Source: Methanobacteriota archaeon (GTDB taxonomy: Archaea > Halobacteriota > Methanosarcinia > Methanosarcinales > Methanosarcinaceae). Taken from it: DNA of 49,957 nucleotides. Below, piece after piece: positions 1-49,957 of the stretch (positions are counted from its first letter, which is position 1; every line of letters begins with the position of its first letter). Made by a program: the position numbers and the translations under genes. The stretch is from contig JAENYU010000014.1 of the NCBI GenBank assembly GCA_016841625.1, forward strand, positions 36,729 through 86,685, in the 5' to 3' direction. The notes beneath the pieces were generated by a model, which worked only from the letters and a program-made list of their open reading frames with translations, was not told the origin of the DNA and searched no databases.

Positions 1-102
1 CCTGTTTAATTCTAATTCCTGTTTAATTCTAATTCCTGTTTAATTCTAATTCCTGTTTAATTCTAATTCCTGCTTAATTCCGTTTCCTGCTTAATTCTGA
101 TT
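1..102. repeat. 17-bp tandem repeat, six copies
   Basis: Four identical 17-bp units (CCTGTTTAATTCTAATT) run from base 1 to 68, followed by two degenerate copies to about 102. The array may continue to the left of the window. It lies downstream of the topoisomerase VI operon. No coding sense was seen. Confidence 0.9.
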
Positions 103-195
103 TACCGGGCACGAAGAACCCTTATTTTTCAGGCAGACCTGATTCTGCATTGGGTTTGCCGGGGGAAAGCCTGCTAAGAAAAGCCATCCCCGTGT

Positions 196-1314
196 TCAGG
201 CCATCCCCATCTCATTGAGCCGGTTCGGGAGATAGGTCTCGGTCACGAAGTCCAGGCCCTTTCCGGCAAAGGCCTGCTGTTCTGCCTTCTTTCCGATCTT
301 GAGCTGGAGTTCTATCTGTTCTTTCCAGTACTCGGACTCGAAGCGGGGGTCGGATAGTTCGCTCCGAAGCGCGCTTATGTCCTGTTCGGTAAGCTTGTCC
401 GTGGAAAGTTCGTATTCCACGATGTCCGAGGGCTGGACTCCCAGGAACCTGGCTTTCGGGGTTGCCATGTATTCCGAGAGGTGGGCGCTCTTGATTGCCC
501 CGTAGGCAACCGAGGCGTAAATCCTGTAAGACCAGGGGTCACCGTCAGTAAAGACCGCTACCGGGATGCCGAGTTCCTCGTTCATGCGCTTGATGATCCG
601 GCGGGTGGACCGGGCAGGCTGGCCCTTGAGGTGCACAAGGATGGCGTTGTATGCCTCGTCGAAGCCGTTTTCGATCAGCCTGGCGTACATACCACCGGTT
701 TCGACAGCCATTATCATGCTGGCGTCGTGGCCCTTGAACTCGATGTTTTCCACGTTGAAGGGGATCTGGTACCCTCCTTCCCCCACGTCCTTCTGGCAGT
801 GGATGGTCCTCTCCCCACGTTTTGTCTGCTCGGTAATCTCGATCGGGCCAAACATGGTTGCCCCGTCTTCTTCCGGGCGCATGTGGAAAAATTCCCTGTG
901 GAGGCTGGTCAGGAGTTCCAGGTCTTCGATCAGGCGGTCGCTTTCGGCCTGTTCTTTGAACTTGGCAGCGTCCCAGCCTTCCGAGATATAGTACAGTTCT
1001 CGGAGGGTTGAGCCGCGGTTCTGGGTAAGGTGCTCGTTTATTATGAAGTCCGTGGCATAAGTGGTCTTCAGGAGCTGGAATGCCCCTTTAACGGTCTTTG
1101 CGCTTCTTTCACTTTCCCGGTCCCCGTAGACCCAGACGTCGCTCTTGTCGCTGTACTCAATGTTCGCCTTGGTCCGACTCGGCAGGCTGACGCTCGGGAC
1201 AGTCTCGTTTTCAAACTGGGTGTAAATCCGTTCTACAATTTCCAGCAACTTTGTCCTGGCAAGGGCGTCGCTTTCAGCTCTTTTCTTTTCCTTGCTCTGT
1301 CCTTTTTTGCTCAT
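196..1314 (-). CDS. top6A: DNA topoisomerase VI subunit A
   Basis: This is the DNA-cleaving subunit of the type IIB topoisomerase VI (Spo11/Top6A family), which relaxes supercoils and decatenates DNA together with subunit B. The 372 residues match the usual family length. The 5Y-CAP winged-helix motif [10 protein letters not shown] lies at 105-114, and the second tyrosine (Y109) is the expected nucleophile. The Toprim fold follows, with the metal-binding glutamate E205 in AVETGGMY and the acidic pair D257/D259 in [12 protein letters not shown]. The ATG lies one base after the top6B stop, so the two are cotranscribed and probably translationally coupled. The function is well supported. Confidence 0.97.
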
Positions 1315-1315
1315 C

Positions 1316-3181
1316 TCAGACCCCCTTCACGGCTTTTGCCCCGGTTACCAGTTCTTCTTCAACCCCTTCTACGATCAGGGGGGAGAGCTTTCCGAGTTCC
1401 TCATCGCTTATGGAGTCCATTCGGTAGGTAAGGGCTCTGGAAGACCCGGCTGCCGCCGACACGTCCCAGATATAATCGTAATCGTTGCCCATGGTGACCA
1501 CTTTAGGTTCGGGTTTTGCCCCGCTGATTTTGCAGGGGAGCATGTCATGGACCTTGAGGGACTGGGCTGACCCGCCAAAGTTCTTTACCTTTATTGCAAC
1601 CTCGGCTGTCCCATCCCCGTTTTTCTTCACATTCCGGCTTACGAGCACATTCCCCATGATTTTTGCAACCACAGGGTTGATGTCCGGGACTTCCCTGTCC
1701 AGGATGCTTGCAACCTTTACGGCCATCTTCGGGAGTACCCTGGTAATGATAATTTCTTTTTCCCGGCGTTTCTTGAGGTTGCTCTGCTTGCTCAGGTAGT
1801 GTTTCAGTTTCCTTGCAACTTCCTTTATGGCAAGTTCCACCTCGTCCCTGATAACCGGGATCTCGGCAATCGCGTCCTTTGACTCCGAGGTAAAGGGTAC
1901 GTTCGTGGAAGCCACATGGATCAGGAGAAGTACAGGGCCCGAAGGAATCCCTCCTCCCGGCTGGTTCAGCCCGTACTGCTTCCACTTGATGTTTTCCACG
2001 GCATGGGTGGTCACGCAGGCCCCCTGCTGGTAAAGCAGAGGCACCCGGTTTGCAAAACGCATTATCCCCACCTTTTCGTCCTTTAACAGTTTTCCACCGT
2101 AAGCAAGCCCCACTTCCACTACAAAGGGGCACCCCGAATACACAGCCGGCTTTCGCGTGGTCGTTGCGATAAAGTCCACATCTACCTCTTTTTCAAGCCC
2201 CCGGTAGATCAGGTCCTCTCCTATGGGGGAAAGGCAATCGGTTGGAGGAGCCATGATCTTTACCTTGTGGAAAGCCTCGATGAGTTTCCTGGCCTCGTGG
2301 CGGGTGAGGGGGTGAGGGTCAAGCTCGGTGTCCAGGCCTGCAGCCTTGCAGATTTCCTCGGCGGTGAGAAGCCCGATCTTGCAGAAGGAGTAGCGCAGGA
2401 AAGGTGCGAGTTTCTGCCGCTCGGTGTAGTGGAGCATCTTCATAAGGGTTCCGAGCTCGATGCCTTCGGGGTGGGGCAGGATCTCTTCTGCGGGCTCGGG
2501 CATTTTGTCCGTGGCTCTCTCGAAGATTTCTTCGTTCCCGTCCGGTTCGATCAGGGTGATTCGGGCATGGGGGTTTACGATGGCTGTTGCCTTCAGGTAC
2601 TCATAGATGGACTGCCGTCTCCCCTTTACGTAGGAAGCTTTCATTTCCAGCTCGATCTGGGTCCCGTGGGGGCGGAACCACTCCACAACCTCATCTTTCA
2701 GGATATCGGGCTCGTTCGTGCTGGTGTTGATCATGAGTTCGTAGTAATGGGCAGGAGCGTTTGAATTGATCTTCGAGAGGATCTTCGTGTGCCTGCCCGC
2801 GGTCATCTGGGAATAGAGGACTGCTGCGGAAATCCCTATCCCCTGCTGCCCCCTGCTCTGCTTCAGGGCATGGAACCTGGAGCCGTAGAGGAGTTTGGCA
2901 AAGACCTTCGGGATCTGTTCCTTGACGATCCCGGGCCCGTTGTCTTCAATGATTACCGTTACGTAGTCCTGCCCTATCCTTTCGATCTGGACCAGGATGT
3001 CGGGGAGAAAACCTGCTTCCTCACAGGCGTCCAGGGCGTTGTCCACAGCTTCCTTTACCGTTGTGATAAGGCTTCGCGGGGCGGAGTCAAAGCCCAGGAT
3101 GTGCCTGTTCTTTTCAAAAAATTCTGCGACACTTATCGATTTTTGTTTTTTGGCTAGTTCTTCTGCAATGGGAGCTTCCAT
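1316..3181 (-). CDS. top6B: DNA topoisomerase VI subunit B
   Basis: This is the GHKL-type ATPase subunit of topoisomerase VI; ATP-driven dimerisation gates DNA passage. From the ATG at 3181 the protein has 621 residues. The Bergerat-fold motifs are the N-box [13 protein letters not shown] (Asn about 48), DNGPG (about 80-84) and GQQGIGIS (about 112-119). The transducer domain and a C-terminal beta-rich domain follow. An in-frame GTG at 3256 would add 25 residues. I prefer 3181 because an AGAGGG site sits about 8 bases upstream, because a TATA-like TTTATAAT overlaps the GTG, and because the family typically begins near [17 protein letters not shown]. The gene is first in the operon with top6A. 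Confidence 0.96.
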
Positions 3182-3290
3182 AGAATTTTCCCTCTGGGCT
3201 GAAAAATCAATTTGCTGTTTTATGTGATAAGATCCGGATATTCCTTGAACGGCCACATTATAAAGACTGAAGATAAAGACTGAAGACTGG
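3182..3290 (-). promoter_or_regulatory. promoter and 5' leader of the topoisomerase VI operon
   Basis: Read on the minus strand, a TTTATAAT TATA-like element lies at about 3256-3264. It is preceded by two direct copies of TCTTCAGTCTTTA. An AGAGGG Shine-Dalgarno lies before the ATG at 3181. Transcription would start near 3235, giving a leader of about 50 nt. Confidence 0.5.
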
Positions 3291-3450
3291 CACAGTACGA
3301 TATGCTGCTAAATATCCGGGGGGACTGTCTATTGTAATAAATATCCAAGGTAATAAAAATAAGTGCATGGTAAAAAATGTATCGGGTTTTTTCGTGTCCT
3401 GTATTTCTGGATTCCTTTGTCTGATGTCCGGAAAGTAATTGCGGGACGCT

Positions 3451-3681
3451 TCAGAGTTCAGCTCCTACAATTGTCTGGGTCGCGGTCACGGTATCGCTTT
3501 CCCGGATCCTGTCCACCACGGTGTTCAGGGTTGTCAGGTCCCCTACCTCTATGATCACGACGAAGTCATACTCTCCAAAGACGTGGTAGACGTCCTTGAT
3601 CCCTTCTACGCTCCTCAGTTCGTCATATGCCGCCTTTTCGTGCCCAGGCAGCACATTTGTCATTGTAACTCCTATTACCAC
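3451..3681 (-). CDS. stand-alone Lrp/AsnC ligand-binding (RAM) domain protein
   Basis: This 76-aa protein corresponds to the C-terminal effector-binding domain of Lrp/AsnC regulators and lacks the N-terminal HTH. Visible features are the beta-alpha-beta start VIGVTMTNVLPGHEKAAYDE, the central GIKDVYHVFGEYDF with the conserved G-x-YD core, and VVDRIRESDTVTATQTIV at the end. Such SraA/Lrp-RAM proteins oligomerise and bind amino acids; they may modulate full-length Lrp partners. The start is GTG, with the GGTAGGT site close upstream. It is monocistronic, with a 194-bp gap to top6B. The family call is strong; the ligand cannot be read from sequence. Confidence 0.85.
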   Translation of the reverse strand: MVIGVTMTNVLPGHEKAAYDELRSVEGIKDVYHVFGEYDFVVIIEVGDLTTLNTVVDRIRESDTVTATQTIVGAEL

Positions 3682-3874
3682 AGTACCTACCCAATGTTTT
3701 CCAATTTTTAATTACAATTTTAATACTTCAAGCTTCCATATTTAAATCCTGCTACGTTCGGCAGAAATAAATAATTAATGTATATTGTTTTATCGTGATA
3801 AAAAATGCAGATTTTATCACAAATCATGAATGCGAGCAGTACGAAGAGGAATGTGAAAAAGGTATTTGAATGTG

Positions 3875-3891
3875 AGTATCTTTAAGATACT
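3875..3891. terminator. palindrome directly after the 441-aa gene
   Basis: AGTATCTTTAAGATACT is an inverted repeat around a central T that abuts the stop codon (3891-3893) of the minus-strand gene. It could be a terminator or an operator. There is no clear T-tract after it on the minus strand, so the terminator reading is tentative. Confidence 0.4.
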
Positions 3892-5216
3892 TATCTTTTT
3901 TGTGGCTTGATTATCATTCTTTGTTGCCCAGATGGTTTATTATTACCTTTTTTACCACTTGATTTCTTTTCAGGTTGTAAGGGAGAACCGCCCATAGGTC
4001 TGCCATTCATTGTAGCATTAACTTTATTATTTTGTGCTGGATTTCCACCGTTCTTCCATACATCATATTGTTCCATACTTGCATTCAGCAGATGATACCT
4101 TTTCGCTGAATTATCTCCATGATAATAATAAACTTTTATAATATCTTCATCATTTTCTGTAGTGGCAACAACCCCAATTTTCATGTTTCCACCAAATAAA
4201 TAAAATATCACTTCACTATACTCCAAAACTTTTCCATCACCATTTTTTTGATAATTTCCAGCTTCAACTCTGCTCTTTAACCGTATTTTTCCAGTCGCAT
4301 AATGTTTATAGAAGCAATAAGGTATCGCCTTGTAAATCTCTTCAGTCACATCTATATCTTGTCCTGTTTCTAAACTTTGTTTATAAAATTTAAATATTAT
4401 ATCAAAATAATCGGGCATATCTTTCTTTTTTCCTTTCTTGCCTGTAGGTATATTATTCGGATTGTTATAAAGATTCATAGTTACTTTATGCGTATAATGA
4501 TAATGTTTTTGACGTTCCATAAAATCAAGCATTAATTCTTTATCACCCAATGCAACAATTTTTTTAAAATCATCTTCATTAACATCTTTAAAGAAATCGT
4601 CTTTTTTTATTTTTTCCTTATATTCTCCGATCATAAAATCTCTATTTCCGCCGAAATCATTATTTGATGAACTATGATCAACATAATCAACCCCACCAGA
4701 ACCGTCAAAACCTTGGCCTTCAACATTTAACCATTCAGGATGTTCTGCCAATACATTTTCAACCGTTAATTCTAATTTTCTTTTATAGACACGGATAGCC
4801 TCATCTCGATTTAAATAAGGATTTTCTGCATTGATAAATCCAAAATCCGTTAATTCATAAAGAGATGGCCTTTTTCCAATTTTTCTCAGATAAACATATT
4901 TATCATCACCCATTCTTCCATATTTTGTTCTCTTACCCCCACGACAATATTTCGTTAAATGACTTGTGAAATTATTATAACTGCCCTTATAACCAGATGC
5001 TTCATATAATTCTCTTGAAGTCATTGGTCTTTGGAGTAATGGCGTTAGAATTTCCTTCTTGGCAAGGCAATCTCTTTCACTTGTTACACCTTTTCTATCA
5101 ACGTTTCTTTGTGGAACACCACTCTTACCAGAAACCGCTTTATCCACTGCACGTTTTGTCTTATTGTATTCTTTTATTTCTTCTTCAGTACGTTCTTTTG
5201 GTTTTCTCAGCTTCAT
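3891..5216 (-). CDS. hypothetical protein of an integrated element, probable N-terminal winged helix
   Basis: I do not recognise this 441-aa protein. The N-terminus is very basic (KLRKPKERTEEEIKEYNKTK). Residues about 55-120 look like a winged helix: a short helix around MTSRELYEASGYKGSYNNF, then a basic wing with GGKRTKYGRMGDDKYVYLRK, then YELTDFGF. Such a domain would fit DNA binding or replication initiation. The middle is helical and charged. The C-terminal 50 residues are low-complexity, rich in N, G, K and P, and end with IKPQKR. Base composition is much more AT-rich than the adjacent Lrp gene, which marks the left part of the accessory island. A replication, packaging or regulatory role is possible, but nothing in the sequence decides it. 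Confidence 0.65.
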   Translation of the reverse strand: MKLRKPKERTEEEIKEYNKTKRAVDKAVSGKSGVPQRNVDRKGVTSERDCLAKKEILTPLLQRPMTSRELYEASGYKGSYNNFTSHLTKYCRGGKRTKYGRMGDDKYVYLRKIGKRPSLYELTDFGFINAENPYLNRDEAIRVYKRKLELTVENVLAEHPEWLNVEGQGFDGSGGVDYVDHSSSNNDFGGNRDFMIGEYKEKIKKDDFFKDVNEDDFKKIVALGDKELMLDFMERQKHYHYTHKVTMNLYNNPNNIPTGKKGKKKDMPDYFDIIFKFYKQSLETGQDIDVTEEIYKAIPYCFYKHYATGKIRLKSRVEAGNYQKNGDGKVLEYSEVIFYLFGGNMKIGVVATTENDEDIIKVYYYHGDNSAKRYHLLNASMEQYDVWKNGGNPAQNNKVNATMNGRPMGGSPLQPEKKSSGKKGNNKPSGQQRMIIKPQKR

Positions 5217-5933
5217 TTTTCACCCCTCTGTCAAAAATAATTTATGATATTTTCCTACTAATTTTCCTGCTTTTTTTACCTTCATTTTTTCTTGGATTCA
5301 GAGTTTGATCTGAAACGGTACTGTCAATAGCACCGTTAAGGCATATGGCCTCTAATTTCGAATTTTTTTGAACAATGCAAACACATTTTGTTAAAAGTTA
5401 AAGAACAATAATGCAAAACCAATAAACAAAAACACACTATAACAAGCGTTTGAGTTCTTCAAATTAAGATGATGTATAGAGAACTATATAGTTTTCCAAC
5501 ATTTTGATTAACATCAATATATTTAGTGAAACTTGAATAATGCTGATTATAGGCACAAATTTATAGTTTCTATAATTGTTGTAAATGCAATAGTGAAAAT
5601 AGCAGTTATAGTTGCATCAATTGCTATTTCATTATACTTATTTTTATTTTTATAAGTATATATATTACAGAGTATATAAACATATCTATCAAATTGTAAA
5701 TGTAAATCATAATTCTGAATATGAAGGATCGCATTTCGCAAGATCCCGATATGCCTTTTTATTCAATTTTTTACATAAAATATTTGATAATGTATCCCCG
5801 TTATTCAATTTTTGACAAGTAAAACGGGATCAAGCAAGATCATCATCGAAATACTTATATAGATTGAGATTCTCATTATATCTTATAAAAAATATAAAAA
5901 CCATAAAAATTATAAATTGAACCAGGTGAGAAA
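5217..5933. other. AT-rich non-coding interval inside the integrated element
   Basis: No convincing gene was seen in this 717-bp stretch. It contains an inverted repeat AACGGT...ACCGTT near 5313-5337, repeated TTATTCAATTTTT words near 5758 and 5802, and paired GGGATC/AAGATC words at 5725-5850. The promoter region of the downstream RHH gene includes a CTTATATAG TATA-like box near 5860. An origin or partition site could lie here, but this is only a guess. Confidence 0.4.
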
Positions 5934-6077
5934 ATGAAGCAGCAAATAACAATCACGGTCGACGCAGATGCATTATCTAAAATTGATAGAATTCTGGAAG
6001 ATAAAATGATAGCCCGCAGTAAATATTTCAATAAGTTAATGAAAAATGATTTGAAAAACTTAATAAATAAGTGGTGA
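5934..6077 (+). CDS. small ribbon-helix-helix (CopG/Arc-like) protein
   Basis: This 47-aa ORF begins MKQQITITVDADALSKIDRI and continues through a segment ending NKLMKNDLKNLINKW. The alternating hydrophobic beta strand QITITV followed by two helices with a K-Y-F-N-K helix start is the pattern of RHH DNA-binding domains, which act as dimers on short palindromes. AGGTGAG lies 4 bases before the ATG, a strong archaeal Shine-Dalgarno. The gene sits between the 441-aa gene and the helicase-like gene, so copy-number control or transcriptional repression of the element is plausible. Its length matches minimal plasmid CopG proteins. Confidence 0.7.
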   Translation: MKQQITITVDADALSKIDRILEDKMIARSKYFNKLMKNDLKNLINKW

Positions 6078-6427
6078 TTGAAGATGACAAAGATATGATA
6101 TTAAAATTGAAACTGTTTTTTAATCTATACTGGATGATAAATTGTAAAGGTAACAGGCTGGAATGGTAGTTGGGACGATAAAACTTAGTTTGAGATAATC
6201 GATTCCAATGAAGATATACCCTACAGTTTTGACTGAATTAGCATTAGAAATAGAGGTTAAAACATGTCCAAACTAAAGTAATTGGTACTGAATAAAGCAA
6301 ATATGAGGTGATTGGGCAATTCACCTCCTATAAAATAATTCAAAAGGAGTATTTATGTACAATATAATAATTATTACACTACTATATAAATATATTCCAT
6401 GGGATGTAATCGGAACAATCCAAGGGT
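6078..6427. other. non-coding spacer before the helicase-like gene
   Basis: No gene was seen. A hairpin, GAGGTGA/TCACCTC, lies at 6305-6327 and would fold a Shine-Dalgarno-like sequence. A second small inverted repeat, AAGGG/CCCTT, surrounds the GTG start at 6428. Confidence 0.4.
6305..6327 (+). promoter_or_regulatory. hairpin containing a Shine-Dalgarno-like word
   Basis: The seven-base arms GAGGTGA (6305-6311) and TCACCTC (6321-6327) are perfectly complementary. The first arm is a canonical methanogen ribosome-binding sequence but no ORF of useful length follows it. It may be a terminator or a remnant translational control element. Confidence 0.35.
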
Positions 6428-8017
6428 GTGATCCCCTTGAATAAGGTTAACGATTATTTCCGATCAGATGTATTTAATGACGACGAGGGCATTAATTCAA
6501 GTGAAATAATTTACAGAGCAAATTTCGCTCCAAATGAAATAAAATACAATCACTTCATAGATGCAAGACAACCAGGCGTTGGTAAGACAACAAATATGTT
6601 GAATTCCATCAATTCAAATACGGAAGGAAAAGATTTAATCATAGCATCTTCACATGAATTCCTTGAAGAGATTAAGAAGAAGATAAAGAAGAAATTTGTA
6701 GTCCTTAAGGGTTTTTCTCGTGCATGCCAAAAATATAATGATGATACGAAGGAAGGAGAAATCATTCGTGAAATGCACAAGAAAGAAATTCCCAACAAAT
6801 TAATTTGCATGTATATGAAATGTCAGGGTGCTTGTTATTACAGAAATCAATTTAGTCAGGCAATCAAAGAAGATGTTTCTGTTGGCATGCCAATCCAGTT
6901 TCTCCATTTATATGAGTTTTATTTATTTAATTCAATACATATTGAAGAAAGGGTTCAAGGTAGTTTCAAACTCGAATGGAATACAAAAGAAATTCGCAAA
7001 GAATTATTTAAGTTAATTAATGATATCGATTCCCAAAAACTTAAAAAAATACAGGAATATATTAAAAATAAAGATTTTAAAAATCTGCAAAGTGAAGCTG
7101 CTTATCTTAGCGATGCTATCATGGAAAGCAATACAAAAAAAGTAACAAATTATACAAAGGTTCACAAAGAAGTAGCTAAGCCTGATAGCAAGTTCCTTAA
7201 TCACATTTGCAAACTGAATGTTAACAATTTATTGTTTTACCTGGAATTAGAATCAAGAGATAAAGAAAACAAATTGGAAAATAATTTGAATTCCATATCA
7301 CTGTCATACCAGCAACTTCTCTTCTACAGGCAGTTGGACTACAACATTGACTTAAAATATAATTGTGCTAGTTTCCCGAAAAATGAATTCTTGCATTATT
7401 TAAAAGTATTTGAAGAACTGTATCCTCAATATACCGGAGTAGTGCAAATAAAAAGAAGTCACCATAAAAATAAAAATGTAAAAATTATTAAGATGAACAA
7501 TTCAGGGCATTATAAATCACATTTAAATCCGCAATTAACAACGTATAAACCAATAATCAAAAAATTAATCAGAAATGAAAAATACAATAAAAAGAAAAAA
7601 GTCTGCGTTTTAACTTATATGGGTTTAGTTAAAGATGGAAAATTTTTGGGTTCAGATGCATTTTGGTTCGGTGCATCTCACGGAATCAATAAATACCGAA
7701 AATATGACGTGTTAATCGTACTCGGTACTCATTTGCCAGATATCGATACATACGAGAATTATTATTTGGAACATCATTCTGATGAAGATATACCAAATTT
7801 TGAAGATTTCGATAAGTCTGATGGAAAAATGATTCCAAAAGATGAAAGGTTGAAGGCATTCTACAAGGAAAAATTCGAAGATGATGTATACGATTCCGTA
7901 CATCGATTGAGACCTTTATGGCAAAATAATAGAAAAAATATCACCGTTTACTGGTTTGGTAATAATGTTCCTGAAAAGTTAAAGGAAGAGTTTGATTACG
8001 AAGAAAGGGATTTTTGA
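6428..8017 (+). CDS. P-loop helicase-like protein with four-cysteine (Fe-S type) insert
   Basis: This 529-aa protein begins at a GTG. Residues 46-55 form a Walker A motif (ARQPGVGKTT), followed by LIIASSHEFLEEI, which resembles helicase motif Ia. Four cysteines at 100, 127, 132 and 136 (RAC, ICM, MKC, GAC) sit between motif I and the following hydrophobic segment. This is the arrangement of the Fe-S cluster in XPD/DinG-type superfamily 2 helicases. A Walker B site is weak (IHIEE, 170-174). Helicase C-terminal motifs are suggested by VCVLTYM (392-398), GASHGINKYRKYDVLIVLG (415-433) and VHRLRP (491-496, motif VI-like). A replicative or repair helicase of an integrated plasmid or virus is the best reading. 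The first GTG is the only good start. Confidence 0.65.
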   Translation: MIPLNKVNDYFRSDVFNDDEGINSSEIIYRANFAPNEIKYNHFIDARQPGVGKTTNMLNSINSNTEGKDLIIASSHEFLEEIKKKIKKKFVVLKGFSRACQKYNDDTKEGEIIREMHKKEIPNKLICMYMKCQGACYYRNQFSQAIKEDVSVGMPIQFLHLYEFYLFNSIHIEERVQGSFKLEWNTKEIRKELFKLINDIDSQKLKKIQEYIKNKDFKNLQSEAAYLSDAIMESNTKKVTNYTKVHKEVAKPDSKFLNHICKLNVNNLLFYLELESRDKENKLENNLNSISLSYQQLLFYRQLDYNIDLKYNCASFPKNEFLHYLKVFEELYPQYTGVVQIKRSHHKNKNVKIIKMNNSGHYKSHLNPQLTTYKPIIKKLIRNEKYNKKKKVCVLTYMGLVKDGKFLGSDAFWFGASHGINKYRKYDVLIVLGTHLPDIDTYENYYLEHHSDEDIPNFEDFDKSDGKMIPKDERLKAFYKEKFEDDVYDSVHRLRPLWQNNRKNITVYWFGNNVPEKLKEEFDYEERDF

Positions 8018-8532
8018 TTAACCCTCCAACTGTGTAAATCGGGGGCTTCAAAATACCCCAAATAGCCAGTTCATAATTAGTAGTTTTAAAAAATATATTT
8101 CCATTATTCAATTTTTTTCAGACAAAAAATTACGATTTTCCGAAAAAATTGTCTGAAAAAATTTGAACAACATTAATCCAATCTCAAAAAAGGACAATTG
8201 TGAATTTTTTTATACAGAATCATGTTATTCAAATTTTCATCCCCTATATAATATTATATAGGAGATCATAGTGGAGCTTTGAGAGGACAACACAAATATA
8301 AGTTTTGATTGAAATCTTTTTTTCACTACTTGTTGTAGTATACGCAGAAGTAAAAATTGAATAACGCAAAATGATCTATTTACGTTGTTCTTTTCATTGG
8401 GAATACTGTATTTAGGAAGGCCAAGGTAGATATTAGAAACCCCGCTGAAAGGGGTAAATAGCCCCTTCCTTTCAACTTTTGAAGCTGTGGAAGGAAATAC
8501 ATCAATGAAGAAAAAAGTCTTAAAAATTGATT
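8018..8532. other. non-coding spacer between helicase-like and integrase genes
   Basis: This is very AT-rich, with a further TTATTCAATTTTT word near 8103 and a short inverted repeat around AAAATTG/CAATTTT near 8125-8200. A 102-codon reading frame at 8237-8545 on the minus strand has no ribosome-binding site or recognisable domain, and I do not call it. Confidence 0.4.
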
Positions 8533-9114
8533 TTACATCCCCCATGCAGCAAGCTGTTTTTTAATGTCTCTAATTTCATCATCATCAAAAGCCAACCCTT
8601 GATAATGTCGCATACTCGTCAACGAATCATGACCTTGACGAAGGCACACGGTAGACTCCGGAACACCTGCTACAACCATCCAACTTTCAATGGTTTTCCT
8701 GGTTGTTTTCGCTGAAACTCCATATGGGGCTATTTTTGCGGCTTTTGACCAGCGTTGAATGTTCTTGTTCCATGTGCTTTCCAAAGCTGGCTTTTTGCCC
8801 TGCCAAAAGTCCTTGAGCAGGTAAGAAAACATCGAAGGTAAAGGATGAATAGTCCTTTCAAGCTGTCTTCTCTTGTGTTTCTTCTGTGCTTGTTCCGGCA
8901 GATGTATAATATTCCTTTTTTCATTATACCATGAAGGATTTTCGTATAATCTGAACATTTCAATGTATCTCATTCCAGTTATGAGAAGAATATCAAAAAT
9001 TGTTTTATGCTGATCTTTTGGAATATTTTCTTTTAATTTTAGATATTCACTTGGTGTAAGAATTCGAATATCTTTGACATAAAAATGTAAAGTTTCTTGG
9101 TCTTTTTGATACAT
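8533..9114 (-). CDS. tyrosine recombinase (integrase)
   Basis: This is a site-specific recombinase of the phage-integrase superfamily. Counted from the ATG at 9114 (193 aa), the catalytic set is R49 in GMRYIE, K136..R139 in AKTTRKT (lysine in place of the usual box II histidine), H162 in RQGHDS and the nucleophile Y171 in MRHYQGL. There is little N-terminal core-binding domain, so this is a compact form. An open frame extends upstream to 9267, and a GAGGTGAT site at about 9137-9144 would instead favour a GTG near 9141. The start is therefore uncertain. It probably catalysed integration of the 3.7-10.9 kb element. Confidence 0.85.
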   Translation of the reverse strand: MYQKDQETLHFYVKDIRILTPSEYLKLKENIPKDQHKTIFDILLITGMRYIEMFRLYENPSWYNEKRNIIHLPEQAQKKHKRRQLERTIHPLPSMFSYLLKDFWQGKKPALESTWNKNIQRWSKAAKIAPYGVSAKTTRKTIESWMVVAGVPESTVCLRQGHDSLTSMRHYQGLAFDDDEIRDIKKQLAAWGM

Positions 9115-9172
9115 ATTTTTTGGATATTTTATTATTATCACCTCATAAATATAAAATGAATAGTTTATATAT

Positions 9173-9271
9173 AAACCTATGCATTTACTTGTATATGTAT
9201 GTGGAAACAAGAGATTTTGGGGGTTTTTACAAAAAAATACATAGGTTTTACAGTAAAACCTGTGCATTTAC
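9173..9271. promoter_or_regulatory. palindrome and paired direct repeats upstream of the integrase
   Basis: Two 16-bp direct repeats, AAACCTATGCATTTAC (9173-9188) and AAACCTGTGCATTTAC (9256-9271), differ at one base. The second overlaps an inverted repeat at 9237-9267 whose inner part, GGTTTTAC-A-GTAAAACC (9244-9260), is perfect. The position between the integrase and the 211-aa gene suggests an operator or accessory recombinase-binding sites. Confidence 0.6.
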
Positions 9272-9326
9272 ATAGTCTAAAATAAAAAAGAAGGTATCTT
9301 ATGGTGCATTACTTTTGAGAATATTT

Positions 9327-9962
9327 TTATTTTAATAAAAAAGCTACAACTGTAGACATAATTAAAAATATTGTTGAAATTATAATGGTATCTGTATTTC
9401 TTTTCAAAAAGGATGTTTCACTTTTTTTATATCGAAGAAATATTTGGGAATGTTTTTTAAATTCAATTTTAAACCCATAAAAGAGCCAAGCTAAACAAAT
9501 CATAAGTATAAACGCCCTAAATATAAACGCCCACTCAGTTAAATATTGCAATCCATTTCTTTTAAGGTAAACGGCTGCTTCTGTTATGCTTACGCCCGCA
9601 ATAAACCAAGACAAATAACTAGTAATTAACGAAAAAGCCCAATTTCGGCGTTTTTTTACAATGGATTTGATTTTTTCATATAAGCCCACTTGTACACTTG
9701 TATCATCCATTGAGAAAAGAAATATTTCACTAGGTTTGAAATCAATAGAAACATAAGGGTTACGAATAAGCAAATTTAAACTTTTTATTTTATCTCTAGG
9801 GTGAGAAAACAGTTCATCTAAATTTTCAAACATGAATCCATCAGCTTTTATTTCTATTTCACTGGATACTTCTTTAAAAACATTGTAAATATCTTCGATA
9901 TCTTCTCGGTATATTTTAACAGGTGGTAAATGTTCCCCAAGAGATTTTTCTAATTTCTTCAT
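9327..9962 (-). CDS. hypothetical membrane protein (cytosolic N-domain, about three C-terminal TM segments)
   Basis: This is an unrecognised 211-aa protein. Residues 1-105 are soluble and charged. Hydrophobic segments follow at about 108-130 (WAFSLITSYLSWFIAGVSI), 143-165 (WAFIFRAFILMICLAWLFYG) and 190-210 (TIIISTIFLIMSTVVAFLL). A TTTAAATAT TATA-like element about 30 bases upstream of the ATG and the lack of a Shine-Dalgarno suggest a leaderless transcript. A soluble sensor plus TM tail is a layout seen in some defence effectors and in signalling proteins, but no specific domain is visible, so no function is assigned. Confidence 0.6.
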   Translation of the reverse strand: MKKLEKSLGEHLPPVKIYREDIEDIYNVFKEVSSEIEIKADGFMFENLDELFSHPRDKIKSLNLLIRNPYVSIDFKPSEIFLFSMDDTSVQVGLYEKIKSIVKKRRNWAFSLITSYLSWFIAGVSITEAAVYLKRNGLQYLTEWAFIFRAFILMICLAWLFYGFKIEFKKHSQIFLRYKKSETSFLKRNTDTIIISTIFLIMSTVVAFLLK

Positions 9963-10052
9963 TGAAGCAAAAATTGTAAAAGTCGATATTTAAAGGTTTC
10001 TAAAGTCTTACTTTCTGGGGATGTACTGTAATAATTAGGTGATTTGATTTTT

Positions 10053-10247
10053 TTAATTTTTATATCTATTAATAATCCCATAAATTCCTAAAAAAGCAAA
10101 TACTACAGCAACAAATACAGCCGCTTTAATAGCAAATTGTCCTAGATCAATATTTATATTTGTTATAATTAATATTACACCCATAATAAATAATACTGCT
10201 ACTATTCCACCGCCTTTTAAATCACCAAAACTTAAAGATTGTGTCAT
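10053..10247 (-). CDS. small two-TM membrane protein
   Basis: This is a 64-aa protein with a short polar N-terminus (MTQSLSFGDLKGGG) and two hydrophobic helices at about 15-30 and 38-58, ending INRYKN. It lies 90 bp upstream of, and in the same orientation as, the 211-aa membrane protein. No Shine-Dalgarno is obvious. The function is unknown; small membrane proteins of this form are common in archaeal viruses and plasmids. Confidence 0.5.
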   Translation of the reverse strand: MTQSLSFGDLKGGGIVAVLFIMGVILIITNINIDLGQFAIKAAVFVAVVFAFLGIYGIINRYKN

Positions 10248-10389
10248 TGTGAAATTAATCTAATATGTAATGAATCTTTTTGAAATATTTTTGCACATGC
10301 CTAAAAATATTTGCTATTCAATAAATCTTAACGTGATAAAGAAATGATTGTCAAAAAAAATAAATAAGTAAATCCACATTATTATATCT

Positions 10390-10479
10390 ATGCAAAAAAA
10401 ATTAGACAAAATAATACTGAAAATATGGGCATTTATATGTTTCTTTATACTTTTTCTTGCAGCAATTTATTTCACTTAA
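10390..10479 (+). CDS. possible 29-aa single-TM peptide
   Basis: The ORF reads MQKKLDKIILKIWAFICFF and continues with a hydrophobic stretch to IYFT. It has a basic N-terminus followed by one membrane segment. No Shine-Dalgarno was seen; a TTATAT word lies just upstream. Its 3' end overlaps the opposite-strand ORF at 10472-10564. In AT-rich DNA such ORFs arise by chance, so this is tentative. Confidence 0.25.
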   Translation: MQKKLDKIILKIWAFICFFILFLAAIYFT

Positions 10480-10564
10480 TAACTTCAAATTCTTTTCTTA
10501 ATTCTTCAATTTCTTTAAGATAGGGTTCTTTTGTTCCATCTCCGGCAATTAGTGCATTTGACAT
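10472..10564 (-). CDS. possible 30-aa helical peptide
   Basis: The ORF reads MSNALIAGDGTKEPYLKEIE, then a short charged helix ending FEVIK. A GAGGT Shine-Dalgarno sits 7 bases before the ATG, which is better support than its length alone gives. The second half is a one- to two-heptad amphipathic helix. The function is unknown. Confidence 0.4.
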   Translation of the reverse strand: MSNALIAGDGTKEPYLKEIEELRKEFEVIK

Positions 10565-11676
10565 TGTTATACCTCGTATTGTTCAAAATAAATTTTTCAA
10601 TTTTTCAAAATCGTTATCGTGCAAAGCAAAATAGAATTTTTATAAATTTTTCAATTTTTTTATTACATACAAAATAAATATAATATCAATAAAATATAAA
10701 AATGTTGATATCCTTCTGAAAAAGAAGGAAAAATAAACCTGAAAATAAGAGATTAAAGGAAAAATAGCAACATTCTATCTTACAATGTTGCTATCCTGAA
10801 CCTGAACAAAAAAGTGCATTTTTTACACAATTTTTTGCATTATTCAAATTTGTGCCATCGTTCATTAGCATCAAGGAGTAAAAAAAAGATTTTCAATCAA
10901 AGTAGTTAACTTTGCAACATTCTAAATCTAATAATCTTTACTCTCTCTTCTCTCCTTCCTTAATTTTAATACTTTCTAAATTGTTTGCGTAGGTATTTGC
11001 CTATATTATAATAAGAAAAAGATGAAATCGTATATGTTGCTCTATCCCCGCCATGACCATTCTCCTCCACCCCCCTTTGCGAGCAACCCCTGACCTGCGG
11101 AGGTCGGAGGGATTCCCCTGGTTGCCTATGGAGTGCTTCCTTGGGAGATGTCCTTGGGAGTGCCTCCTTGACCTGTCGCAAAATTGACTTTATGAAAACA
11201 GTATCAGTCAAGCCTGCTCTTTCCTGACCATGCAACACCAAATATTGAAAACAGTATCGGTAGAACGTGGACAGCCTCCCTTTACCCCTGTCCTGACCTG
11301 CCCTGTTACTTGCCTGCACCCTGCACCCTATGACTCCACATGTTTGAGGTCTGCTTCCAAAGCCATCTTATACTGTTCTTCTGCCTTGGTCTACCCTACT
11401 ACCAAGGCTGTGGACCGAGGACCATGGTACCCTGCTCCACTTGCTCTTACCTTTTGAAATGCCCTTCAACATGCTTTTTGAGCCGATACAGGGCAGAAAA
11501 TACCCTTGCAAATGCCAATATGCCTATTTTTAAAAAAAGTTTAAAATTCGTTTTGTATGTGATTTTTTGCAGGATAAAAAGGAAGAGTGTAAAAGAGTGT
11601 CCTGGCATAACCAACCGAATTAATCATTTTAATTTCCATAAAACCTATAATATGTAACATATCTTCCAATAATTTT
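10565..11676. other. gene-poor junction: AT-rich then an abrupt GC-rich patch
   Basis: From 10565 to about 11030 the DNA is AT-rich and holds TTTTTCAATTTTT words and a strong hairpin at 10764-10794. From about 11040 to 11460 it is much richer in G+C than its surroundings and carries a 13-bp direct repeat TGAAAACAGTATC (11193-11205 and 11246-11258). Open frames here (for example 10966-11319, minus) show no recognisable protein sequence. I suspect mobile-element debris, but cannot name it. Confidence 0.45.
10764..10794. repeat. 11-bp perfect hairpin
   Basis: The arms ATAGCAACATT (10764-10774) and AATGTTGCTAT (10784-10794) flank a 9-nt loop. No T-tract follows. It could be a protein-binding palindrome or a structured end of the integrated element. 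Confidence 0.6.
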
Positions 11677-11692
11677 TCAAGGTTTTATGTAA
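11639..11692. repeat. inverted repeat at the edge of the IS21 remnant
   Basis: CATAAAACCT (near 11639) and AGGTTTTATG (near 11683) form a perfect 10-bp inverted repeat that brackets the truncated end of the istA-like fragment. It may be a terminal or junction sequence of an insertion element. Confidence 0.4.
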
Positions 11693-11985
11693 CAAAAAAG
11701 ACCTGTTTTGTGGGAGGGAGAATTGAGCAAAACCCATTTCTTTGATTTCACGAAAGAGACGAACGGCGGTATAAGATCCCTCATTAAGCTTTTCCATAAT
11801 GTAAGGTTTGTATGGATCAAGCTTGCTCTTTCTTCCAGATGTTTCTGGGGTTCAGGCAAGGTTTTCAGCCGAAGATATTTCCTCACAGTTTTCTTGTCAA
11901 AACCTGTTTGTCTGGCGATTTCATTGATGCCAAAGCCTCGTGAATACAAATCTCGTATCAATAGCCATTCCTCCGTTTTCAGCAT
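11677..11985 (-). pseudogene. IS21-family transposase (IstA) N-terminal fragment
   Basis: The 102-aa frame begins MLKTEEWLLIRDLYSRGFGI and continues NEIARQTGFDKKTVRKYLRL. This is the helix-turn-helix head of IstA transposases, including the typical TLPEPQK linker. After about residue 53 the family-like sequence continues in another frame, where SKLDPYKPYIMEKLNEGSY and TAVRLFREIKEMGF can be read. There is thus one frameshift near GAAAGAGC, and the copy ends soon after MGF. A full IstA has roughly 400-500 residues, so this is a dead remnant. No istB was seen. Confidence 0.75.
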
Positions 11986-11993
11986 GATTTATG

Positions 11994-12015
11994 ATCCTTG
12001 AGCTTTCTCAAGGAT
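11994..12015. repeat. 9-bp hairpin between two IS remnants
   Basis: ATCCTTGAG / CTCAAGGAT with a 4-nt loop is a perfect stem between the start of the IS21 remnant and the truncated end of the ISH3-like gene. It could be an IS end or a terminator. Confidence 0.45.
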
Positions 12016-12031
12016 TGGAGATGGGGGAATT

Positions 12032-12627
12032 TTAACCCGGCCAAAAGGAGGAATTATTCACCGGCCTTGACATTTTAATGAGGGCGATAAAATGGGAAAG
12101 GTATTCAACTTTTGTTTTATCCTTTTCGACAGGAAGAACAGATAAGGTAAACCTTTCATTCTTGTTAATGATATAAAGGGAGACATACGAGTAAAAGGAG
12201 TTTGTTGACTTTTTAGCCTGCCCACCTATTACATATTTCTCGTTAGATGAATCTTTTTTCCCGTAATACGGATCATTGGTATAATCGACAGCGAATTCGT
12301 AACTTTTACCTGTTTTCAGGGTTTCTATTATTTCTTGAAGGAGAATATTTTCATTCGATTTGATCAGTTCATCCATTTTTAGTTTATAAGGTGGTATCGT
12401 AGGGATGTTTCACAAGCGACATTCTGATACTGTGCTGAGACTGAATGAACAGAATTCCTGTTAACTGCCATACTCACAGCAGTACGAAAAATGTCTTCAC
12501 TTGTAAGAGAACCATTGATCTTTATAGTTACATGGTCATTGAGAGGTCTTAATGCGGCATCAATACATTCTTTTGCCTTTAATTCAATTTTAGGACTATA
12601 TCCGGCCTTATGTGATGAATGAGACAT
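12032..12627 (-). pseudogene. ISH3-like DDE transposase, frameshifted and C-terminally truncated
   Basis: Two consecutive frames make one transposase. The first (12627-12379) ends with an N-terminal region containing VSMAVNRNSVHSVSAQY and ACETSLRYHL. The second (12376-12032) carries the first catalytic aspartate in FAVDYTNDPYYGKK. Loss of one A in the run near 12385 explains the break, because restoring it gives RYHLIKLKMDELIKSN. The second half of the DDE domain is missing and the frame ends near SFWPG. The 5' end (SPKIELKAKECID) and its ATATATA promoter match those in front of the ORF at 15251. The ISH3/IS4-like assignment rests on family resemblance and is moderately sure. Confidence 0.7.
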
Positions 12628-12705
12628 ATGGCGGCGTTTTCATCATATATAATGGTACCGGAGGAACTTGTTTATGAGGAAATGAAAATTAGCAAAGTAC
12701 TGTAT

Positions 12706-12841
12706 TTAGGAAGAAAATGGGATTCTCTAAAGTACACTCCATTACATGAAGAAGAATGCTGAAGCAGATAAGCCATTCACACTCAACTCTCACGTAAGGG
12801 AAAGGTTGGAGATGTGGGAAGAGATTCTAGTTACATTATAA
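12706..12841 (+). pseudogene. decayed Cas1-like C-terminal fragment
   Basis: From 12746 the frame reads MKKNAEADKPFTLNSHVRER then LEMWEEI, closely paralleling the C-terminus of the ORF at 15251-15526. Upstream, RKKMGFSK can be read in a second frame, and inserting one G after TCTAAA restores GFSKGTLHYM. This is a one-base deletion. The sequence resembles the C-terminal tail of Cas1 proteins of some methanogen CRISPR loci, but I cannot confirm that without a search. It lies directly beside, and divergent from, the ISH3-like pseudogene. Confidence 0.5.
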
Positions 12842-12897
12842 AACAGAATCAAAAAAGAGAAATTAGGGAGAATATAATATTCTCCACATTTAACGAA

Positions 12898-14784
12898 TTA
12901 CTTTTCCTTATGGACTATTATTGATCCACCACCAATTGCAGTTGATAGAATCGCATCATCAGATTCCCCAGGCTGATTGTCATAGATTACAACAGTTTCA
13001 TTCCATATCTTCATCCTGAATAGGTCTACATCAGTGCTTGGTGTTAGATCAGCATCTATTGCACTAAGCATGAAAGCATATTCACCTCCGCCATTGATTG
13101 TTCCAACACCTTTGTACATGGCCTTTGAATTGACAACAACAAGCCAGTCATAGCTGGTTGATTTGAAGTTCAGGTCTGCAACCTGGAACTGGAATTCGGT
13201 ATTACCAGTTGGTACAGTAGCTCCTTTCTTATATTTTGAAACGAAACCAAATGTTGCCTTGCCTGTAAGGGCTGGGTCTGCTATGTAGTTACCTTCAAGT
13301 GAATCAATCCAACCACCACCAGTTACAAAGCCACCTTCAGGATCATAGACAACAACATAATCTGAGATTTCCATGTCGCTTCCGCCATCGTCATCTTTGA
13401 TGGTGAGCTTTATTGTGTAGACACCAGGCGATGGATAATAATGCGAAACTTTTACAATTCCGTTATCTGCATCACCTTTAGAAGTTTCATCATCTGATTT
13501 TATATCCCAGTCAATCACATAAGTATGTTCATCCAGGATGCCATCATCATTGAAAGTGGCAGACAGAACCACAGGAAGACTAATGTCAACAGGAGCATCT
13601 GGCAAATCCATTGAAGTTATTTCTGGAGCAGCGTTCTGAATAGTTACATCTACAGTAGCTACATCAGTCAGTTCACCATCGTTAACTTCCAACGTGACAG
13701 TTTCTGTACACTCATCATACCATGTTTTAGAATAAGTAGGGTAATCTAACCATTGAGTATCCCAGTCTCCATCACTATCAAAGTCCCACCTGTAAGTAAG
13801 AGCATCTCCATCTGGATCAGATGAACCAGAGGCACAAAACGTGATTTCAGAACCTTCGTAGCCTACATACGAAGCACCGGCATCAGCTACAGGTGATTTG
13901 TTAAAGTCTAACTCAAGAAGCCAGATATCTGAACTACCTAATCTGTCTGATACAAACGCTATCTTTTTTCCATCAGGACTCCATGCTGGCATATAATCTT
14001 TATGATTATCTGTTGTGAGTTGAAGAATGTTGTTTCCATTTTCGTCCATCAGCCATATATCATAATTGCCAGATTTATCCGAAGCATATGCTATGTTGTC
14101 ATCTGAGTTCCAACTAGGCCAAAAATTATTTCCCTCACCAAATGTTAGCTGAGTAGATTCAGTTCCATCGGCATTAATCATCCAGATTTGCCTATCTACC
14201 GCGGAATAAAAGATTATTTTAGTTCCATCCGGACTCCATGATAAGTAATCTAGATGAAAGATATTAGTTGTTATTTGCTGCTTGTCATCCCCATTAGATT
14301 TCATAATCCAAAGATCGTAGCCTCCACTAAGGCTGTTTTTTATATATGCTATTTTAGTTCCATCCGGACTCCAAGCAGGTGTTCCTTCATGTTGCCAATC
14401 CGTTGTTATCTGTGAAAGATCAGTTCCATCAATGTTGATTACATATACATCTTTGTTTGAACTACCATCAACGATTGTTTTTTGAAAAGTTACTTTTGTT
14501 CCATCATGATTCCATGCATTCACAAAACAGCTACTATACATTGTATTAGGGATTGCTATTTCATTATTTCCATCAAAATCCATAATCCATATACTTCCAT
14601 AGCCTTGAGCATTTGATGTGAAGACTATTTTCGTTCCGTCTGGACTCCATGAAGGTGCCCATTCATCAGTTGACATGTCTGTTAAACGTGTCAAACTCTT
14701 CACTGTGACTGTTGCTTCTACAGTTCCAATACTTGCTACAAAGAATACAGCCATAATAGCAAGTACTATGATTTTTGGTTTCAA
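12898..14784 (-). CDS. secreted TolB-like beta-propeller / PKD surface protein
   Basis: This 628-aa exported protein starts at TTG, 7-8 bases after a strong GGAGGAACT ribosome site. A signal peptide occupies about residues 1-24 (IIVLAIMAVFFVASIGTVEA). Six propeller blades follow, each marked by SWSPDGTKI or variants (about 46, 91, 138, 182, 226 and 269), as in TolB/PD40 repeats. Two PKD-type Ig-like domains lie at about 298-385 (SDPDGDALTYRWDFDSDGDW) and 390-485. The tail has a GGGWI...GKATFGFVSKYKKGA module often found after PKD domains. No C-terminal TM anchor is evident. A cell-envelope or adhesion role is likely. It sits alone among IS remnants, so it may have moved in with them. Confidence 0.85.
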   Translation of the reverse strand: MKPKIIVLAIMAVFFVASIGTVEATVTVKSLTRLTDMSTDEWAPSWSPDGTKIVFTSNAQGYGSIWIMDFDGNNEIAIPNTMYSSCFVNAWNHDGTKVTFQKTIVDGSSNKDVYVINIDGTDLSQITTDWQHEGTPAWSPDGTKIAYIKNSLSGGYDLWIMKSNGDDKQQITTNIFHLDYLSWSPDGTKIIFYSAVDRQIWMINADGTESTQLTFGEGNNFWPSWNSDDNIAYASDKSGNYDIWLMDENGNNILQLTTDNHKDYMPAWSPDGKKIAFVSDRLGSSDIWLLELDFNKSPVADAGASYVGYEGSEITFCASGSSDPDGDALTYRWDFDSDGDWDTQWLDYPTYSKTWYDECTETVTLEVNDGELTDVATVDVTIQNAAPEITSMDLPDAPVDISLPVVLSATFNDDGILDEHTYVIDWDIKSDDETSKGDADNGIVKVSHYYPSPGVYTIKLTIKDDDGGSDMEISDYVVVYDPEGGFVTGGGWIDSLEGNYIADPALTGKATFGFVSKYKKGATVPTGNTEFQFQVADLNFKSTSYDWLVVVNSKAMYKGVGTINGGGEYAFMLSAIDADLTPSTDVDLFRMKIWNETVVIYDNQPGESDDAILSTAIGGGSIIVHKEK

Positions 14785-14915
14785 TTTAAGTTCCTCCTTT
14801 GTAGATTCTGCAAAAATATTAGAGGTTAAAATCCAAAAAATGAAGTGATAATTTCTCCAAATATCCTATAAGAATACAAACCTAATTTACACCCCACATT
14901 GACTCAGTTCCAAAA

Positions 14916-15005
14916 ACTAGTGTCGCGTCAACAACCATGTGTTGTATGATTACAAGTTATTGTGATTGATTATATACGACATTTTATGCTTGACTTGACA
15001 CTAGT
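14916..15005. mobile_element. MITE-like element with 16-bp terminal inverted repeats
   Basis: ACTAGTGTCGCGTCAA (14916-14931) is the reverse complement, with two mismatches, of TTGACTTGACACTAGT (14990-15005). The 90-bp unit is non-coding. The palindromic CTAG at each edge (14917-14920 and 15001-15004) could be a 4-bp target duplication, as in IS5-type insertions. The core would then be TGTC...GACA. Confidence 0.6.
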
Positions 15006-15018
15006 GATAAAAGTAAGT

Positions 15019-15067
15019 GTAATATCATTACATAAAATTTATAATTTTACTTGTGTAATGATGTTAC
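15019..15067. repeat. 49-bp imperfect palindrome
   Basis: GTAATATCATTACA (15019-15032) pairs with TGTAATGATGTTAC (15054-15067) at 13 of 14 positions. The AT-rich loop is partly self-complementary. It begins 14 bp after the MITE-like element. Confidence 0.55.
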
Positions 15068-15250
15068 GGCACAACAATGGTAACTATAGACCTAACTATT
15101 AATAATCTTTCTTAGCTACCTGTCTTCTTAGATCAAGGATCTCAAATTAGCTCTGAAAATCGATGTTCTAATTTCAGTACTTCGCTAATTTTCGTTTCCT
15201 CGTAAACATGGTTGCCCGAAAGCTATATATAGGATAAAAATGCCCCTCAT

Positions 15251-15526
15251 ATGTCTCTTTTATCATCTAAGCCCGTATATAGCTCTAAAATTGAATTAAA
15301 GGCAAAAAAGGACCTGAATTTTATCAAGCCTGAGTATGAAATTGAGAGGGTTGATTCCTATGAGATAAGGCACAAGATTCTCAATATTTCTTATGCCGAT
15401 TGGAAGAAGTTGGGGTTTTCAAAAGGAGCATTGCATTACATGAAGCAGAATGCAAAGTCAGATAAACCGTTTACCCTTAATGCTCATGTTCTGGAAAGGG
15501 TGAATAAGTGGGAAGAATTTATGTAA
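15251..15526 (+). pseudogene. chimeric ORF: transposase 5' end fused to a Cas1-like C-terminus
   Basis: This intact 91-aa frame has two parts. Residues 1-18 (MSLLSSKPVYSSKIELKA) and the promoter before them match the 5' end of the ISH3-like transposase remnant at 12627 (MSHSSHKAGYSPKIELKA). From about residue 22 the sequence is unrelated to it: SYEIRHKILNISYADWKKLG then FSKGALHYMKQNAKSDKPFT and a tail HVLERVNKWEEF. This second part is the same as the decayed copy at 12746-12841. I read it as a Cas1-like C-terminal tail captured behind a transposase promoter, and class it as a pseudogene fragment. It could still be expressed. Confidence 0.5.
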
Positions 15527-15627
15527 ACTACTTACATAGACACGTAGAGTAAATGTAAAAATTTAAGTAAGATATAATCAATTTGTAATGTGGTATTTTT
15601 TAAGTATCTTTTTATAGAAGTGATAAT

Positions 15628-16494
15628 GTGGCTTTATGGGATGCAGTAAAAAAGGGTGCACAAAAAATGGCAGAGGGTGCTGGTAAAGTATCCGATGAAA
15701 TACAACGGCGTGAAGAGCTAAAAGGAAATAAAACAAAAGCATTGCGGCGACTCACATTGAAGCAGCTTCAATATATGGCAAAAAATTATGGAATTAAAGT
15801 TACATCTCATGAATTTGTATTTGATGATGAACAAGCTCCCAAGTTAACCATAGATGATTATATAATTTCCATAAGATCTAACTTAAGTTATGAGGAAATA
15901 ATAAATTATCTCAAAAAACGAAAAGTTAATGTTTCGGATTTAATAAGTGACTCAAACCAAAATAATAACGCTATTGTATCTAGTAAATCCCAAACTAATA
16001 AACCCCACACAGAAATTTCAACCGAACTTTCTTCAGATGAAGAAATGTTAGATTCGGTGCTTAGCACAATATCACAAGAGTATGATAATTCCTTAAAAGT
16101 TATTGATGAATATGATTTCGAAAACCATCTTTATACTCTTTTAAATTTCACATACGGTAAAAATGGTTGGAATATCTATCGACAAGTAGAATGTGGAAAA
16201 TTTAATGAGAAAATTGATATTGTACTTGAAAATCATGCAACTAAGATAGCACTCGAATTGAAAATAGGTCGTACTAAGAATAAAATAAGAGATTCTTTAG
16301 GTCAACTACACTCATATGCTAAAGATTATCCAAATATTTCATTGGTAGTCTTAGACATAGGAAAAATAAGTCCTGAATTTTACGAGCTATTCAAACAAGA
16401 TTTAGACAACTTTGGAGTTTCTTTGTTAGTAATTAAAGGTAATCTTCGAAATAAGAGAAATAAAACAAAAACCGCAACTTTCAAATTTTCTTAA
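15628..16494 (+). CDS. PD-(D/E)XK nuclease-like protein
   Basis: This is a 288-aa protein starting at GTG. Residues 1-60 are basic and helical (ALRRLTLKQLQYMAKNYGIK), possibly a DNA-binding or SAP-like head. A polar linker follows at about 108-140. The C-terminal domain has the restriction-endonuclease fold pattern: E165 in FENHLYTLL, D197 in KIDIVL, E210-x-K212 in ALELKIG and Q226 in LGQLHSYAK. These are the expected metal and catalytic positions, all present. It lies 450 bp from the distal end of the CRISPR array in a region full of mobile DNA. A defence or restriction role is likely, but no partner methylase is present. Confidence 0.7.
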   Translation: MALWDAVKKGAQKMAEGAGKVSDEIQRREELKGNKTKALRRLTLKQLQYMAKNYGIKVTSHEFVFDDEQAPKLTIDDYIISIRSNLSYEEIINYLKKRKVNVSDLISDSNQNNNAIVSSKSQTNKPHTEISTELSSDEEMLDSVLSTISQEYDNSLKVIDEYDFENHLYTLLNFTYGKNGWNIYRQVECGKFNEKIDIVLENHATKIALELKIGRTKNKIRDSLGQLHSYAKDYPNISLVVLDIGKISPEFYELFKQDLDNFGVSLLVIKGNLRNKRNKTKTATFKFS

Positions 16495-16817
16495 CTTTTT
16501 TTATTGGATCAAAACCTACATTCTAACTTAAAGTATAGAGTTCCGTTTTTTCTTGTTAACTATATCCCCGAATAGGAGTTAGAGGGGATGAATTCGAACC
16601 CCTTCCACTAAAATGTCCCTTTTTTAGAAATACCTCTTGCATAAGTTTATTAAATAGAATAACCTATCTATATATGAGCCAGTTCTCAATTCATAAGCCA
16701 CACATACAACTCAAATACTCAAACTGGCTCGTATTCAACTTCTTACAATTACTTTCATCAACGCTCATTATTTTTACCCTTATTTTGAATTCTCGATAAA
16801 TCTAAAAAGGGAGGATT
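16495..16817. other. spacer between nuclease-like gene and the distal array end
   Basis: No gene was seen. GAGCCAGTT (16676-16684) and AACTGGCTC (16722-16730) form a perfect 9-bp inverted repeat. A T-loop-like TTCGAACCCC word near 16593 was checked for a tRNA, and none was found. Confidence 0.4.
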
Positions 16818-16934
16818 GTGATACAGATGCTTGAATATTGCCCCAAGTGCAAGAAGTATGTGCTTTCGACTCAGCATTTCGATGAAGTCTTCTATCGTGC
16901 GTTACATGTGTCCGTACTGCAACACTCGGTATAA
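16818..16934 (+). pseudogene. frameshifted zinc-ribbon remnant at the array edge
   Basis: After a GGGAGG site, GTG (16818) or ATG (16827) opens a frame with YCPKCKKYVLSTQHFDEVFY. One base further along, another frame reads YMCPYCNTRYNRHKIV, a second CxxC knuckle that runs directly into the first CRISPR repeat. Together the two halves look like a small zinc-ribbon protein with a one-base frameshift. The 3' end appears to have been cut by the array. Confidence 0.45.
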
Positions 16935-16947
16935 TCGGCACAAAATA

Positions 16948-19900
16948 GTTTCAATCCTTGTTTTAGTGGATTTTGCCCGTGGACAAATATTATAGTCCCG
17001 GCTCCGGTCCCGAGCAGCATGTTTCAATCCTTGTTTTAGTGGATTTTGCCCGTGGACTTGACGGAACTACTTGGAGCGTAGGCGCAGATCAATGTTTCAA
17101 TCCTTGTTTTAGTGGATTTTGCCCGTGGACTGTGTTTGAGGATTACTATTCAAGGACTGTAGGACCGTTTCAATCCTTGTTTTAGTGGATTTTGCCCGTG
17201 GACGGATGAACCGCAATCGGGACAGCATTTTTTATAATTTAGTTTCAATCCTTGTTTTAGTGGATTTTGCCCGTGGACCTGGAGTATCCGAGAGTACTTT
17301 TCTAAGGTGGCTCAAGTTTCAATCCTTGTTTTAGTGGATTTTGCCCGTGGACAAATTAGTTGTTTTTACAACTCATAAATTCATGATGTTTCAATCCTTG
17401 TTTTAGTGGATTTTGCCCGTGGACAGGGTACTTAGATAATATCAATAATGCCGATCTTGTGTTTCAATCCTTGTTTTAGTGGATTTTGCCCGTGGACCCA
17501 AAATAATAGAACGTCACAGAAAGGGGCACTTTTTGTTTCAATCCTTGTTTTAGTGGATTTTGCCCGTGGACTTTAAATCAAGAACCGATTCATTATATTC
17601 ATCCACACTGTTTCAATCCTTGTTTTAGTGGATTTTGCCCGTGGACCTCCAGAAACGGGGGATATATCAAGAGATTTCCCGTGTTTCAATCCTTGTTTTA
17701 GTGGATTTTGCCCGTGGACCACAATATCATTATACAAGAATTGAATTAATTGAATGTTTCAATCCTTGTTTTAGTGGATTTTGCCCGTGGACTGAGTCAA
17801 AGGGCATGAATACGTTAATAACTTCTCCTTGTTTCAATCCTTGTTTTAGTGGATTTTGCCCGTGGACACAATAAAATCCCGGCTTAATGAGTGGGGGTAT
17901 GTGTGTTTCAATCCTTGTTTTAGTGGATTTTGCCCGTGGACCAGGGACCGGAATCGAATGTTATGTCGATGGAGTATGTTTCAATCCTTGTTTTAGTGGA
18001 TTTTGCCCGTGGACTCTGCCTACGGGCACCGGGGGGAACCTCATGCCTAAAAGTTTCAATCCTTGTTTTAGTGGATTTTGCCCGTGGACGGATAAAATTA
18101 TTCCCTTGCACGATGTCAAAGGAAGTTTCAATCCTTGTTTTAGTGGATTTTGCCCGTGGACAGAAACCCGGCGAAAACTCCCAACCCACATACGCATAAG
18201 TTTCAATCCTTGTTTTAGTGGATTTTGCCCGTGGACTTTGCTTTCTCTTGTTGCATCCTGAACTTTTCCTGATGTTTCAATCCTTGTTTTAGTGGATTTT
18301 GCCCGTGGACTTTGGTTGACATGATCCCGCATTTCAAGGTCTGCAGTTTCAATCCTTGTTTTAGTGGATTTTGCCCGTGGACACCTCTGCATCCCGAAGT
18401 AATCCATGAATTCTTTTTGTTTCAATCCTTGTTTTAGTGGATTTTGCCCGTGGACTCATATTTCAACTCAGCGATAGACTGTTTTATTTTATGTTTCAAT
18501 CCTTGTTTTAGTGGATTTTGCCCGTGGACGAGATGGTTCATTCTCACAAGGGACATGTGCATTATAGTTTCAATCCTTGTTTTAGTGGATTTTGCCCGTG
18601 GACTCGAGGGCACAGTAAGGGACGCAAAAAAGAAAGGATAGTTTCAATCCTTGTTTTAGTGGATTTTGCCCGTGGACCAACTCAGTTTCGTAATCCTGGT
18701 ACATGATCCTAATGTTTCAATCCTTGTTTTAGTGGATTTTGCCCGTGGACTTTTTTGAGAATTTGAAAAACGAAGAAGCAATAGCTTTTATGTTTCAATC
18801 CTTGTTTTAGTGGATTTTGCCCGTGGACTGAATTTGGGGATAGAGGTTAGCTCGAACCCTTCTGAGTTTCAATCCTTGTTTTAGTGGATTTTGCCCGTGG
18901 ACCATTTTTCCGAAGATCAATTGGCATGAACTTTTATGTTTCAATCCTTGTTTTAGTGGATTTTGCCCGTGGACCTTTTGCTCCGGTGACGGCCAGGATA
19001 CCATACCAGAGTTTCAATCCTTGTTTTAGTGGATTTTGCCCGTGGACTTAAAATTATTTTCAGCTTCATGGTATCACCGGTGTTTCAATCCTTGTTTTAG
19101 TGGATTTTGCCCGTGGACTTACCTGGTAGCCAGCCCTGGAAGACTGAGAAGGCAGTTTCAATCCTTGTTTTAGTGGATTTTGCCCGTGGACTAACTGTAG
19201 CGTTTGGTCCTGTGGTATATGTATAAGTTTCAATCCTTGTTTTAGTGGATTTTGCCCGTGGACAAGCCCCTATCTGGATCACATAACCTTTTACTATGAG
19301 TTTCAATCCTTGTTTTAGTGGATTTTGCCCGTGGACATGACATTACCCGAAGCTCTCACAGTTCAGCAAATAAGTTTCAATCCTTGTTTTAGTGGATTTT
19401 GCCCGTGGACTATTGTATTGTAGGTAAATGTACCTACGGGAGATAGTTTCAATCCTTGTTTTAGTGGATTTTGCCCGTGGACTTGATGAAAAACGAAGGA
19501 GCCTTAAAACAGTTCCTGTTTCAATCCTTGTTTTAGTGGATTTTGCCCGTGGACCCGCGATATCCTCATTATGCCCGCCCATCTGGGTATGTTTCAATCC
19601 TTGTTTTAGTGGATTTTGCCCGTGGACGATGTCAAAATAAAGAAGGGGTTGATCTAAACGGGATCTAGTTTCAATCCTTGTTTTAGTGGATTTTGCCCGT
19701 GGACAAAGATATAGGTTACGGTGGTGTGATTTCAATATTTACTAAGTTTCAATCCTTGTTTTAGTGGATTTTGCCCGTGGACAAACGTGTGGAATAAGTG
19801 CTGAAATTATTGCTTTGGTGTTTCAATCCTTGTTTTAGTGGATTTTGCCCGTGGACTGGAAATATTCATCAACACCCCGTAATGTATTAAGTTTCAATCC

Positions 19901-20369
19901 TTGTTTTAGTGGATTTTGCCCGTGGACTTATATCAAGATCATGCACATATAAATAACTTGTAACGTTTCAATCCTTGTTTTAGTGGATTTTGCCCGTGGA
20001 CCCTTTTATAAGTGTAAACCCTAAAGCACAGACACCAATGTTTCAATCCTTGTTTTAGTGGATTTTGCCCGTGGACTGTAGGATAGTCATCTTTTCTATA
20101 CATTGCTATTAAGTTTCAATCCTTGTTTTAGTGGATTTTGCCCGTGGACTACATCACTATAAGGCCTAACTCTTATACGTTCTCTGTTTCAATCCTTGTT
20201 TTAGTGGATTTTGCCCGTGGACAGCGTCTACTATCAGGTTAGCGGTTTCCCTTGTTTTGTTTCAATCCTTGTTTTAGTGGATTTTGCCCGTGGACTCGTT
20301 ATATCTTTTCATTACATCAAGTCTATATTTAAGTTTCAATCCTTGTTTTAGTGGATTTTGCCCGTGGAC
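16948..20369 (-). repeat. leader-distal repeat block A, 47 copies
   Basis: All 47 repeats carry the 5' end GTCCACGGGCAAAATCC on the crRNA strand. By eye they are essentially identical. This is the older half of the array. Confidence 0.92.
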
Positions 20370-20406
20370 AGGCACTAAGGGACAACGGGGTTTATGATTT
20401 GTTTGA

Positions 20407-23400
20407 GTTTCAATCCTTGTTTTAGTGGATCTTGCTCGCGAATACAAATGACATCTTTTGTAGCCGTACCCGATGGATAGTTTCAATCCTTGTTTTAGTG
20501 GATCTTGCTCGCGAATTTTTTCATGTTTTACAGGTTTCAGGGGCAGGTAAAAAGTTTCAATCCTTGTTTTAGTGGATCTTGCTCGCGAATACGCCGACAG
20601 CGGGCGTTTACGAAGAAGAATTTTAGTTTCAATCCTTGTTTTAGTGGATCTTGCTCGCGAATAAGAAATGACAAGGAAAGAAAACATACTTAAAAAATGT
20701 TTCAATCCTTGTTTTAGTGGATCTTGCTCGCGAATACCGCGCTTACGACGATCCCGAGGACCGCGTCGGGTTTCAATCCTTGTTTTAGTGGATCTTGCTC
20801 GCGAATGAAAAGGTATACCACCGAGTCGGCCAGCTCTATGAGTTTCAATCCTTGTTTTAGTGGATCTTGCTCGCGAATCAAGCGCGATAAAATCAAGCGG
20901 GACACTCTCAACGACGTTTCAATCCTTGTTTTAGTGGATCTTGCTCGCGAATCAGGGTATCGAGGATATAAGGAGCCCCGATAAGGAGTTTCAATCCTTG
21001 TTTTAGTGGATCTTGCTCGCGAATGAACTGCACAAAAACGTTTATTTATCGAATTCCAAGTTTCAATCCTTGTTTTAGTGGATCTTGCTCGCGAATACTA
21101 AAACCACCGGACAGCTTAACAATACATACCTAGTTTCAATCCTTGTTTTAGTGGATCTTGCTCGCGAATCTTATTTGTTTGTGATTCCTATTTATTTGTT
21201 GTAGTTTCAATCCTTGTTTTAGTGGATCTTGCTCGCGAATTTTAATATCCTGTCACGGGCATAGCCCGCCAGGGCGTGTTTCAATCCTTGTTTTAGTGGA
21301 TCTTGCTCGCGAATATTCATCATCCGTTTGCGACATAAAAGATAATGTAAGTTTCAATCCTTGTTTTAGTGGATCTTGCTCGCGAATCGGACTTTCCAGC
21401 GCTGGCTTGAAAAGGAATAACTTTGTTTCAATCCTTGTTTTAGTGGATCTTGCTCGCGAATCCCCCGGATATCGGAGCGTGTGTAGAGATAACATTGTTT
21501 CAATCCTTGTTTTAGTGGATCTTGCTCGCGAATTCGTGGTTAATGTGCCATTGGGTTACGTCCATAATGGTTTCAATCCTTGTTTTAGTGGATCTTGCTC
21601 GCGAATGGTTATGGTTTCTTGATATATATTATTGGTATAATGTTTCAATCCTTGTTTTAGTGGATCTTGCTCGCGAATCCTCTTTGGAAAATCCTTTCTT
21701 TTCCATTTTTTGAGTTTCAATCCTTGTTTTAGTGGATCTTGCTCGCGAATTCCGTCGCCTTGTCTTTCTCGTATTCGGAAACCTCAGTTTCAATCCTTGT
21801 TTTAGTGGATCTTGCTCGCGAATTTTTTTAACTTCATTAATTAATAATTGTTAACTGTAGTTTCAATCCTTGTTTTAGTGGATCTTGCTCGCGAATCCCA
21901 CTTCCCGGCATCGTTTTTAACATTCATTTACAGTTTCAATCCTTGTTTTAGTGGATCTTGCTCGCGAATATGAGACATTATTTAATTCGATGTGGTAATA
22001 ATGGTAGTTTCAATCCTTGTTTTAGTGGATCTTGCTCGCGAATGAACCGCTATGAAGAAAATACCATTGACCGCCCGGAGTTTCAATCCTTGTTTTAGTG
22101 GATCTTGCTCGCGAATTTTTTCAAAGAATGACATAGAAGGCACTGTATAGGGTTTCAATCCTTGTTTTAGTGGATCTTGCTCGCGAATATAGGTTTCGAC
22201 CATTGAAACACTTGCCAATTTTCGTGTTTCAATCCTTGTTTTAGTGGATCTTGCTCGCGAATCGGATGCGTTTGGGGCTTCCTCCCCCCAAATTACAGTG
22301 TTTCAATCCTTGTTTTAGTGGATCTTGCTCGCGAATACCTTTTTGAGAATGGTCTATGGAGGTATATAATAAGTTTCAATCCTTGTTTTAGTGGATCTTG
22401 CTCGCGAATGCGAGAAGATCAGGGTAATTAGTGGGACCTACCAGGGTTTCAATCCTTGTTTTAGTGGATCTTGCTCGCGAATGGTAAATATGAAAGTGGA
22501 TTATAATATCAGGTGGGTAGTTTCAATCCTTGTTTTAGTGGATCTTGCTCGCGAATATTTAATTATGAGATGAACCACCACTATATCATATTGTTTCAAT
22601 CCTTGTTTTAGTGGATCTTGCTCGCGAATCTCTTTTATACACTCATAATATATATTATTCGTAGTTTCAATCCTTGTTTTAGTGGATCTTGCTCGCGAAT
22701 TTTTATACCCCCGGTGTAGTGGTCGTTCAGTTCAGTTTCAATCCTTGTTTTAGTGGATCTTGCTCGCGAATTGATTTGTCCCCATGTGCGCATATTGTGC
22801 GAAATTCGTTTCAATCCTTGTTTTAGTGGATCTTGCTCGCGAATGACCGCCGAGCCTGTGAAGGAGCCCGGTAAAAAGTTTCAATCCTTGTTTTAGTGGA
22901 TCTTGCTCGCGAATTGACAGGACCGCCCCCGTATGAGGTCCATATTTTTTGTTTCAATCCTTGTTTTAGTGGATCTTGCTCGCGAATAGTGGATTACGAA
23001 AAACGAGTAAGAAGAGTGTAATAAAGTTTCAATCCTTGTTTTAGTGGATCTTGCTCGCGAATTATGAAACCGCTCGACTTGATAGCATATCCAATAAGGT
23101 TTCAATCCTTGTTTTAGTGGATCTTGCTCGCGAATTGCAAGAGTGGGGGATGTTGAGAGCATGAACTTTTTGTTTCAATCCTTGTTTTAGTGGATCTTGC
23201 TCGCGAATCCTGGGCAAAAATCCCCGAGTCCATGCTCCCGGAGGGTTTCAATCCTTGTTTTAGTGGATCTTGCTCGCGAATTAGACAGGCTAGACAGGCT
23301 ATTACCCCCTTTGTAGGTTTCAATCCTTGTTTTAGTGGATCTTGCTCGCGAATAAAAAATGCGGTTGCAGGGATCATAACAAAGCGGGTTTCAATCCTTG

Positions 23401-23570
23401 TTTTAGTGGATCTTGCTCGCGAATGATGATTATTAAAAATACACAAAACTGAGGAGTGAGTTTCAATCCTTGTTTTAGTGGATCTTGCTCGCGAATCGTT
23501 TATTGCTCATTGTTTTTAATACCGGGGTGTGGGGTTTCAATCCTTGTTTTAGTGGATCTTGCTCGCGAAT
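20407..23570 (-). repeat. leader-proximal repeat block B, 44 copies
   Basis: All 44 repeats carry the 5' end ATTCGCGAGCAAGATCC. This differs from block A at positions 1, 3, 5, 8 and 13 of the repeat, and all five are transitions. The other 32 positions, including the ATCC/GGAT pair and the ATTGAAAC handle, are unchanged. No chimeric repeat lies at the junction (20370-20406 is an ordinary spacer). Confidence 0.92.
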
Positions 23571-23682
23571 AGGGCAAAATTTTCCAGCGTTTGGCCAGAA
23601 AAGGCCTGAAATGAGCCCTTTTTCGGGGCTAAAATTCTTGCTGGAAAATTATCAAACCCTTTATAAATACAAGAAAAACATC
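23571..23682 (-). promoter_or_regulatory. CRISPR leader and array promoter
   Basis: The 112 bp between the cas4 stop and the first repeat holds a TATA box TTTATAAA (23660-23667, minus strand). This places a transcription start near 23635. An 11-bp perfect inverted repeat, AATTTTCCAGC (23578-23588) / GCTGGAAAATT (23640-23650), spans the leader. It may bind integration or architectural proteins. A small AGCCC/GGGCT hairpin lies between the arms. Confidence 0.75.
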
Positions 23683-24390
23683 TCATACGCAGATATTCCG
23701 GTAACAGCAATCTACGCATTTTCTAGAAGATCTGGTTGTCTTGGGATATAAGCCTTTTTGAATGATATCGATAATTTCCTCGATTATTTTTTCAGCTTTT
23801 TTGAAATCAGAGGCACCGATCCCCATTTCTTTGACCAAGCTGTTACTGCGAGTAAAACAAAGGTATCCACGATTTACTTCAATATTGTAATTTTCACGAA
23901 TCAAAAGTGCCTGTAAGACCAGCTGGAATTTATAGGTTTTAAAAATCTTGTCTTTATACTCGGCAAATTTATATTCAAGAGGTGCAGCAGTTCCGTCTTC
24001 AAGAAACAGCACCTCATCAACTATTCCTTTTATATGGTGCTGTTTTGAAGCAATGAAGACTTCACTCTCCTTCCTTTCGCAGTTCAGTTTTTTCCTTACA
24101 TAATCCCTGTTTGTGAGTTTCCTTGTTTCATGGACCTCACGGCCTTTGATAACCTTAAACCTTTTTTCTTCATGCTGTGGGATATCGAGGCAATATATAT
24201 AGTAGGTAAAGCGGGGGCAGAACAGGTATTCAAGAACATCTGAAATCCGTATTATTGTTCCTGAATCATTATCAGAATCGGGCTCAATGGCTGCGTCTCC
24301 CTCATCTTCGAGATCTATTTCAATGTCGGTATCTTTTTCAACGCCTGTTTCAGCCCGTTCCTCATTCATCGAAAACTCAGAACTCGTCAT
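23683..24390 (-). CDS. cas4: Cas4, RecB-like nuclease with Fe-S cluster
   Basis: Cas4 trims prespacers and helps choose PAM and orientation during adaptation. The 235-aa protein has an unusual acidic N-terminal extension of about 45 residues (DTDIEIDLEDEGDAAIEPDS). The core follows: C58 in LFCPR, H87, D125 in GIVDEVL, E139-x-K141 in LEYKF, and Q157 in KFQLVLQ. The C-terminal cysteines are C225, C228 and C234 in KCVDCCYRNIC, and with C58 they would bind a 4Fe-4S cluster. A start at M8 is possible. It is the last gene of the cas operon, 15 bp after cas2, with the leader directly downstream. Confidence 0.93.
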   Translation of the reverse strand: MTSSEFSMNEERAETGVEKDTDIEIDLEDEGDAAIEPDSDNDSGTIIRISDVLEYLFCPRFTYYIYCLDIPQHEEKRFKVIKGREVHETRKLTNRDYVRKKLNCERKESEVFIASKQHHIKGIVDEVLFLEDGTAAPLEYKFAEYKDKIFKTYKFQLVLQALLIRENYNIEVNRGYLCFTRSNSLVKEMGIGASDFKKAEKIIEEIIDIIQKGLYPKTTRSSRKCVDCCYRNICV

Positions 24391-24405
24391 ATGAACCTCA
24401 AAAAC

Positions 24406-24750
<345 letters not shown>

Positions 24751-24789
24751 TTACATTATTAGCTTCACGAACTTATCGCGTTAAAATTT

Positions 24790-25761
24790 TTATTTCCCTA
24801 TCAGGCTGTTTGCAATCCTGTGACAGTCGAACTGGATCGTGTTTCCAATTTTTATATTCCTGCCGCGGTAAGTTATATCTTTATCAAAGGTTTCATTGAC
24901 AGCCTGGATAAGGACGGATTTTCCTTCCTTATTGAGAGTCATACCGTTTGGGATCTCATCAAAAAAACTCTCTGAGACCTGCTTTTTTGAGAAAAGGTTG
25001 AAAACTGTCCTGTCAATGTGGATGCGATACATCTCAATCAGGTCAAACACAAAGGACTTTTTGTTATAGTCATCTGTGTGATTAAAACCCACATAAGGAT
25101 CAAGCCCGGCTATAATACACGCCTTTTCAACCCTAGAATACAAAACCCCATATCCGTAATTCAAAAGGCAGTTGAACTCGTCCTTTGCAGGGCTCCGGCT
25201 TCTGCCTGAAAACTTCCATTTATCAGGCAGAAGAAAACTTAAAGCTCCGAAGTAATTGCGCGATGCCATTCCCTCAAGGCCCATGATTTTTCCCCGCATT
25301 TCATCAAGTTTCCCCTCAAGAACTTCAAGCTGGGCTTTCATATATTCCATTCCGGAGATATAATCATCAAGTTCGTCCTTCTGGTCAGGCCGATTCTTTT
25401 TGAGGTCTTTCAAAAAAAGGATCTGGCCATCGACCTTCTGCTCAATCCAGCTTTTTGCAAGCCTGAATCCTTCCGGCTCTTCCGAAATTTCAAGCTGCCT
25501 TCTTCTTATGTATGTCGTGCTCCCGAGTTTAGAGTGCCAGACTCTGCCATAAGGGTTCCCGAAGTGATCCAGAAAAACGATATCGATATTGTTTTCTACC
25601 GCAAACTTGATAGCATCGGTAGTTATGGTTGCAGAAGTCGTAATCAGGATGCTGTCCACTTTCTTTTCTGAGACTTCGAAGACCTTATCGTCAACTTTTA
25701 CAAGAAAACAGTTGTTCTGCTTTTTTAGAAATGAGCCGTGGGTGTTGATTACAAGCTGCAT
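24790..25761 (-). CDS. cas1: Cas1 integrase
   Basis: This is the catalytic subunit of spacer integration. The 323-aa protein has an N-terminal beta domain (1-75, ending DHFGNPYGRVW) and a helical catalytic domain. The metal ligands are E163 in GLEGMASRNYFGAL, H228 in VGFNHTDDYNKKSF and D240/E243 in FDLIEMYR, all intact. Its start overlaps the end of cas6 by 13 bp, which implies translational coupling. Length and motifs fit type I-B Cas1. Confidence 0.96.
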   Translation of the reverse strand: MQLVINTHGSFLKKQNNCFLVKVDDKVFEVSEKKVDSILITTSATITTDAIKFAVENNIDIVFLDHFGNPYGRVWHSKLGSTTYIRRRQLEISEEPEGFRLAKSWIEQKVDGQILFLKDLKKNRPDQKDELDDYISGMEYMKAQLEVLEGKLDEMRGKIMGLEGMASRNYFGALSFLLPDKWKFSGRSRSPAKDEFNCLLNYGYGVLYSRVEKACIIAGLDPYVGFNHTDDYNKKSFVFDLIEMYRIHIDRTVFNLFSKKQVSESFFDEIPNGMTLNKEGKSVLIQAVNETFDKDITYRGRNIKIGNTIQFDCHRIANSLIGK

Positions 25762-26408
25762 CTTTTCACCGTGCCAAAACCGCGAGATACGGATTTTCCA
25801 AGGCCGAAGTAGTCCGGAATGAGGAAATTTACCATGAATTCCCCTTTGAAAGTGGCAATCTCCATCCCTTTCATTCTACCAGAGCCGGGATGCAAATTTG
25901 TCTCGCATTTGATTTGCCCCGGAACAGTGTAGCCAAGGGACTTGGACATTGAAAGAATGTTTCCGACAAGAGTTTTTCGGAGCAGTTCTTTTTGTTCGGA
26001 GAGATCCATCTTTTTGTATCTATCAGTGAAATTTTCCTGGTTGAGGGCAAACCAGGGAGTTTCGAAGCTGTAGGTGTGGAATTTGTCGAAAAGGCCGAAC
26101 TCCTGTTCTTTAAAAGATACTTTTTTTTCCAGTATTTCATATGTGGATTCTTCTAGCTTGATTTTGTCATATTTAGTGTAAATTTCCTGAAGGACTTCTA
26201 CACCCTCATTTATTCCGAGAACCATAGGAATGCCGTTCAAAATTTTATATTGGACTAAAGGATACATGTAAATAACTTTATCACAGTTATGTTGATGCAA
26301 AAGTACATATTCATTAAACCGAGTCGCGAAAAACCCTCGAAGTTTTGAGGCGTTTGGTCCTACTTTTCGATCAGGGACAAGAGTTAAAGTTAGCGTTTTA
26401 ACTTTCAT
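25749..26408 (-). CDS. cas6: Cas6 crRNA-processing endoribonuclease
   Basis: Cas6 cleaves the array transcript inside each repeat, leaving the ATTGAAAC handle. From the ATG at 26408 the protein has 219 aa. The N-terminal ferredoxin fold begins MKVKTLTLTLVPDRKVGP. The C-terminal glycine-rich loop GLGKSVSRGFGTV, needed for RNA contact, is intact. A GTG at 26417 would add three residues and overlap the cas3 stop. The family's catalytic histidine is variable; H42 and H44 (HQHN) are candidates. Confidence 0.92.
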   Translation of the reverse strand: MKVKTLTLTLVPDRKVGPNASKLRGFFATRFNEYVLLHQHNCDKVIYMYPLVQYKILNGIPMVLGINEGVEVLQEIYTKYDKIKLEESTYEILEKKVSFKEQEFGLFDKFHTYSFETPWFALNQENFTDRYKKMDLSEQKELLRKTLVGNILSMSKSLGYTVPGQIKCETNLHPGSGRMKGMEIATFKGEFMVNFLIPDYFGLGKSVSRGFGTVKRCSL

Positions 26409-26409
26409 G

Positions 26410-28851
26410 TTAATCACACATCATGCTGGGCTTTAATTCAAAGACAAAACCAGTTTCAGGATCATAATAATGTTCTATTTGTTCAAAAGGAATATATCCA
26501 ATATTGAGGTCCTCTGGCTCTTCGCAGGAAAAGTCTTTTTTAGATACGGAAATTATATATTCATTGAATTTTTTTCTGATCGCCAGAAATCTCTCTTTTC
26601 TTTCAAGGGGATTTTTAAGAGATTTTATTAAGATGTATTCTTTCCAGATTTCAACCGCCTCGTCGTCCATTTCAACAAATACGTCTATTTTTTCGTATCC
26701 TGCTTTATCGTCTATTAGCCTGAAATCGGATGTAAGGGCTTTGAATTTAAGCTCGTTTACGTATGATAGTAGCTCCTTTGATTCATCTTCACTTGAAGTA
26801 TCTTTAACTTTCCTGAAGTAGTTGTTATTTAAAAAAAGCAAGTCTGCCTCATAAATTTCAGACGGGGATTCTTCCAATACCTCTTTTGTTTTGTCGATAA
26901 GAAAACTCGAATATATATATCGATGAAACTCTTTCCTTTCATCTTTCAGAACCACAATATTTACTTGTCCTCGATAACTTTTGGAAGAATTCCTGTTGCA
27001 TCGTCCTGATACCTGATTTATTGAATCAATAGTAGCAAAATCCCTGTAGACAATATCTACGTCTATATCCACTCCGGCTTCTATAAGCTGAGTACTAACG
27101 ATAATTTTTCTTTTTTCCGACTTTTCTTTAATTTCTTTAATTTTATTAAGTCTCACTTTTGGGACAATGTTGGTAGAAAGATAATAATAACTGGTATTTT
27201 CAAGTCTCAGGTCATTTAAATGCTTAAATATAGATAAAGAAGACTTAATGGTATTCAATGCAAATAAGAAATCCTTTTCGGGATTTTCTTTAACTTTTGA
27301 TTCAATTATTTCCTTAAACTCATTAAGATTCATTGGATTCAGGTTTATTTCCAGCTTAACTCGATCAAATTCCCTGAAATACTTATCTTTATTATTAACC
27401 AGCTCGATAATTTCCTTTTTTTCGGGATCGAAAATAAGCGGTTGAGTTGCTGTCACAAAAATGAAATACGTATTAAAATATTCCGCAAAACCCGAAATGA
27501 GCTGTTTTAACAATAACCAGTACTTATGAGGGATTGACTGGACTTCATCAAGTATTACAATCGAATTTGCAATGGTGTGAAATTTCCTGAGTGAGCGATT
27601 TTTATTAGATACAATTGTGTGGAAAAACTGGACAAAAGTGGTAACGATTATTTCAGAGTTCCATCCCTCAATTAAAAATAGACTTTTAAGCCCTTCAAAT
27701 TCTTCTTCATCTTGCGTTTTGTAAAAAATATCTGCAAGATGATGATGTTTAAGTAGCATGTCTTCTGTAGGGTTAGCCCTTTCAACTGTTTTAAAAACGT
27801 CTTCAAAAACATCATAGTTCTGGTCTATTATGCTCAGAAAAGGTAGTGAATAAATAATTTTTGCCTTAATTCTTTTTTCCTCTTTTAATCTTGCTTTCAA
27901 TTTTAATGCAAATGAAAGAGATGTGAGAGTTTTCCCTGAACCTGTAGGAACGCTTATTGAATACATTTTGTTATCAAGGTCAAGCTTCTCAATACTTTCA
28001 GTGACTTCCTTGTAGATCTCATTACGTACCTTATTGATTGTACTTTCATTACTCTGGAAACCCTTCTCTACCTTATACTTATCCACAAGTTCAGATGAAA
28101 TATCGATTTCACTGAAAACATCAATGGAAGAAGCATCGATCTTATCAGAGTTTATAAGGATTGAATACAGAATCAATGTGATTAGATAATAGCCTGTAAA
28201 CTGCTCTTCCCTGAGCAATTTTACGAATTTTCTTCGATTTTTTAAAATCTCGCCAGCAATGGAACGATATTCATTACAGAAAGTGTCAATGTCAAAAGAA
28301 ATATCATAACCATCTAGTAATTGCTCATAGACTGTTTTCAACTCGCTTATTTCGAGCGATTTTATTTGAAGATCGATAACTTCGAGGGTATCTTCATTTA
28401 CCAATTCTCGAATTTCATCTTCAGCATCTTTTAAGTTCCCATGATGCCGTTTTACAATAAGATATCCTATGGTGGGAATAAATCTCAGACTGTTGTCATT
28501 ATTTAGTGAGTTTACATATTTTTCTAATATATAGTAGGTAAAAATAGCTGAAATAAAGCCATGATGATATTCTTTTTTATTTTTTAAGCCCCTTTGTATG
28601 GCAGGATCTGTCTCAAAAAGATACCTTTGAAAGTACTTCGTGCCTTTCCCAAAATCATGACAGGTCCCTATAAGAAATGCTATTTTGGAAAAGGTATTTT
28701 CATCGATCCCAAACTTTTCTAGAGATAAGATTTTCTCCCTACTGGTCGAGATAGATTTGTTTCCTACATTGGATAAGTGTCTAAATAGTATTTTATCGGG
28801 ATGGGAATGAAGATGGAAATCACATGAAGACAATTCCTTCTCCATTCTCAA
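26410..28851 (-). CDS. cas3: Cas3 nuclease-helicase
   Basis: Cas3 is recruited by Cascade to unwind and degrade target DNA. This is an 813-aa single-chain HD nuclease plus SF2 helicase. HD-domain residues are H65-D66 in CHDFGKG, H96-H97 in EYHHGF and H136-H137 in KRHHGNL. Helicase motifs are PTGSGKT (302-308), the DEVQ box (435-438), TATQP (motif III), STQLIEAGVDIDVD (motif V) and QVSGRCNRN (motif VI). All key residues are present. The start overlaps the end of cas5 by 32 bp. Confidence 0.96.
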   Translation of the reverse strand: MRMEKELSSCDFHLHSHPDKILFRHLSNVGNKSISTSREKILSLEKFGIDENTFSKIAFLIGTCHDFGKGTKYFQRYLFETDPAIQRGLKNKKEYHHGFISAIFTYYILEKYVNSLNNDNSLRFIPTIGYLIVKRHHGNLKDAEDEIRELVNEDTLEVIDLQIKSLEISELKTVYEQLLDGYDISFDIDTFCNEYRSIAGEILKNRRKFVKLLREEQFTGYYLITLILYSILINSDKIDASSIDVFSEIDISSELVDKYKVEKGFQSNESTINKVRNEIYKEVTESIEKLDLDNKMYSISVPTGSGKTLTSLSFALKLKARLKEEKRIKAKIIYSLPFLSIIDQNYDVFEDVFKTVERANPTEDMLLKHHHLADIFYKTQDEEEFEGLKSLFLIEGWNSEIIVTTFVQFFHTIVSNKNRSLRKFHTIANSIVILDEVQSIPHKYWLLLKQLISGFAEYFNTYFIFVTATQPLIFDPEKKEIIELVNNKDKYFREFDRVKLEINLNPMNLNEFKEIIESKVKENPEKDFLFALNTIKSSLSIFKHLNDLRLENTSYYYLSTNIVPKVRLNKIKEIKEKSEKRKIIVSTQLIEAGVDIDVDIVYRDFATIDSINQVSGRCNRNSSKSYRGQVNIVVLKDERKEFHRYIYSSFLIDKTKEVLEESPSEIYEADLLFLNNNYFRKVKDTSSEDESKELLSYVNELKFKALTSDFRLIDDKAGYEKIDVFVEMDDEAVEIWKEYILIKSLKNPLERKERFLAIRKKFNEYIISVSKKDFSCEEPEDLNIGYIPFEQIEHYYDPETGFVFELKPSMMCD

Positions 28852-29521
28852 GCCTCCAGAGATTATTTACATTCGCAACAATACTTTGTCCATTTTTTTC
28901 AAACAAAACTTTGCCGTATTCTGTAACTTCTCTATCGAGAAGCATTTCTATAGGAATAGTCTCTGAAAAATATTCTTTTCCTTCTTCAAAATTGATTTTT
29001 AGGAGCTTTTTTTCGGGGATTACAGAATGAATTTCCCTCTCCGAATCTGAGATTTCACTGACAGCCTCCATTTCCCCTATGAATTCATAATTGGCAATGT
29101 GTTCACTCAGACCGAGGCACAGAGTATACACCGACTTGTGTTCTTTTAACATAGAATAAAGTTTATTATATACTTCTTCCGAGGAATGAGAAAAATAAAT
29201 CCTGTATTTTACATCTTTTAATACCTCGAATCTGATCTGGGTTCTGGTCTTTATTCTGCTCATCATAGGAGCAATTTTGGTGTCGATCAAATTCTCTGCA
29301 ATTCTGGTCTTTTTGATAGGACAGCATATTTTTACTGCAATGTTTGCATCTTCTTTAGAGAAATAATTCAGGTATTCATCCTTTCCAAGCCCTTCTATTG
29401 CACCAATCATTCCAGCAATAGCTGTTCGAGGAGGAATGGAATACGTAAGGGGAGAAGTTGTAGTATAGTGTTTTCGGAAATGCCCAAATTCTCCCCATAC
29501 ATCGAAAACTAATACTTTCAT
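28820..29521 (-). CDS. cas5: Cas5 (type I-B Cascade subunit)
   Basis: Cas5 caps the 5' handle of the crRNA in Cascade. The 233-aa protein begins with the RAMP strand MKVLVFDVWGEFGHFRKHYT. The glycine-rich loop SIPPRTAIAGMIGAIEGLG is typical of Cas5h. It starts 9 bp after the cas7 stop and shares an operon with cas7 and cas3. Confidence 0.92.
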   Translation of the reverse strand: MKVLVFDVWGEFGHFRKHYTTTSPLTYSIPPRTAIAGMIGAIEGLGKDEYLNYFSKEDANIAVKICCPIKKTRIAENLIDTKIAPMMSRIKTRTQIRFEVLKDVKYRIYFSHSSEEVYNKLYSMLKEHKSVYTLCLGLSEHIANYEFIGEMEAVSEISDSEREIHSVIPEKKLLKINFEEGKEYFSETIPIEMLLDREVTEYGKVLFEKNGQSIVANVNNLWRLENGEGIVFM

Positions 29522-29530
29522 GTTCTTAAC

Positions 29531-30541
29531 TCACATTGATAATTGTTCAGTGCCGATCCCTGCTTCATTAAGACACTTCTCGATGTCTGTCTCTTCTCCA
29601 CCATATATGAATACAAGAGACCCGTCCAGACATAACTGGATATTTTCGATCTTGTCTTTGTTTTTAGCCAGTATTTCAACCAGCCTCTGAACTTCAATCT
29701 TCACCTGCGAGATGTCCCTAATTTCTTCATCAATCAGATCAGATTTTAGAGTGAAAAGGTTGTTCAGGTCTCCAATGTGATAATTTCCCTCTTTGTAGTT
29801 TACTTTCAACAAGAGACGGGGAACCTGTCCTACTTTTGACCTGGAAATCAGATTCTTAGTTCCATTCCACATTCCATCAAGAAGCAGATCTACATCTTCC
29901 TCAGAAAGTTTTGTATCCTTTGCCGCATTTTCATTGATAATTCCGTAAAAACTTATCAAAGAATAAGGCAAGAAATCTTCTTCTCGGAAGGTTTTCTGGC
30001 TGGCTCCTTCCTTGGACGCAAATGCTCCGGTTCCCCTAAAATGTTTCATGAACACTTTGTGCATTGATCTTCCAATCTTAAACTGTACAGGACCAGTGTG
30101 GGTTATTGAACCTGTTTTATCTTTCTCTTTTTCTTTTTCTTTTTCTTTCTCTTTTTTGTTTTGGACTTTAAGTTCAAGAGGCACAGTGCAACCAAAAAGA
30201 CGAACGTCGATACATTTATTTAAAATATTTTCATCGATGTTCTTTTTCCCTGTTTCAAAAGCATCGAGAGGCTCTTTAGTCGTTAAAAAATCTCTAGCTC
30301 TCAGTTTTGCATTTTGGATGTCTCCCCTCTCATCTGAAATTTCTCTCACAAAAATTTCTTCATTTCTAAACTTATTGAGATAATCCCTAATGGTTCTCTT
30401 GAGTCTAACATCTGTTACGAGGTTTATCCCTGTCTCTTCATCAATCCTTGGTTTGTTTTCATCAAGTGGGTCTCCATTTGGATTCCCATCTTTCAGATCA
30501 TACAAAAATATAATTTCAGACCTTCTGCATACTTCAGTCAT
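29531..30541 (-). CDS. cas7: Cas7 (Csh2-type Cascade backbone)
   Basis: Cas7 polymerises along the crRNA spacer. The 336-aa protein starts with EIIFLYDLKDGNPNGDPLDE, a hallmark of Csh2. ARDFL and DVRLFGCTVP follow, and GPVQFKIGRSMHKV lies after an internal lysine/glutamate run at about 129-142 (KKEKEKEKEKEKDK). That run is encoded by a hexanucleotide microsatellite and would form a surface loop. The ATG overlaps the cas8b stop by 8 bp (ATGACTGA). Confidence 0.95.
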   Translation of the reverse strand: MTEVCRRSEIIFLYDLKDGNPNGDPLDENKPRIDEETGINLVTDVRLKRTIRDYLNKFRNEEIFVREISDERGDIQNAKLRARDFLTTKEPLDAFETGKKNIDENILNKCIDVRLFGCTVPLELKVQNKKEKEKEKEKEKDKTGSITHTGPVQFKIGRSMHKVFMKHFRGTGAFASKEGASQKTFREEDFLPYSLISFYGIINENAAKDTKLSEEDVDLLLDGMWNGTKNLISRSKVGQVPRLLLKVNYKEGNYHIGDLNNLFTLKSDLIDEEIRDISQVKIEVQRLVEILAKNKDKIENIQLCLDGSLVFIYGGEETDIEKCLNEAGIGTEQLSM

Positions 30542-32402
30542 TTTTTACCTCCTTCTCAGATTTAGGTGGTTTTAAAAGATTTGATATATTCATACCTAAA
30601 ACAAAATAAAAACTGATTTCATCGTTTGGCATTTTCCAATCAGTGTCTGATTGAATCATATATTTAGAGATCAGATTTTCGAGTTCTTTATAATAATTTG
30701 AATCATACTCTTCTAGTTTATTTATGATTTCAGGGAAGATCCTTTTCACATAACGCTCATCAAGATTCAGGCCTCGAAGTTTTGTTCTGAAAGGAGTGCT
30801 TCCACGCTGGCGTTTTTGAATATTTAGTAGATACTGGACCAGTGTACCTTCTAAAAAAATAGCCTTCTTTGCGTCAGTATTGAAAAAGGATTCAAATTCC
30901 GAAAAGATAACATTTGTCCGTTCCTCGTAACCACTGTTTTCCTTTGGTGCTATATCACCTAATAAAACCGATAAATTCTTAGAATTCACACATTTACCTC
31001 CATTATAATTCCCAAGCAAATGCAGCTGACTTAAGAAATCTAACATTTGGAACCCTTGAAATAGTGAATACCTAATGGGATTTTCCTTCCTGAAATCTTT
31101 TCTAATACGCTGCATTATATACTTTAATAAAAAATTGTAATCAATTGATGTTCCCGTAAATATCCCATTCGCAACTTCTAAAAAATATTTGTTTGTATCA
31201 GGGTCATCTGGAGTATTCGGGAAAAAACACCTTACATTACCTAATGTGAATTGAATTGATTTTGTTTCAGTATCATTAGAGAAATAGTTACTGAATATTT
31301 TTCTCTTGTCAACTATTCCTTTGGATTTGAAAAGTTCTCTTAGCCTTGAAGGTCGAACACCCTCTATATACAAAAGAATTCGATATGAAGAATTGGATTT
31401 TTCATAAAATTGAAAATTAAAATTAAGATAATCGTTCGTTTCACTTAGAATTTCAAGGATATCGTTTTCATTAGCCTGTAAGAAATTTTCATATTCCTTA
31501 TTAAAAGCAAATTTTTTCTCATTGAAATTCTCAAAAACATCGTAAATATCTTCATTCACACTCTTATTAAGTAACTTGGGGATAAGGAGAAAATTGAATC
31601 CATAAAAACCAAAAGACATGTATTTCTCAATATATTCTTTTCCCACTTTGATTTTCAAGGCGCATTCAAGGCAAATGGGATTGTTTCTCCATGCCTTACT
31701 TTGGTCAAACCCCCCGCTAACAAACCCCCGTTTATCTACGGTATAAAATTCATAAGGTGTAACGAAACCATAAACTTCTTTATGTGTTTTGCAAACCGAA
31801 CATACTTTATCATCATCTCTAGAGACAATATCATATTTGCTGTAAAATTTAGAAGCCCCATTATTTTTAAGGATTTTTCGAAATACCTCAAAATCTCCGA
31901 CATATCTGATGAAGCCATTTTCTTCAAGAACTAAGGTCAATATCGATTTTTCCTTTGCATCTATTGAGTTTACTTTAGGTTCAATCTCCGAAAGAATTAT
32001 CTCTTCATTTTCTTTTATACACTTTCCAAGAAGCTCCAAAAATTGTACTTCTTCGCCGTCCAATACGGGCTTTGCTTCTTTCAAAGGCTTTGAGAACCAA
32101 CCTATGACCTTGTTAGAAAAAGTTTTTTTGATTTCTGTGACTCTTGCAGTAGGAGTGATGTCTGGACCATTAGATGATCCTCTCTTGTAGAGATATTTTG
32201 CAATTTTCTCTTTTGAATACTCCTGATGCTCAATTCCTTTAAACTCGAAATTTCCATGACTATAAGTTAGCTTGATACAGAATACATGCTTATAAGATTC
32301 ATTACTTGCAGGATTTTCAACTAAAATTGATACAAAATCGTTTAAAGCCTTATTTTCTTTTTTGAGCGCATACTCACCAATTTCTTTCATCGCTTCGATC
32401 AC
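30534..32402 (-). CDS. cas8b: Cas8b (Csh1-type Cascade large subunit)
   Basis: This is the large subunit that recognises the PAM and recruits Cas3. The 622-aa protein has a zinc-binding pair of CxxC motifs: C201/C204 in KVCSVCKTH and C244/C247 in PICLECALK, as in Csh1. The remainder is weakly conserved, as is usual in the family. The start is GTG at 32402 with GAGGGTG upstream; an ATG lies four codons in (32390). It is the first gene of the eight-gene cas operon, and a 223-bp divergent promoter region separates it from the Csa3-like regulator. Confidence 0.9.
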   Translation of the reverse strand: MIEAMKEIGEYALKKENKALNDFVSILVENPASNESYKHVFCIKLTYSHGNFEFKGIEHQEYSKEKIAKYLYKRGSSNGPDITPTARVTEIKKTFSNKVIGWFSKPLKEAKPVLDGEEVQFLELLGKCIKENEEIILSEIEPKVNSIDAKEKSILTLVLEENGFIRYVGDFEVFRKILKNNGASKFYSKYDIVSRDDDKVCSVCKTHKEVYGFVTPYEFYTVDKRGFVSGGFDQSKAWRNNPICLECALKIKVGKEYIEKYMSFGFYGFNFLLIPKLLNKSVNEDIYDVFENFNEKKFAFNKEYENFLQANENDILEILSETNDYLNFNFQFYEKSNSSYRILLYIEGVRPSRLRELFKSKGIVDKRKIFSNYFSNDTETKSIQFTLGNVRCFFPNTPDDPDTNKYFLEVANGIFTGTSIDYNFLLKYIMQRIRKDFRKENPIRYSLFQGFQMLDFLSQLHLLGNYNGGKCVNSKNLSVLLGDIAPKENSGYEERTNVIFSEFESFFNTDAKKAIFLEGTLVQYLLNIQKRQRGSTPFRTKLRGLNLDERYVKRIFPEIINKLEEYDSNYYKELENLISKYMIQSDTDWKMPNDEISFYFVLGMNISNLLKPPKSEKEVKND

Positions 32403-32625
32403 AGAAATTACACCCTCTAAAAATAATCCAATAGATGAATCTATTTAATTCATTATAACTGTTTCTCTTTGAAATTAAATACCTAACTTGTTAACCATAA
32501 ACATTCATTATTAATATTGTATATATACGTTTCTAAATTTAATTATATTAATCAACACATTATGTAAACTAACCTATACCTCACATCGGAAAACATATAA
32601 CCGAACCAAACAATACAATCATTTA
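32403..32625. promoter_or_regulatory. divergent promoter region between the cas operon and the csa3-like gene
   Basis: Rightwards, ACATATAA (32593-32600) lies 26-31 bases before the ATG at 32626. This is exactly the spacing of a leaderless archaeal transcript. Leftwards, AAATTAAATAG-like and TTATAAT words lie 40-60 bases before the cas8b GTG, with GAGGGTG as its ribosome site. Regulator sites are expected here, but no clear palindrome was seen. Confidence 0.6.
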
Positions 32626-33228
32626 ATGCCAAAACTCACACTTATCTCCACAATCTACGCTCTTGAACCTGTAATTATTTGTGTGACCCGGCTTTCCCCT
32701 TCGAAGATTATAATGCTGTCAGAGGAAGGGGCGGGTGAAAAGAAGTTGCTGTCCGAGGAAATGATTGAGAAGACCTTTAAAAACGCACTTGAAGTTGAGA
32801 AAAAGTATACTGCGGTCTACGACACAGTGCGGGTTGCAAAAGATGTTGCCGAACTGATTGAAAAGGAACACGACAGAGGCAACCAGGTCATTGTCAATGT
32901 TTCGGGTGGGCGGAAGCCGCAGGCTTTTGGGGCACTTTTCGGGGCATATGCCAGGAACGATATGGTACAGAGAATTGTATATGTGACCGAAGAAGACAGT
33001 TTAATGATTGACTTTCCGGTGCTGAGCTTCAACCTCTCGGAAACAAAGAAACTGATACTTGAAGAGATCCAGAAAGGGGTTTCTGCAGTCTCTCAGATTG
33101 CAATAACTGCTGGAATTTCTAAAGGGATGACTTACAACCACCTAAGGGAGCTAAAATCTATGGGATACATCGCTGACGGAGAAAAAGGGTATGAAGTCAC
33201 GGATGCAGGCAAAATCGCTGCTATTTGA
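32626..33228 (+). CDS. csa3: Csa3-like CARF-domain transcription regulator
   Basis: This 200-aa regulator has an N-terminal CARF domain (about 1-125) and a C-terminal winged helix (about 130-200). The CARF pocket motif NVSGGRKPQAFGALFG is clear, and such pockets bind cyclic oligoadenylate or similar nucleotides. The wHTH reads SQIAITAGISKGMTYNHLRE then a wing with DGEKGYEVTDAGK. It is transcribed divergently from the cas operon, the normal position of Csa3, so it probably controls cas or adaptation genes. The transcript appears leaderless. Confidence 0.9.
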   Translation: MPKLTLISTIYALEPVIICVTRLSPSKIIMLSEEGAGEKKLLSEEMIEKTFKNALEVEKKYTAVYDTVRVAKDVAELIEKEHDRGNQVIVNVSGGRKPQAFGALFGAYARNDMVQRIVYVTEEDSLMIDFPVLSFNLSETKKLILEEIQKGVSAVSQIAITAGISKGMTYNHLRELKSMGYIADGEKGYEVTDAGKIAAI

Positions 33229-33436
33229 GAGTGCTTTTTCTCTTCTTCTTTTTTTCAAACCTAAAAAAACCGCTTCGCTGTTGGTCGATATTTTGGCTCA
33301 ATGGTCGGAGCAAAGCTGGTGAAAAGTGCCTGAAATAAAAGTTCGGAATTTATCATTCAACAACCAGTTACGGCAGAAAATTAAGGTATCATAAAAAGCA
33401 ATCAATCAATACTCAGAAACCTATTTCTATCTTTAT

Positions 33437-33467
33437 GTCTTACAATTAGTATTACATTATGTAAGAC
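33437..33467 (+). promoter_or_regulatory. operator-like palindrome upstream of the RHH gene
   Basis: GTCTTACA (33437-33444) and TGTAAGAC (33460-33467) are perfect inverted repeats, ending 11 bases before the ATG at 33478. A bound dimeric repressor here would block initiation. The same GTAAGAC word recurs inside the gene. Confidence 0.65.
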
Positions 33468-33476
33468 GATGGTACA

Positions 33477-33887
33477 ATGGTTAAGAAATCGATAACTGTA
33501 AGGCTTGAGCCTGAATTAATCGAAGCGATAGATAAGGCGGGCATGGGTCAGACAGAAGCTATAACAAAAGCTCTAACATACTTTTTTGAAAATTGCCCTG
33601 ACGTGAAGGCGTACAAGGCTTACAGTGGGGAGTTCGTAAGACGGGATGAATTACAAAACGTCTTACATGAATGTCTCAAGACTGAGCTTATGGAGCTTCT
33701 GAAAGATCAAGACGTAAGGCGAACTGTATTACAGAATGTAAGACAGGAAGAAAGCGTAAGTCAGGATGTAAGACATGAGGCATTAGAAGACAAAAAACAG
33801 ATTCAAGATGCTGATGAAATAGGTGGAAAGGTGCAAGAAATACAAGAAAAAGAAGAAAAAAAAGATGGGTTGAATTCATTTTTCTAA
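33477..33887 (+). CDS. ribbon-helix-helix DNA-binding protein with repeated C-terminal motif
   Basis: The N-terminal 45 residues (KSITVRLEPELIEAIDKAG then TEAITKALTYFF) form a CopG-type RHH domain. The rest is charged, helical and repetitive (LQNVRQEE, SVSQDVRHE, DVRRTVLQ), ending DGLNSFF. Repeated VR dipeptides are encoded by GTAAGA-type words matching the upstream operator. Autoregulation is therefore likely. It stands between the Csa3-like gene and an integrase. A role in controlling that integrase or in partition is possible but unproved. The start codon lies at 33477-33480. Confidence 0.75.
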   Translation: MVKKSITVRLEPELIEAIDKAGMGQTEAITKALTYFFENCPDVKAYKAYSGEFVRRDELQNVLHECLKTELMELLKDQDVRRTVLQNVRQEESVSQDVRHEALEDKKQIQDADEIGGKVQEIQEKEEKKDGLNSFF

Positions 33888-33934
33888 CCCCTACCAAAAT
33901 GGGAGACATTAATATATTATAGAAATTTTAAAAA

Positions 33935-35380
33935 TTATTTTTTTAATTCTTTATACTCCTCTTCCAGTTTAGAAATCTCAGCTTCATATTTTTCTTGAAT
34001 AAGGTGTATATCTTTCTCTTTTTTCCTCAGTGATTCATATAGTTCTTCTAAGCTCTCTTCCATCATTTCGAGCAATTCTTCATTATCTTCTTTATCAGAT
34101 TCGGAAATATAACCATCTGGATTTTTCATATCATGTTTAAATTTTTCTAAAGATTTGCGTTGACTTTCAATATTGTTTTCAAGTTTTTCAATATCATATT
34201 TGATGGGCTGTGTTTCAATTTCCATTCTAAATTTAATGTCTTTAATTTCGGTGAAATGTTTATATTCATGGAATTCTGCTTCAATTTTCTTGTATTTGTC
34301 TTTTGTGACATCTGATATTTTTTCACCGAACATTAAATCATTAAGGCAATCGATGTACCGATCTTTCCATTGATTGATTGCATCCTCACGGAATCCATCA
34401 GGCTTGTGGTATGGGGCAAAACCTGCTGGAAGCTCTTTTCCTGCGAGAAAATGAACATCCCCAATACCCATCCCTAAATCAGTCAATGTGGTAATGAAAT
34501 ATTTCCTACAAACATGTGTACGAATTGTATTATATTGACCTTTTTCAGTTTCCACACTAAGCCTTTTTGATAAATACCTGAAAGCTTCTTCAAAATTATA
34601 TTCTGACATTTTCCTGAATTCTTCAGCTTCTTCATTATCCAATTCAAGATATTTATCAGCGATATTTTCCTTGATGAAAAGATAATCATTATCAGAATTT
34701 ATCCGGTGTTTTATTTGCCATTTTTCACCAGCTTTGCCTTTTTTAGTTCCTTTTCCATTACGAATTGATATATACTGTCGAATTGCTTTCGTAGCTTCAG
34801 GGGAGAAAAAAGTATAGAACCCAACACCAGTTTTTTTCCGTGTGAGTTTCAAAGTTGTGATATCATTTTCATCAATGTTTTTGATGTCCTTGATTTTCAA
34901 CCTGACTATATCAGAAACCGATAATCCAGAACTTGTTGCAATAAGGATATATGCACGAAGTATAGGATTAGAAGCATCCAAAGCTTCCCTGATTTGTTCA
35001 ACTTTCGGCACTTCATCATTCTTTGTTTTTGGTGATTTTGTGGTATGTGGATTTATGATTTCAATTCTATGGCAACGATAAAAACTAATGATTGCATGCA
35101 TATTTTTGTTCACGGATTTTTCCGCCATCGGTTTTTGATTTTCCCCACCATTTTTCAACAAACGATAAAATCGATCTAAGTATTTCAAATATTTCCGTTT
35201 TGGAATTATTTCTCCTGACTCTTCAATGGCTTCTTCTATCAATTCAGAAGGCATTTTTCCGGTCATGTTGGAGTATTTCCGCATTGAAGAAAGATAGCCA
35301 TTGATGGTATTTTCAGAAGTGTAGTAGCTCAACCACTCTTGTACAGCTTCATCTTCCCTGATTTGTTGAACAGAAAACAT
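33935..35380 (-). CDS. tyrosine recombinase with coiled-coil tail
   Basis: This 481-aa integrase-like protein has a core-binding domain (about 10-105) and a catalytic domain (about 125-335). Box II H289/R292 (THVCRK), K183 (TRKKTG) and Y324 (APYHKPD) are visible. The box I arginine is replaced: S154 in SSGLSVSDIVRLK. Residues about 370-481 are a long charged coiled coil. An upstream TTTATATG box about 28 bases before the ATG suggests a leaderless transcript. It marks the right end of the accessory island. Activity is uncertain because of the missing arginine, though related archaeal recombinases also vary here. Confidence 0.85.
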   Translation of the reverse strand: MFSVQQIREDEAVQEWLSYYTSENTINGYLSSMRKYSNMTGKMPSELIEEAIEESGEIIPKRKYLKYLDRFYRLLKNGGENQKPMAEKSVNKNMHAIISFYRCHRIEIINPHTTKSPKTKNDEVPKVEQIREALDASNPILRAYILIATSSGLSVSDIVRLKIKDIKNIDENDITTLKLTRKKTGVGFYTFFSPEATKAIRQYISIRNGKGTKKGKAGEKWQIKHRINSDNDYLFIKENIADKYLELDNEEAEEFRKMSEYNFEEAFRYLSKRLSVETEKGQYNTIRTHVCRKYFITTLTDLGMGIGDVHFLAGKELPAGFAPYHKPDGFREDAINQWKDRYIDCLNDLMFGEKISDVTKDKYKKIEAEFHEYKHFTEIKDIKFRMEIETQPIKYDIEKLENNIESQRKSLEKFKHDMKNPDGYISESDKEDNEELLEMMEESLEELYESLRKKEKDIHLIQEKYEAEISKLEEEYKELKK

Positions 35381-35713
35381 ACCCTATATTGTAACTCAAG
35401 CATATAAATAACATTGGATTAGTACTGTAGTAACTCCTATTACCATGTGTCTCAATACCTAGGTAACGGCTACAAGTTATTTATTTTTTGTCAGGGATTT
35501 TTGAGGGTGAGGTGCCTGCCGTTGGGAGGGCTTTTTTGACCTTGTCTCAGGGGAATCCCCTATTAGTTCGGGTTCCCAATTCCTCGGTTAGATCGGACCC
35601 CGGATTCCTCGGTTAGATCGGACCTCCGATTCATCAGTTATTTCGAACCCCCGATTCCCGGTTACTCCGGGCCACCGATTGCTTTAATAGTATAAATGTA
35701 TAAACACAGGAAC
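35381..35713. other. island-core junction with degenerate tandem repeat
   Basis: No gene was seen. At about 35578-35680 there are four degenerate copies of an approximately 25-bp unit (CCTCGGTTAGATCGGACC and relatives). Base composition changes from AT-rich to GC-rich here. A GTATAAAT promoter element at 35689-35697 precedes the MgtE gene. Confidence 0.55.
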
Positions 35714-36340
35714 ATGCCTCACGAGTCGCACAGGGAGGAGGACAGTTTCGAGTCCCAGTACATAGAAAAATACCTGAGCGAGTATGCCAGTGTTTCCTCC
35801 ATCGTGCGTGAGGCGTTGCCTTTCGAACTTGTTGCAACTGTTGGAGGCGTTATTGCAGGGATCATTTTTTCCGGTATGACCGACGAACTCGAGATGATCC
35901 CGGGTTTGATTGTGATCTATCCAGGGGTGCTGGGGCTTCGCGGAAACATCTCTTCTACCCTCGGTTCCCGGCTTGGCAGTGCAATCCACATGGGGCTGAT
36001 CACTGACATTGACAGGAACAACCCCGAACTTACCAACAACATAAACGGCTCCCTGCTCCTGGGTTTTTTCATGGCGGTCCTGCTGGGACTGCTCGGGCAT
36101 TTTGTAACCCTTGCCCTGGGTTTTGAAAGTGCGGGGGCGTTCAAACTCATCCTTATTTCCGTTATTGCCGCGCTTACTTCGGGAATTATCCTCTCCGTAG
36201 TTGCAGTCCTGCTTGCTATCGGGATGTTCAGGTTCGGCTTTGACCCGGATAACGTGGTTACGCCCTCTATCGCCACCATAGGGGACATTGTTTCTATGTT
36301 TATGCTCTTTGTTGCGGCAAAACTGGTGGTGATGCTGTGA
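35714..36340 (+). CDS. MgtE-type divalent cation transporter, first half
   Basis: This is a membrane protein of about 208 aa from the MgtE/SLC41 transporter domain. After a hydrophilic N-terminus come about five TM segments. The family motifs are PGVLGLRGNISSTLGSRLGS and DPDNVVTPSIATIGDI, the acidic and asparagine-rich ion path. Unlike bacterial MgtE it has no CBS or N domain. The ATG at 35714 is preferred over 35696, which lies inside the TATA element. The stop overlaps the next gene's GTG by 4 bp, so the pair likely forms one heteromeric transporter. Confidence 0.85.
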   Translation: MPHESHREEDSFESQYIEKYLSEYASVSSIVREALPFELVATVGGVIAGIIFSGMTDELEMIPGLIVIYPGVLGLRGNISSTLGSRLGSAIHMGLITDIDRNNPELTNNINGSLLLGFFMAVLLGLLGHFVTLALGFESAGAFKLILISVIAALTSGIILSVVAVLLAIGMFRFGFDPDNVVTPSIATIGDIVSMFMLFVAAKLVVML

Positions 36341-36918
36341 AAAGAAGGGAAAGGGGTGCTAGCAGTTACTATACGGTGGGGGGCATTGTCCGGAGGGGGC
36401 TTCCGGTCCTTTCGCTTACCTGTGTAATAGGGATCATTGTGGGACAGATCCTGAACTCAAGAGAAAGCAGCCTTATCTCGATGCCTGCGATCCTGATCCT
36501 TATTCCTGCCCTGATAAAGATCGGAGGGGACACAGGGAGCATGCTTGGGGCCCGGCTTTCTTCCGCCTTCCACATGGGGCTTGGAGACCGTATCTCCCAC
36601 AACCCCGTGGTCCACAACAGTCTGATAGCTGTGGGCATCGTGGGGATGGTGTCTTCGGTCTCAGTCAGCGTGCTGGTCTGGCTGGCCAGCAATTTGATGG
36701 GATTCGGGATGCCTTACCTGACACTTCTGGAAATTAGCCTGATTGCTGTTTCCATTGAGCTGGTTGTGGTATACTCAGCGACGATAGGCATCGCCTTTGC
36801 TTCCCACCGTTTCGGGATCGACCCTGACGACACCGTGATCCCGCTGATAGCGACACTTGGAGACTTTGTAGGTGTTATCGGGATTTTCGTAGCCCTGAGC
36901 CTGTTGAACATAGTGTGA
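36337..36918 (+). CDS. MgtE-type divalent cation transporter, second half
   Basis: This 193-aa paralogue of the preceding gene starts at a GTG overlapping its stop. It has about five TM segments with the motifs IKIGGDTGSMLGARLSSAFH and GIDPDDTVIPLIATLGDFVG. Two half-transporters in tandem are common in archaea and presumably assemble as a dimer resembling SLC41. Mg2+ is the likely substrate, but other divalent ions cannot be excluded. Confidence 0.85.
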   Translation: MKRRERGASSYYTVGGIVRRGLPVLSLTCVIGIIVGQILNSRESSLISMPAILILIPALIKIGGDTGSMLGARLSSAFHMGLGDRISHNPVVHNSLIAVGIVGMVSSVSVSVLVWLASNLMGFGMPYLTLLEISLIAVSIELVVVYSATIGIAFASHRFGIDPDDTVIPLIATLGDFVGVIGIFVALSLLNIV

Positions 36919-37090
36919 TTTTGATGAAGAGACAAAAGGAAAATTCGGGAATCTGTTGCTTCCCAGGCCCTAAATTACTTTTGATTTATATTACATGATT
37001 TCCTAAAATATTAATCAGTTTGAAAATTAATAATTACTATGAGGTAAATACAGTACATATCAATAATTGTGTAGAGTTGATACATAGACC

Positions 37091-38290
37091 ATGTTCCCGA
37101 AAGAATTCAGGTACAGTCCAAGAAATCTCTTAGATTTGTTGACTGAGATGAAGGATACTTCCGAACTCATGGTGGACCTTGCATACTCTGCAATGATCTA
37201 CGATGATGAAGATATCGCAGAAGAGGTGCTCCATCTTGAAGACAAAATGGACACTCTTGATTACAACATGAAGATGGCCGCGATGCTGAGCACGCGTCGG
37301 GTTGACGAAGCCGAAGAACTCCTGGGAGTTTTAAAGGTTGCCGCCTCCTCGGAAAACATTTCAAACGCCGCAGGTGATATTGCCAAGATCATCCTTATGA
37401 ACATGGGCATCCCCATGGAACTGAAGGTCGCCCTGCGCGAAGCCGAAGAGACCGTTGTGCGGGCAACCGTGGCTGAGGAATCCTCCATGGCCGGCCGGAC
37501 TCTGGGTGATCTTGAGCTGGACCTTGAAACCGGAATGTGGGTGATCGCAATCCGGAGAAGCGAGGACTGGATTTATGACCCTGACAAGGAAACCCGGATC
37601 CGCCAGGACGACGTGCTCATCGCAAGGGGGCATGACGAAGGAGTTCCCATTTTCTTCGATATGGCAACGACCCGGAAATTTGTCCCGAAAGAGATCGAGC
37701 ATGACATGGTCCTGAAAGACCTCGAGCATGCCGTAGACATCATCGTGGACATGAAAAACATGTCCGAACTTTCGGTAGGGCTTGCATACTCTGCCATCCT
37801 CTTCGACAACGAAGACATCGCATACGAGGTAAGTGCCCTTGAATCGGAAATGGATTCCATGAAGTACGAACTCCAGCACTGGGTCCTTGAGACTGCAAAG
37901 CACGTTGAGGACGTAAACCAGCTCAGGGGAATCCTGCACCTGGCAAGTGCCTCCGAGGCGATTTCCGATGCAGCCTACGGGATTGCCGACACAGTGCTCC
38001 GGGACATCGAACTTCACCCGGTCATAACCCTCGCCGTCCGGAAATCCGAAGAGGTCATCACCCGCCTGCAGGTGGAAAAATGCTCTCCCATTGTGGGCAA
38101 GACTTTCTCCGAACTGAACCTCGAGACCGAAACCGGGCTGCATGTGATGGCAATCAAGCGGGACGAGCGCTGGGTCTATGCCCCGAAGGGCCATACCGTG
38201 ATACAGGCGGGAGACCTGTTAATCGCCCGCGGCTCGCAGATCGGGGAAGGGGCACTTATTGAGATGTGCGAGTGTAAGCTGCGCCAGTAA
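37091..38290 (+). CDS. tandem PhoU-like/TrkA-C (RCK_C) protein
   Basis: This 399-aa cytoplasmic protein is a duplicated module. Each half has a PhoU-like helical domain (DLAYSAMIYDDEDIAEEV; GLAYSAILFDNEDIAYEV) and an RCK_C domain (GRTLGDLELDLETGMWVIAI; GKTFSELNLETETGLHVMAI) ending with DDVLIARGH or GDLLIARGS. RCK_C domains bind small ligands and gate cation channels. Its position 170 bp after the MgtE pair suggests it regulates that transporter. No membrane segment is present. Confidence 0.88.
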   Translation: MFPKEFRYSPRNLLDLLTEMKDTSELMVDLAYSAMIYDDEDIAEEVLHLEDKMDTLDYNMKMAAMLSTRRVDEAEELLGVLKVAASSENISNAAGDIAKIILMNMGIPMELKVALREAEETVVRATVAEESSMAGRTLGDLELDLETGMWVIAIRRSEDWIYDPDKETRIRQDDVLIARGHDEGVPIFFDMATTRKFVPKEIEHDMVLKDLEHAVDIIVDMKNMSELSVGLAYSAILFDNEDIAYEVSALESEMDSMKYELQHWVLETAKHVEDVNQLRGILHLASASEAISDAAYGIADTVLRDIELHPVITLAVRKSEEVITRLQVEKCSPIVGKTFSELNLETETGLHVMAIKRDERWVYAPKGHTVIQAGDLLIARGSQIGEGALIEMCECKLRQ

Positions 38291-38465
38291 GCTTTACGCC
38301 AGTAAGCTTTGCCCCATTATTTTGAATTAAATCCCGGGGAAGGGGTATGCCTAATCCGGAAACCCCGGGTCGGATAGCTCTGGCTTTTCGGGCTTTTTTT
38401 TAATGTTTCCTTTTTTGTCCTGTTTTTTATATATTTGAGGCACCAATTAGTCTATGGGAGTGATT
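38291..38465. other. intergenic spacer with T-tract and promoter
   Basis: A GGGC-rich stretch followed by a run of T at about 38392-38402 fits a terminator for the upstream gene. A TTTATATATTT TATA element near 38424-38434 serves the next gene. Confidence 0.45.
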
Positions 38466-39344
38466 ATGGCGTTTGTTGGAGTTTCAAGAGATGAAGATAC
38501 CCTGGAATCCGTAAAAGTTGCCGTGGAACTGGCAGGAGGGCTCGGGATCCCGAAGGGTTCCACGGTGCTGATCCGGCCCAATGCCAATACAGGAGACCTG
38601 CCCCCAGGGTCCACAAATCCCGAAGTCCTGAGGGGGGCTATCCGGGAGGTTCGGAAATGCAAACCCGACAAAATCATTGTTGCGGAAAAATCCATGAGCT
38701 CGCTGGACACGGAAAAGGTCCTGAAGAGCCTGGGGCTCTGGCAGGTTGCGGAGTCCGAAGGAGTGGACGAGGTCCTGACCTTTGACCACATGAAACGCGG
38801 GCACATGAAACCGGACGGGGCTTCTTCCTGGCCTGTGGGATTTTACGTGCCCGAAATACTGTATTCGGTTGATTATATGATCGCCCTTCCCGTGATCAAG
38901 ACCCACTGGACGGCAAGCTTTACCATGGGACTGAAGTCCCAGATCAGCATAACCGCAGACCAGGACCGGAGGCAGCTTCCCCACGGGAAGCACAGGGACC
39001 CTCTTTTCGGGAACATGATAGCAGAGGCAAACCTTATCTTCAAGCCTGATTTCTACATTTCCGATGCCACGAAATGCTTCGTCACCCATGGCCCTAACGT
39101 CGGGACCCTGAGAGAACCCGGCCTCATCATCGCAAGTCCCGACGTGATAGCCAATGACGTGGTGGGCCTGGCCCTCCTCAAGACGCTCGGTACCATTCCG
39201 AAAATCCAGGAAAGTTCGGTCTGGGCTCAGCCGCAGATCAAAAGGGCGGTAGAACTGGGGCTTGGGGTCCGGGACAGGGAGGAAATCGTGATTAAGAGTT
39301 CCGGGGTCGAAGAAATCGAAGCTATTACAGCCAATACCCGTTGA
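38466..39344 (+). CDS. DUF362 family protein
   Basis: This 292-aa protein is from the DUF362 family, often annotated as iron-sulfur-associated, but it lacks cysteine motifs. Visible family features are LIRPNANTGDLPPGSTNPEV near the start, DKIIVAEKS, the ALPVIKTHWTASFTMGLKSQ core, and PDVIANDVVGLALLK. The ATG at 38466 has GGAGTGA directly upstream and is preferred over 38454. The function is not known. It appears monocistronic. Confidence 0.8.
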   Translation: MAFVGVSRDEDTLESVKVAVELAGGLGIPKGSTVLIRPNANTGDLPPGSTNPEVLRGAIREVRKCKPDKIIVAEKSMSSLDTEKVLKSLGLWQVAESEGVDEVLTFDHMKRGHMKPDGASSWPVGFYVPEILYSVDYMIALPVIKTHWTASFTMGLKSQISITADQDRRQLPHGKHRDPLFGNMIAEANLIFKPDFYISDATKCFVTHGPNVGTLREPGLIIASPDVIANDVVGLALLKTLGTIPKIQESSVWAQPQIKRAVELGLGVRDREEIVIKSSGVEEIEAITANTR

Positions 39345-39719
39345 TTTGTTCCCGGTATCTATGGGAAAAAGGAAAGCCGATATACCGAAATAGGTTTTTG
39401 GGCGGGGCTGGTTTCAGGGCCAAATCAAGACGTTCCTGGTCAACAGGTTGTGCTCGTCAGGCAATCGAATATGTTCTTGACCAGAAGGTTGCCATTTTGG
39501 GTCAACAGGGAACTGGGCGGATATACTTGAGGACACGGGGAGCAAGGCTTTCCGGTTGATTCGGGGGCATTATCGGTGGCTTAATCCCTTTTTTTCTTTA
39601 TTTCAAAGTAACTTTTCTCTGCTCAGGGCTACTATTTTGATCTTCATCTTTTGATCCCAACTGTATAAACTTGAATATATATCACCAAAATTTATTTATT
39701 TTCAACTGCCCCATAGGTT
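39345..39719. other. intergenic region, no convincing gene
   Basis: A 72-codon frame at 39341-39559 overlaps the previous gene, lacks a ribosome site and looks spurious. Near-repeats CCTGGTCAACAGG/TTGGGTCAACAGG lie at about 39435-39510. An AAATTTATTTATT box near 39687-39699 fits a leaderless promoter for the zinc-ribbon gene. Confidence 0.45.
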
Positions 39720-39941
39720 ATGGGGTATTTTTCCATGAAATGCGAAATTTGTGAAGTAGAAAGTGACTCGAGATACTGCGAACAATGCGGCGAAGTCATG
39801 AATGAAGTCATCAGGAAGGTAGGGGAAGCCCGCTGGGCTGCAATGGACGACTGTTCCTACATTTATCCGCTGGTCCGGCGTGTGGGTAAAGGCGAACTTA
39901 CTGTCCACGACATTATCCAGTCCCTTGATGTTGAAGACTGA
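39720..39941 (+). CDS. small zinc-ribbon protein
   Basis: This 73-aa protein has two CxxC knuckles, C8/C11 (KCEICEVE) and C20/C23 (YCEQCGEV). The helical tail is DDCSYIYPLVRRVGKGELTV ending DVED. An internal ATG at 39735 would remove five residues and keep the zinc site. The TATA box about 27 bases upstream supports a leaderless start at 39720. A regulatory or RNA/DNA-binding role is possible; the family is unnamed to me. Confidence 0.65.
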   Translation: MGYFSMKCEICEVESDSRYCEQCGEVMNEVIRKVGEARWAAMDDCSYIYPLVRRVGKGELTVHDIIQSLDVED

Positions 39942-39985
39942 TTTTTGTTTTCCGGAAATTACAGAAATCCGTTTTCGAACTTTGG

Positions 39986-40012
39986 GAAACAGCCTCGATA
40001 GGAGGCTGTTTC
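39986..40012. terminator. 11-bp stem-loop after the zinc-ribbon gene
   Basis: GAAACAGCCTC (39986-39996) and GAGGCTGTTTC (40002-40012) form a perfect stem with a 5-nt loop, 45 bp after the stop codon. There is no long T-tract. Confidence 0.55.
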
Positions 40013-40094
40013 ACTGATATTCCATTATCTCCTGCCCTGCCAGCTCTGGCTTTAATTACCGGAGGCGCCGGAATTACTGCTCTGGGGATATTGA

Positions 40095-40138
40095 CCTTAA
40101 GCCCGTGAGCTTAAGGACCTTACACCGGAGTCCCGGTG
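40095..40138. repeat. two adjacent perfect hairpins
   Basis: CCTTAAGC-ccgtga-GCTTAAGG (40095-40116) is followed 6 bases later by CACCGG-agtc-CCGGTG (40123-40138). Confidence 0.6.
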
Positions 40139-40436
40139 CAAAACCCCTGTTCAGCCTTTAGTGTCTGAGATTAATGTCTGAGATTAATGTCTGAAACTAT
40201 GTCTGAAAAACCTTTAACTTGCAAACATCCCTAAAATTAATATCTCTTTAGCCTTAATATTAGAGTGTTGATGTGAAGTAATAAAGTTAGCAGAGTAATT
40301 TAGAGTTTCAGATTTAAGGTTTCAGATTTAAAGTTTCAGACAAATTTATGGAGTAAATTACAGAGCGTACAGGGGAATTCCGGAAAGTGGGATTCCGGCA
40401 TGAATTTTTTAACCAGTTCAGGAATCGGTGCAGGAT

Positions 40437-41021
40437 ATGAACAGAAATGCCGGGACAATCTTTTTGTTTTTCCTGCTGGCAGCAGTGCTTTTGCTGTCGG
40501 GATGTACGGAAAAAGAAGGGGTAGGCGAGCAAGATGAAAACCGGGACTATCAGGATTCCGAAGGGGATGAGAACGTGAGCATCAGGGATATCAGGGTTTT
40601 GAGCGAGGCATTCGAACCGAAAGGCATAATCCCCGAAAAGTATACCTGCAACGGGGCAAACATCAATCCTCCTATCGGATTCGAGGGGATACCCGATGAG
40701 GCGAAGAGCCTTGTGCTTATCCTGGACGACCCGGATGCGCCAATGGGCACCTTTACACACTGGGTGGTCTGGGATATCGAACCTGTTGCGGGAATTGAGG
40801 AAGACAGCATCCCCGGAGTCGAGGGGATGAATGATTTCAGGAAAATCGGGTATGGAGGTCCCTGCCCGCCTTCCGGCACCCACAGGTATTTCTTCAGGGT
40901 CTATGCCCTTGACAAAAAGCTGGAAATAAAAGCCGGAGCCGGGAGAAAAGATGTAGAGAACGCAATGATAGGGCATATCCTTGCGGAAGGGGAACTGGTC
41001 GGGAAGTACGGAAAGGCCTGA
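40437..41021 (+). CDS. YbhB/YbcL (PEBP-like) lipoprotein
   Basis: This 194-aa lipoprotein has a signal peptide and lipobox LLLSGC (about residues 18-23), then an acidic linker (EQDENRDYQDSEGDE). The phosphatidylethanolamine-binding-protein fold follows: CNGANINPPIGFEGIPDEAK, the DDPDAP box, GTFTHWVVWDI and the YGGPCPPSGTHRYFFRVYAL block. PEBP homologues bind small anionic ligands; the role in archaea is unclear. ATG 40437 is chosen; an in-frame GTG lies at 40428. msrA follows after 47 bp. Confidence 0.85.
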   Translation: MNRNAGTIFLFFLLAAVLLLSGCTEKEGVGEQDENRDYQDSEGDENVSIRDIRVLSEAFEPKGIIPEKYTCNGANINPPIGFEGIPDEAKSLVLILDDPDAPMGTFTHWVVWDIEPVAGIEEDSIPGVEGMNDFRKIGYGGPCPPSGTHRYFFRVYALDKKLEIKAGAGRKDVENAMIGHILAEGELVGKYGKA

Positions 41022-41068
41022 TTCTCCAAAAAATCCGACGAGGGGGGAGTAAACTGTCTGAAAAAGAA

Positions 41069-41599
41069 ATGAGTGAACATAGTCCTGACTATTTTGAAAA
41101 CCCGGAAGATCCCCTGCAAAAAGCCACTTTTGCCGCAGGCTGCTTCTGGGGCATTGAGGCGGCTTTCCGGCAGGTCAAAGGAGTGGCCGCAACGGCTGTC
41201 GGGTACACCGGCGGGCACACTGAAAATCCTTCTTATGAGGACGTCTGCACCGACAGGACCGGACATGCGGAAGCCGTGCGCATAATCTTTGACCCTGAGC
41301 TTGTTTCCTATGAGAAACTGCTGGAAATCTTCTGGAAAATCCATGACCCTACAACGGAAAACCGGCAGGGTCCGGATGTCGGGTCCCAGTACCGCTCAGC
41401 TATCTTTTACCATGACGATGAACAAAAAGCCACAGCTTTCATCTCGAAAGAGCGGCTGGAAAAGTCAGGGGAATTCAAAAAACCGATCGTAACCGAGGTC
41501 GTCCAGGCTTCCACGTTCTACCTTGCCGAAGACTACCACCAGCAGTACTTTGAAAAGAAAGGGTTTATGGGGCAGATTATCCACAGCCTGAAAAAGTAA
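41069..41599 (+). CDS. msrA: peptide-methionine (S)-S-oxide reductase MsrA
   Basis: This enzyme reduces methionine-S-sulfoxide in oxidised proteins. The 176-aa sequence has the catalytic GCFWG (C25), the GYTGGHTENPSYEDVCTDRT block and the DPTTENRQGPDVGSQYRS block. No MsrB domain is fused. The ATG has no close ribosome site, whereas GGGGGGAG lies just before an in-frame CTG at 41054, which would add SEKE. It probably shares a transcript with the upstream PEBP gene. Confidence 0.95.
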   Translation: MSEHSPDYFENPEDPLQKATFAAGCFWGIEAAFRQVKGVAATAVGYTGGHTENPSYEDVCTDRTGHAEAVRIIFDPELVSYEKLLEIFWKIHDPTTENRQGPDVGSQYRSAIFYHDDEQKATAFISKERLEKSGEFKKPIVTEVVQASTFYLAEDYHQQYFEKKGFMGQIIHSLKK

Positions 41600-41704
41600 T
41601 CCGTAAAGTGGGATCAGGGTGATCCGTACACTTTATAATATACGCATTCAGTTGAGGATATAAGCCATATAGTTGATGAAATACGGGTTTATAAGCAGGA
41701 TCAG

Positions 41705-41815
41705 CTTAAGGCAGGTCTACAGCCCGGCTTAAGGCAGGTCTACAGCCCGGCTCAAGGCATGTCTACAGCCCGGCTTAAGGCATGTCTACAGCCCGGCTTA
41801 AGGCAGGTTTGCAGG
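41705..41815. repeat. 23-bp tandem repeat, nearly five copies
   Basis: Units of CTTAAGGCAGGTCTACAGCC plus CGG run at 41705-41727, 41728-41750, 41751-41773 and 41774-41796, plus a partial fifth. Copies differ at one or two bases. It lies in the 294-bp gap between msrA and ccmA. Confidence 0.9.
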
Positions 41816-41893
41816 CAGATCGCTGTGAGCCTGCGGGTTTAGGGGGAACCATATAAAAAGATTAATTTAGATTGATTCCTAAAGTAGTTCCGG

Positions 41894-42607
41894 ATGGAAA
41901 GCGCGGTCTCAATACGGAATCTATCAAAAGCCTTCGGGAAAACCCCTGTCCTGAAAAACCTGGACCTTGACCTGAAAAAAGGCGAATTTACAGTTATTTT
42001 TGGCCCCAACGGAGCCGGCAAGACCACTCTTTTAAAACTTATAGCAACCCTTATTGAGCCTGGCGAAGGTTCTGTTCTTATAAAAGGGCTCGACTCGGCC
42101 GAAGAACCGGAGAAAGCCCGGAAAGAAATCGGGATGCTTTCCCATGAATCTTATTTATACGGGGATCTTACGGCTGAAGAAAACCTCCTTTTTTTCGGAC
42201 AGATGTACGGGCTCGGAAAGCAGGAACTTGAAACAAGGGCCACGTACCTCTTAAAAGAGGTGGGACTCGAAACAAGGGCTGACGAAAGGGTCAGCACCTT
42301 TTCCAGGGGCATGAAACAGCGCCTTTCCATCGCAAGAGCTTTGATCCACGAACCTTCCATCCTCCTTCTGGACGAACCGTACACAGGCCTGGACCCGAAA
42401 GCCTCATCGGTCTTCGAGCAGATCCTGAAAAGCCCCGCTTTTGAAGCAAGCAGTAAAATAATGGTCTCCCACGACCTTGAAAGAGGCTTTGCCCTCTGCG
42501 ACCGGATACTTGTCATTAAAGCCGGCAGAATTGTTTATGACGGGCTTAAAGGAGATTTTTCAGGATTTTCGGAGTTTAAGGAGGAGTGTGCCCCCCTTCT
42601 AGCCTGA
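41894..42607 (+). CDS. ccmA: haem-exporter-type ABC ATPase (CcmA-like)
   Basis: This is the ATP-binding subunit of the CcmABCD haem-handling system for cytochrome c maturation. The 237-aa sequence has Walker A GPNGAGKTT (37-45), signature FSRGMKQR (136-143), Walker B LLLDEP (157-162) and switch VSHD (191-194). The specific name rests on the adjacent ccmB- and ccmC-like genes rather than on the ATPase itself. Confidence 0.85.
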   Translation: MESAVSIRNLSKAFGKTPVLKNLDLDLKKGEFTVIFGPNGAGKTTLLKLIATLIEPGEGSVLIKGLDSAEEPEKARKEIGMLSHESYLYGDLTAEENLLFFGQMYGLGKQELETRATYLLKEVGLETRADERVSTFSRGMKQRLSIARALIHEPSILLLDEPYTGLDPKASSVFEQILKSPAFEASSKIMVSHDLERGFALCDRILVIKAGRIVYDGLKGDFSGFSEFKEECAPLLA

Positions 42608-42700
42608 CCTGCTGGCTGACCCGCTGGCTTTTACAGGTTAAAAATTGCCTCAAATACAATATATAAGGATAGCAATAACAACAAAAAACAAAAACAGGAT

Positions 42701-42780
42701 AAAGTTGAATAAAGCTGGATAAAATTGAATAAATTTGTATAAAGTTGAATAAAGTTGAATAAAGCTGGATAAAGTTGGAT
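42701..42780. repeat. 10-bp tandem repeat, eight copies
   Basis: Eight units of AAAGTTGAAT and variants (AAAGCTGGAT, AAAATTGAAT) occupy exactly 80 bp and end about 22 bases before the ccmB ATG. The unit length equals about one helical turn. Confidence 0.85.
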
Positions 42781-42802
42781 ATATAACAGGAGATTCAAAA
42801 AT

Positions 42803-43483
42803 ATGATCCGGAGCCTTTACATTGCCGCAAAAGACCTGAAAGCCGAGTTCCGGACCAAGCAGATGTTCAACTCAATGCTTATTTTTTCCCTGTTAGTGCT
42901 CGTGGTATTCAGCATCTCCTTCGGGGATTTCCTGGGGGACAGTTCTAAGGTGGAAAAGCTCGCCCCGGGCGTGCTCTGGGTCGCGTTCACCTTTGCAGGC
43001 ATGCTCGGGCTTTCCCGGACCTTTGTGATGGAAAGTGAAAACGGCTGCCTTGAAGCTCTCAAGCTCTGCCCTGTTGACAGGAGCGCAATCTATACCGGGA
43101 AGGTCTTTTCGAACCTGGTGATCGTATTCCTTATGGAAATCGTAACTATTCCTTTCTTTATCGTGCTCTTCAACTACAGCCTGGACTCCGGCACCCTGCT
43201 CCTGCTCGGGCTCGTCCTCCTGCTCGGGACTCTGGGCTTTATCATTGTCGGGACCCTTCTCTCTGCCCTGACCCTCAGCACCCGCACCCGGGAACTTCTC
43301 CTTCCCGTCCTGCTCCTTCCCGTACTCCTTCCCGTGCTCATCCCCGGGGTAGAGGCAACAGCGGGAGTCCTTGCAGGAAACGGTCTTTCCGGAATATCTT
43401 CCGAACTCAGGTTGCTTGCGGTCTATGACCTCATTTTCTTTGCAGTTTCCCACCTGGTTTTCGAGTACGCGATTTCGGACTGA
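42803..43483 (+). CDS. ccmB: CcmB-like haem exporter permease
   Basis: This 226-aa protein has about six TM segments. The family-like start SLYIAAKDLKAEFRTKQMFN is followed by the first TM and GDFLGDSSKVEKLAPGVLWV. LSRTFVMESENGCLEALKLC is a conserved CcmB cytosolic loop. LSTRTRELLLPVLLLPVLLP lies near the C-terminus. AGGAGAT lies 9 bases before the ATG. It follows the CcmA-like gene after a 195-bp gap containing the 10-bp repeats. Confidence 0.9.
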   Translation: MIRSLYIAAKDLKAEFRTKQMFNSMLIFSLLVLVVFSISFGDFLGDSSKVEKLAPGVLWVAFTFAGMLGLSRTFVMESENGCLEALKLCPVDRSAIYTGKVFSNLVIVFLMEIVTIPFFIVLFNYSLDSGTLLLLGLVLLLGTLGFIIVGTLLSALTLSTRTRELLLPVLLLPVLLPVLIPGVEATAGVLAGNGLSGISSELRLLAVYDLIFFAVSHLVFEYAISD

Positions 43484-43700
43484 GGGGCTGGATCGGAGTC
43501 GAAGTCGAAGTCGGAGTCAGGTAAAGGTTCGAGACCTAACCGGTTAAAAACGAATCAATAATAAATAATGTGAAATGATCATAGTAGCAGGTTAAACTTT
43601 CAAAAAGAACTATTTACATACCACTGGTTAATTATATTTATATACCTATTCAGTTATTTTCCCGATTAATTATCTCAATTACCGGATTACGTGAAATACA

Positions 43701-44423
43701 ATGGCAGCAAATTCCAGAAAAACCGGAGTGCTGGCGGCTTTGGCTGCCGGGGTAATGCTTCTTGCAGTCTACATGATCTTCTTTTACCTGCCCCCCATAA
43801 GGGACGAATCCGGGGCAGTGCTGAGCGACAGCTTCAGGATCTTTTTCTTCCACATGCCAATAGCCATCACTTCCTACCTGGCTTTTGCCATTGTGTTTGT
43901 TGCAAGTGTGTTCTATCTCCGGGAAAAAGCCCTCAAGTGGGACATCTATGCCCGCTCGGCTGCCGAGATAGGGGCACTTTTCTCTTTCCTGGTCCTGGCC
44001 ACTGGCTCGATCTGGGCAAAGGACGCCTGGGGCTGGTACTGGATCTGGGACCTCAGGCTGACGACTTCCCTGGTCCTTTTCCTGGTCTACCTCGCTTACC
44101 TCATGCTCCGGAAGTCCCTCGAAGAGCCCGAAAAAAGAGCGCAGTTAGCTGCCGTTTTTGGGATAGTGGGTTTTGTGTCCGTGCCCCTGAGCTTCTTTTC
44201 TATCCGGCTCTGGCGTTCGGCTCACCCTCTTATGTTCGGGGGAAACAGTGGAGGAAGCGGGGGAAGCGGACTTGAGGGAACTGCCCTGCAACTGACCCTT
44301 GCAGTGAATTTCATCGCTTACCTCCTGCTCTTTGCAGCCCTCTTTGCGGTGAAGGTGGAAAATGAGAGGATGCAGGAAGCTGTTGATGAGAAAAGGTATG
44401 GGGAATTTGAAGAGGGCATTTAA
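43701..44423 (+). CDS. ccmC: CcmC-like haem-delivery protein
   Basis: This 240-aa membrane protein has six TM segments. The tryptophan-rich signature WGWYWIWDLRLT (110-121) presents haem to CcmE. The flanking haem-ligand histidines are H51 (FFHMPIA) and H175 (RSAHPLM). A glycine/serine run (GGNSGGSGGSG) forms a loop. The C-terminus ends VDEKRYGEFEEGI. Together with ccmA and ccmB it indicates that this organism makes c-type cytochromes. Confidence 0.92.
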   Translation: MAANSRKTGVLAALAAGVMLLAVYMIFFYLPPIRDESGAVLSDSFRIFFFHMPIAITSYLAFAIVFVASVFYLREKALKWDIYARSAAEIGALFSFLVLATGSIWAKDAWGWYWIWDLRLTTSLVLFLVYLAYLMLRKSLEEPEKRAQLAAVFGIVGFVSVPLSFFSIRLWRSAHPLMFGGNSGGSGGSGLEGTALQLTLAVNFIAYLLLFAALFAVKVENERMQEAVDEKRYGEFEEGI

Positions 44424-44437
44424 GAAAAACAAATATT

Positions 44438-44502
44438 CCTCTTTTAAATTCCGCTTTTAAACTCCTCTTTTAAACTCCTCTTTTAAATTCCGCTTTTAAA
44501 CT
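44438..44502. repeat. 13-bp tandem repeat, five copies
   Basis: Units of CCTCTTTTAAATT/CCGCTTTTAAACT alternate between the convergent ccmC and P460 genes. Confidence 0.8.
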
Positions 44503-44570
44503 CCTTTCTTATACGTTTTCAGTTTTTAGATCTCTTATTTCCTGTTTTTCCCGGATTTTTCACTTTGCCT

Positions 44571-45269
44571 TTACTTGATATCCCCCGTGAACAGATAGTC
44601 ATTACCTGCTTGTCTCGTATGGCAGTTGTAGCAGCTTAGCACCTTGCCTTCTGCTTTTATTTCATCGTCTGCGTCATACCACAGCCAGAACCAGTCGTTG
44701 TGTTCCGGATCAAAACCTTCGACCTTATGCATCACCACAACTTCTATCAGTTCGCCCTCGGAGTTATAACCCTCTTTTAAAACTGTGCTACCCTCAGGCA
44801 TAACACCGGCTTTTTCCTCTATCGCTGAAAAAGCACTGTCCGAGACATAGATGGTAATTTGATCTCCGTGCGGGCCTTTCCCGGGATCAAGCTCTCCAGT
44901 GCCAGGCCAGAGTTCCCAGTTTTTGTAGTTGTTTTCCTCCGTCACATAAGCCTGGATCTCTTCTCCCGTGGGCTCGGGTGCGGCTTCGGTTTCCGGTGTT
45001 TCATTCGGTGTTTCGGTTTCGGCTTCTGAAACAGGTTCTTGCTCTGTTTCAGTCGGCGTTTCGGTTTCAACAGGTGCTTCAGTTTCTGTTGGTGTTTCGG
45101 TTTCATTCGGTGTTTCCGTTTCCGGGGATGTGCATCCGAAGCACAGGGACGCACAGAGGATTAGAAGCATTGTGTACACGAAATATTTTGTTCCAGGAAT
45201 ATACCTTGCCCCCTGTTGTTTTCCTGTTGTTTTCCTGTTGTTTGCTATCCAATCAATATTAGGGTTCAA
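44571..45269 (-). CDS. cytochrome P460-like lipoprotein with CxxCH motif
   Basis: This is an exported haem protein candidate. A hydrophobic stretch with lipobox LCFGC is followed by a long acidic glutamate/threonine linker, made of P-T-E-T-E repeats. The globular P460-type domain includes NYKNWELWPGTGELDPGKGP and FDPEHNDWFWLWYDADDE. The C-terminus has C213-x-x-C216-H217 (SCYNCHTRQAGNDYLF), a covalent haem site. Start is uncertain: TTG 45269 gives a 33-residue preface encoded partly by an 11-bp repeat, while ATG 45170 gives a short signal peptide without basic residues. Convergent with ccmABC, it is a plausible client of that system. Confidence 0.8.
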   Translation of the reverse strand: MNPNIDWIANNRKTTGKQQGARYIPGTKYFVYTMLLILCASLCFGCTSPETETPNETETPTETEAPVETETPTETEQEPVSEAETETPNETPETEAAPEPTGEEIQAYVTEENNYKNWELWPGTGELDPGKGPHGDQITIYVSDSAFSAIEEKAGVMPEGSTVLKEGYNSEGELIEVVVMHKVEGFDPEHNDWFWLWYDADDEIKAEGKVLSCYNCHTRQAGNDYLFTGDIK

Positions 45270-45392
45270 TTACTATTATCCCTGTCTATGAAATAAATTC
45301 AGGCTGAATTTTTCCTTGTTTTTTGGAAATTACTATCCTTACCCTCCGGATTCCGGGAAAATTATATACCCTGCCCTTTCCTATCCTTCTGC

Positions 45393-46490
45393 ATGATTTT
45401 TGATCCGATCACAGTTTGTAACATGAAGCTTCAAAACCGTTTTGTCAGATCTGCAACCCAGGAGTTCATGGCCGAAGAGGACGGGACGCCCACCGAAAGG
45501 CTCGGGGATCTCTACGAGGAGCTTGCAAGAAACGAGGTCGGTCTGATTATCACTGGCTATTCGTATGTGCTTCCCGGAGGGGAGAGTGACCCTCTCCAGC
45601 AGGGCATCTATGACGACCGTTTTATCGAAGCTTACAGGAAGCTTACCGAACGCGTACACCGGTACAAAAGCAAGATCGTGCTCCAGATCGTGCACGGGGG
45701 GAGGCAGGCTACAGTTTCCCGGGACTACCCTGTCCCGATTGCCCCTTCTCCAGTCAAGAAAGGGGACTCTTCGGTGCTGCCGAGGGAGATGACTGACGCG
45801 GAAATCCTGGAGATGATCGAAGCTTTCACCCGGGCTGCAGTCAGGGCAAAAAAGGCGGGTTTTGACGGCGTACAGCTCCACTGTGCCCATGGCTTTTTGC
45901 TCAGCAACTTCATCTCGCCCTACACGAATAGGCGGGAAGACCGCTGGGGAGCTTCCACTGAAAACCGGGCGCGGATCATCACGGAAATTGTCAGGCGGAT
46001 AAAGGAAGAAGTGGGAGAAGATTTTCCGATCCTTGCTAAGATGAATGCTACGGACGGTTTCAGGTCGGGTTCTGCGAAGTCAGGCCTGGGGCTCAATGCT
46101 CCGGAGTCCGTGGACGTCGCAAAACTCCTTGAAAAGGCGGGGGTCTGTGCAATCGAGGTCAGTGGCGGGATCAGTGAGGCTGGCGGGGTGACTATCAGGA
46201 CTGCGATCAATTCCCCTGCCAAAGAGGCTTATTTCAAGAATTATTCTAAAATGATAAAAGAAGCTGTGGGCATCCCCGTTATCCTGGTAGGGGGCATCCG
46301 CTCCCTTTCGGTTATGCAGTGCCTGGTCAAAAACGGGTGTGCTGACCTCATATCCATGAGCCGGACATTTATCAGCGAATCCGACCTTATCCCGAAGCTC
46401 AGGTCGGGAGAAGTGGAAAAGGCGCGCTGCGTGTCCTGCAACCTCTGCTTTGACCCTGAGGGGATCAGGTGTAATTTTGAATTTGATTGA
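45393..46490 (+). CDS. NADH:flavin oxidoreductase / Old Yellow Enzyme family
   Basis: This is a 365-aa FMN-binding TIM barrel. Motifs are QNRFVRSATQEFMAE, LQIVHGGRQA (Q97, H101), the active-site QLHCAHGFLLSNFISP (H163, H166), GGIRSLSVMQCLVKNGCADL for the phosphate loop, and ISMSRTFISE. The C-terminal cysteines C346, C349, C352 and C360 (CVSCNLCF) match the Fe-S-binding forms of the family, although the flavodoxin/NAD domain of the larger enzymes is absent. The substrate is unknown. An ATACCC-type leader precedes it and it is monocistronic. Confidence 0.88.
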   Translation: MIFDPITVCNMKLQNRFVRSATQEFMAEEDGTPTERLGDLYEELARNEVGLIITGYSYVLPGGESDPLQQGIYDDRFIEAYRKLTERVHRYKSKIVLQIVHGGRQATVSRDYPVPIAPSPVKKGDSSVLPREMTDAEILEMIEAFTRAAVRAKKAGFDGVQLHCAHGFLLSNFISPYTNRREDRWGASTENRARIITEIVRRIKEEVGEDFPILAKMNATDGFRSGSAKSGLGLNAPESVDVAKLLEKAGVCAIEVSGGISEAGGVTIRTAINSPAKEAYFKNYSKMIKEAVGIPVILVGGIRSLSVMQCLVKNGCADLISMSRTFISESDLIPKLRSGEVEKARCVSCNLCFDPEGIRCNFEFD

Positions 46491-46779
46491 TATGGTCGGA
46501 CCTGGCCTGAAATTCCATACATGTTCTAAATTTTTGCAAACTTTAACCCCCGGTTCCGGACTTCATTCAACTTTAAAGCCAGGCATGCCAGAATTTCTTC
46601 CCGCTCTTCTTTTTTCTCACAGGCTTAATTTTCAGTCATTGAATAATAATGCACCTGAACGTATAACTTTTATAATAGATGTTGGCAAAAAGAAGTAGGC
46701 CTTATCGGCAATTTACGGATTCCCGGGTTTATTTTCACACCGGGTCCACTACTTTAAATCACAGATGAGGGACAGCATA

Positions 46780-47358
46780 ATGTCAGATGAGAACCGTGTC
46801 GGAAGTAAGATCCGCCAGCTTAGAGAAGCCCAGGAAATGACCGTTGAAGAACTGGCTGAATCAAGCCAGAGCAGCGTGGAATTAATCCAACAGTTAGAAA
46901 ACGGAGCCCTGGTTCCGTCCTTAACGCCTCTTTTAAAGATTGCCCGGGCTTTAGGCGTCCGCCTCGGTACTTTTCTGGATGACATGCCCCAGAGTGGGCC
47001 TGTGATTATCAGGGCAGGGCTTTCCGAAAACGTGGTAAGATTTTCGGGAAAAACCGAGCAGCCTAAAAAGAGCGCTCTGGAGTTCTATTCCCTTGCCTCG
47101 GACAAGTCAGACCGCCATATGGAGCCGTTCATCATTGATATCCATCCCTCCCCTGAGGAAAGCCACAAGCTCTCGTCCCATGAAGGTGAAGAGTTCATCT
47201 ATATCCTTGCCGGGGAAATCGAGATCTTCTACGGGAAAGAAGCCCACAGGCTGAGTGCAGGAGACAGCATCTACTACGACTCAATCGTCCCGCACGACGT
47301 CCACGCAACAGGAAGCGAGGATGCAAAAATCCTGGCCGTCGTCTACGCCCCTCTCTGA
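46780..47358 (+). CDS. XRE-family regulator with C-terminal cupin
   Basis: This is a 192-aa regulator starting at ATG 46780 after GAGGGA. The HTH occupies about 8-62 ([20 protein letters not shown] then [18 protein letters not shown]). The cupin domain covers about 118-190: [36 protein letters not shown]. Such regulators sense a small molecule with the cupin and often control neighbouring metabolic genes. Here the hotdog thioesterase follows by 116 bp and acyl-CoA synthetase thereafter. A slightly longer start (46765) is possible but lacks the ribosome site. Confidence 0.9.
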
Positions 47359-47474
47359 GGGTAGAAAACAGTTGCAAGACAAAGGATAAGTGCAGTTGAG
47401 AGTAAAATATACGAACAAAATCTCGGGGATCTCTGGATAATAACCCCAAGAGTCTGAAAGTCTAAGGAATTCGC

Positions 47475-47912
47475 ATGTTCAAAACAACGGTTGCTCCACG
47501 CTTTGGAGATATTGACGCCCTCGGGCACGTGAATAACACTGTCCTTCCTGTCTGGTTTGAAATCGGAAGGAATTCCATATTCCGGCTTTTTAGCCCGGAC
47601 CTCGACCTGAGCCCTGAAGTATGGCATTTGATTCTTGTCAGGATCGAGTTTGATTTTCTTTCCCAGATGTATTTCAGGTCCGATGTGGAGATCAGAACAT
47701 TTATTGAAAAGATAGGGAACAGTTCTTTTACCGTAGGGCATGAAGCCTGGCAGGAAGGGGTACTCAAAGTCAGGGGACAGGCGGTGCTTGTCTATTACGA
47801 CTTTAAGCTCCAGAAAGCTCTTCCACTTCCCGACCAGGTCCGTGAGATGCTGAAAGAGCACATGCTCCCTGCGGCGGTAGAGAATGCGAAATCCCCCGGT
47901 TTAAAGGCTTAG
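47475..47912 (+). CDS. hotdog-fold acyl-CoA thioesterase (4HBT type)
   Basis: This 145-aa protein begins with the canonical catalytic block RFGDIDALGHVNNT (D12, D14, H18, N21), in which the aspartate at the D-x-D-x-x-G-H-V-N position activates water. The core helix and strands FEIGRNSIFRLFS, FLSQMYFRSDVEIRTFI, SFTVGHEAW and QAVLVYYDF follow. It lies between the XRE-cupin and acyl-CoA synthetase genes, suggesting a shared acyl-CoA pathway. Confidence 0.88.
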   Translation: MFKTTVAPRFGDIDALGHVNNTVLPVWFEIGRNSIFRLFSPDLDLSPEVWHLILVRIEFDFLSQMYFRSDVEIRTFIEKIGNSSFTVGHEAWQEGVLKVRGQAVLVYYDFKLQKALPLPDQVREMLKEHMLPAAVENAKSPGLKA

Positions 47913-47939
47913 ACTTGTTGGTCTCGGGCTTGAAATCAG

Positions 47940-48022
47940 GCTTAATTTCAGGTTTGGTTTCACCCTGATTCAGGCTCAAACTCGGACTAAAGCTCAGATT
48001 CAGGCTCAGGCTCAGACTCAGG
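47940..48022. repeat. degenerate CAGGCTC/CAGATT hexamer repeats
   Basis: Short imperfect repeats of CAGGCT/CAGACT-type words cover the spacer between the hotdog and acyl-CoA synthetase genes, interrupting what would otherwise be a tight operon. Confidence 0.55.
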
Positions 48023-48127
48023 TTTAATTCCCGAGGTTTTGCAGCGCGTACGAGATTTTACGACAGACAGATACTTTTTACGATTCGCAGTTTTGAGAAA
48101 CATATATGCGATTGAGAGGCTGAAACC

Positions 48128-49771
48128 ATGCAGCTTATTGAAGATACAATAGGGGAGTATTTCGAAAAACAGATGGCAGTGGACCCGGACCATGAATTTA
48201 TCGTCTACCCGGACCGGGACCTGCGTTTTACTTACGGGCAGTTCAACGAGCGGGTTAATGACCTGGCAAAGGGGCTGCTTGCAATCGGGATAACGAAAGG
48301 CGACCATGTAGGGATCTGGGCAAGGAATATCCCGGACTGGCTGACTTTCATGTTTGCAACCGCAAAGATCGGGGCTGTGCTCGTTACGGTAAACACCTCC
48401 TACAGGAGCCACGAGGTGGAATATGTCCTCAAGCAGTCGGACATGAAAGCCCTGGCCATTATCGACCGCTTCAGGGATGTCGACTACCTGCAGGTCATAT
48501 ACGAGCTGATCCCAGAACTCAGGACATCTGGAAGGGGACGCCTGAGGAGCAAGAATTTCCCCCACCTGAAAAGTGTAATTTATATAGGGCAGGAAAAGCA
48601 CAGGGGAATGTATAATACTAACGAGTTGATGCTCCTTGGCAGCCATTCCCCTGACGCCGAGCTTCAGGAAATCATGGGGACTGTCCGCTCCGATGACGTG
48701 GTCAACATGCAGTATACCTCAGGGACCACCGGCTTTCCCAAGGGGGTCATGCTCACCCACAAAAACATCCTTAATAACGGGCTTTCCATCGGGGACCGGC
48801 AGAAGTTCACTCACAAGGACCGGCTCTGCCTGCCCGTGCCTCTCTTCCACTGCTTCGGGATCGTGCTCGGGGTAATGGCAGTCCTGACTCACAGGGCAAC
48901 CCATGTGATGATCGAGGTCTTCGACCCCCTGCTGGTGCTGGCAGCGGTCCAGAAGGAGAAGTGCACGGCGCTCTATGGGGTCCCGACCATGTTTATTGCC
49001 GAGTACACCCACCCAATGTTCGACATGTTCGACATGAGTTCTCTCAGGACAGGGATCATGGCAGGTTCGACCTGCCCGGTGGAGGCTATGAAGAAGGTGG
49101 TCGATGACATGCACTGCTACCAGATCACCAGCGTTTACGGGCTTACTGAAGCTTCTCCGGGTATGACCCAGACCACGGTGGACGACTCCCTGGAACTCAG
49201 GGTGGAGACTGTAGGCAAGTCCTTCCCCGGCGTGGAAGTCCGGGTGGTTGACCCTGAGACCAACGAACCTGTGCCCCCGGACACTGTCGGAGAGATTTGC
49301 TGCCGCGGGTACAATATCATGAAAGGCTACTACAAGATGGCCGAGGAGACGAAGAAGGCGATTGACGAGGGTGGCTGGCTGCACAGCGGAGACCTCGCTA
49401 CCTGTGACGAAAACGGGTACTACAGGATCACAGGCCGGCTCAAGGACATGATCATCCGGGGTGGGGAAAACATCTACCCGAGGGAAATAGAAGAGTTCAT
49501 ACACGTCATTCCAGGGGTCAAAGACGCCCAGGTCGTGGGCATCCCGGACGAAAAATACGGGGAAATCGTAGGTGCTTTCGTGATCCTCGATGAGGGAGCG
49601 GACCTCACTGAAGAAGACATCAGGGACTATGCCGTAAGCAAGATTGCCCGGTATAAGGTGCCAAAACACATCTTCTTTGTGGAAGAGTACCCCCTCACCG
49701 GAAGCGGGAAGATCCAGAAGTACAAGCTCAGGGAGATGGCAGTAGAACTTATCGAAAAGAGTGGAAACTGA
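48128..49771 (+). CDS. AMP-forming acyl-CoA synthetase
   Basis: This is a 547-aa member of the ANL superfamily. The phosphate-binding loop is [13 protein letters not shown] (196-208). The A5-type motif is [14 protein letters not shown], the A8 hinge is [20 protein letters not shown] with [13 protein letters not shown], and the catalytic lysine lies in [14 protein letters not shown]. It activates a carboxylic acid to an acyl-CoA via acyl-AMP; the chain length cannot be read reliably. The ATG has weak upstream GAGGC. A terminator follows. It probably works with the adjacent thioesterase under the cupin regulator. Confidence 0.93.
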
Positions 49772-49820
49772 TTTTATCTGGAGTTTTCCGGCACACCTGT
49801 GAGGAAATCGTATCCAATGG

Positions 49821-49848
49821 CCGGCTAACAAGCCGGTTTCTTATTTTT
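49821..49848 (+). terminator. terminator after the acyl-CoA synthetase
   Basis: CCGGCT-aaca-AGCCGG (49821-49836) is a perfect 6-bp stem followed by TTTCTTATTTTT. Confidence 0.75.
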
Positions 49849-49874
49849 CAATTTTTCTCAATTTTCAAAGCCTG

Positions 49875-49957
49875 GGACTCTGTTCAGGTGGACTCTGCTC
49901 AGGTGGACTCTGCTCAAGTGGACTCTGCTCAAGTGGACTCTGCTCAAGTGGACTCTG
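49875..49957. repeat. 15-bp tandem repeat running off the window
   Basis: GGACTCTGCTCAAGT units repeat five full times from 49875 and continue to the last base. The first two units carry TTCAGGT or CTCAGGT variants. Confidence 0.9.

What the first reader, a model, noticed from the sequence alone, without database searches (positions are those of the whole stretch)
16948..23570. One CRISPR array built from two repeat types with a clean switch
Seen directly: 47 leader-distal repeats have one 5' third and 44 leader-proximal repeats another, with five transitions confined to the first 13 of 37 bp and no intermediate or chimeric repeat at the junction near 20370-20406. Known: new repeats copy the leader-proximal one, so stepwise mutation should leave graded intermediates. 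Inference: either two related arrays fused by recombination through the shared 24-bp 3' part, or one conversion event replaced the first repeat. Both halves keep the ATTGAAAC handle and so may share one Cas6, but their crRNA 3' ends would differ.
Basis: partly seen in the sequence, partly recalled or inferred. Interest (0 to 1): 0.72.

Follow-up and report, generated by a model that had tools for sequence, protein, structure and literature searches.

The report
CRISPR array taken over by newcomer module
This methanogen's long virus-memory array is built from two slightly different repeat types because its spacer-adding machinery was swapped, by recombination, for that of a neighbouring Methanosarcina lineage; the array records the event, but mixed arrays and swapped machinery are already known separately.

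Summary
There are 91 repeats: 44 identical leader-proximal copies (type P) and 47 identical leader-distal copies (type D). They differ by five transitions at repeat positions 1, 3, 5, 8 and 13, with no intermediate and one switch inside 20370-20430. The array belongs to a complete type I-B locus (23571-33228). The switch is best read as one edge of a horizontal replacement. From the leader through cas4, cas2, cas1 and the 3' part of cas6, the DNA is 93-96% identical to a Methanosarcina locus whose array carries exactly the P repeat, and only 61-81% identical to a genus-mate (G001) with D-like repeats. Part of cas7 and cas8 shows the reverse (98-99% G001). The cas1 tree nests the window among exact-P loci and rejects grouping with the genus-mate (AU p=0.0003). 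Across 24 loci the repeat tracks Cas1, not the effector. No G001-type leader or second intact Cas1 survives, which argues against a misjoin of two arrays. Mixed-repeat arrays (Pyrobaculum, 2012) and exchangeable adaptation modules are published, and similar composite arrays occur in relatives. It is a clear new example of a known kind. The D block's original machinery and the targets of both blocks remain unidentified.

The parts
16948..20369 (-). D block: 47 identical D repeats with 46 spacers (leader-distal, older half)
20370..20406 (-). junction spacer between the last P repeat and the first D repeat
20370..20430 (.). interval in which the repeat type switches: junction spacer plus the shared 24-bp 3' core of the last P repeat (20407-20430); inferred crossover site
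   Evidence: diagnostic positions; crossover inferred
20407..23570 (-). P block: 44 identical P repeats with 43 spacers (leader-proximal, younger half)
23571..23682 (-). leader, 95-99% identical to leaders of Methanosarcina P arrays, 61% to the G001 D'-type leader
23683..24390 (-). cas4b
24406..24696 (-). cas2b
24790..25761 (-). cas1b, nested among exact-P Methanosarcina loci
25749..26417 (-). cas6b; its 3' part (to about 25970) is P-type, the rest similar to both candidate parents
26410..28851 (-). cas3b
28820..29521 (-). cas5b
29531..30541 (-). cas7b; strongest parentage change at 29807-29936
30534..32402 (-). cas8b; 98-99% identical to G001 up to about 31819
32626..33228 (+). CARF-wHTH regulator (CasR-like), divergently oriented

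Best explanation
This is a type I-B CRISPR-Cas locus whose adaptation end was replaced by homologous recombination. A resident locus with D-type repeats received a segment from a Methanosarcina-type locus carrying the P leader, cas4-cas2-cas1 and a P-type array or at least its first repeat. One crossover fell within 20370-20430, most simply in the 24 bp shared by the two repeat types (20407-20430), which leaves no visible chimera. The other fell in the cas operon, between about 25970 and 29936. The imported Cas1-Cas2-Cas4 and leader then copied the P repeat at every acquisition, while the older D block was kept downstream. One leader transcript and one Cas6b are expected to serve both blocks, because the 8-nt handle and the 5-bp stem are common to both. 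Shown: block structure, mosaic identities, cas1 phylogeny, leader and repeat association. Inferred: crossover positions, order of events, and that the D block is still expressed.
For: Informative sites over leader-cas4-cas2-cas1-3'cas6 (23571-25970): 465 match only P-type G097 against 55 only G001; over 29807-31819 it is 8 against 81. Maximum chi-square breakpoint at 29807-29936, chi2 212 against a maximum of 24 in 500 permutations. Leader 99/96/95% to G094/G097/G081, whose adjacent arrays are exactly P, and 61% to the G001 leader. The cas1 tree puts the window with the three exact-P loci (100/100) and rejects clade {G000,G001}, AU p=0.0003, while mcr identity to G001 (87.9%) is not lower than to G081, G094, G097 and G076 (86.1-87.6%). 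Repeat distance tracks Cas1 (Mantel r=0.75; 0.74 given Cas3) and not Cas3 (-0.07 given Cas1). The same cas1-2-4 module sits beside very different effectors (G094: cas6 43%, cas3 37%). D-family repeats are resident in the genus: G001 arrays and relics on own contig C31.
Against: The D repeat is not identical to the G001 repeat (3 differences), and the D-block spacers (no C at base 1 in 46; mean 36.6 nt) differ from G001's as well as from the P block's, so the D block's own adaptation machinery has not been found. From 25971 to 29806 the locus is 91-98% identical to both candidates (117 against 58 informative sites), so the operon crossover is poorly placed and more than one exchange is likely. 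No spacer is shared with a candidate donor.
Confidence: 0.77

Rival explanations
1. Only the first repeat was converted (from another array or by template switching) under an unchanged leader and cas1, and later acquisitions copied the new repeat.
For: Explains a clean switch with no chimera. Copying a leader-proximal repeat from another array was proposed for Pyrobaculum mixed arrays (PMC3396285).
Against: Leader, cas4, cas2, cas1 and the 3' part of cas6 share the foreign, P-type affinity, and repeats track Cas1 across the family.
Confidence: 0.1
2. Stepwise point mutation of the first repeat, with the intermediates later lost by deletions between repeats.
For: Single-step variants and intermediates occur in relatives (L102, L101, L096, L099), and deletions between repeats are known in archaeal arrays (PMC4390879).
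Against: Five changes and no intermediate in 91 otherwise perfect repeats; it does not explain the foreign leader and cas genes.
Confidence: 0.05
3. Assembly artefact: two separate arrays joined through the shared 24 bp.
For: The genome is a 63-contig draft and reads could not be inspected.
Against: The join would have to be made inside 24 bp or a unique spacer, well inside a 105-kb contig. No second D array, no G001-type leader and no second intact Cas1 is left over, as two separate arrays would require. Similar block switches occur in other assemblies, two of them single-contig genomes (G001, G081).
Confidence: 0.05

Closest known systems
Mixed direct-repeat arrays in Pyrobaculum (P. oguniense crispr1, P. 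neutrophilum crispr5; PMC3396285)
   Same: One array with clustered blocks of two repeat families; in P. oguniense they differ in the 5' motif and keep the crRNA handle. Homologous recombination or copying from another array was proposed.
   Different: Those arrays are short (8+5 repeats; 11+4+3). Here 44+47 repeats, and donor-type and resident-type loci and the linked cas1/leader change can be identified.
Exchangeable adaptation modules of archaeal CRISPR-Cas systems (reviewed in PMC4390879; an E. coli I-E exchange is cited there)
   Same: Cas1, repeat and leader evolve together and are exchanged independently of the interference genes.
   Different: Here the array itself keeps the before and after states side by side.
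Methanosarcina mazei Go1 type I-B system (PMC7465815)
   Same: Related organism with a I-B locus and a CARF-wHTH regulator that binds the CRISPR leader.
   Different: No two-block array is described in the passages read.

Membership tests
CRISPR-Cas type I-B | Cas8b, Cas7b, Cas5b, Cas3, Cas6b effector set | tested here: met
CRISPR-Cas type I-B | Cas1, Cas2, Cas4 adaptation genes next to a leader and array | tested here: met
CRISPR-Cas type I-B | repeat ending in an 8-nt ATTGAAA(C/G) handle | tested here: met
   all 91 repeats end in ATTGAAAC
CRISPR-Cas type I-B | crRNA production and DNA interference | not testable with these tools
   no RNA or phenotype data
Mixed direct-repeat array (Pyrobaculum kind) | two repeat families clustered in blocks within one array | tested here: met
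Mixed direct-repeat array (Pyrobaculum kind) | each repeat family also exists in an unmixed array elsewhere | tested here: inconclusive
   exact P in unmixed arrays (L057, L063, L069); D only as the D' (GTCCGTGAG) arrays of G001 and as one decayed repeat with the exact D 5' third in G096
Adaptation-module exchange | cas1 history discordant with neighbouring effector genes and with the organism | tested here: met
Adaptation-module exchange | repeat and leader co-vary with Cas1 rather than with the effector | tested here: met

The most novel reading that the evidence does not exclude
Methanosarcinaceae arrays are repeatedly captured by incoming leader-Cas1 modules that cross over in the conserved 3' core of the repeat, the part Cas6 also needs, so that old immunity is inherited and transcribed by the newcomer. 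Repeat blocks would then be a readable log of module turnover, and the D block, with its nearly A/T-only first spacer base, would preserve the acquisition rule of a machinery that no longer exists in the genome.
Probability: 0.25. Interest if true: 0.6.

Novelty: new member of a known kind. Interest (0 to 1): 0.4.

Why it matters
It gives a naturally recorded case of adaptation-module replacement in which array, leader and cas1 can be placed in order. It predicts that one Cas6 and one leader serve crRNAs from two repeat types, so it can be used to test how far the repeat 5' third matters for acquisition (read by Cas1) compared with processing (read by Cas6). It also suggests that the conserved 3' core of the repeat makes old immune memory portable between modules.

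Tried and rejected
Protospacers: no convincing match of the array in phages or plasmids and none in IMG/VR for five spacer patterns and one repeat-core pattern, so targets and PAMs are unknown. Spacer sharing with relatives: only a 27-nt opposite-strand match between D spacer 19411-19445 and a G001 array spacer, plus weak matches that look like chance. Spacer statistics as proof of two machineries: D is an outlier (A/T at base 1 in 44/46 against 62-79% in the other arrays; longer than P, p=0.006), but the best change-point for base 1 is after spacer 8, not at the junction, and G001's D'-type arrays do not share the bias, so it is kept as suggestive only. Distal flank: 14600-16947 has no orthologous neighbourhood, so the missing degenerate end could not be explained. 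The second Cas1 hit on C54 is a broken fragment with no array in the 2.5 kb read. Literature searches gave no closer precedent than PMC3396285; two cited papers were not held.

Full report
What is there. Reading the minus strand (the crRNA strand), the region 16948-23570 is one uninterrupted array of 91 repeats of 37 bp with 90 unique spacers of 33-41 nt. The 44 repeats nearest the leader are all ATTCGCGAGCAAGATCCACTAAAACAAGGATTGAAAC (P); the 47 distal ones are all GTCCACGGGCAAAATCCACTAAAACAAGGATTGAAAC (D). The five differences are transitions at positions 1, 3, 5, 8 and 13. No repeat is intermediate. The most distal repeat is intact, which is unusual for the old end of an array (general knowledge).

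The locus. To the right lie the leader (23571-23682) and a complete type I-B set on the minus strand: cas4b, cas2b, cas1b, cas6b, cas3b, cas5b, cas7b and cas8b, then a divergent CARF-wHTH regulator. Both repeat types keep the ATTGAAAC handle and are predicted to form the same weak 5-bp stem; position 13 changes a closing A-U into G-U, so pairing is kept. It is therefore reasonable, though not shown, that one Cas6b processes both blocks.

Relatives. The exact P repeat is common in Methanosarcina arrays. The exact D repeat was in none of the loci returned by a scan of one genome for each of 84,980 species, although records very near the window's own genome may be left out there. Its nearest relative is GTCCGTGAGCAAAATCC in G001, a genus-mate with long arrays of this type; a decayed repeat with the exact D 5' third survives in G096. 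G001 has a homologous I-B locus: the effector proteins are 90-96% identical to the window's, but Cas1 is 82%, Cas2 88% and Cas4 76%.

The mosaic. DNA identity along the locus shows that 23571-25970 (leader, cas4, cas2, cas1, 3' cas6) is 93-96% identical to G097, whose array is P, and 61-81% to G001. Site patterns are 465 to 55 in favour of P. From 25971 to 29806 the locus is similar to both (117 to 58). From 29807 to 31819 (cas7/cas8) it is 98-99% identical to G001 (8 to 81). The strongest breakpoint is at 29807-29936. For comparison, the mcr region is 88% identical to G001 and 86-90% to the g13 genomes compared. The cas1 tree places the window with G097, G081 and G094, the loci with the exact P repeat, with full support, and rejects a clade with G001 (AU p=0.0003).

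Repeat follows Cas1. Across 24 loci the repeat distance correlates with Cas1 distance (r=0.75), and this persists when Cas3 is held constant (0.74); the converse vanishes (-0.07). The window leader is found in 25 g13 genomes and, within G001, only in front of its ATTCTTGAG array. The G001 D'-type leader is found in front of the two GTCCGTGAG arrays (with a weaker, 76% match at the ATTCTTGAG array) and is absent from the window's genome. The D block thus has no recognisable leader of that type and no second intact Cas1 in this genome.

Mechanism. The simplest account is replacement of the adaptation end by homologous recombination, with one crossover inside 20370-20430 (most simply the shared 24-bp repeat core) and the other in the operon. 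Because the core is identical in both types, such a crossover leaves no chimeric repeat, which explains the clean switch. How many P spacers came with the donor and how many were acquired afterwards cannot be told; none is shared with the loci examined.

Precedents. Similar block switches exist in the family: G081 (about 17 GTTGAAAAACAGCTTCCAGC-type repeats followed at normal spacing by 25 P), G001 (ATTCTTGAG x46, then ATTCGTGAG/ATTCGTTAG, then three GTCGAGAAGTAGCTTCC-type repeats) and strain DH2 (ATTCGAGAG then ATCCGCGAG). In the literature, clustered mixing of repeat families, one case with different 5' motifs, was reported in Pyrobaculum (PMC3396285), and modular exchange of adaptation genes with co-evolving Cas1, leader and repeat is reviewed for Sulfolobales (PMC4390879). 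The finding is therefore a large, well-resolved new example, not a new kind.

Open points. D-block spacers begin with A or T in 44 of 46 cases and average 36.6 nt, unlike the P block (32/43, 35.7 nt); on the first base they also stand apart from nearly all other arrays measured. This hints at a different acquisition machinery, but it does not match G001 and the change-point analysis is not clean. Targets are unknown. The distal flank has no orthologous neighbourhood, while the relic region that follows the G001 array lies on another contig here (C31), so the array's old end was probably rearranged.

Noticed in passing
own contig C31 17497-17840, 22179-22520, 24797-25120 (L031/L032); also L096 4845-5300, L099 11286-12619: Dispersed mini-arrays: a conserved ~300-bp leader-like sequence of a third type followed by 1-3 D'-like repeats, present in three species of the genus.
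   Followed up: partly
own contig C31 19188-19296 and 20701-20808: Relic repeat pairs at normal CRISPR spacing (34-35 bp) in which a P-like and a D-like decayed repeat are neighbours, suggesting that repeat types were mixed here before.
   Followed up: partly
L148 (G081) 15349-18431; L094 (G001) minus strand 244-4241; L101 (DH2/G094) 8346-12401: Other composite arrays with block switches between repeat types at normal spacing.
   Followed up: partly
own contig C31 3400-9258 and 10599-16457: Two 1952-aa ORFs of equal length, each followed by a 239-aa ORF, lie among the relic CRISPR repeats; function not examined.
   Followed up: no
window 16948-16984: The most leader-distal repeat is perfect and abuts sequence without an orthologous neighbourhood, so the old end of the array was probably cut by a rearrangement.
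   Followed up: partly
G000:C54:14351-14806 (L036): Broken solitary cas1-like fragment with a stop codon.
   Followed up: no
L063 (JAQVBK010000143.1): Contig binned as Candidatus Cloacimonadota carries a Methanosarcina-type I-B cas locus and P array (88-97% identical Cas proteins), probably a binning error.
   Followed up: no
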